This document shows positions 1 to 26,867 of a stretch of 26,867 nt of DNA, piece after piece. The DNA comes from a virus, in the IMG/VR virus record IMGVR_UViG_3300045996_001405, positions 1 through 26,867 of that record, one strand, 5' to 3'. Position 1 is the stretch's first letter. Each line of letters starts with the position of its first letter. The notes below the pieces were generated by a model. The model saw only the letters and a list, made by a program, of their open reading frames with translations, was not told where the DNA came from and made no database searches. The position numbers and the translations under genes were made by a program.

Positions 1-570
1 GGACAGCGTCACCCCGTAGCGCAGCGGGTCGCCGTCGGACCACGCGATCGCCTCGGCGTCGGTGAGGATCGCCTTCGGCAGGTACTCGGCGTGGTAGATC
101 GTGTTCGACCCCTGGCCGTCCTTGCCGACCGCGAGCAGCCGCACGTACGTGGTGCCCGGCGCGGCCGGCTGGTCGAAGAACAGCTCGTTCTTCGCCGCAG
201 GGACCGTCTTCGTGGTCAGGTCGATGCCGTAGTAGAGCTCCCACACGGCGCGCTTGGCCTCGAGCATCGTGAAGGTCAGGTCCAGCGTGCGGCTGGTGGC
301 GTCGCGGCGGACCGCGGTGCCGTAGCCGTAGGCGCCGACCTCACTGATGTCGATCGACGGCGACCAGTTGGCACCGTCGTCCTTGCCGATCATGCCCACC
401 GACTTGTAGCTGTCGGGGATGGTCAGCTGCGTACCAGCGGTGTTGGTGACCGTGGTCAGGGCCGGAGCCGCCGGCCACGGGGCGATGAAGATCGCCAGCT
501 CGAGCATCTTCCTGATGAGGCCGTCATCGTGCCCCTTCAGGTCGGTGAAAGTCCCGGTCACGTCGGGCAT
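1..570 (-). CDS. Major tail (tube) protein, 3' end outside window
   Basis: The first 190 codons are present; the frame is open to the window edge. The ATG at 570 follows an AGAGGA ribosome site 6-7 nt away. The product starts MPDVTGTFTDLKG and includes a beta-rich stretch with phrases such as DLTFTMLEAKRAVWELYYG, which resembles tail tube proteins of actinobacterial siphophages. Position agrees: it follows the tail-terminator candidate, the usual place for the tube gene. These subunits polymerise around the tape measure protein and form the DNA channel. Tape measure and tail-assembly chaperone genes would be expected further left. The call rests on position and general resemblance, not on a diagnostic motif. 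Confidence 0.75.
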   Translation of the reverse strand, partial: MPDVTGTFTDLKGHDDGLIRKMLELAIFIAPWPAAPALTTVTNTAGTQLTIPDSYKSVGMIGKDDGANWSPSIDISEVGAYGYGTAVRRDATSRTLDLTFTMLEAKRAVWELYYGIDLTTKTVPAAKNELFFDQPAAPGTTYVRLLAVGKDGQGSNTIYHAEYLPKAILTDAEAIAWSDGDPLRYGVTLS

Positions 571-586
571 GCTGTTTCCTCTCGGT

Positions 587-1000
587 TCAGCCGACCGCGC
601 GGCGCGGGCGGAGCTGGATTTCATAGGAGGCGACGGAGCGGGGCACCGTCGGGGACCAGGCCAGGAAGTACGGCCACTGGATGGTGACCACCTGGTCCAC
701 GTCTTGTCCGTCCACCTGCGTGAGCGTGCCCATCGCGGCATGAGACGCCGTGGTGAGCGCCCACATCGCGTCCCGGGTGGCCGCGAAATTGTGCACGTCG
801 ATCCGCGGGTACGCGGTCACCTGGTCGTCGCGGGTGGACGTGCCGGCGATGAGGCGCACCAGCGGCAGCCGCGGCTCCAGCGGGTCGGGCAGGTCGGTGA
901 CGGCGCGGTACGGCGCGGCCAGCGCGCGCGGCTGGCCGTTGCCGCCGTTCATGTGCCGGGCGACCAGCTTCTCCACGTCGATGAAGGGCAGCACGGTCAT
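587..1000 (-). CDS. Probable tail terminator / tail completion protein
   Basis: 137 aa beginning MTVLPFIDVEKLVARHM. It starts in an ATGA overlap with the preceding gene, implying translational coupling. It looks like the small alpha/beta tail-terminator or completion proteins that cap the tail tube and fix tail length: an N-terminal helix (VEKLVARHM), a central strand-rich part with RLPLVRLIAG and DDQVTAYPRIDVHNFAA, and a C-terminal strand ending YEIQLRPRRAVG. The slot directly before the tail tube gene is the classical position for this function. No catalytic residues are expected. A minor tail or neck protein is the main alternative. Confidence 0.6.
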   Translation of the reverse strand: MTVLPFIDVEKLVARHMNGGNGQPRALAAPYRAVTDLPDPLEPRLPLVRLIAGTSTRDDQVTAYPRIDVHNFAATRDAMWALTTASHAAMGTLTQVDGQDVDQVVTIQWPYFLAWSPTVPRSVASYEIQLRPRRAVG

Positions 1001-1305
1001 CGGGCGGCCACCGCCCGGCCGAGGATGCGGCGGCGCGCGATGTTCGCGGTGCCGTGCTCGTAGTCGGCGGGCGCGGTGATCCGCGCGTACGAACGGCCGC
1101 GGGGGCGGGTGCCGTCGTAGCGGCCGATCACCACGTCGGGGGCCTCGACGGCGGCGATGCGCCGCGCGGTGGCGGCCTTGCGGTCGGCGACCTCGGCCAG
1201 CTTCGCGCGCACCTGCCGGGACTGCATGACGGCGCGGATCAGGCCACCGTTGCCGCCGTACCGGGAGTCGATCTGCGAGACGACCAGCTCTTTCATGCGG
1301 GCCAT
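997..1305 (-). CDS. Small neck protein (HK97 gp10-like slot)
   Basis: 102 aa, starting MARMKELVVSQ. The ATG at 1305 forms a TGATG overlap with the upstream stop, which is preferred over longer upstream readings. The protein is rich in Arg and Ala, with a long helical region (about residues 25-50) followed by a basic tail ending ARRRILGRAVAAR. It occupies the position between head-tail joining and tail terminator genes, where HK97 gp10-like neck proteins are usually found, and resembles small uncharacterised actinophage neck proteins. Function is inferred from position. Confidence 0.55.
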   Translation of the reverse strand: MARMKELVVSQIDSRYGGNGGLIRAVMQSRQVRAKLAEVADRKAATARRIAAVEAPDVVIGRYDGTRPRGRSYARITAPADYEHGTANIARRRILGRAVAAR

Positions 1306-1652
1306 CAGGTCAGCCTCCGCAGCTGTACCTCGATGCAGGCGTCCCAGACGCCGACCTCGCCGATGACCTCCCAGCGGCGGCCCGTGTAGGTGCCGTCCTC
1401 GTTCTTCGTCCAATGCGAGATGATCACGTTGGAGGTCTCGACGTCGTGCGCCGAGCGCTTCGTCGCGTACAGCGTCGCGCCGGAGATCGACGGCGACGTC
1501 CGCGACTGGTCCTCGCTACTGCGGGTGGGCGTCAGCGAGCACCAGCGGAGCTCACGGAACACCTTGCCGCGCGCCGGGTTGCCGTAGTCGTCCGCGTTCC
1601 CCCAGTCGTCGACCGACTTCTCGAGGACGACGGTGTGATCGCCGAGCTTCAC
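1305..1652 (-). CDS. Head-tail joining protein (stopper-like)
   Basis: 115 aa. The GTG at 1652 lies in a GTGA overlap with the preceding gene; an open frame continues upstream but would overlap that gene at length. The sequence VKLGDHTVVLEKSVDDWGN followed by beta strands (SGATLYATKRSAHDVETSNVI, TYTGRRWEVIGEV, ACIEVQLRRL) fits the small beta-barrel stopper/joining proteins (SPP1 gp16 or HK97 gp7 type) that seal the filled head before tail attachment. It sits where such genes lie, after the connector adaptor. The family is assigned from fold-like features and order, so confidence is moderate. Confidence 0.6.
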   Translation of the reverse strand: MKLGDHTVVLEKSVDDWGNADDYGNPARGKVFRELRWCSLTPTRSSEDQSRTSPSISGATLYATKRSAHDVETSNVIISHWTKNEDGTYTGRRWEVIGEVGVWDACIEVQLRRLT

Positions 1653-2071
1653 CGGCCCGGCACCAGCCACACGGCGCCGGTGGCATCCCCGAGGCGCCCG
1701 GGCGGGAGCTCGGCCGGCTGCGGCCACGACGAGGGGGCCGGGTAGGACCCCTGCGGGGCCATGCGCTTCGCCCGGTACCGCTTCCGGACCCGGTTGAGGA
1801 TCGACTCGCGGTGGTTGCGCTGCGGCCACATCGCGCCCGTGGGGCCGGTCTGCCGCGACATCAGCGACGCCGGGTTGTCGGCGAGCAGAGCGGCGAGCTC
1901 CACCGCCGAGGCCCACAGGAAGTCGTCCAGCGGATCGGGCAGCGCGTCCAGGCCCGTGGCCTCGAGCAGCCACGCCCGGACCATGTCGATGACGATGTCC
2001 AGCTGCTCGTCGGGCAGGTCATGCTGAGGGAGGAGAGCGCGAGCGTTCTCCCTCGTCACGTTGGCAGCCAT
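1649..2071 (-). CDS. Head-tail connector adaptor
   Basis: 140 aa; the ATG at 2071 follows AGGAGG with 7-nt spacing, a strong ribosome site that may restart translation after the upstream gap. The N-terminal half is helical (ENARALLPQHDLPDEQLDIVIDMVRAWLLEATG, then FLWASAVELAALLADNPAS), as in gp6/gp15-type adaptor proteins that bind under the portal. The C-terminal part is basic (ESILNRVRKRYRAKR) and then proline-rich. Being the first small gene after the capsid genes fits this role. Confidence 0.6.
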   Translation of the reverse strand: MAANVTRENARALLPQHDLPDEQLDIVIDMVRAWLLEATGLDALPDPLDDFLWASAVELAALLADNPASLMSRQTGPTGAMWPQRNHRESILNRVRKRYRAKRMAPQGSYPAPSSWPQPAELPPGRLGDATGAVWLVPGR

Positions 2072-2092
2072 CTCGCGCCCTCCTCTCCTCGA

Positions 2093-2638
2093 TCAGGCGC
2101 CGCGGCCGGTGCGACCGGACGTGCGCTTGCCGGCGTCGACCGTGCTGGTGGACTGCTCGGTCTCCTCGGCGACCTTCTCCGGGGTGGGCTCCTGTCCGGT
2201 GCCCTCCTTGACGGCCTCCTGCGCCTCGGGGCCGCCGGTACCCTCACCCGTGGACGCCTCAGCGACCCGCGGGCGCTCGCCCACGTTGGGGTGACCCGGC
2301 GCGGTGGCGACGGTGAGCTCCTCGACCGGGATCTCCCGACCGAACTGCTCGAGCGCCTGCTCCTCGGTCAGCTGCGGCCGAAGAGCGTCCGGCACGGCCG
2401 CGAGAGCCGCCAGGTACTGCGCCTTGGCGAGCTCCAGCTGCGCCTTCTCGCGGGCACCGACCTCACCGACAGCCCCGACGGGGAGCAGCCGGCGCGCGTC
2501 CTCCTCGGTGAGGGTCACGACCTCGCCCTTCGTGTGCCGCACGAAGGTGTACGGCTCACCGGGCTTCGACGTGGTCTCGTCCCAGGAGTCGGCGAGCAGC
2601 TCGTACTCGCCGCCCTTGATCTCGTTGATGTCCGTCAT
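2093..2638 (-). CDS. Hypothetical virion-cluster protein with acidic low-complexity tail
   Basis: 181 aa between the major capsid gene and the connector. Residues 1-75 look folded (YELLADSWDETTSKPGEPY, FVRHTKGEVVTLTEEDARRLL), then a helical Ala/Leu segment, then about 80 residues rich in Glu, Gly, Thr and Pro that are probably disordered, with a basic end (GKRTSGRTGRGA). Similar short proteins with a residue stretch about 'GEVVTLTEEDARRLL' occur beside capsid genes in actinophages and have no settled function. A role in head assembly is inferred from position only. Confidence 0.55.
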   Translation of the reverse strand: MTDINEIKGGEYELLADSWDETTSKPGEPYTFVRHTKGEVVTLTEEDARRLLPVGAVGEVGAREKAQLELAKAQYLAALAAVPDALRPQLTEEQALEQFGREIPVEELTVATAPGHPNVGERPRVAEASTGEGTGGPEAQEAVKEGTGQEPTPEKVAEETEQSTSTVDAGKRTSGRTGRGA

Positions 2639-2653
2639 GGGTTCTCAGTCCTC

Positions 2654-3598
2654 TCAGGCGGCGTTGATGCCGGAGACCCAGCAGGCGGCCAGGGGCTGGT
2701 CGATCCCCAGGACGCGCTTGCGGGTGGTGTCGGTCCGCCACGACTCGGTCGGGCCACCGTTGGGGCCGCCGCCCTCGCCGTACAGGCCGGTGGACTCCAG
2801 CGGGCGGGTGTCGGACCGGAACCCGACGATGCCGCGCTGCAGCACCAGCGCCCGGTCGTTCGGCCAGAACCGCGTCAGCAGCGGGTTCAGGCCGAGCACC
2901 TGGCCGGGCATGGTGCCGCGGAACTGCAGCGCCTCACCCTCCGGGGTCTGGTTGTAGACGGCGAGGAACTCCGCGTTGTCCTGCAGGACGGCCTTGATGC
3001 TGTTCGGCAGGATGATGGTGTCCGGCTCGAAGCCCAGGTACTCCTCGGTGGAGACCTCGGCCGCCGGCTTCGCGGTGTTGACCTTCTCGATGGCGTTGGC
3101 GATGTCCCGCCGCACCTTGGACGTGCCGCCGGCCCACGACGCCGTGGCGGCGACGGTGGGGATCGACGTGGACGCCAGCAGCAGCGCCCGCAGCACCCGC
3201 TCCTCGGAGCGGATCATGGTGTTGACCAGCTGCCGGATCTGCAGGTTGACCTTGTCGATCTGGTTCTCGTCGCGCATCTCGCGGGAGACCCGGACACCGA
3301 GGCCGCGCTTCACGCCGACAGCGACGCGGGCGATGCCGCGCTGCCCGACGGCGATCGGGATCTCGCCGTACTCGGCGACGTCCTCGACGTCACCGGCGAG
3401 GAACAGCGGGGTGTTCTCCTCGAAGCCCACCAGGCCGTTGGAGTTGCCGCCGGCGTTCCGGAAGATCGCGTCGGTGAGGAAGCTGTTGTCCAGCAGCTGG
3501 ATGATCCGCGCGGGGATCATCAGCGGGTTGCCGACGAGGTCGGCGACGGTGGTGCGGGAGCCGTCCGAGACGCTCCCGACCGTGGTCACGGTAGCCAT
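2654..3598 (-). CDS. Major capsid protein (HK97 fold)
   Basis: 314 aa, ATG at 3598. The sequence is typical of HK97-fold capsid proteins of actinobacterial siphophages: an N-terminal arm, an E-loop-like region around residues 55-85 (FEENTPLFLAGDVEDVAEYGEIP), a long spine helix (RDENQIDKVNLQIRQLVNTMIRSEERVLRALL), the phrase FEPDTIILPNSIKAVLQDN in the peripheral domain, and a strand-rich C-terminus containing RALVLQRGIVGFRSDTRPL. It lies next to the protease and decoration genes. There is no long delta domain, which fits scaffolding being carried by the protease gene. Self-assembles into the icosahedral head. Confidence 0.9.
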   Translation of the reverse strand: MATVTTVGSVSDGSRTTVADLVGNPLMIPARIIQLLDNSFLTDAIFRNAGGNSNGLVGFEENTPLFLAGDVEDVAEYGEIPIAVGQRGIARVAVGVKRGLGVRVSREMRDENQIDKVNLQIRQLVNTMIRSEERVLRALLLASTSIPTVAATASWAGGTSKVRRDIANAIEKVNTAKPAAEVSTEEYLGFEPDTIILPNSIKAVLQDNAEFLAVYNQTPEGEALQFRGTMPGQVLGLNPLLTRFWPNDRALVLQRGIVGFRSDTRPLESTGLYGEGGGPNGGPTESWRTDTTRKRVLGIDQPLAACWVSGINAA

Positions 3599-3636
3599 TC
3601 CTGTGTCTCGCTCTCAGTCAGTAGGGGTCGGGGCCG

Positions 3637-4104
3637 TCAGAGGATCCGCATGAGGCCGACGGCGCCGATGCCCACCCCGGCGGGAGCGGTGCACTTGCCG
3701 ATGATCGTGCGCGTGTCCTGCGTGGCGCCGGTCACGGGCGTGACCTGGCCGTTGGCGGCGCACATGAGCGCGTCACCGAAGTTGGCCGCGGCGGCGTACA
3801 CCACGGGCACCTCGGCGCCGCTGGACACGACGGCGACGTTCACCGGGAACGGTGCGAAGTTCACCACCGGACGACCATCCGACAGCGGGGCGGCGCCCAG
3901 CGCGGTGGCGTTGTCCTCCGGGGACTTCGCGTCGGTGACCGCCACGCCCAGCCACTTGGTGGACGCAGCGCCGGCGGGCCGGATGCGGCCGCCGCGCGTG
4001 CTGTCGGTGAACGCCTCGACGACCTGGCCGCCGTAGATGACAGAGCCGAGGCCCGGGACGTAAGTCCGCTGGGCCTGCTTGGTAACAACGGGGATCGCGG
4101 GCAT
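3637..4104 (-). CDS. Capsid decoration (cement) protein, DUF2190-like
   Basis: 155 aa starting MPAIPVVTKQAQRTYVPG; the ATG at 4104 overlaps the protease stop (TGATG). Another ATG at 4116 would add MERL but has no properly spaced ribosome site. The protein is Gly/Ala/Val-rich and strand-rich, with segments such as TKWLGVAVTDAKSPED and AEVPVVYAAAANFGDALMCAANGQVTPVTG. These match the small beta-sandwich decoration proteins (DUF2190 type) that bind the outside of expanded heads. The position between protease and major capsid protein is standard for lambda-D-like cement proteins. Confidence 0.75.
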   Translation of the reverse strand: MPAIPVVTKQAQRTYVPGLGSVIYGGQVVEAFTDSTRGGRIRPAGAASTKWLGVAVTDAKSPEDNATALGAAPLSDGRPVVNFAPFPVNVAVVSSGAEVPVVYAAAANFGDALMCAANGQVTPVTGATQDTRTIIGKCTAPAGVGIGAVGLMRIL

Positions 4105-5300
4105 CAGACGTTCCATCCCTTGTAGAGCGGCGAGGCGACGACGGCCTGGACGTCGTCAGGGGTCTCGGTCTCCCCGGAGTCGTAGCCGCGCTCCGTGGTG
4201 TTGACCGCCAGCCCGGGCTCGAGGCTGGCCAGGATGTCCTCGTACCCCTCAGGGTCGAGCTCCAGGTTCTTCAGCCACCGGGTGCGGTCCGAGGCGCGGA
4301 TCTTGCCGGCCTCGGCGGCGGCGTCGACCAGCGCGGTGCGACGGGCCTTGACCTGTTCGGCGCGGGCGGCCGCGCCGGCGGCGGCGTCCCGGCGGAGCTC
4401 GTCGAGCACGCCCCGCTCGATCGCGACGACACCCTCCGGCAGCCGTGCGGCGACCGGCTCACGCTGCTCGTCTTCGATCTTCGGTGCCTGCTCGAGCTTC
4501 TCGTCCAGGGCGTCCAGCAGGTCGCCAGTAGCGGCGTCCTCGCCCAGTCCGAGCTTCTCGCGCAGGGCGGTGAACTCCTCGTCCGTGAACTCGTGAGCCA
4601 CGGCACCTCCCTTACTCGTGGACCCACCCGGACGGGCGGGGGCATGTGGGGCCGGGGCGTGCGCCCGGCCCTGGTAGCGGAACACCTTCGCGGCGAACTT
4701 CGACGAGCGCACCGCAGCGGCGACGTCGGTGTCCTCGGTCGCCTTCTCCCGCTTCACGACCCGATCGGCCAGGCCGGCCTTGACGGCCTCATCGGCGCCG
4801 TACCAGGACTCTTCGCGCATCGAATCGCGCCACTCGGCGGCGGTGCCGCCGGCCCGATCGGCGTAGATGTCGGCCATCGAATCGGACAGCTGGTCCATCA
4901 CGGCGGCCTGCGCGCGCATGTCGTCGGCGTTCCCGACCGACAGGGCCCACGCGTCGTGGATCATCAGCTGGGTGCCGGTGCCCATCACCAGCTCGTCGGC
5001 GCCCATCGCGATGACGCTGGCCGCGCTGGCCGCGAGGCCGTCGACGTAGGCGGTGACCTTCGCCGGGTGGTTCCGCAGCGTGTTGTAGATCGCGACGCCG
5101 TCGAACATGTCCCCACCGGGGGAGTTCAGTCGCACCTCGAGCTGGGCGACCTTGCCGATCTCGGTGAGATCCTCGGCGAACTGCGCGGCGGATACCGAGT
5201 CGCCCCACCACGAATCGCCAATGTCGCCGAAGATCCGGATCACTGCCGCGTCGCTTGCCTCAGCCCTGGCCATGGCGTACCACCGGCGTTGATCACCCAT
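4104..5300 (-). CDS. ClpP-type head maturation protease with C-terminal scaffold region
   Basis: 398 aa from the chosen ATG at 5300 (MGDQRRWYAMARAEA). Residues 15-185 form a ClpP/S14 serine protease: NSPGGDMFDG oxyanion region, catalytic Ser92 in GLAASAASVIAMG, His115 in MIHDAW, and a candidate Asp179 in GLADRVV. Residues 230-398 are charged and helical, as in fused scaffold domains. The protease removes scaffold from the prohead. Starts at 5321 (ATG) and 5351 (TTG) are in frame; none has a clear ribosome site, and 5300 was chosen because family members begin close to the RRWY segment. The fused layout resembles lambda C/Nu3; see the internal start at 4601. Confidence 0.85.
   Translation of the reverse strand: MGDQRRWYAMARAEASDAAVIRIFGDIGDSWWGDSVSAAQFAEDLTEIGKVAQLEVRLNSPGGDMFDGVAIYNTLRNHPAKVTAYVDGLAASAASVIAMGADELVMGTGTQLMIHDAWALSVGNADDMRAQAAVMDQLSDSMADIYADRAGGTAAEWRDSMREESWYGADEAVKAGLADRVVKREKATEDTDVAAAVRSSKFAAKVFRYQGRAHAPAPHAPARPGGSTSKGGAVAHEFTDEEFTALREKLGLGEDAATGDLLDALDEKLEQAPKIEDEQREPVAARLPEGVVAIERGVLDELRRDAAAGAAARAEQVKARRTALVDAAAEAGKIRASDRTRWLKNLELDPEGYEDILASLEPGLAVNTTERGYDSGETETPDDVQAVVASPLYKGWNV
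4599..4613 (-). promoter_or_regulatory. Internal ribosome site and GTG start for a separate scaffold protein
   Basis: Inside the protease gene, a near-consensus Shine-Dalgarno AAGGGAGGTG (4613-4604, minus strand) precedes an in-frame GTG at 4601. Spacing is short but usable (4 nt after GGAGG). Starting here would give a 165-aa product, VAHEFTDEEFTALREKLG onwards, covering just the helical scaffold region. This is the same arrangement as lambda Nu3, made from an internal start in gene C. It is the strongest ribosome site in the gene, stronger than that of the annotated start. Confidence 0.5.
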
Positions 5301-5367
5301 GGGTGCACACGTTAGCGCCATGCCCCGTTCAGACCCCGGATGTGGGGTCAATCGTGCGCGACGTACG

Positions 5368-5547
5368 TCACTCCGGCCCGTCCGGGCGCGGCCGGATGAG
5401 GCATTCGGGGTACTGGCAGGCGTTGTCGACGACGTCGCGGAACCGCCACGCCAGCCGCAACTTCACGAACGACTCGAGCACCAGCAAGCCCAGCAGCATC
5501 AACACGAGCAGCGCGCCGACCACCAGGAGCAGGCCGAACAGCTCCAT
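5368..5547 (-). CDS. Small membrane protein in the head-gene cluster
   Basis: 59 aa, starting MELFGLLLVVGALLVLML at 5547 in a TGATG overlap with the 34-aa gene before it. One strongly hydrophobic helix covers residues 2-25, followed by a basic segment (VKLRLAWRFRDVV) and two cysteines (CQYPEC). N-terminal Glu and a positive C-terminal flank suggest a cytoplasmic C-terminus. It lies between portal and protease, an unusual place for a membrane protein. Function unknown; a holin/antiholin-type or superinfection-related role is possible but not shown. Confidence 0.65.
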   Translation of the reverse strand: MELFGLLLVVGALLVLMLLGLLVLESFVKLRLAWRFRDVVDNACQYPECLIRPRPDGPE

Positions 5548-5651
5548 CACTCGTCCGGGCCGCGGCCGGCCTTGATGAACTTCCCGACGAAGATGCCCGC
5601 CGGGATCATCACCACCAGCCAGATGGTGAGCGCGACCGCCCACATCGGCAT
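5547..5651 (-). CDS. Tiny single-helix membrane protein
   Basis: 34 aa, MPMWAVALTIWLVVMIPAG then FVGKFIKAGRGPDE. The ATG at 5651 overlaps the portal stop (TGATG) and the stop overlaps the next start the same way, so it is held in a chain of coupled genes. That strict coupling is the main reason to accept so short a frame. Residues 4-24 form one transmembrane helix, with a short basic end. With the following 59-aa gene it forms a pair of membrane peptides inserted between portal and protease. Confidence 0.6.
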   Translation of the reverse strand: MPMWAVALTIWLVVMIPAGIFVGKFIKAGRGPDE

Positions 5652-7009
5652 CAGTCGGCGCCCGCGGGTGCGGCGTTGTCGGCCTCCGGCCCGGTCGCGG
5701 GGCGCTCGGGGACCGGTGGGCCGGCGGCACCCGCCGGGGTGGTGGCGTTCGGCAGCGGCGCCTTCGGCGGCAGACCCACCAGCTGGCGCACGAACGCGTC
5801 CAGCGCCGGGTCGGGGAAGATCGCACCCGAGGTGATGAGCATCTGCAGCGCCTGCACCACGGCGCCGGCGTTCTGCCCGATCGGGTCGAACACGATCACC
5901 GGCGCGGGCTCGTCCTCCCCGAAGTTGACGTCGACCAGGTCCTCCACGACGTGCTGCGTGGCGGTGTCCGCGATCAGCTGCGCGAGGCTCTGCAGGCTCA
6001 TGATGAAGAAATCGATGAACGATGCGCCCAGGGCGTAGGAGCCGGTGCCGGTCTGCTGGCCGAGGTTCAGGAAGTGCGCCAGGACGCTCTTGGTGATCGC
6101 CTCGTCGTGGTAGCGGGCCGCCGCCTCGATGTCCGGCAGCATGCCCTGCACACCCAGCAGTTCCATCTTCGACCCGAACGGCCCGGCGCCGCCAGCCGCC
6201 GCACCCGACCGGTAGGACTGCGCCAGCACGCGGCCGTCGTCGAGGGTGTCCTCCTCCTCGCCCGCGGTGTAGTGCGGCACGCCCATGCTGTTGCGCTCGT
6301 CGCGCTCGTCCCAGCGGCGCAGGGAACGGTCCTTCAGCAGCCAATGCTTGTACGCGGAGCGGAGCAGCGACTGCCCCAGCCACGTGCCGCGGCGCTTGTA
6401 GACGTAGGCCACCAGCGACTCGACGGGGATGGTGATCGGCTCGTTGTCCGACGCGCGCACCACCCCGGGGGCGATCCACGGAAGCTGGATGATGCCCTCC
6501 AACCCGCCGTCGCGGGCCGTCTTCACCTCCTGCACCGTCTTCGGCCAGCGCGGCGCCAGCTTCCGCAGGTGGAACTTCCCGGTCGCGGTGTCGTAGCGGT
6601 ACACCTGCTCGAAGAACATGTGACCGAACACGACGCACTCGAGCGCCCATTCCACGTGCTGCGTCCAGGAGAACCGGTCCCGCTCCCGGGTGGCGCGCGG
6701 CGGGGCCTCCGACTTGCCCTTGATCGGCAGGCCGAGGTTCTCCGCGACGAACGTCACCACCTCATCGGAGGCGTCCGCGGGGTCCAGGCGCCAGGTGGCC
6801 TGCTGCACGGGCAGCTGCACCGCGGCCAACGCGGACAGCACCTGTGGGTCCTGGCGCTGCATGCGGTCGTAGATGACGTTCGACTGCGGCCACTGCAGCT
6901 CCGGGGTCTCCTCGTCACCCCACATGGCCCACCACTGCGACGGCTGGCCGTGGCCGATCTCGGCCGACTGCGGGCGGCGTGCCGTTCGCAGCCTGCGGGG
7001 CTCAGACAT
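5651..7009 (-). CDS. Portal protein
   Basis: 452 aa; ATG at 7009 with GGGAG 9 nt upstream. It has features of actinophage (DUF935-like) portals: YDRMQRQDPQVLSALAAVQLPV, which is the usual start of the clip/wing domain, then HVEWALECVVFGHMFFEQVY, and the RGTWLGQSLLRSAYKHWLLKDRSLRRWDERDERNSMGVP block of the stem. The C-terminal 60 residues are Pro/Ala-rich. Twelve subunits form the ring at one head vertex through which TerL pumps DNA. Length is usual for the family, and it follows TerL by 12 bp. Confidence 0.9.
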   Translation of the reverse strand: MSEPRRLRTARRPQSAEIGHGQPSQWWAMWGDEETPELQWPQSNVIYDRMQRQDPQVLSALAAVQLPVQQATWRLDPADASDEVVTFVAENLGLPIKGKSEAPPRATRERDRFSWTQHVEWALECVVFGHMFFEQVYRYDTATGKFHLRKLAPRWPKTVQEVKTARDGGLEGIIQLPWIAPGVVRASDNEPITIPVESLVAYVYKRRGTWLGQSLLRSAYKHWLLKDRSLRRWDERDERNSMGVPHYTAGEEEDTLDDGRVLAQSYRSGAAAGGAGPFGSKMELLGVQGMLPDIEAAARYHDEAITKSVLAHFLNLGQQTGTGSYALGASFIDFFIMSLQSLAQLIADTATQHVVEDLVDVNFGEDEPAPVIVFDPIGQNAGAVVQALQMLITSGAIFPDPALDAFVRQLVGLPPKAPLPNATTPAGAAGPPVPERPATGPEADNAAPAGAD

Positions 7010-7021
7010 GCACGCTTCTCC

Positions 7022-8716
7022 CTAGAATCCGACGCCGGTGAGCGCGCCAGCGCTACCGGGGCCCCAGTCTGCCGCACGCGGCGGCGCAGGCACCGCTGCC
7101 GGGGCCAGTGAGCCCCCCGGCGTCTTCCGCTTGCCGAACGCGACGTGCAGGTTCAACCCCAGCCCTGCCAATGCGGCACCGACCAGCGGGCTGATGTCCC
7201 CCGAGCCCTCCGTGGTGAACCCCCGCGTCGACTTCGACTTGCCGATGAACCGCCAGCGGGCCACCTCGATCGCCCGGTTCAGCGGCTCATCCACACCCGT
7301 GGGCACGTACTTGCCGGCCTCGAAGTCGTCGACGATCGCCTGGCACGCCTGCCCCATCTCCGCGGGCCCGGTGAGGATCGGATCCAGCCCCGCCGCCTGC
7401 AGCTTCGGCACCAGCGCGCCGGCCGGGCCGCCCGAGTCGATGACCAGCACCGCCGGGGAGAACAGCTCGGAGATCTTCAGCAGTCGCGGGATCACCCACT
7501 CGGTGCCCTCCTGATGGAAGACGGTCTGCGCACCCCACGTGCCGTCGTCGTGCCAGCCGGCGGCCACCAGCGACGTGTGCAGGCTGCCCGGCGCGCGGTG
7601 AATGCCGAGCACCACCGGATCCGACAGCTGCTGCACCCCGATCGCGCGGGAGTGGAACACCTCCGGGTCGAACGGGATGTCCTCGCCCTCGTCCAGGTCC
7701 GGATCGGGCCAGAAATCGGGTGCGCACAGGTCCTCGACGAGGAACTTCCGCACGCCCATGCCGTTGCGGTCGTCGCCGATCGTCTCCAGCTCCAGCAGCA
7801 CCCGGCCGTCGGCGATGCGGCGCCCCAGGGAGGGGTTGGCCATCGCCCAAAAGAACGGATCGTCCAACCGTTCGTCGATCTTGTTCACGAAGCGGCCCGT
7901 CTCCGGGTCCATCTCCCGCCCCGGCACCGACCACTCCAGCCAGCACATGCGGTCCCCGCCGGCCAGCGCCTTCTTACGCATGCTGGCCAGCTCGAGGCCG
8001 TTGGGCATCGTGTCCCCGTCCACCGGGGTGGACACGAACAGCACCTGCGGCGACGGAGACGTCTTAATCATCGGGCGCAGCGCGGCCAGCTCGGCGTCGG
8101 TCAGGTCGTACGCCTCGTCGCAGATCAGCAGGTCACCGAACAGACCACGACCCGCGTTGTCCGACCGGGTGAAGAACAAGATCTCCCGGCCGTCGCGCAG
8201 CACGATCCGCTCATCACCCTTACCCGACCGGATGCCCCGCTCACCGCCCCGGACCTCCGCCAACAGCTTCGGGGACGCCTTGATGACGTCCGCCATGCGC
8301 TTGAACGCGTCCGTCGACGTCCGCTGCAGCTGCGCGGTATGGAAGATGCGCCGCGCCTTCAGGATGTACAGGTGATACAGCTCGATGATGAGGAGGACGT
8401 CGCCCTTACCGTTCTGGCGGGCCACGATCAGGCCCACGTTGGCCGCGGCCCACTTCCAGCGGCCGCCGTGCACCGTGTCGTAGGGGTCCTCGACGTACCG
8501 CTCGCCCATCGCGTCGACGACGGCGTTCTCCTGCCACGTCATCACCGCGCGGCCGGTCATCTTCCGGAAGAACGCCACCGCCGCATGCCCCGCGCAGCGG
8601 TCCTTTTTCACCGTCGACGTGCCGCAGGGAACGCACTTCGCCTCGTTCGGCGGCAACACCCGCAGGCGAGGCTCCTCGTGGCCGAGGATCGGCTCCGGAA
8701 CGGCCACCGCGGTCAC
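7022..8716 (-). CDS. terL: Terminase large subunit
   Basis: 564 aa from the GTG at 8716, which overlaps the TerS stop (GTGA); the open frame extends upstream without support. Residues 99-105 (ARQNGKG) are the Walker A variant used by phage terminases, and LLICDEAYDL (about 196-205) is Walker B plus catalytic Glu. The coupling motif region reads QVLFVSTPVDG. The C-terminal nuclease part includes VLVIDSGGPAGALVPKLQ, with the first acidic metal ligand. An unusual pair of CxxC-like cysteines near residues 28-41 (CVPCG, then DRC) may bind zinc. It cuts and packages DNA through the portal. Confidence 0.92.
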   Translation of the reverse strand: MTAVAVPEPILGHEEPRLRVLPPNEAKCVPCGTSTVKKDRCAGHAAVAFFRKMTGRAVMTWQENAVVDAMGERYVEDPYDTVHGGRWKWAAANVGLIVARQNGKGDVLLIIELYHLYILKARRIFHTAQLQRTSTDAFKRMADVIKASPKLLAEVRGGERGIRSGKGDERIVLRDGREILFFTRSDNAGRGLFGDLLICDEAYDLTDAELAALRPMIKTSPSPQVLFVSTPVDGDTMPNGLELASMRKKALAGGDRMCWLEWSVPGREMDPETGRFVNKIDERLDDPFFWAMANPSLGRRIADGRVLLELETIGDDRNGMGVRKFLVEDLCAPDFWPDPDLDEGEDIPFDPEVFHSRAIGVQQLSDPVVLGIHRAPGSLHTSLVAAGWHDDGTWGAQTVFHQEGTEWVIPRLLKISELFSPAVLVIDSGGPAGALVPKLQAAGLDPILTGPAEMGQACQAIVDDFEAGKYVPTGVDEPLNRAIEVARWRFIGKSKSTRGFTTEGSGDISPLVGAALAGLGLNLHVAFGKRKTPGGSLAPAAVPAPPRAADWGPGSAGALTGVGF

Positions 8717-9057
8717 GGCACGGCCCGCGGCGGCGGCCGGCGACGCGCCCGCTCCGCCTCGAAGTCGCTGATCTCCTCCTCGCGGTCCTCCTCCATCGCG
8801 TTGGCCTCGATCGCGGCGCGCGCATCGACCATCGCTACGGCAAGCTGGCGGTCCAGCGGCGGTAGATAGGCGGCGTTCTGCGTGGTGTCCATCGTCTCGG
8901 CCAGCGCACACGCCCGCTCAGCGGCCGTCCGCAGCTGCCCCGGGGGCGTCAGCGGCGTCCAACCCAACGCCTCGAGCTCCGCGCGCACCGCCGTCTCCAG
9001 CGGGCCGATCGGGAGCTCTTCGATGTTGTGGACGCGCTGCCATCGGCGGTACGTCAC
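8713..9057 (-). CDS. terS: Terminase small subunit
   Basis: 114 aa from the GTG at 9057 (VTYRRWQRVHNIEELP); this start overlaps the stop of the preceding tiny gene (GTGA) and has GGGAG about 10 nt upstream. A GTG at 9066 would add three residues but leaves almost no spacing. The protein is small and helical (GPLETAVRAELEALGW; QLRTAAERACALAETMD; RQLAVAMVDARAAIEANAMEED) with a basic end. Its size and position directly before TerL fit TerS, which recognises the packaging site. No clear HTH could be confirmed by eye, so the call relies partly on context. Confidence 0.75.
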   Translation of the reverse strand: MTYRRWQRVHNIEELPIGPLETAVRAELEALGWTPLTPPGQLRTAAERACALAETMDTTQNAAYLPPLDRQLAVAMVDARAAIEANAMEEDREEEISDFEAERARRRPPPRAVP

Positions 9058-9137
9058 GACAGCCACGCTCCCACTTGCCTCATCACGTACGTCACTGATC
9101 CCCCCAGGACGCCTGCAGTTACCGCGCCGATGACCAC
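9054..9137 (-). CDS. Possible 27-aa membrane peptide
   Basis: GTG at 9137 one base after the previous stop, ending in a GTGA overlap with TerS. The peptide reads VVIGAVTAGVLGGSVTYVMR then QVGAWLS: a glycine-rich hydrophobic helix. The overlap at both ends fits the coupled style of the region, but the frame is short and has no clear ribosome site. It may serve mainly to couple translation into terS. Confidence 0.4.
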   Translation of the reverse strand: MVIGAVTAGVLGGSVTYVMRQVGAWLS

Positions 9138-9138
9138 A

Positions 9139-9315
9139 TCAGGCCACGGCGCGTTCCTTATCCGTTGGAACCACACTCGGCACCTCCACGGCGCGGGTGG
9201 CGACCAGGTTGGACACCACCGCGGCGCCCGCGATGAGCACCCAGCCTGCCGCCTGCAGCGCGTACAGGGGCCCTACGGCAGCGTAGGTGAGCATCTGCGG
9301 CACGTTCACGGTCAT
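9139..9315 (-). CDS. Small membrane protein upstream of terminase
   Basis: 58 aa from ATG at 9315 (MTVNVPQMLTYAAVGPLYALQ). One transmembrane stretch runs from about residue 9 to 33 (YAAVGPLYALQAAGWVLIAGAAVVSNLV), followed by a soluble end (PSVVPTDKERAVA). A GTG at 9342 would add VKPAGYLGA; neither start has a clear ribosome site. It is the first gene of the morphogenesis unit and is divergent from the plus-strand gene at 9404. No family recognised. Confidence 0.5.
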   Translation of the reverse strand: MTVNVPQMLTYAAVGPLYALQAAGWVLIAGAAVVSNLVATRAVEVPSVVPTDKERAVA

Positions 9316-9353
9316 GGCACCGAGGTACCCAGCAGGCTTCACGCGCCACACAC

Positions 9354-9367
9354 TAGCGCACGCGCGC
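9354..9367. promoter_or_regulatory. Degenerate copy of the TAGCGC palindrome, divergent intergenic region
   Basis: TAGCGC-AC-GCGCGC matches the recurring palindrome TAGCGC-NN-GCGCTA in 10 of 12 defined positions. It lies between the start of the leftward morphogenesis unit (9315 or 9342) and the plus-strand gene (9404), so a bound protein could affect both. No clear -10 was found at the spacing seen at the other sites, making this the weakest copy. Confidence 0.4.
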
Positions 9368-9403
9368 GTACCCGGGAAGCGAGACGAAGCGCACGCTGAG
9401 GGC

Positions 9404-9535
9404 ATGCCTGGCAAGTCCGTGAAGAACTGGAAGGTCTACGAAGCCCTGCGCGACAAGGGCTACTCGAAGACGAAGTCGGCCAAGATCGCCAACAGCAAGG
9501 CCGGCGGCAAGCGGAAGCGCCGCAAGCGCAAGTGA
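9404..9535 (+). CDS. Small basic protein, DUF7218-like
   Basis: 43 aa, MPGKSVKNWKVYEALRDKG followed by YSKTKSAKIANSKAGGKRKRRKRK. The pattern S-x-K-(N/D)-x-x-x-Y-E-x-L-R-x-K-G-x-S-K-x-x-x-A-x-I-(A/S)-N is that of a small protein widespread in actinobacteria, their plasmids and phages (DUF7218 group), of unknown function. The very basic tail suggests nucleic acid binding. An open frame extends upstream, but the conserved part begins at this ATG, which has only a short GAGGG site close by. It is the only convincing plus-strand gene in the window, and its stop codon runs into a terminator hairpin. Confidence 0.75.
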   Translation: MPGKSVKNWKVYEALRDKGYSKTKSAKIANSKAGGKRKRRKRK

Positions 9536-9565
9536 GGGGCCCGGCGCTGTCACGCCGGGCCCCTC
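9534..9565. terminator. Bidirectional terminator-type hairpin
   Basis: Perfect 13-bp stem GAGGGGCCCGGCG / CGCCGGGCCCCTC (9534-9546 with 9553-9565) and a 6-nt loop. It separates two convergent genes: the plus-strand gene ending at 9535 and the lysin ending at 9585. No U tract follows, as is common for actinobacterial hairpins. Its stem is nearly the same as that of the hairpin at 23917-23948. Confidence 0.8.
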
Positions 9566-9584
9566 AAGGCGATCACGGACATGA

Positions 9585-10361
9585 TCAACCGATGGAACGG
9601 TACCCCGACACCTTGCCCGCGTAGTCGATGCTCGTGACCTTCAGGCCGCTCTTCGCGTTCAACGCCTGCACCACCTGACCGTCACCGATGTACATCGCCA
9701 CGTGGCTCACCGGCGAGAAGTACACCACCAGGTCACCCGGCTTCAGCGCGTCCCGAGTCGTCGCCACGCCAGCACCAGCCTGCGCCTTCGACGTCCGCGG
9801 AATGCTCACCCCGGCGTTCTTCCACGCAGCCTGCGTCAGGCTCGAGCAGTCCCATGAGCTCGTGCCGTTCGCCCCATACACGTACCGGTCGCCCTCGCGC
9901 TGCTGCTGCAGCGCGTACGCCACCGCCGTCGCACCCTTCCCCGAACCCACCGACGGCGCCGGAGCGGGAGCGGGAGCCGGAGCGGACGACGCGGACGGGT
10001 CCGGACGGTCAGCGCGCGACGTGTGCCCCTGCTCGGCCGCCGGAGCGGACACCGAACCGGACAGCTTCAGCACCTGCCCCGGGTAGATCACGAACGGCGA
10101 CTTCACGCCGTTGAGCTCCGCCAGCGTGTCCCAGCGCATGCCCTGCGCCTTCGCGATCTTCGCGATCGTGTCGCCGGCCTTCACCTTGTACGCGCCCTGC
10201 GCCTGCTCGGCCGGAGCCGGAGCGGGCGCCGGCTGCGCAGCCGGAGGCGGCCCAGCGGGCGTGGAGACGTGCGCCGATGCCGTCCCAGCGGTGAACAGCG
10301 GCAGCAGTAGGGCAGTGCCCACCGCGCCCGCCGTGATGGTGTTGCGAACCGCCGAGTGCAT
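9585..10361 (-). CDS. Secreted LysM-NlpC/P60 peptidoglycan hydrolase (probable endolysin)
   Basis: 258 aa; ATG at 10361 with GGGAGGG about 9 nt upstream. Residues 1-30 are a Sec signal peptide with an ASA cleavage site near 28-30. A Pro/Ala linker leads to a LysM domain (58-101: YKVKAGDTIAKIAKAQG to YPGQVLKL), a second linker, and an NlpC/P60 domain (about 142-258) with catalytic Cys172 in WDCSSLTQ and His220 in SHVAMYIGDG. Such enzymes cut stem-peptide bonds in the wall. A holin-like gene lies just upstream, so this is the likely lysis enzyme, exported by the host rather than through the holin alone. A wall-remodelling role in DNA transfer is the alternative. Confidence 0.85.
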   Translation of the reverse strand: MHSAVRNTITAGAVGTALLLPLFTAGTASAHVSTPAGPPPAAQPAPAPAPAEQAQGAYKVKAGDTIAKIAKAQGMRWDTLAELNGVKSPFVIYPGQVLKLSGSVSAPAAEQGHTSRADRPDPSASSAPAPAPAPAPSVGSGKGATAVAYALQQQREGDRYVYGANGTSSWDCSSLTQAAWKNAGVSIPRTSKAQAGAGVATTRDALKPGDLVVYFSPVSHVAMYIGDGQVVQALNAKSGLKVTSIDYAGKVSGYRSIG

Positions 10362-10379
10362 GACGGCGACCCTCCCTGT

Positions 10380-10413
10380 CGTCAGACGTGAACCAGTTGG
10401 TCCGCGTCTGACG
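10380..10413. promoter_or_regulatory. 9-bp perfect inverted repeat upstream of the lysin gene
   Basis: CGTCAGACG (10380-10388) and CGTCTGACG (10405-10413) form a perfect dyad with a 16-nt spacer, 19-52 bp upstream of the lysin start. Just beyond it are two related copies on the minus strand, CTTACCGTCAG and CTTACGGTGAC. The arrangement fits an operator at a separate lysin promoter; no convincing -35/-10 pair was picked out. Confidence 0.4.
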
Positions 10414-10640
10414 GTAAGCGACCGTCACCGTAAGCACCGACTCGCGGTGATGTACGACCCATCACGCATGCACGCACTAGGGCCCGAAGGCTCAGCACTA
10501 GTTGCCAGTTACCCGCCGGTACCAAGCCCCCTACGCCGGCGTGTCGAGACCATGTCGTGACATACGCCGCGGACCACGGCCTCGCAACGGCGTGTTGCAG
10601 CCCGCACCCGAACCGCAGAAATTTCTCGCCCGGACAACGC
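10414..10640. other. Non-coding interval with repeats, between holin-like and lysin genes
   Basis: No convincing gene on either strand. The interval has GTGATG-N7-CATCAC (10447-10465) and the direct repeat GCACTAG at 10474 and 10495, spaced exactly 21 bp, two helical turns. It separates two lysis genes that would usually be adjacent, so regulatory content is plausible. Nothing more specific is visible. Confidence 0.35.
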
Positions 10641-10808
10641 TCAGAGCGCCCCCGGCGTCAACGCCACCGCCACCACGATCCCGGCCGCGAACAGCGCCGC
10701 GCACACCATCAGCCAGTCACCCGAACGCGCCGGCCGCGCACCAACCTGCGCCCACAACCCAGCCAGCAGCGCAGCGACGAGGAAGCCTACGAACACGCTC
10801 GACGCCAC
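10641..10808 (-). CDS. Holin-like two-helix membrane protein
   Basis: 55 aa from the GTG at 10808, which has an AGAGGAGA ribosome site 7-8 nt upstream; the open frame extends to 10898 but that start has no such site. Two hydrophobic helices (VASSVFVGFLVAALLAGLW; then WLMVCAALFAAGIVVAVAL) are separated by a short basic loop (GARPARSGD). This is the size and shape of a small class II type holin. The lysin gene is the next gene downstream. Holins have little conserved sequence, so the call rests on topology and position. Confidence 0.6.
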   Translation of the reverse strand: MASSVFVGFLVAALLAGLWAQVGARPARSGDWLMVCAALFAAGIVVAVALTPGAL

Positions 10809-10919
10809 GCTCGCTCTCCTCTCGCGCACACGCGATGGCCCGCCAGCCCGCTGAGCCGCCCGCTGCCGCCCGAACTTCGCTCGCCCGTGGCCCAGCACCA
10901 GATCGTGCTCACGGGCCCG

Positions 10920-10992
10920 GGGGGAAACTCCTGACTGTGCGGCGCGGGGGTCGGGCGGGTGCCCCCCTCAGATTTTCGGACGGGGGGGCCTT
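10920..10992. other. GC-tract intergenic region, candidate packaging (cos) site
   Basis: Between the HNH gene (ends 10994) and the holin-like gene lies a run of G and C tracts: a GGGGG-N11-CCCCC hairpin (about 10946-10966), an internal CAGATTTTC, then seven Gs. Many HNH-type cos phages carry such tracts between the HNH gene and the small terminase gene, though the lysis genes intervene here. Alternatively the hairpin followed by a T-rich stretch is a terminator. Confidence 0.35.
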
Positions 10993-10993
10993 G

Positions 10994-11356
10994 TCAGCTG
11001 AGCGTTCCGGTCCAGTCGCGATCCCACCATGCTGGGATCGCTGTCTCACGTGTGCCGTCGCCTCGTGAGCGGTTGCACGTTGCGAGCATGAGGCGATCTG
11101 CCTTCATGCCACCTTGGCTTCGTGCTTGTGAGTGGTCAGCGTCGAGCGGCAAACCGTCTGGGTTGAGGTGTGCGCTCCTGTACATGGGTAAGGCCTGCCC
11201 CGCCTTGCGGCATAGACACGCTGGTCCACAGTCTCGCCCAACTCCACATGGACAGAGTGTTCCATCGATGTGCTTAGCTATTAACCTTCGTCTGTTCTTC
11301 TGATGTTCCCAACCAAGATTGCGTTCTGTTGTTGTCTTCCTGTTTGTACTTGGCAT
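10994..11356 (-). CDS. HNH endonuclease
   Basis: 120 aa; ATG at 11356 with AAGGA 7 nt upstream. Cysteines at 35, 37, 43, 47 and 49 probably bind zinc. The HNH core is LDADHSQARSQGG (His75 in the ADH step) followed by LATCNRSRGDG (Asn95), as in HNH proteins encoded near terminases, which assist DNA cleavage at packaging. The 5' half uses A/T-ending codons unlike the rest of the window and the gene adjoins an AT-rich stretch, so it may have been acquired separately. A homing-type nuclease is the alternative. Confidence 0.85.
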   Translation of the reverse strand: MPSTNRKTTTERNLGWEHQKNRRRLIAKHIDGTLCPCGVGRDCGPACLCRKAGQALPMYRSAHLNPDGLPLDADHSQARSQGGMKADRLMLATCNRSRGDGTRETAIPAWWDRDWTGTLS

Positions 11357-11560
11357 TGTTCATTCCTTAGTTCATAACATCACATCATCATGTATGTATT
11401 ACTAACTAACTAATAACATATCTATCTTCGTGAAGCACATACGATATGTGTACATGAACAAGGCTTACCTTCACACATACCATGCTTACTGTTAGTACAT
11501 GAACTACATACATCACCATGCTTCTCATACATGTGTATGCGCATAGCCCTACGTGTGATA
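11270..11560. other. AT-rich island
   Basis: By eye this is the only extended AT-rich stretch in the window. It covers the 5' part of the HNH gene, a short intergenic region with tandem ACTA/TAAC repeats (about 11398-11416), and a Cys-rich gene using A/T-ending codons. Candidate explanations are recent acquisition, a melting or origin-like element, or a strong promoter region for the HNH gene. Confidence 0.6.
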
Positions 11561-11565
11561 GCCAC
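11422..11565 (-). CDS. Small Cys/His-rich probable zinc protein
   Basis: 47 aa from the GTG at 11565 (a GGGGGG run lies 6 nt upstream) or 40 aa from the ATG at 11544. The core is MYEKHGDVCSSCTNSKHGMC followed by EGKPCSCTHIVC, with seven cysteines and three histidines, arranged C-x2-C-x7-C-x4-C-x-C. Short proteins with 'VCSSC...C.G.PC.C' occur in actinobacterial plasmids and phages, of unknown function. Codon use is AT-rich. The frame is open further upstream and includes a CPCCGW motif, but that would read through the hairpin at 11591-11638. Confidence 0.55.
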   Translation of the reverse strand: MAITRRAMRIHMYEKHGDVCSSCTNSKHGMCEGKPCSCTHIVCASRR

Positions 11566-11590
11566 TGGTACCCCCCATGCGTAGGACACC

Positions 11591-11638
11591 CACCCACAGC
11601 AGGGACAGGTACGGGCCCTGTGTCCCCTACTGCGGGTG
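11591..11638. terminator. Imperfect hairpin after the 11643-12360 unit
   Basis: CACCCACAGCAGGGACAG (11591-11608) pairs with CTGTGTCCCCTACTGCGGGTG (11618-11638), with two mismatches or bulges and a short loop. It lies 5 bp past the stop of the minus-strand gene ending at 11643, as expected for a terminator of that unit. Confidence 0.55.
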
Positions 11639-11642
11639 AGTG

Positions 11643-11864
11643 TCAGCGACGGTGCCTCTTGCCCAGGTCCCGAGAGGCGATCTGTATCGCAGCTGCGATG
11701 AGCGCTGTGCCCACGAAGATCCCTGGTCCGATGAACCACCAGCGTCCGCCTAGCCATAGCCCCAGGATGAGGCCGATGACCAGGCCGATGGCTCCGAGGT
11801 AGCGGAGGTAGGTGACGGCTACCGGCTCGGGGGCCGGCGTAGGTACCCCCGGATCGGAGGTCAC
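11643..11864 (-). CDS. Small membrane protein, two helices
   Basis: 73 aa starting at a GTG (11864) in a GTGA overlap with the previous gene. After a Pro-rich N-terminus (SDPGVPTPAPEPVAVTY) come two hydrophobic helices, roughly 22-41 (LGAIGLVIGLILGLWLGG) and 43-63 (WWFIGPGIFVGTALIAAAIQI), and a basic end (SRDLGKRHRR). It is the last gene of a three-gene unit. Topology would fit a holin or a transfer-related spread protein; no family was recognised. Confidence 0.65.
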   Translation of the reverse strand: MTSDPGVPTPAPEPVAVTYLRYLGAIGLVIGLILGLWLGGRWWFIGPGIFVGTALIAAAIQIASRDLGKRHRR

Positions 11865-12058
11865 TTCAGCGCCTCGTCGAGGCGGGCACGTAGCCAGTGG
11901 CCGTCGGGTGGTTCGCCGTTGCTTTCATCGATGTCCCAGCCGAGTGCTTCGGCGAGGGCCATGGCTGCGTTGCCGAGTTCGGACCATGGGTGGTCGGAGG
12001 CGCCTTCGTGGAGGGCGTCGATGGATGCGATGAGTAGGGCTCGGTCGATGAATCTCAT
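11861..12058 (-). CDS. Hypothetical 65-aa protein
   Basis: Starts MRFIDRALLIASIDALHEGA at an ATG (12058) in an ATGA overlap with the previous gene. Mostly helical and acidic, ending GHWLRARLDEALK, with tryptophans at several positions. Both neighbours are coupled by start/stop overlaps, which supports a real gene. No family recognised. Confidence 0.6.
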   Translation of the reverse strand: MRFIDRALLIASIDALHEGASDHPWSELGNAAMALAEALGWDIDESNGEPPDGHWLRARLDEALK

Positions 12059-12360
12059 CGGTCGTAGGGACCGGGGAGGTCGGCCCAGCCGCGGCGACGG
12101 TTGGGCTTGGGGCCCTTCGGCTCGGGCTTGGGCTCGAGGGAGTCGGGGCGGATGCCGACCACCTGGGCTGCGGCCCACTGGCCGGGCGCGTAGAAGGTGC
12201 GGTTGTAGCTGTCGGGGGTGACGTCGTGGTCGATGGAGAGCAGGCCTTGCTCGGTGATGCGGAGGTCGTCGACCTGGGTGTAGGTGACGGGCTGTTCGTC
12301 GCCGGAGTAGCGGTCGACCTCGACGGTGACGTACTGGCTGCTGGCTGTGGGCTCGGTCAT
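12055..12360 (-). CDS. Hypothetical 101-aa protein, first gene of its unit
   Basis: Starts MTEPTASSQYVTVEVDRYSG at the ATG at 12360. The N-terminal 70 residues alternate polar and hydrophobic residues (EQPVTYTQVDDLRITEQGLLSIDHD), suggesting a small beta fold; the C-terminus is basic and Pro-rich (PKPEPKGPKPNRRR). It is 6 bp downstream of a predicted -10 element and 22 bp from a perfect TAGCGC palindrome, so its leader is very short. No family recognised. Confidence 0.65.
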   Translation of the reverse strand: MTEPTASSQYVTVEVDRYSGDEQPVTYTQVDDLRITEQGLLSIDHDVTPDSYNRTFYAPGQWAAAQVVGIRPDSLEPKPEPKGPKPNRRRGWADLPGPYDR

Positions 12361-12366
12361 GGGGTC

Positions 12367-12395
12367 ATGGTGCCAGGCCTGTAGCGCGTGCGCTA
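12367..12395 (-). promoter_or_regulatory. Promoter with perfect TAGCGC palindrome operator
   Basis: The perfect palindrome TAGCGC-GT-GCGCTA occupies 12382-12395. Read leftward, its outer half TAGCGC (12395-12390) sits 17 bp from CACCAT (12372-12367), giving the same spacing as the promoters at 20658-20686 and 23873-23901. The site includes the TAG stop codon of the upstream gene. The downstream start is at 12360, so a transcript would be almost leaderless. Confidence 0.55.
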
Positions 12396-12563
12396 GAGGT
12401 GGCAGTGGCAGGCGCAGGTGACCTGCTCGCCCATGCAGTACGAGCACACGTGCAGTGCTCCTCCTCCGCGTGAGCGGATGACGACGGTGTCGAGCGGCTG
12501 ACCGCCCTCGCAGCCGGGGCATTCCTGGCAGCGAGGGCAGTCAGCTTCGTCGTGGTCGGTCAC
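12393..12563 (-). CDS. Small zinc-ribbon protein
   Basis: 56 aa from a GTG (12563) in a GTGA overlap with the upstream gene. Cysteines come in C-x2-C-x2-C-x2-C (CPRCQECPGC, residues 9-18), then CSYC (40-43), and CACHCH (50-55), enough for two zinc sites. It ends at a TAG that forms part of the operator palindrome. The pattern suggests a structural zinc-ribbon, possibly contacting nucleic acid or protein. No named family. Confidence 0.65.
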   Translation of the reverse strand: MTDHDEADCPRCQECPGCEGGQPLDTVVIRSRGGGALHVCSYCMGEQVTCACHCHL

Positions 12564-13375
12564 TCGTTGCTCGAGGCCTCGGTGGTGGGTTCGGGTGCGC
12601 TGGTGGTCTGCGCCGGGGCTTCGGTGGTGACCTCGTCCTCGGTGTCGGCAGTGGACTCGGCGGTGCGCTGGATGTCCTCACCGGTGGTGGGCTCGGCCTC
12701 TTCGGTGACCTCGGGCTCGGGCGTGGTGGTGGGCTCGGTGCCTTCGTCGTCGCGGTCGGGCGTGGTGGTGGTCACGGGCTCGTCCTCCTCCTGCTCGTCC
12801 TCGGGCACGGTGGTGGCCGGGGAGTTGTCGGTGACGGTGCCGAGTGTGGTGGATCGGCTCGTTTCTGTGTTGCCCACGAGCGATGCGACGGGTTTCTGCG
12901 TGAGGAGCTCGATGCCGGTGATGACGGCCATGACGAGGATGAACATGCCGACGGCGGCGAGGGCGACGCGGATCCAGAACTTGCGGTTGAGCTGGATGTC
13001 GAACCGCTTGCTCTTGCGGGGGTCGAGGTGCTTGGGCAGCTGGTTGATGGCCTCGCGGGTGGCGGGGGGCAGGGCTCCCATGGCTCGGGTGGCGTCGCGT
13101 CCGGGGACGGCGGTGGCGCCGGCTGGTGTGCCGAGTGGGATGACCTTGGTGACCTTGGTGGCGCCGCGCTTGAGGCTGTGCGTGTAGAGGGCAGCGGCGA
13201 CGGTGCTGATGACGGATCCGACGGCTGCTCCCCAGAGGGTGCCGGCGGTGCCGAGTGAGGATGCGGCCACGGTGCTGGTGACGGAGGCGAGTGCGCCTCC
13301 TGCGGTGGCGGCCGGTGAGAGGCCGAGACCTTTGGTCTCTTCCTCGGTGGGCTTGGGCTTGGTGGCGGCGGTCAT
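12560..13375 (-). CDS. Membrane protein with long Thr/Glu/Pro-rich exposed tail
   Basis: 271 aa, ATG at 13375 in an ATGA overlap. Residues 25-64 are small-residue-rich and hydrophobic (AGGALASVTSTVAASSLGTAG; WGAAVGSVISTVAAALY), a glycine-zipper-like membrane region. A basic cytoplasmic stretch follows (KHLDPRKSKRFDIQLNRKF), then a clear helix at 136-158 (IRVALAAVGMFILVMAVITG). Residues 165-271 are a low-complexity Thr/Glu/Pro/Ser tail, probably outside the membrane and possibly glycosylated. It lies in the unit with the TraSA-like translocase and is coupled to another membrane protein. A role in surface interaction, exclusion or transfer is inference. Confidence 0.7.
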   Translation of the reverse strand: MTAATKPKPTEEETKGLGLSPAATAGGALASVTSTVAASSLGTAGTLWGAAVGSVISTVAAALYTHSLKRGATKVTKVIPLGTPAGATAVPGRDATRAMGALPPATREAINQLPKHLDPRKSKRFDIQLNRKFWIRVALAAVGMFILVMAVITGIELLTQKPVASLVGNTETSRSTTLGTVTDNSPATTVPEDEQEEDEPVTTTTPDRDDEGTEPTTTPEPEVTEEAEPTTGEDIQRTAESTADTEDEVTTEAPAQTTSAPEPTTEASSNE

Positions 13376-14079
13376 TCGTCGTCCTCGGGGTGTCGGTGGC
13401 GACCGCCGATGTGGGTGAGGTCGAGGCGGGTGGCCCCGGCCAGTTGGACGGTGGCGGGTGGGTCGAAGCCGGGGTGGGTGGGGTTGAGCAGCTGTTCGGG
13501 GGTGGGTGTGTCGTCGGGGTCGCGGAAGGCGGGGACGGTCTGCCCGTCGACGATCTCGATCTTGTGGTCGGGGTCGAGGACGTAGGCCCAGCTGTCGGTA
13601 TGGATGGGGCCGATGTAGCCGGGGGTGCCGGGGGCGTCCGGGCGTCGGGTGGGGATCTCGTTGGTGTGCGGGATGGCGACGTCGAGTCCGTTGGCGCTGG
13701 GGACGGTGGTGACGACGTGCACCTCGGTGGCTGCGGCTGGCTGGTGGGTGAGCTTGTCGGGGTCGGTGGGGATGCCGACGGTCGCCTTGAGGGACTCCAC
13801 AGCCTCGTCAGTGCGCGCCACAGCCGTTCGGGTGGTCGGGATGTCCCGGACGTTGTTCAAGGCCGGCAGCGGGGCGCTCAGAGGCCTGGCGGGCATGCCT
13901 CGCTCCCCCTTGATGGCGTCCAGGGTGGCGTAGACGTCGTCCAGGGCCCTGTTGATCTCCTCCCGGCTGCCCTTGAACGAGCGGTGCACGCCGTAGGCGC
14001 AGCCGAGCAGGGTGAACATGGCGACCCAGAAAGCGAGGCTGGTGACCCACCGCGGGATCTCGGTGAGGAACTCAGCCAT
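13372..14079 (-). CDS. Membrane-anchored protein of unknown function
   Basis: 235 aa from the ATG at 14079, overlapping the LuxR-type gene by 8 bp. One N-terminal helix (residues 10-30: WVTSLAFWVAMFTLLGCAYGV) anchors it, followed by a basic stretch and a helical segment (SREEINRALDDVYATLDAIKG) that could be a coiled coil, and then a polar Pro-rich domain with YVLDPDHKIEIVDGQTVPAF. The end is His/Asp-rich (RHRHPEDDE). Coupled to the mucin-like membrane protein, with which it may form a complex. No family recognised. Confidence 0.65.
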   Translation of the reverse strand: MAEFLTEIPRWVTSLAFWVAMFTLLGCAYGVHRSFKGSREEINRALDDVYATLDAIKGERGMPARPLSAPLPALNNVRDIPTTRTAVARTDEAVESLKATVGIPTDPDKLTHQPAAATEVHVVTTVPSANGLDVAIPHTNEIPTRRPDAPGTPGYIGPIHTDSWAYVLDPDHKIEIVDGQTVPAFRDPDDTPTPEQLLNPTHPGFDPPATVQLAGATRLDLTHIGGRHRHPEDDE

Positions 14080-14569
14080 GGGACTCTTCCAAGTCGACGG
14101 GGCGGATCTTGCCGCTGGTGAGGGCGAGCACGAGGCTGATGCGGTCACGCAGCTCGGCCTTGTTGCAGATGGCGCGGATGTGCTTGCGGATCAGCTTGAC
14201 GCTGACGTCGAGCTCCCAGGCGATGTCGTCGTCGGCGGTGTCCTCGAGCAGCAGGGTCACGATGGACCGCTGCAGGGGGTTCATCGGGATGGGCCGGCCG
14301 CCGAGGACGGCGTGGTCTGGGCTGCCGGGCATGCCGGGGACGCGCCGCTTGTGCTTGTGCAGGACGTCGAGGACGTCCTGTTCGGTCCATGTGCCCTGGT
14401 AGCGGCCGAGGTCGACGATCTTCCCGTACGACCAGTGCGCGATGGTGAGCGTGAGGATCCGCTTCACCTGGACGGGGTCGAGCGCGCGGGTCTGGGTCTG
14501 TAGGGAAGTCACGGGAGTTGAGGGCACCACGTCGGGCGGTGGGGCGCTAGGGGAAGTGTTCACGATCAC
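14072..14569 (-). CDS. LuxR-type helix-turn-helix regulator
   Basis: 165 aa; start GTG at 14569, with a second in-frame GTG at 14563. Residues 97-152 match a GerE/LuxR-type DNA-binding domain: NPLQRSIVTLLLEDTADDDI, AWELDVSVKLIRKHIRAIC and NKAELRDRISLVLAL. This follows the usual pattern of E/Q-R-x-V-x-x-L-L, D-D-I-A, S-x-K-x-I-R-x-H-I-x-x-I, K-x-x-x-R-x-R. The N-terminal 95 residues have no receiver domain. It is the only obvious DNA-binding regulator in the window, followed by two membrane-protein genes in coupled order. It could be the protein that binds the TAGCGC palindromes, but that is not shown. Confidence 0.8.
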   Translation of the reverse strand: MIVNTSPSAPPPDVVPSTPVTSLQTQTRALDPVQVKRILTLTIAHWSYGKIVDLGRYQGTWTEQDVLDVLHKHKRRVPGMPGSPDHAVLGGRPIPMNPLQRSIVTLLLEDTADDDIAWELDVSVKLIRKHIRAICNKAELRDRISLVLALTSGKIRPVDLEESHG

Positions 14570-14595
14570 GGTGTCCGTTCGGGGTGGGGCCTGGG

Positions 14596-14739
14596 TCAGG
14601 CGTCGGGTCCGGTGTCTGCGATGCAGGCGCGGCAGAGGCCGCAGAGCTCGCAGTCGGGGTCGTCGGGCTTGGCGCAGGGGCCGCCGGGGCTCCAGCAGGT
14701 GATGACGCCGCCGTCGCAGTCGTCGATGTCGCAGGTCAT
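14596..14739 (-). CDS. Cys-rich 47-aa protein
   Basis: Starts MTCDIDDCDGG at an ATG (14739) in an ATGA overlap. Eight cysteines: C3, C8, C15, C22 and the closely spaced C30, C33, C36, C39 (CELCGLCRAC). Two zinc sites are possible. Very acidic elsewhere (DDPD). The coupling supports it as a real gene; its function is unknown. Confidence 0.6.
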   Translation of the reverse strand: MTCDIDDCDGGVITCWSPGGPCAKPDDPDCELCGLCRACIADTGPDA

Positions 14740-15125
14740 GCCATGGCCTCGATGACCTGTCCCCAGGTCCACTTCGTGGTGGGCCAGCCGTGGTACTCGG
14801 CGATGGGCTCGTAGCCCTCGATGTGCTCGAGGTGGATGAGCACGGTCCGAACGCCGCGTGCGTCGCACTCGAGGCAGAGGTCGCCGACTTCGTCGTCCCA
14901 GACGAGGTCGATGGCGTCGCAGCCGGGACAGGTGCTGGGCACCTTGTCGAGCCACGTCTGGGTGACGCGGCGGACGTTCTGGAACCCGCAGGTGCGGCAG
15001 CCGAAGGCGATGACCTGGAAGTCGCCGAGCTGGTCGGTGAGCTCGACGCCGGTGGCGTCCTGCTCTTCCATGCTGTGGGCGTGGTGGAACGGGTCGGGGC
15101 AGGTGGTGTGCGGGAGGTGCTGCAT
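14736..15125 (-). CDS. Triple zinc-ribbon protein
   Basis: 129 aa; ATG at 15125 overlaps the previous stop (TGATG). Three CxxC pairs: residues 43/46 (GCRTCG), 66/69 (TCPGCD) and 84/87 (LCLECD), plus His-rich N-terminus (HLPHTTCPDPFHHAH). The C-terminus is hydrophobic-aromatic (YHGWPTTKWTWGQVIEAM). This looks like a zinc-ribbon-based nucleic acid or protein binding protein; no specific family was recognised. Confidence 0.65.
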   Translation of the reverse strand: MQHLPHTTCPDPFHHAHSMEEQDATGVELTDQLGDFQVIAFGCRTCGFQNVRRVTQTWLDKVPSTCPGCDAIDLVWDDEVGDLCLECDARGVRTVLIHLEHIEGYEPIAEYHGWPTTKWTWGQVIEAMA

Positions 15126-15238
15126 CAGATGTCCTTCGGGGTGGTGAGGCGGGTGACTGGGTAGGTCGCGAGCCGGTAGACGGCGTCGAGGGCGTCGCCG
15201 ATGACGATGTCGAGGGTGTTGACGAGGCGTCGGATCAC
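15125..15238 (-). CDS. Tiny 37-aa protein coupled to the translocase
   Basis: VIRRLVNTLDIVIGDALDAV then YRLATYPVTRLTTPKDI. The GTG at 15238 is in a GTGA overlap with the translocase stop, and the stop is in a TGATG overlap with the next gene. An amphipathic helix is likely. The two overlaps are the main evidence; it may be a small partner of the translocase. Confidence 0.5.
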   Translation of the reverse strand: MIRRLVNTLDIVIGDALDAVYRLATYPVTRLTTPKDI

Positions 15239-16167
15239 GCGGCGGCCTCCTGGCTGAGTCGGTGGATGTCTTCGTCGGAGTGGTAGGCGAAGCGGATGCG
15301 GCGGGGGTGGCCCCCTTCGGTCATGAGGTAGGCGATGCCGGGGTGGGCGGCGGGGATGCGGTGGGTTTGGGCGCCGTTCTCCCGTGCTCCCATCCCCAAG
15401 ATCATGTCGGCCTGGTTGGCGTCGGCGGTGCGGAGTGCGATGCGCTGCCGGAACAGCGCTCGCATGCCGATGACCTCCACCCGGGCGTCCTGGGTGGCGC
15501 CGATCACGCAGAACCCCACGGCTCGGCCTTTGCGCAGCAGCGCCTGGATGGCGGTGTGACAGCGGCGCTTGAGTTCCCGGTCGGGTGAGTCGAGGAGGTC
15601 GGCGAGCTCGTCGATGAGGATCACGACCAGCGGTTCCCGGACGCCCAGGGTGGCTTCCTGGTCGGGGTCGCCGGGTTGCAGCTTGCGGATGCCGACGTCG
15701 GCGAGCCGCTCGGCGCGGTCGTTCATGTCGTCGACGGCCTGCTCGAGGATCTCGACGCCGTCTTCGGGCTTGTTGACGAGCACGTCGAACAGCTCGAAGC
15801 CGGGGGTGAGTTCCATGCCGCCTTTGGGGTCGATGGCGCGGATCTCCACCAGGCCGTCTCGGCGGGCCGGCTGGCAGCCGGCGACCAGGGCCCAGATGAC
15901 GCTTCCTTTGCCGCTGCCGGTGACGCCGGCGACCAGCAGGTGGTTGCCGAGCAGCGGGAGGGTGACCGGCCGCCAGTCTTCGTTCATGGCGACGGGGATG
16001 CGCCGCAGGTCGTCGGTGGGTGTGAAGGGGTGGACCGGGAAGGACAGGGGGTCGACCCAGTCGCTGATGGTGAAGTTGGTGCGGCTTCCCGCGCGGACGA
16101 CCTGCGCCATCACGGCGACGATGGCCGCGATGAGGGCGAGGAACGGCAGCCACGGGAAGTCGGGCAT
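15235..16167 (-). CDS. TraSA-like FtsK/SpoIIIE DNA translocase
   Basis: 310 aa, ATG at 16167 (TGATG overlap). Residues 5-24 form one membrane helix (PWLPFLALIAAIVAVMAQVV). The motor has Walker A GVTGSGKG at 81-88, the family signature IDPKGGMEL at 112-120, Walker B VVILIDELADLL around 181-192, and the later GRAVGFCVIGATQD and FRQRIALRT motifs. Size and sequence fit the FtsK-type transfer proteins (TraSA of pSAM2 type) of actinobacterial conjugative elements, which move double-stranded DNA between mycelial cells as hexamers. The C-terminal DNA-reading domain of chromosomal FtsK is absent. It is surrounded by small coupled genes, as tra/spd genes are. Finding it in a phage genome is notable. 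Confidence 0.85.
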   Translation of the reverse strand: MPDFPWLPFLALIAAIVAVMAQVVRAGSRTNFTISDWVDPLSFPVHPFTPTDDLRRIPVAMNEDWRPVTLPLLGNHLLVAGVTGSGKGSVIWALVAGCQPARRDGLVEIRAIDPKGGMELTPGFELFDVLVNKPEDGVEILEQAVDDMNDRAERLADVGIRKLQPGDPDQEATLGVREPLVVILIDELADLLDSPDRELKRRCHTAIQALLRKGRAVGFCVIGATQDARVEVIGMRALFRQRIALRTADANQADMILGMGARENGAQTHRIPAAHPGIAYLMTEGGHPRRIRFAYHSDEDIHRLSQEAAA

Positions 16168-16358
16168 CAGTCGGTGGGGTCGTCGGCGGCCTGCACGTCA
16201 CCGATGGCCTGGTCGAGCATCTCGAGGACGCTGGTGACGTTCTGGGCGGCTTCGGCGGCTGCGACGGAGAACGCGGCGAACAGGTCGCGGTTGTGCTTGA
16301 CGACGTCGGCGAGGGTGGCCGCGATGTCGCGGTAGGCCTCGGCGGAGAGCTCGGCCAT
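16167..16358 (-). CDS. Small helical protein upstream of the translocase
   Basis: 63 aa, MAELSAEAYRDIAATLADVV onwards. It is entirely helical with regular heptad-like spacing (LFAAFSVAAAEAAQNVTSVL EMLDQ) and an acidic end. Both ends are joined to neighbours by TGATG overlaps. It may form a coiled-coil partner; no family recognised. It resembles the next gene in size and composition, so the two may pair. Confidence 0.6.
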   Translation of the reverse strand: MAELSAEAYRDIAATLADVVKHNRDLFAAFSVAAAEAAQNVTSVLEMLDQAIGDVQAADDPTD

Positions 16359-16546
16359 CAGGTGTCCTCCGGGGTGTCGGTGGGGGCGTCGAGCTTCGCG
16401 ATCCGCTCGAAGGCGTGGTCGAGGTCGCTGGACAGCCGGATGAGGGTGGTGCCGAGGTGCTGCAGCATCACGGCGATGCCGCCGGCAGCTTCGCCGAGCT
16501 CGCGCATGGCCTGGTCGATCTGCTCCTGGGTGACGGGCTTGGGCAT
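16358..16546 (-). CDS. Small helical protein
   Basis: 62 aa, MPKPVTQEQIDQAMRELGEA then a helical region (GGIAVMLQHLGTTLIRLSSD) and an acidic Pro/Thr-rich end. ATG at 16546 in a TGATG overlap. It is similar in size and helix content to the preceding-numbered 63-aa gene and could form a hetero-oligomer with it. No function recognised. Confidence 0.6.
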   Translation of the reverse strand: MPKPVTQEQIDQAMRELGEAAGGIAVMLQHLGTTLIRLSSDLDHAFERIAKLDAPTDTPEDT

Positions 16547-16794
16547 CAGGCGACCTTGGCCTGGGGGTCGACGAGGACGTCGAACGTCTGGGCGCTGGTC
16601 TGGTGGATGAGGTAGCCGCCGAGCTGGCGGTGCTTCCGCATGAAGTCGCCGACGGCCCACATGCGCGGCTCGGCGACCCAGTGCGGGACGTGGACGTCGT
16701 GACCGGCGCCCATGGTCCAGACGCGCACGACGGTCACGGTGGGGGTCTTCTTGATCAGCGTGGTCGTGAAGCACAGGCGGGTGGTTTCGGTCAT
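16546..16794 (-). CDS. Hypothetical 82-aa protein
   Basis: Starts MTETTRLCFTTTLIKKTPTV. The ATG at 16794 has AGGAGG 8 nt upstream, one of the best ribosome sites in the window. The body alternates strands and contains aromatic and His residues (VWTMGAGHDVHVPHWVAEPR, RQLGGYLIHQTSAQTFDVLV). It heads the chain of coupled genes that leads into the translocase. No family recognised. Confidence 0.65.
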   Translation of the reverse strand: MTETTRLCFTTTLIKKTPTVTVVRVWTMGAGHDVHVPHWVAEPRMWAVGDFMRKHRQLGGYLIHQTSAQTFDVLVDPQAKVA

Positions 16795-16829
16795 GGTGGT
16801 GCCTCCTGGGGAGTGAGGTCGCCGGGGTT

Positions 16830-17075
16830 TCAGCGAAGGAAGGGGTCGAGGTCGTCGGCGGCGTCGCGGACCTTCTCGCGGTCGGCGTAGTCGTTGACGA
16901 GGCGTGCTGCTTTGCGGAGGGCCGTGGCTTGGCCGTGGAGCTGGTGGACGAGCAGTCGGTCGATGAGCTGGGGGCTGGGTTCGCCTCGGTGGCCTTCGGC
17001 CTTGAGGGCGGCGCGGATGTCTTGGGCGGCTTGGGTGGCGCCGTCTTCGACGGTCCGGGGGGCGGTGGGTTCCAT
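16830..17075 (-). CDS. Small helical protein, first gene of the translocase unit
   Basis: 81 aa from the ATG at 17075 (MEPTAPRTVEDGATQAAQDI), 7 bp from the predicted -10 (CATAGT). A GTGGGGG run just upstream may act as its ribosome site. It is all-helical and charged (LIDRLLVHQLHGQATALRKAARLVNDYAD). The longer frame to 17096 would begin inside the operator. No family recognised; a small regulator is possible from its position. Confidence 0.6.
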   Translation of the reverse strand: MEPTAPRTVEDGATQAAQDIRAALKAEGHRGEPSPQLIDRLLVHQLHGQATALRKAARLVNDYADREKVRDAADDLDPFLR

Positions 17076-17081
17076 GCCCCC

Positions 17082-17111
17082 ACTATGCCATAGCACCTAG
17101 CGCTAGCGCTA
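17082..17111 (-). promoter_or_regulatory. Promoter with perfect TAGCGC palindrome, translocase unit
   Basis: TAGCGC-TA-GCGCTA (17098-17111) is a perfect palindrome. The outer TAGCGC (17111-17106) is 18 bp from CATAGT (17087-17082), which lies in a second small dyad, CTATGCCATAG (17083-17093). The site includes the TAG stop of the helicase gene, as the site at 12382 does for its upstream gene. It should drive 17075 to at least 12393. Confidence 0.55.
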
Positions 17112-18431
17112 CCCCTGGTCCTTGAGTGCCTGTTCGCAGGCTTCCATCAGTGCGAACTTGTCCGCCTGGTCCTCCCAGTCGGCACGCCAGAACGGCCGGG
17201 CGCCGCGCTGCCCCTCGCGAATCAGCTGATCGGGCCAACCGGGGCGTCCCTCCTCACGGTCGTTGCGGAAGCGCTCGAGCTCGAACACGTTCCCCTCGTG
17301 CTCGTCGACCGCACGCAGGCCGAGGCCGAACTCCGACCAGCGCAGCCACAGGCTCGAGCCGTAGGGGTCCAGTCCACGCTTGCCGCTGGTGTCCTTGCTC
17401 TTGCCAGCGTGGTGCTCCAGGAACAGCGCTAGCCCGTAGGTGGCGGCGATCTTCTGCAGTGCCTGCTGGATTCCGGTAGCGACGTCCTCCCAGCTGTCAG
17501 TCGAGCGCTTGTCGGTCATCCGGTACACGGGCCCGGCGCACAAGAGGTCTGGTTGGTGGGTCTCGATGAGCGAGCACAGCCCGGCGTAGCCGGCTTCGGT
17601 GCGCACGTCGAGAGTGCCGCCGGGGTCGCGGGCGACCATCGCGCGCCCCTCGAGCATCAGCCCGTCCTCCTCGAGCATGGGCGCGACGAGGCGCTTGAGG
17701 CCGCGGCGCAGGAGGTCCGGCGGGTTCTCGCTGTCGAGTAGCAGGGTGCGCTTGGGCGGGATCCGCAGCTTCGGTGCGAACGGGTGCCGGCCGGCGGCGA
17801 CCATGGCGGCGATCTGTCGCGCCAGCGTCGACTTGCCGGAGCCTTCGAATGCGGTCAGCACGACGCGTTCCTGCACGGCCAGGGTGCCGGGGATGACCCA
17901 CTGGTACGGCGGGACGTCCTCGTCGATGAAGTCCTCGAATGAGGACATCGGGACGACGGGGGCGGTGCTGCGCTTCCCCCCGTCGATGATCTCGGCCAGT
18001 AGCGCGTACTGGTCGGCGACGACGTCCAGCGCCCCGTCGGTGTCGGCCATCGTGGTGACGGCCTGCAGCATGCGGTTCGCGACCTCGGCGGTACGGCGAC
18101 GCATGGTGGCGCCCTGCAGCTGCTCGACGTGCCAGCCGAGCTGCAGTGGCAGGCAGGCGTAGGTGGTGAGCTCGTGCAGGTAGGGACCTGCGTTGGGGAC
18201 GCGGCCGACGTCGTCGGCAACGAGCAGCTCGTGCAGCACCTGTGACTCGCTGGGGGTGCCGTGTTTGGTCACGGCCCGCTGCAGCGCTCGCAAGATCAGG
18301 CCGTGCTGAGTGCTGAAGTCGCTCATGCCGAGGTCGACGGTGCGCAGGGCGTCGGGGTGTGTCAGCAGGCACCCAAGGACGGTTTGCTCGACGGGCTTGT
18401 CGTAGCCGCCTTCGCTGAGTCCGGTGGCCAT
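17109..18431 (-). CDS. Replicative helicase-like ATPase (DnaB N-domain plus RepA-type core)
   Basis: 440 aa from the ATG at 18431 (MATGLSEGGYDKPVEQTVLG), TGATG-coupled to the replisome organizer. Residues 10-150 resemble the DnaB N-terminal domain (EQTVLGCLLTHPDALRTV; then TTYACLPLQLGWHVEQL). The RecA-like core has Walker A TAFEGSGKST at 193-202, RTLLLDSENP (about 228-237) as the acidic strand, and FLEHHAGKSKD as the sensor-type histidine motif of RepA/RSF1010-type helicases. Together with the organizer it should unwind DNA at the element's origin. A RepA-type core joined to a DnaB-type N-domain is common in actinophages. Confidence 0.8.
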   Translation of the reverse strand: MATGLSEGGYDKPVEQTVLGCLLTHPDALRTVDLGMSDFSTQHGLILRALQRAVTKHGTPSESQVLHELLVADDVGRVPNAGPYLHELTTYACLPLQLGWHVEQLQGATMRRRTAEVANRMLQAVTTMADTDGALDVVADQYALLAEIIDGGKRSTAPVVPMSSFEDFIDEDVPPYQWVIPGTLAVQERVVLTAFEGSGKSTLARQIAAMVAAGRHPFAPKLRIPPKRTLLLDSENPPDLLRRGLKRLVAPMLEEDGLMLEGRAMVARDPGGTLDVRTEAGYAGLCSLIETHQPDLLCAGPVYRMTDKRSTDSWEDVATGIQQALQKIAATYGLALFLEHHAGKSKDTSGKRGLDPYGSSLWLRWSEFGLGLRAVDEHEGNVFELERFRNDREEGRPGWPDQLIREGQRGARPFWRADWEDQADKFALMEACEQALKDQG

Positions 18432-19252
18432 CAGAACCCGCCGGAGGGGATCGGGCGGCCGCCGGCCGTCTTGCGGGGGCGCGGGGTGCCGTTCATGCCG
18501 GCGTGCCCGTTGCTGGCCTGCAGGCGCAGCTTGTCGTACTGCTTGCGGAACGTCGGCATCGACAGGATGTTGCGTCCCCAGAACTCGTCGGCCTGGCACC
18601 AGTCGATGAGTCGGTGAGCTTCGGCGAGGTCGCGGCCATCTCGATCGAGCAACAGGCGGGCGCTGTCGCACCAGTCGCGGGTGATCTTGGCCTTGACACC
18701 CTTCGCGGTGACGAGGCGGAGCAGGTGCTCGCAGAGCTCGTCGACGTCCGGCCGCGGAGCGGGCGGGGAGGGTTCTTCTCTTTCTATGTCTCTCTCTCCG
18801 TCTCCGTCTACGTCTAGGATCGGGGTACCGATTCCCCCCCCGATCGGGGGGCGATCGCCTCCCGATGCGTTTTCGGACACGCAGAACTCGCAGTCAGGGT
18901 CGAACTTGCCTGCCTTGACGTGCCAGCGGCGGTGGTTGCCGACCTTCCCACCTGCAGAGATGGCCTCTTCGCTTGAGTTCCAGCGCTCCCATGATCGGAT
19001 CCGCCAGCCGTCCTCGACGACCTCCCAGAGACCGTGTGTGACGAGCGATTCGGCCAGCTTTGTGCACGAACGCAGCCCGATGCCGACAGCATCGACGTCC
19101 CAACGTGACACGAATCCGCATGATCTTGTTCTCTTCGACCACACAAGCGACCGGACGAAGAGCAGCTCGGCCATCGGGCCGGCCTTCCGGATGGCCACGT
19201 CGAGGTCGTAGTTCACGTGCAGCGGGACGAACTGTCCGGGGATCTTCGCCAT
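18431..19252 (-). CDS. Replisome organizer / replication initiator (lambda O-like)
   Basis: 273 aa; ATG at 19252. Residues 1-95 form a winged-helix-like domain (FVRSLVWSKRTRSCGFVSRW; LAESLVTHGLWEVVEDGWRI). A zinc-binding segment follows, GNHRRWHVKAG to DCEFC (His107, His111, Cys121, Cys124). Residues 130-170 are a disordered linker, and 170-247 is a helical loader domain ending FWGRNILSMPTFRKQYDKLR, typical of phage initiators that bring the helicase to the origin. The helicase gene follows directly. The DNA of the linker is unusual and may be the origin itself. Confidence 0.8.
   Translation of the reverse strand: MAKIPGQFVPLHVNYDLDVAIRKAGPMAELLFVRSLVWSKRTRSCGFVSRWDVDAVGIGLRSCTKLAESLVTHGLWEVVEDGWRIRSWERWNSSEEAISAGGKVGNHRRWHVKAGKFDPDCEFCVSENASGGDRPPIGGGIGTPILDVDGDGERDIEREEPSPPAPRPDVDELCEHLLRLVTAKGVKAKITRDWCDSARLLLDRDGRDLAEAHRLIDWCQADEFWGRNILSMPTFRKQYDKLRLQASNGHAGMNGTPRPRKTAGGRPIPSGGF
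18775..18860. other. Candidate replication origin inside the initiator gene
   Basis: The stretch has a pyrimidine-rich run with tandem 6-mers (CGTCTC, CGTCTA, CGTCTA), then repeated CGATC cores, including ATCGGGGTACCGAT and the perfect 16-bp palindrome CCCCCCGATCGGGGGG (18836-18851). It falls on the linker between DNA-binding and loader domains, as the lambda origin does in gene O. Confidence 0.45.
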
Positions 19253-19647
19253 CAGGCACCGCCCCGGGTGGCGAGGTGAAGGGCCACCATGGCGCCGCGG
19301 CGAATGTCGTACTCCTCGGCGTCGTACCGGTCGTCGATGAGGATGGCGTGCACGGCCTCTTCGACCTGGGCGTGGAAGACGCGGTCACTGTGGAAGCGTC
19401 GTCTCGCGGCCGTGACGATCTCACGAGCGGCGGCCTGGGCATCCGACCGGGCGATGTTGTCAGCCTCAGTCGGGTCGTCCGTGATCAGCCCTAGACCGGG
19501 AACGGTGTCATCCGCGTCGTGGACGGGGCATCCAGTCCAGTGATCAGTGCGCGGGTACGTCGGCAACGGCGGCCCGACGAAGTTGAGATGGCAGATGCAC
19601 CGCGGGTCAGCGGTCGAGGGCTCGCCATTGACAGGAGCGTGCGACAT
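19252..19647 (-). CDS. Hypothetical protein upstream of replication genes
   Basis: 131 aa from the ATG at 19647 (MSHAPVNGEPSTADPRCICH). Three cysteines and two histidines in the first 45 residues (CICH, and TDHWTGCPVHD) could bind zinc. The C-terminal part is helical (NIARSDAQAAAREIVTAARR; VEEAVHAILIDDRYDAEEYD). The stop overlaps the initiator start (TGATG), so it is co-translated with replication genes. No family recognised. Confidence 0.65.
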   Translation of the reverse strand: MSHAPVNGEPSTADPRCICHLNFVGPPLPTYPRTDHWTGCPVHDADDTVPGLGLITDDPTEADNIARSDAQAAAREIVTAARRRFHSDRVFHAQVEEAVHAILIDDRYDAEEYDIRRGAMVALHLATRGGA

Positions 19648-19701
19648 AATCGGATCCAGCTTCTCTCGTCGTTTGCGGTCTCAGCGGGTCGTGCACGAGG
19701 G

Positions 19702-19742
19702 GGGCGCGGCGGCCCCGGGATGCCACACCCGGGGCCGCGCCC
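19702..19742. terminator. Strong GC-rich hairpin
   Basis: GGGCGCGGCGGCCCCGGG (19702-19719) pairs with CCCGGGGCCGCGCCC (19728-19742), with a 3-nt bulge and an 8-nt loop. It lies between the end of the unit at 19814 and the start of the replication unit at 19647, so it should stop leftward transcription. Confidence 0.7.
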
Positions 19743-19813
19743 GTCTCTGGTGGGACCTTACGGCCGGCTCGAGGCGACACGCCAGGAGGTGTGTCGGACG
19801 CGCGAGTAGCGGC

Positions 19814-20092
19814 TCAGCGTGGTAGGCGGGCCTGCGGAAAGAGCTTCCAGCAGTCACACCTCTGCGCATGACTCTCGGACGCTGCCAGGCAGGTCGGACA
19901 CTTTTGGAGGTCCTGCCGGCGGAAGTCGCCGGCGGAGTGGACGAGGGCCCCGCAGAACGCCGTCCAGGGCGCCCAGGTGGTCCGGAACTCGTGGTGGCAG
20001 ACGCCGTGGCGATGCATGGGTCCATGGGGAAGTACCGGCTCACTGGGTGCGCGGATGGCAGGGAGGAGCTCTCCCTCTATGGGCTGAGTCAT
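19814..20092 (-). CDS. Cys-rich zinc-finger-like protein
   Basis: 92 aa from the ATG at 20092 (MTQPIEGELLPAIRAPSEPV), 4 bp after the previous gene. Cysteines at 32, 47, 65, 68, 79 and 81 with adjacent His, arranged as HGVCHHEFRTTWAPW, then FCGALVHS, LQKCPTC and RCDCW. This spacing resembles small zinc-binding proteins frequent in actinobacterial mobile elements. No function known. Confidence 0.65.
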   Translation of the reverse strand: MTQPIEGELLPAIRAPSEPVLPHGPMHRHGVCHHEFRTTWAPWTAFCGALVHSAGDFRRQDLQKCPTCLAASESHAQRCDCWKLFPQARLPR

Positions 20093-20096
20093 GGGT

Positions 20097-20651
20097 TCAG
20101 ATGGAGTCGAGGAGGTGGTGTGCGCGGCCGCGGATCGCCTGGAGGGTGCGCTCCAGGGCGTGGTAGTCGTCGACGAGGACGTCGTCGGTGTCGAGGCGCT
20201 CGAGGAGGCGTGCGGCGCCTTGGGCGAGGGTGAGGGGATTGTCACCGTTGAGCACCTGCTCGCGGAGGGCGTTGGCGGCTGCGCGGTCGGTCTGGACGCG
20301 GCCTTTGGGGCTGGTGGTCATGAGCCCGGCGGCGGCGAGCTCGTGGTGGGGCGCGTAGTCGCGTAGCGCGTTGCCGACGTGGTAGCGGGCGCTGCCCTGC
20401 ACGCGGTTCCGGCCGGCGTCATCGATCCCGGCTCGGGTGTAGATGTCGGCGATCGTGGAGCGGTACTCGCTGGAGCGGCCGGCCCAGTCGGGGGTGCCGT
20501 TCTCCAGATGGTGTCGGGCGCGTAGCTCGACGATGTGGAGTGCCATGCGGGCGAGGAGGCGGGTGTCTTTCTGCCGCTGGTAGTCGCGGATCAGCTGGGT
20601 GATGTTGTTCTCCAGCTGGGACGGGGTGAGGTTGGGGTACGGCGTTGCCAT
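20097..20651 (-). CDS. Conserved helical protein, candidate autoregulator
   Basis: 184 aa starting MATPYPNLTPSQLENNITQL. It is wholly helical. Central phrases, GTPDWAGRSSEYRSTIADIY and SARYHVGNALRDYAPHHELA, resemble uncharacterised proteins of actinobacterial plasmids and phages. The start codon is inside a perfect 11-bp inverted repeat that also covers the predicted -10, and a TAGCGC palindrome covers the -35, so expression is likely to be tightly controlled, possibly by its own product. A DNA-binding motif could not be confirmed by eye; function unknown. Confidence 0.7.
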   Translation of the reverse strand: MATPYPNLTPSQLENNITQLIRDYQRQKDTRLLARMALHIVELRARHHLENGTPDWAGRSSEYRSTIADIYTRAGIDDAGRNRVQGSARYHVGNALRDYAPHHELAAAGLMTTSPKGRVQTDRAAANALREQVLNGDNPLTLAQGAARLLERLDTDDVLVDDYHALERTLQAIRGRAHHLLDSI

Positions 20652-20672
20652 GCGTCAATACTGACGCATGGC
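20647..20672. promoter_or_regulatory. Perfect 11-bp inverted repeat over start codon
   Basis: GCCATGCGTCA (20647-20657) and TGACGCATGGC (20662-20672) with a 4-nt centre (ATAC). It includes the start codon of the 184-aa gene and its predicted -10. As DNA it is a good operator; as RNA, its 5' part would lie upstream of or at the transcript start, so a hairpin is less likely to form. Confidence 0.65.
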
Positions 20673-20686
20673 TAGCGCTCGCGCAA
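20658..20686 (-). promoter_or_regulatory. Promoter with TAGCGC palindrome, 184-aa gene
   Basis: On the minus strand, TTGCGC (20686-20681) and CAGTAT (20663-20658) are separated by 17 bp, close to a sigma-70-type promoter. TAGCGC-TC-GCGCAA (20673-20686) covers the -35 and spacer; it matches the recurring palindrome at 11 of 12 defined positions. The transcript would begin at or close to the ATG at 20651, so it is probably leaderless. Confidence 0.6.
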
Positions 20687-20689
20687 CCC

Positions 20690-21181
20690 TCATCCGGTAT
20701 ATGCCGGCCAGCCGACGCGGAGCATGTACTGGCTGAGGGTCCGACCACGATCACCCTCGACGTAGAAGTCGGCGAGCAACCGTCCCAGGTTGCCCTCATA
20801 GGACCAGGTCTCGGCCCGAATTCCCTGCTCAGAGTACATGTCGAGCCATCGGGCCACATCCTCGCCGCCCTGCGCCCAGGTGCCCGCGCGGCCGTCCGGC
20901 AGCGGCGCGCCAAGCTGCTTTCCCTTCTCCGGCGTGTTGACGTACAGGAGCCGGCAGGAGGCGCCCCGGGGGTACACCAGCGGGTCCAGGGTGATGCGCG
21001 TCCACTCGGTGAGCACGACGCCGTTGACGGCGACCGGCAGCTGGTTGCCCTCGACCCAGCCCTCCAGGTGCGCGCGGATGGTGTCGCCGTCGATGACGGA
21101 GTGGCTGAGCACAGACCAGTCGTCCCCGGTCGCATAGGGCGCGCCGGGGACGAGCTGGGCTAACGAGAGGCCGATGATCAC
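20690..21181 (-). CDS. SNase-like nuclease
   Basis: 163 aa from GTG at 21181 (GTGA overlap). Motifs follow staphylococcal nuclease: VIDGDT at 29-34, RLLYVNTPEKG at 77-87, and a GRLLADFYVEG segment at 133-143. Aligned by motif, Arg77, Glu85 and Arg134 correspond to catalytic Arg35, Glu43 and Arg87, and Asp33 to Asp21. The Asp40 equivalent is Asn82, a calcium ligand change that could lower or alter activity. No signal peptide is evident, so it probably acts inside the cell. Role in the element is unknown; phage DNA or host DNA processing is possible. Confidence 0.75.
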   Translation of the reverse strand: MIIGLSLAQLVPGAPYATGDDWSVLSHSVIDGDTIRAHLEGWVEGNQLPVAVNGVVLTEWTRITLDPLVYPRGASCRLLYVNTPEKGKQLGAPLPDGRAGTWAQGGEDVARWLDMYSEQGIRAETWSYEGNLGRLLADFYVEGDRGRTLSQYMLRVGWPAYTG

Positions 21182-21474
21182 GTGAAGAACACTCCCACGA
21201 AGTTCCCGCGGGCCGGCCCTGACACCTCCATCATGTCGAAGCTGTGCTCATCACCACAGGTGCAGGGGTTGCAGCGGTACCAGTCGACGCGGAGCTGCAG
21301 CCGGTCGATGAGCGTCTGCGCTTCGGCGTTCGCGGTGAGCGGGTCGAAGATCAGGTACTCACCTTCCTCGGCGACCAGGAAGTCGCGGAGCGCGGCCTGC
21401 GCCAGCGCCGGATCGTCGGTGCCGCGCACCAGATAGCAGCCGTCGTCGATCGGCCACACCTTGAGCTCGGTCAC
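21178..21474 (-). CDS. Hypothetical 98-aa protein
   Basis: Starts at a GTG (21474) in a GTGA overlap: VTELKVWPIDDGCYLVRGTD. A compact alpha/beta pattern follows (ALAQAALRDFLVAEEGEYLI; AQTLIDRLQLRVDWYRCNPC), with a possible metal site CNPCTCGDEH. Coupled to the nuclease gene. No family recognised. Confidence 0.6.
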   Translation of the reverse strand: MTELKVWPIDDGCYLVRGTDDPALAQAALRDFLVAEEGEYLIFDPLTANAEAQTLIDRLQLRVDWYRCNPCTCGDEHSFDMMEVSGPARGNFVGVFFT

Positions 21475-21641
21475 GAGTACTCCCCCCGCCGGTCCAGGAG
21501 GCCGTTGAGGGCGTTCTCGAAGGCGACCACGTTGTTCGCCGTGATCGGGCTGCGGCGCTGGTTGTGGATGATCCGGGCGACCTTGAGGTCCTCGTAGGCC
21601 CACTTGATGGCCTGGTCGATCTCCCTAGTTGGAGCGTTCAC
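21471..21641 (-). CDS. Hypothetical 56-aa helical protein
   Basis: Starts VNAPTREIDQAIKWAYEDLK at the GTG at 21641, with AGAAGG 7 nt upstream. Two helices are likely, the second FENALNGLLDRRGEY. It overlaps the end of the preceding gene by 17 bp and the start of the next by 4 bp. No family recognised. Confidence 0.55.
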   Translation of the reverse strand: MNAPTREIDQAIKWAYEDLKVARIIHNQRRSPITANNVVAFENALNGLLDRRGEYS

Positions 21642-21816
21642 GGTTGACCTTCTCCTCGGTGCGCCGGACGCACCACTCGTCCCAGGTGCCGCCGTGGCCG
21701 GCTTCCCAGGAGCCGCAGGGGCAGTCGGGGCAGCACATGCCGGCGGTGTCGGCGGGGTCGTGGGAGGTGTTGTAGTCGATGGCGCACGGCTGGCACATGT
21801 GCTTCTCGTCAGCCAC
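21625..21816 (-). CDS. Cys-rich 63-aa protein
   Basis: Starts VADEKHMCQPCAIDYNTSHD at a GTG (21816) with AGGAG 8 nt upstream. Cysteines at 8, 11, 28, 29, 32, 34 and 49 (CQPC; then CCPDCPC) give up to two zinc sites. It overlaps its upstream neighbour by 8 bp. Small zinc-ribbon protein of unknown role. Confidence 0.6.
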   Translation of the reverse strand: MADEKHMCQPCAIDYNTSHDPADTAGMCCPDCPCGSWEAGHGGTWDEWCVRRTEEKVNRERSN

Positions 21817-22000
21817 GGTCGTTCTCCTCGTGCCAGTCGATGTGCGTCTGCTGCGGGCTGGTCTCGATGGGCGTGAGGTCCCGCACCTTGGGGACGAGCA
21901 CACCGCAGGTGGGGCAGGCCCACCCGACGCACGTGCCGTTGAAATGGAGCTCCCGGCCGTCGAAGTCGCTCTCAGCGATCCGTGATGACACCGAACTCAC
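21809..22000 (-). CDS. C2H2-type small zinc protein
   Basis: 63 aa from the GTG at 22000 (60 aa from the GTG at 21991). It contains CPTCG (Cys29, Cys32) and HIDWH (His53, His57), a C-x2-C-x20-H-x3-H pattern, plus Cys24. The start overlaps the papain-like gene by 29 bp. The motif is convincing for one zinc site; DNA binding is possible but not shown. Confidence 0.55.
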   Translation of the reverse strand: MSSVSSRIAESDFDGRELHFNGTCVGWACPTCGVLVPKVRDLTPIETSPQQTHIDWHEENDRG

Positions 22001-22766
22001 CGCCCTCTCGTTCCAGGAGACGTTCGCCGAGCTCGTCGAGTAGCAGCACCTCGCGGGGCCACGCGGTGCCCCAGCTGTTGAGCAGCGACACCCCGGGCTG
22101 GCTGTCGGGGACCTGCAGCACCTCGCGGACGTCGTCCCAGGTGCGGGCCCACCGGTAGGTGGCGATGCCGTCCTCGGGGCTGACGAGCGCACCGAGCTCC
22201 CGCCCGGGCGCGTAGGTGCGGCCGTTGCGTAGCGCGGGGATCGCGCCGCGGGAGCGGAGCACCTCGAGGCCTGCGCGGACGCTGGTGCCCTCATAGCGGG
22301 GGCTGGCGCCGGGGTAGGAGCCCCCGGGCCACTCGTCGGAACGCTGGGCTTCCCAGTAGTGCCAGCGGGTGGTGATGTCGTAGCGCTTCCGGTTGGCGTG
22401 GGTGAGCATCCGCAGCATGGCGAACTCCACGCAGCGACCTTCGACGCCCTGGTCGTAGAACCGCCACCAGCCGTCCGAGTCGCGCACCTTGGCGTTGCGC
22501 AGGCAGACGGCGTGGCCGCCGACGAGGCGCCCCAGCGGCCGGGAGCCGAGCACCCAGGGGTGGTGCTGGAAGGTGCCGCGGGCGGGCTCCATCATCCCCT
22601 CGTACCAGTTGACGCCGGCGATCATCGACATGGACTTGGCCGGCATCGTGGCCGCGGACAGCGGGTAGCGCTCGAGGTGCTCGGTGACCTCGGAGGGCAC
22701 GCGGTCCAGGCGCTGGTCAAGGGTGATCCAGTCGCCTTTCAGGCGGGTCGGGATGATGTAGGTCAC
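21972..22766 (-). CDS. Papain-like cysteine-protease-type protein with atypical motif order
   Basis: 264 aa from GTG at 22766 (GTGA overlap), VTYIIPTRLKGDW. Three papain-family motifs are visible: GGHAVCLRN with His85, YDQGVEGRCVEFA with Gln106 and Cys112 spaced like papain Gln19 and Cys25, and LLNSWGTAWP with Asn230. The EGTSVRAGLEVLRSRGAIPA segment is also typical of bacterial C1A peptidases. In papain the order is Cys, His, Asn; here the His motif, preceded by GVNWYEGM, comes first. A permuted fold, or coincidental motifs, would explain this. There is no signal peptide. Related proteins probably exist in other actinophages, but no function is known to me. Confidence 0.55.
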   Translation of the reverse strand: MTYIIPTRLKGDWITLDQRLDRVPSEVTEHLERYPLSAATMPAKSMSMIAGVNWYEGMMEPARGTFQHHPWVLGSRPLGRLVGGHAVCLRNAKVRDSDGWWRFYDQGVEGRCVEFAMLRMLTHANRKRYDITTRWHYWEAQRSDEWPGGSYPGASPRYEGTSVRAGLEVLRSRGAIPALRNGRTYAPGRELGALVSPEDGIATYRWARTWDDVREVLQVPDSQPGVSLLNSWGTAWPREVLLLDELGERLLEREGGEFGVITDR

Positions 22767-22822
22767 TGCCTCATGCCTTCCTGTCGGGCCTCTAGCCATT
22801 CGAGGTACTCGCGGTCGGTCAC
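22763..22822 (-). CDS. Possible 19-aa peptide
   Basis: VTDREYLEWLEARQEGMRQ, from a GTG at 22822, with GTGA overlaps at both ends. It is amphipathic and helical. Its only support is the double overlap; it may couple translation between neighbours rather than act as a protein. Confidence 0.35.
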   Translation of the reverse strand: MTDREYLEWLEARQEGMRQ

Positions 22823-22923
22823 AGGGTCCCCCAGCGGCGGACGATGGCTCCGCCGACCTTCTCGTAGGCCCACAGGCCGGCCAGCTTGCCGAGTAGCAGC
22901 AGCGTCTCTCCGGTGGTCAGCAT
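22819..22923 (-). CDS. Tiny 34-aa protein
   Basis: MLTTGETLLLLGKLAGLWAY followed by EKVGGAIVRRWGTL. ATG at 22923 in a TGATG overlap and stop in a GTGA overlap. It is hydrophobic in the first half, possibly membrane-associated, and basic near the end. Small, but the overlaps support translation. Confidence 0.5.
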   Translation of the reverse strand: MLTTGETLLLLGKLAGLWAYEKVGGAIVRRWGTL

Positions 22924-23267
22924 CAGATGGTCTCCTCGTTCTTGGCTTCGGTGGGGTAGCCGGACATCTTGGGGAGGACGGAGCCACGGAGCACTGTGCC
23001 GTCATCCAGCGGCCGCGGTTCGGCCGCCGCGCTCTTGGTTCCGGCCTGGGCTGCCTCGAGCGCCCGGCGGAGGATCTCGTCGTCGAGACGCGGCTTCTCG
23101 GCCGCCTCGGCCTGTAGGAAGTCGTCGCGGAAGAGGGAGACGCTGGCGGCCTCCACGTCGACGTCGGTGAGAACCTGCACCAGCGCGTCGGTGAGGATGC
23201 GCACGACGCTGCGGGCGCCGGCGTCTTCGACGGTGACGGACAGGGTCACTTGCGTGGTTTCGGGCAT
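22923..23267 (-). CDS. Hypothetical 114-aa protein
   Basis: Starts MPETTQVTLSVTVEDAGARS at 23267 in a TGATG overlap. An alpha/beta N-terminal part (VVRILTDALVQVLTDVDVEA) precedes a charged helix (DDEILRRALEAAQAG) and a Lys/Glu-rich end. No family recognised. Confidence 0.6.
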   Translation of the reverse strand: MPETTQVTLSVTVEDAGARSVVRILTDALVQVLTDVDVEAASVSLFRDDFLQAEAAEKPRLDDEILRRALEAAQAGTKSAAAEPRPLDDGTVLRGSVLPKMSGYPTEAKNEETI

Positions 23268-23638
23268 CAGGGCTCCAGGTGGGGGTCGGGGTGGATGTGG
23301 CGCTCGAGCCGGTCGATCTTGCGCTGCAGGTCGCTGATGGTCAGCACGAGGTTGGTGATCCGGTCGAGGTCGCGCTCGTGCCGGTCGACGTGCTTCTCGC
23401 GGTCGTAGACGGCGGCGCCGCAGGCGGTGCACTCCGCCAGGTAGGTGACGTCGACGTCCTTCTCGAGCTCTTCGGCCTGCCGGCGGGCGTCCGTGATGGA
23501 GGTGGGGGCCCCGGGGGGTGGGGGCGGGGGCTTCTCGCAGTCGCAGGCGTGGCAGTGGTCGCGGCCGTGCGCGTTCTCGCTGTGGGTGCACTGGCCCCAC
23601 TTGCACAGCGGCTTGTCGTCGTCGATGAGGGCGGGCAT
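23267..23638 (-). CDS. Zinc-cluster and coiled-coil protein
   Basis: 123 aa; ATG at 23638. Residues 12-34 hold a dense Cys/His set (CKWGQCTH, HGRDHCHACDC); a Pro run (38-42) follows, then a CTAC pair at 70-73, then a likely coiled coil to residue 117 (ITNLVLTISDLQRKIDRLER). This layout suggests an oligomeric metal-binding protein. No named family. Confidence 0.6.
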   Translation of the reverse strand: MPALIDDDKPLCKWGQCTHSENAHGRDHCHACDCEKPPPPPPGAPTSITDARRQAEELEKDVDVTYLAECTACGAAVYDREKHVDRHERDLDRITNLVLTISDLQRKIDRLERHIHPDPHLEP

Positions 23639-23652
23639 CAGAATTTGACCTC

Positions 23653-23835
23653 TCAGTGGTAGAGGTTGGGGTCGGTCTCGTCGACGCGACGGTTGACCCG
23701 GTGGGCCTTGATCTCGTCGATGGAGATGACCACGACGAGGGCGGCACCGAGGAAGATCGCCAGCAAGGTGTTGTCGGCGACCCACTGTGCGAAGGTGCCG
23801 TAGACGTAGGCGATGAACTGCAGGAACTCGGTCAC
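23653..23835 (-). CDS. Single-helix membrane protein, first gene of its unit
   Basis: 60 aa from the GTG at 23835 (VTEFLQFIAYVYGTFAQWVA). AGGAG lies about 7 nt upstream. The longer frame from 23871 is rejected because its ATG is essentially at the predicted -10. A transmembrane helix spans about residues 19-40 (ADNTLLAIFLGAALVVVISI), followed by a basic stretch. Being the first gene after an operator-controlled promoter, it is likely expressed early. Function unknown. Confidence 0.65.
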   Translation of the reverse strand: MTEFLQFIAYVYGTFAQWVADNTLLAIFLGAALVVVISIDEIKAHRVNRRVDETDPNLYH

Positions 23836-23872
23836 GGTGTTCTCCTCGGTGCTCGTCGTGCGGTGTGCCAAT

Positions 23873-23901
23873 AGTCTGGCACGGTACTAGCGCACGCGCA
23901 A
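23873..23901 (-). promoter_or_regulatory. Promoter with TAGCGC palindrome, accessory unit
   Basis: TTGCGC (23901-23896) and CAGACT (23878-23873) are spaced 17 bp on the minus strand. TAGCGC-AC-GCGCAA (23888-23901), one mismatch from the palindrome consensus in its defined bases, covers the -35 and spacer, exactly as at 20658-20686. It should drive 23835 onwards. Confidence 0.6.
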
Positions 23902-23916
23902 CCCCCGGACATGGAT

Positions 23917-23948
23917 GAGGGGCCGGCGCTTCCCTTCGCCGGCCCCTC
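23917..23948. terminator. Perfect 12-bp hairpin
   Basis: GAGGGGCCGGCG (23917-23928) pairs exactly with CGCCGGCCCCTC (23937-23948) across an 8-nt loop. It lies 15 bp beyond the resolvase-like gene and just before the next promoter, so it ends the recombination unit. The stem is nearly the same as the hairpin at 9534-9565. Confidence 0.8.
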
Positions 23949-23962
23949 ACCTCGATCATGCC

Positions 23963-24322
23963 CTACCCCGCGTCGACCTCCGGGACCACCGGGAAGTACC
24001 CGGCGTCGGCCAGCAGCTGCTCGAGGTCCTCCACGCGCAGCATCGCCACCCACTCCCCGACGTTCGCCGGCCCCTGCCCCCGGCCGCGGTACACCACGAA
24101 CGGCAGCGCCGGGCCCGCCTTCGCGGCGTTCTCCCGCGTCCACCGCATCGGCTCCGGCCGCTCCGTGGCCTTCACCTCGATATACAGCCCCGGGACGCCG
24201 GTGATGTCCTCCCCCGGCAGCGACGCCGGCCGCGACTCGGCGTGCACCAGCCCCCGGGACCGCAACCGGTTGGCGAGCATCTCCTGCGTCGCGCGACCCC
24301 GCGACACCCGATGGGTGGCCAT
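23963..24322 (-). CDS. PD-(D/E)XK nuclease, Holliday-junction-resolvase-like
   Basis: 119 aa; ATG at 24322 in a TGATG overlap (MATHRVSRGRATQEMLANRL). It has a helix with E14, the acidic PGEDITGVPG (Asp39), and LYIEVKATERP with Glu49 and Lys51 in E-x-K form, then a second conserved strand (FVVYRGRG). This is the PD-(D/E)XK nuclease pattern seen in Hjc-type resolvases and VRR-type nucleases of phages. It is in the unit with RecT and YqaJ-like genes, so resolution of recombination intermediates is likely. Confidence 0.75.
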   Translation of the reverse strand: MATHRVSRGRATQEMLANRLRSRGLVHAESRPASLPGEDITGVPGLYIEVKATERPEPMRWTRENAAKAGPALPFVVYRGRGQGPANVGEWVAMLRVEDLEQLLADAGYFPVVPEVDAG

Positions 24323-24588
24323 CAGACCTCCTCCTCGTCGGGCTCCGGCTCCGGGTTGGATTCGTAGCCCATGCCGGGGAGCGCGTTCAGCGCGTCCCAC
24401 TCCTCCTGCGACACGTCGACCGGGTCAGTGGTGAACGCCACCCGATGCACCGTCTCCTGGTAGTTGGTGAGGTGCGTCACCTGGTGCGCGTTGATGACGA
24501 TCTTGCGCATCACGCTGGCCAGCAGCGCAGCGTGCCGCGCCATCGCCATGACTTCCTCGGGCGTCAGCCTCGCCTTCTCGACCGCCAT
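24322..24588 (-). CDS. Hypothetical 88-aa protein
   Basis: Starts MAVEKARLTPEEVMAMARHA at 24588 in a TGATG overlap. The N-terminal half is helical (AALLASVMRKIVINAHQV); the end is acidic (PEPEPDEEEV). It lies between the recombination and resolvase genes. No family recognised. Confidence 0.6.
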   Translation of the reverse strand: MAVEKARLTPEEVMAMARHAALLASVMRKIVINAHQVTHLTNYQETVHRVAFTTDPVDVSQEEWDALNALPGMGYESNPEPEPDEEEV

Positions 24589-24890
24589 CAGACGCGCACC
24601 TCCCGCCATGTCACGTGGTAGGTGTGCTTCACCGTCGTCCGCCGGCCGTCCCGGTCCCAACCGTGCACGTCGTGGGACAGGTCCAGCTGGTCGTACCGGC
24701 CGAGCACCGCGTCCTCCAGCGGCGGGTCGAGCGGCGCGCGAACCAGCGCGTCAGGTAGCCACTCGACGTCCTCGATAAGTTTCTGTCGACTGCGGGTGGC
24801 GGTGATCACCATCCGCGGCAGCGGCGTCGGCGGTAGCGGGGCGAGGAAGTTGGCCGCGGTGCGCAGCAGCCGCCCCAGGCGCTCAGTCAC
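24588..24890 (-). CDS. Hypothetical 100-aa protein
   Basis: GTG at 24890 overlapping the preceding gene by 8 bp: VTERLGRLLRTAANFLAPLP. It contains strand segments (RMVITATRSRQKLIEDVEWL; TVKHTYHVTWREVRV). No family recognised. Confidence 0.6.
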   Translation of the reverse strand: MTERLGRLLRTAANFLAPLPPTPLPRMVITATRSRQKLIEDVEWLPDALVRAPLDPPLEDAVLGRYDQLDLSHDVHGWDRDGRRTTVKHTYHVTWREVRV

Positions 24891-25080
24891 GACCGAACAC
24901 CGGCGGCTCGCCGTTGGCCTCGAGGCGCTCCAGCGTCTCCACGAGCGCCAGGGTGGCGTACACCTGCGCCTTGGCGACTTCGAGCGCCGGGTCGGGTGGC
25001 AGGCCCTGGCCGGCCATGTCGGCCCGCGAGATGCAGTCCATCGCGTAGCTGGCCGCCACGCTCTTGCCTTCGCTGGTCAT
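24883..25080 (-). CDS. Hypothetical 65-aa protein
   Basis: Starts MTSEGKSVAASYAMDCISRA at 25080 in an ATGA overlap. It is mainly helical (ALEVAKAQVYATLALVETLE). No family recognised; supported by coupling at both ends. Confidence 0.55.
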   Translation of the reverse strand: MTSEGKSVAASYAMDCISRADMAGQGLPPDPALEVAKAQVYATLALVETLERLEANGEPPVFGRD

Positions 25081-25268
25081 GCGTCCTCCAGGTAGATGGT
25101 CACGCACCCGTTTCGGGGGCAGTCGGTGTAGTCGCAGTGGCGCTGGTGCACGGTCAGCATGTCGGGGGCCCCCAGGGGCTCCCCCCACTCGAGGGCACTC
25201 CGGATGATCACCGGCCCCGGATCGTGGGAGTCACCCTCACGGACGACGACTCCCACACGCCGCCTCAC
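25077..25268 (-). CDS. Hypothetical 63-aa Cys/His protein
   Basis: GTG at 25268 in a GTGA overlap, VRRRVGVVVREGDSHDPGPV. The C-terminal part holds HQRHCDYTDCPRNGC (His41, His44, Cys45, Cys50, Cys55), enough for one zinc site. A 9-bp inverted repeat lies within its 5' end (25224-25256). Confidence 0.55.
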   Translation of the reverse strand: MRRRVGVVVREGDSHDPGPVIIRSALEWGEPLGAPDMLTVHQRHCDYTDCPRNGCVTIYLEDA

Positions 25269-25384
25269 AGCACGTCCGTCGACATCATGATCAGCAGGGC
25301 GCAGGCGACGAAGCCGGCGATGAACGACCCGAACGCCGTCCGGACGCGGATGTCCAGCTCGTCGCGCCGGCTCAGGGGGCTCAC
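25265..25384 (-). CDS. Tiny 39-aa membrane protein
   Basis: GTG at 25384 in a GTGA overlap with recT; VSPLSRRDELDIRVRTAFGS then one helix, FIAGFVACALLIMMSTDVL. The stop is in a GTGA overlap with the next gene. It is one of several single-helix peptides in the window. Confidence 0.5.
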   Translation of the reverse strand: MSPLSRRDELDIRVRTAFGSFIAGFVACALLIMMSTDVL

Positions 25385-26211
25385 CGGATCTCACCCGTCT
25401 GGGTGTCCACCACGTCGGCGTGCACCTCATCGGCTGCGCCGGCGCCGTTCACCGCGAGCCGCTCGATGTGCTGGGGCTCCGGGGCGGGGTCGGTGGCACG
25501 TTCGGCGTGCGCCTTGTACAGCTCGGCGCCGTGCTTCTCGTCGACGTGCAGCGCGGTCTGCATGTTCGCCGTCTTCGGGATCAGCTTGAACAGCTGCCGG
25601 ATGCAGGTCTTCTTCTCCATCCACCGCTGCGGGTCGTCGATCTTCCCCGATGGACCTTCGCGGCCGGAGCGCAGCTTCTTCACCTCGTCGGGGGTGAGGA
25701 CGACCCACTGCTCGGCGCCGGTGGACAGGCGTGCGTGGGCGTAGTAGAGGACCGGGGTGCCCTTGTCGGCGGGCTTGACGGTGCGGTTTTTCTTGTGCCG
25801 CAGGTAGCCGCCGGTGCCGAGTACCTCGTCGAACTCGTCGGCTTCGTAGACGGCTTCGACGGTGAGGCCGGCGGCCATGGGGTGCTGCCAGAACAGTTTG
25901 ATCATGCCCTGATAGCCGACGATGAGCTGCGTCTCGGAGCCGTAGGGCACCAGGTAGGCCTCCCCGGTGGGGGTGTTCGGCTCCAGACCGAGAGCAGCGG
26001 CGGTGAGCAGCGCCCCGGCGAAGGACATCTGGTCGGTCTCGGCCAGCTTGGGCGTCTGACGGACCGCGGTGAGCGCGAGGCGGGTGACGCGGTCCCCGGA
26101 CAGGTGTGCGGGCAGCGCGCGGGCGATCTGCGGGCCGAGCTGCTCGATGAACCGGGACCGGTTGGTCATCGCCTGTTCGCGCTTGGCGACCGCTGAGGTC
26201 AGGTCAGCCAT
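25381..26211 (-). CDS. recT: RecT-type single-strand annealing protein
   Basis: 276 aa; ATG at 26211, overlapping the previous gene by 8 bp. It has features of the RecT/Bet family: FAGALLTAAALGLEPNTPTG, EAYLVPYGSETQLIVGYQGM, IKLFWQHPM, and RWMEKKTCIRQLFKLIPKTA. These are the usual sequence blocks of RecT (phrases like 'LGLEP', 'YLVPY', 'GYKGMI'). It anneals complementary strands during phage recombination, partnering the YqaJ-like exonuclease upstream. The C-terminal 40 residues are variable. Confidence 0.9.
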   Translation of the reverse strand: MADLTSAVAKREQAMTNRSRFIEQLGPQIARALPAHLSGDRVTRLALTAVRQTPKLAETDQMSFAGALLTAAALGLEPNTPTGEAYLVPYGSETQLIVGYQGMIKLFWQHPMAAGLTVEAVYEADEFDEVLGTGGYLRHKKNRTVKPADKGTPVLYYAHARLSTGAEQWVVLTPDEVKKLRSGREGPSGKIDDPQRWMEKKTCIRQLFKLIPKTANMQTALHVDEKHGAELYKAHAERATDPAPEPQHIERLAVNGAGAADEVHADVVDTQTGEIR

Positions 26212-26386
26212 GGTGTACCTCCGAGTTGATGTAGGTCAGGAGGCGCTGGAAGGCCTCGTAGCTGGCGTCGGTGGGGTCGTCGAAGCCGAAGTTGTCGAGG
26301 ACCATCGCGAGGTCCTGAAGGGACACTGTGATGGTCAAGCTGGGGTCGATCGTTTCTGGCTGCTCAGGGGGTGTCGGTTGGGGCAT
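26204..26386 (-). CDS. Hypothetical 60-aa protein between exonuclease and recT
   Basis: Starts MPQPTPPEQPETIDPSLTIT at 26386, with AGGAAG 6 nt upstream, overlapping the exonuclease end by 23 bp and recT by 8 bp. A helical C-terminus (ASYEAFQRLLTYINSEVHHG) is likely. It separates two genes that are usually adjacent; a small accessory partner is possible. Confidence 0.6.
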   Translation of the reverse strand: MPQPTPPEQPETIDPSLTITVSLQDLAMVLDNFGFDDPTDASYEAFQRLLTYINSEVHHG

Positions 26387-26867
26387 CGGGGTCTTCCTGG
26401 GGTGGGGTGGGCAGGGTGGGTGCTGGCTTCAGATACGGGGATCCTCGGCCGTTGGTCTGACGGTGAGCGATCTTGCGGCCCCAGGCGGTGGCCTTGTAGG
26501 CGGCGCCCATGGCGTCAGCCAGCTTGTTGACGGCCAGGTTCTTGGCCTCGTCCGCGTCGCGGGCGGCGGTGACTGCGGTGACGAACTCGTGCGCGAGGTC
26601 CTCGTCGGTCTCGAGCACCAGGTCCCGATCGATGTCGGGGTGCAGGGCGCGGATCACGGTGTACGTGGCGCCGTGCGCGTCGATGTCGGGAACCTCGTCG
26701 GCGGCGATCGAGTCGAGGAACTCCCGGGCCTCGGCGCGCACCAGGTCGATCTCCGCGGCGGTGGGGCGGATGACGTAGCCGCGGAACTCGAGGCCGGCGA
26801 GCAGCACGCCGACGTAGGCGGTGTCCAGGCCCAGGGTGTCGCACTGCCACACGACCTGCGCCCGGTA
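26364..26867 (-). CDS. YqaJ-like recombination exonuclease, C-terminal part only
   Basis: 168 codons are visible; the start is beyond the window. It opens YRAQVVWQCDTLGLDTAYVG and continues VLLAGLEFRGYVIRP, which is the block after the catalytic core in YqaJ/lambda-exonuclease-type proteins ('Q-x-Q-W-x-x-x-x-x-G' followed by a hydrophobic strand). A helical region and a Pro-rich end follow. The recT gene nearby supports a two-component exonuclease/annealase system. Catalytic residues lie outside the window. Confidence 0.7.
   Translation of the reverse strand, partial: YRAQVVWQCDTLGLDTAYVGVLLAGLEFRGYVIRPTAAEIDLVRAEAREFLDSIAADEVPDIDAHGATYTVIRALHPDIDRDLVLETDEDLAHEFVTAVTAARDADEAKNLAVNKLADAMGAAYKATAWGRKIAHRQTNGRGSPYLKPAPTLPTPPQEDPDAPTDTP

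Follow-up and report, generated by a model that had tools for sequence, protein, structure and literature searches.

A compact FtsK/SpoIIIE-type translocase related to AICE transfer proteins in a lineage of tailed actinophages

Introduction

AICEs are defined by three parts, Int, Rep and Tra (PMC3218068). TraB hexamers move dsDNA, including AICE dsDNA, across mycelial membranes and, together with Spd proteins, within the mycelium (PMC12857230, PMC4170104), and a single Tra/TraB protein has been described as the sole requirement for dsDNA transfer (PMC3218068, PMC12857230). The Spd proteins of different plasmids often have no shared sequence similarity (PMC4170104). The conjugative TraB proteins of the Streptomyces plasmids pIJ101 and pFP11 are also FtsK-type dsDNA translocases, with a far larger N-terminus than the protein described here and 108-125 residues after the motor, the expected place of a clt-reading domain.

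FtsK-like genes are already known in phages. The Omegavirus FtsK/SpoIIIE-like proteins (e.g. Mycobacterium phage Ariel gp205) contain an FtsK motor followed by approximately 100 residues, and are near to cellular FtsK (NCBIfam PRK10263, 372 bits). In Streptomyces phage Gilgamesh, which has a tyrosine integrase, the 637-aa gp10 is annotated as an FtsK-like DNA translocase and adjoins the membrane protein gp9 (MN234216). A prior report of an AICE-type Tra in phages was not found in the open-access literature searched, coverage of which was partial, and the compact AICE-clade form of translocase described below appears to be new. We identified this form in a 26.9-kb linear IMG/VR record carrying high-GC actinobacterial phage genes, analysed at its full length and referred to here as the window.

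Sequence and predicted structure of the translocase

The translocase gene (ftsK) lies on the minus strand of the window (16167..15235) and encodes 310 aa from an ATG start, with a GC content by codon position (0.73/0.45/0.92) that is gene-like. The protein matched the Pfam family FtsK_SpoIIIE (PF01580) with an E-value of 1e-14, well past the cut-off, while the NCBIfam models for plasmid TraB, EccC and FtsK matched it more weakly, all far under their own cut-offs. The Walker A (GVTGSGKGS, residues 81-89) and Walker B (VVILIDE, residues 181-187) motifs were intact, as was the DPKGGMEL segment at residues 113-120. In an alignment of 40 relatives the key residues of these three motifs were invariant or nearly so, and 17 alignment columns were invariant.

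The AlphaFold2 model had a mean pLDDT of 92.9 and consisted of a single helix (residues 6-28, a predicted membrane helix), a linker, and a motor at approximately residues 54-305. Only five residues follow the motor, and the C-terminal gamma/wHTH domain is absent. The top PDB fold matches to the model were FtsK motor domains (2ius and 6t8x, TM approximately 0.7), followed by the conjugation coupling protein TcpA and EccC. These results confirmed the initial annotation of this region, which had read from the sequence a 310-aa protein with an N-terminal membrane helix, Walker A and B motifs and an IDPKGGMEL segment.

The short N-terminus is genuine, as the reading frame in the window closes 10 codons 5' of the ATG. 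It is further supported by the overlap of the ATG with the stop codon of a 63-aa gene directly upstream (16167..16358, minus strand; junction TGATG), a partial homologue of which occupies the same place in the related contig G001 described below. From the junction sequence, the two genes are likely to be translationally coupled.

Relationship to AICE transfer proteins

We searched for cellular relatives of the translocase in 84,980 species genomes and kept the best 80. All 80 were Tra-type genes (40-48% identical), and 77 of them had an AICE-type rep and/or int within 10 kb; homologues of the terL, portal or major capsid protein (MCP) genes of the window were near the Tra gene in none of the 80. 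No match to the translocase among 50,697 phage records reached 60% identity, and the annotated actinophage FtsKs came no closer than approximately 30%.

The closest named system was the Tra protein of pMR2, an AICE of Micromonospora rosaria (NC_006910), together with the pMR2/pSAM2-type clade to which it belongs (PMC3218068). Motor identity ranged from 39% (pMR2) to 48%, and the phage and AICE proteins share the segments GKGSV.W, DPKGGMEL, IDE.A, GRAVG and ATQD.R.EV. Both end shortly after the motor and lack a gamma domain, with few residues there compared with the 100-125 of TraB and FtsK. However, AICE Tra proteins have approximately 200 extra N-terminal residues, usually with one to three membrane segments, where the phage protein has one helix; approximately 53 residues precede the motor in the phage translocase, against a median of approximately 250 (counted on the open frame) in the 80 AICE relatives. 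The settings also differ, as AICE Tra genes adjoin rep, xis or int and the phage gene has phage neighbours.

We built trees from AICE Tra, plasmid TraB, chromosomal FtsK and known phage FtsK proteins together with the translocases of the window and two related phage contigs, G001 and G005; in these comparisons other AICE Tra proteins stood in for the TraSA of pSAM2 (AJ005260). The three phage translocases formed one clade with support of 91/90, and of 100/98 in a second set, and this clade joined AICE Tra with support of 82/83. When the outgroup included very long branches (pIJ101, p4M), as in the first tree, the three phage proteins did not form one clade, but they grouped once the longest rows were removed. 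The branching between the phage clade and AICE Tra was weakly supported, being sister in one tree and nested in another. Plasmid TraB was distant in the tree, and Gilgamesh gp10, for all the similarity of its setting beside a membrane protein, formed a long branch outside the AICE-Tra clade.

The initial annotation had called the protein AICE-type and had set against this assignment a clustering with a known phage-only FtsK-like clade. AU tests rejected grouping of the translocase with all sampled known phage FtsKs (p=0.0003), with Omegavirus FtsK (p approximately 1e-70; these proteins are approximately 30% identical to the translocase) and with chromosomal FtsK (p approximately 1e-44). Relatives, trees and AU tests thus bore out the original assignment, and support placing the translocase, by sequence, with the pMR2/pSAM2-type AICE Tra family.

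Conservation of the translocase in related phage contigs

Contigs related to the window, which like it are linear fragments, carry the gene in the same place. G001, a 59-kb phage contig, encodes a copy of the translocase that is 84% identical, and homologues of the window head genes at 82-93% identity. G005, an 18-kb contig from another sample, encodes a compact 311-aa translocase that is 46% identical, and here ftsK sits between a homologue of the window helicase and homologues of the LuxR-like, membrane-protein, HNH, terS, terL, portal and MCP genes. All three contigs that cover the region (window, G001 and G005) contain ftsK in the same gene order, always with the replication module on one side and the lysis/head genes on the other; L153, a fourth close contig, ends short of the gene.

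These contigs have the hallmarks of tailed phages (Caudoviricetes). TerL, portal and MCP are encoded in the window and its relatives, and G001 encodes a 1477-aa tape-measure-like gene. The strand that carries ftsK also carries terS, terL, portal, an S49-like protease, a decoration protein and MCP, so that the head-gene set reported on this strand by the first reading is real. The terminase large subunit (7022..8722, minus strand) has copies that are 91% (G001) and 64% (G005) identical, and is approximately 30% identical to known actinophage terminases. The portal protein (5651..7009, minus strand) has copies that are 93% and 65% identical in the same two contigs. The MCP (2654..3598, minus strand) is 50-56% identical to those of Rhodococcus phage Mbo4 (56%), Mycobacterium phage phiT46-1 and Gordonia phage Malibo, phages that differ from that of the window in having no close match to the translocase. 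Megablast against phage records detected no DNA similarity to the window, and a terL query of 98 genomes sampled across an order returned a single, distant match (34%).

Comparison of the window with G001 gave dN/dS values of 0.33 for the translocase, 0.32 for MCP and 0.20 for terL; the 63-aa gene, which aligned poorly, was left out. The value for the translocase indicates that selection acts on the protein and points to purifying selection. We considered whether the gene could be an accidental recent AICE insertion, or an assembly chimera, beside phage genes, as its relatives are AICE genes. This is almost certainly not the case: one phage gene order recurs in three contigs, which derive from two or more samples and have translocases of 84% and 46% identity, the gene appears to be under purifying selection, and no further AICE gene adjoins it. 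The conserved place in related contigs and the dN/dS of 0.33 together argue that the translocase, judged on its sequence, is a resident phage gene and not part of a chimera.

Search for other AICE functions

Of the defining parts of an AICE, the phages encode an FtsK/SpoIIIE-type Tra protein (PF01580, in a clade with AICE Tra). No tyrosine integrase (PF00589) was found in the window, the 59 kb of G001 or G005, linear fragments outside which an integrase could lie, and no serine recombinase (PF07508) was found in these possibly incomplete records. The replication initiator of an AICE is RepSA, RepAM or Prim-Pol; no homologue of the rep of pMR2 or M. avium (RepSA-type) was detected in the three phages, which instead have phage-type genes for replication (a DnaD-like loader, an AAA_25 helicase and a Toprim primase). 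Likewise, the three phages showed no Spd similarity to pMR2, pIJ101 or pFP11, and Pfam gave no match for Spd. Searches for relatives of the Spd, RepSA, Xis and Int of pMR2, pIJ101 and M. avium did not rise above background, and there was no match for ParA. In a scan for clt round ftsK in the window and G001, clustered 8-mers scored no higher than in dinucleotide shuffles, which was also true of the controls pIJ101, pFP11 and pMR2, so that the scan lacked the power to detect clt. A repeat search including TRF detected only weak, diverged repeats within coding sequence and no clt-like array.

Two membrane proteins are encoded downstream of ftsK. Membrane protein 1 (13372..14148, minus strand) is kept in G001 and has a weak homologue in G005; it had no match in a Pfam search, and its true start is probably internal, at MAEFLTEIPRWV..., overlapping the LuxR-like gene. 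Membrane protein 2 (12560..13375, minus strand; 271 aa) has an 80% identical copy in G001, a hydrophobic N-terminal half and a Pro/Thr/Glu-rich tail, and no match among known phages. Since Spd sequences are not conserved between plasmids (PMC4170104), these two proteins could, by analogy, be functional Spd counterparts.

Possible roles of the translocase

The translocase is probably a minimal membrane-anchored dsDNA pump that shares a common ancestor with pMR2/pSAM2-type AICE Tra and is now resident in a tailed actinophage lineage. Because no other recognisable AICE gene was found in the window, G001 or G005, the phages have probably re-used the pump for DNA handling inside the cell and are not conjugative hybrids. 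The role that we favour lies within the cell, where the pump would move or segregate dsDNA at membranes or septa. The protein would form a hexamer anchored in the inner membrane of the host and would pump dsDNA during the intracellular stage of infection. Its substrate would most likely be phage replicative DNA, or alternatively host chromosome trapped at the septum, and at membranes and cross-walls its action may keep phage DNA in motion or segregated. Packaging would be left to the terminase, and as the phage encodes its own, the translocase is unlikely to package DNA.

A related proposal is that the translocase, like cellular FtsK, works at the division site, on the host chromosome or on phage multimers. 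The fold is nearest the FtsK motor and the gene adjoins the replication module; however, the five residues after the motor leave no gamma/wHTH domain for sequence-directed loading, and the protein falls outside the cellular FtsK clade, making this proposal rather unlikely. Its AICE Tra relatives move dsDNA across the mycelial membranes of Streptomyces (PMC12857230, PMC4170104), and with a predicted membrane anchor, adjoining membrane proteins and the high-GC actinobacterial character of the phage genes, the pump could instead drive replicating phage DNA through the cross-walls of a host mycelium without virions, in the manner of Tra/Spd intramycelial spread. This we regard as unlikely: the closest head genes come from phages of Rhodococcus, Gordonia and Mycobacterium, hosts that are not all filamentous. 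Somewhat less likely still is an extended form, in which an AICE-derived pump and the adjoining membrane proteins drive phage DNA, as it replicates, across cross-walls or points of cell contact and so infect neighbours without virions. If true, such a phage would move by two routes, and of the alternatives, virion-free spread from one hyphal compartment to the next is the most interesting.

True conjugation ranks lower. The initial annotation had raised a hybrid element able to move as a virion and perhaps capable of FtsK-type conjugation as well. On such a reading the phage, or a prophage or plasmid form of it, would also pass from cell to cell as dsDNA through the TraSA-like pump, in the AICE manner. 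The grouping of the motor with AICE Tra proteins, the predicted membrane anchor, the membrane proteins encoded just downstream and the description of a lone Tra/TraB protein as the sole requirement for moving dsDNA (PMC3218068, PMC12857230) are consistent with this. However, the search of the flanks for integrase and spd that had been proposed found no homologue in the window, G001 or G005, RepSA, serine recombinase and ParA were likewise not found, and the translocase lacks the extended N-terminus of AICE Tra. Nor was clt detected, in a scan where control plasmids also scored like shuffles. We therefore consider the conjugative reading very unlikely. The other option offered at the outset, reuse of a translocase in the handling of phage DNA, fits the finding of three phages with one conserved gene order.

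AICE-type Tra genes in other phages

A second, unrelated phage group carries full-length AICE-type Tra genes (L015, L019 and L021, with fragments in L017, L018 and L022). In L019 (1282-18048) the Tra gene lies inside the head cluster, between the portal/protease and major head protein genes, and the MCP shares 36-44% identity with its counterparts in Arthrobacter phage Atuin and in the Gordonia phages Sixama and GodonK. Because this unrelated group carries full-length genes, AICE-clade Tra genes, as assigned by sequence, are not confined to a single actinophage lineage. AICE-type transfer ATPases thus also live as resident actinophage genes, in a minimal one-helix form and a full-length form, blurring the boundary between conjugative elements and phages. 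With them, the idea that viruses encode dsDNA transport through bacterial membranes or septa becomes testable.

A further contig (L016, G008; 34.4 kb) is prophage-like, with portal, TerL and tail genes, and its right end encodes a 494-aa AICE-type Tra beside an integrase. This arrangement reflects either a hybrid or a prophage with the remnant of an AICE next to it.

Other genes of the window

A micro-ORF of 37 codons with a GTG start (15125..15238, minus strand) overlaps the ftsK stop. It shares 28 of its 37 residues with a 38-codon micro-ORF with an ATG start in G001 (20991-21107, plus strand), the overlap being GTGA in the window and ATGA in G001; it is not present in G005. Further downstream, a LuxR/GerE-like HTH protein (14072..14569, minus strand) with a weak Pfam GerE match has homologues in G001 and G005, and is thus kept in all three phages, with no match among known phages.

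Upstream of ftsK, the replication module ends with a replicative helicase (17109..18671, minus strand) that has a DnaB-N-like region and an AAA_25 domain by Pfam and matches the PHROG DnaB-like helicase; its G005 homologue is immediately upstream of ftsK. PHROG matches identify the gene at 18431..19252 (minus strand) as a replication initiator or DnaD-like helicase loader of phage type, not RepSA. The module differs between the phages at one place with its flanks kept (window 17109-19252, minus strand; L004:16381-18776, plus strand). In the window it comprises the DnaD-like loader and the DnaB-N/AAA_25 helicase, and in G001 another initiator and a Toprim/AAA_25 primase-helicase.

Between the lysis/head and early genes, at 10500-12000, GC drops to 57% and GC skew switches sign, which may mark a regulatory or replication boundary. 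A lysin with LysM and NlpC/P60 domains and a signal-peptide-like N-terminus is encoded at 9585-10361 (minus strand). Two genes of G001 (3445-4920 and 42694-45897; L004 and L006) both have a GH46 chitosanase-type domain and are 69% identical to each other over approximately 260 residues; one lies within a 1067-aa tail-region protein. A 275-aa protein of the window (21972-22799, minus strand) contains a papain-like LLNSWG segment; the window copy had no Pfam match, and the best PHROG assignment of its homologue in G001 was to a peptidase family (1.6e-7).
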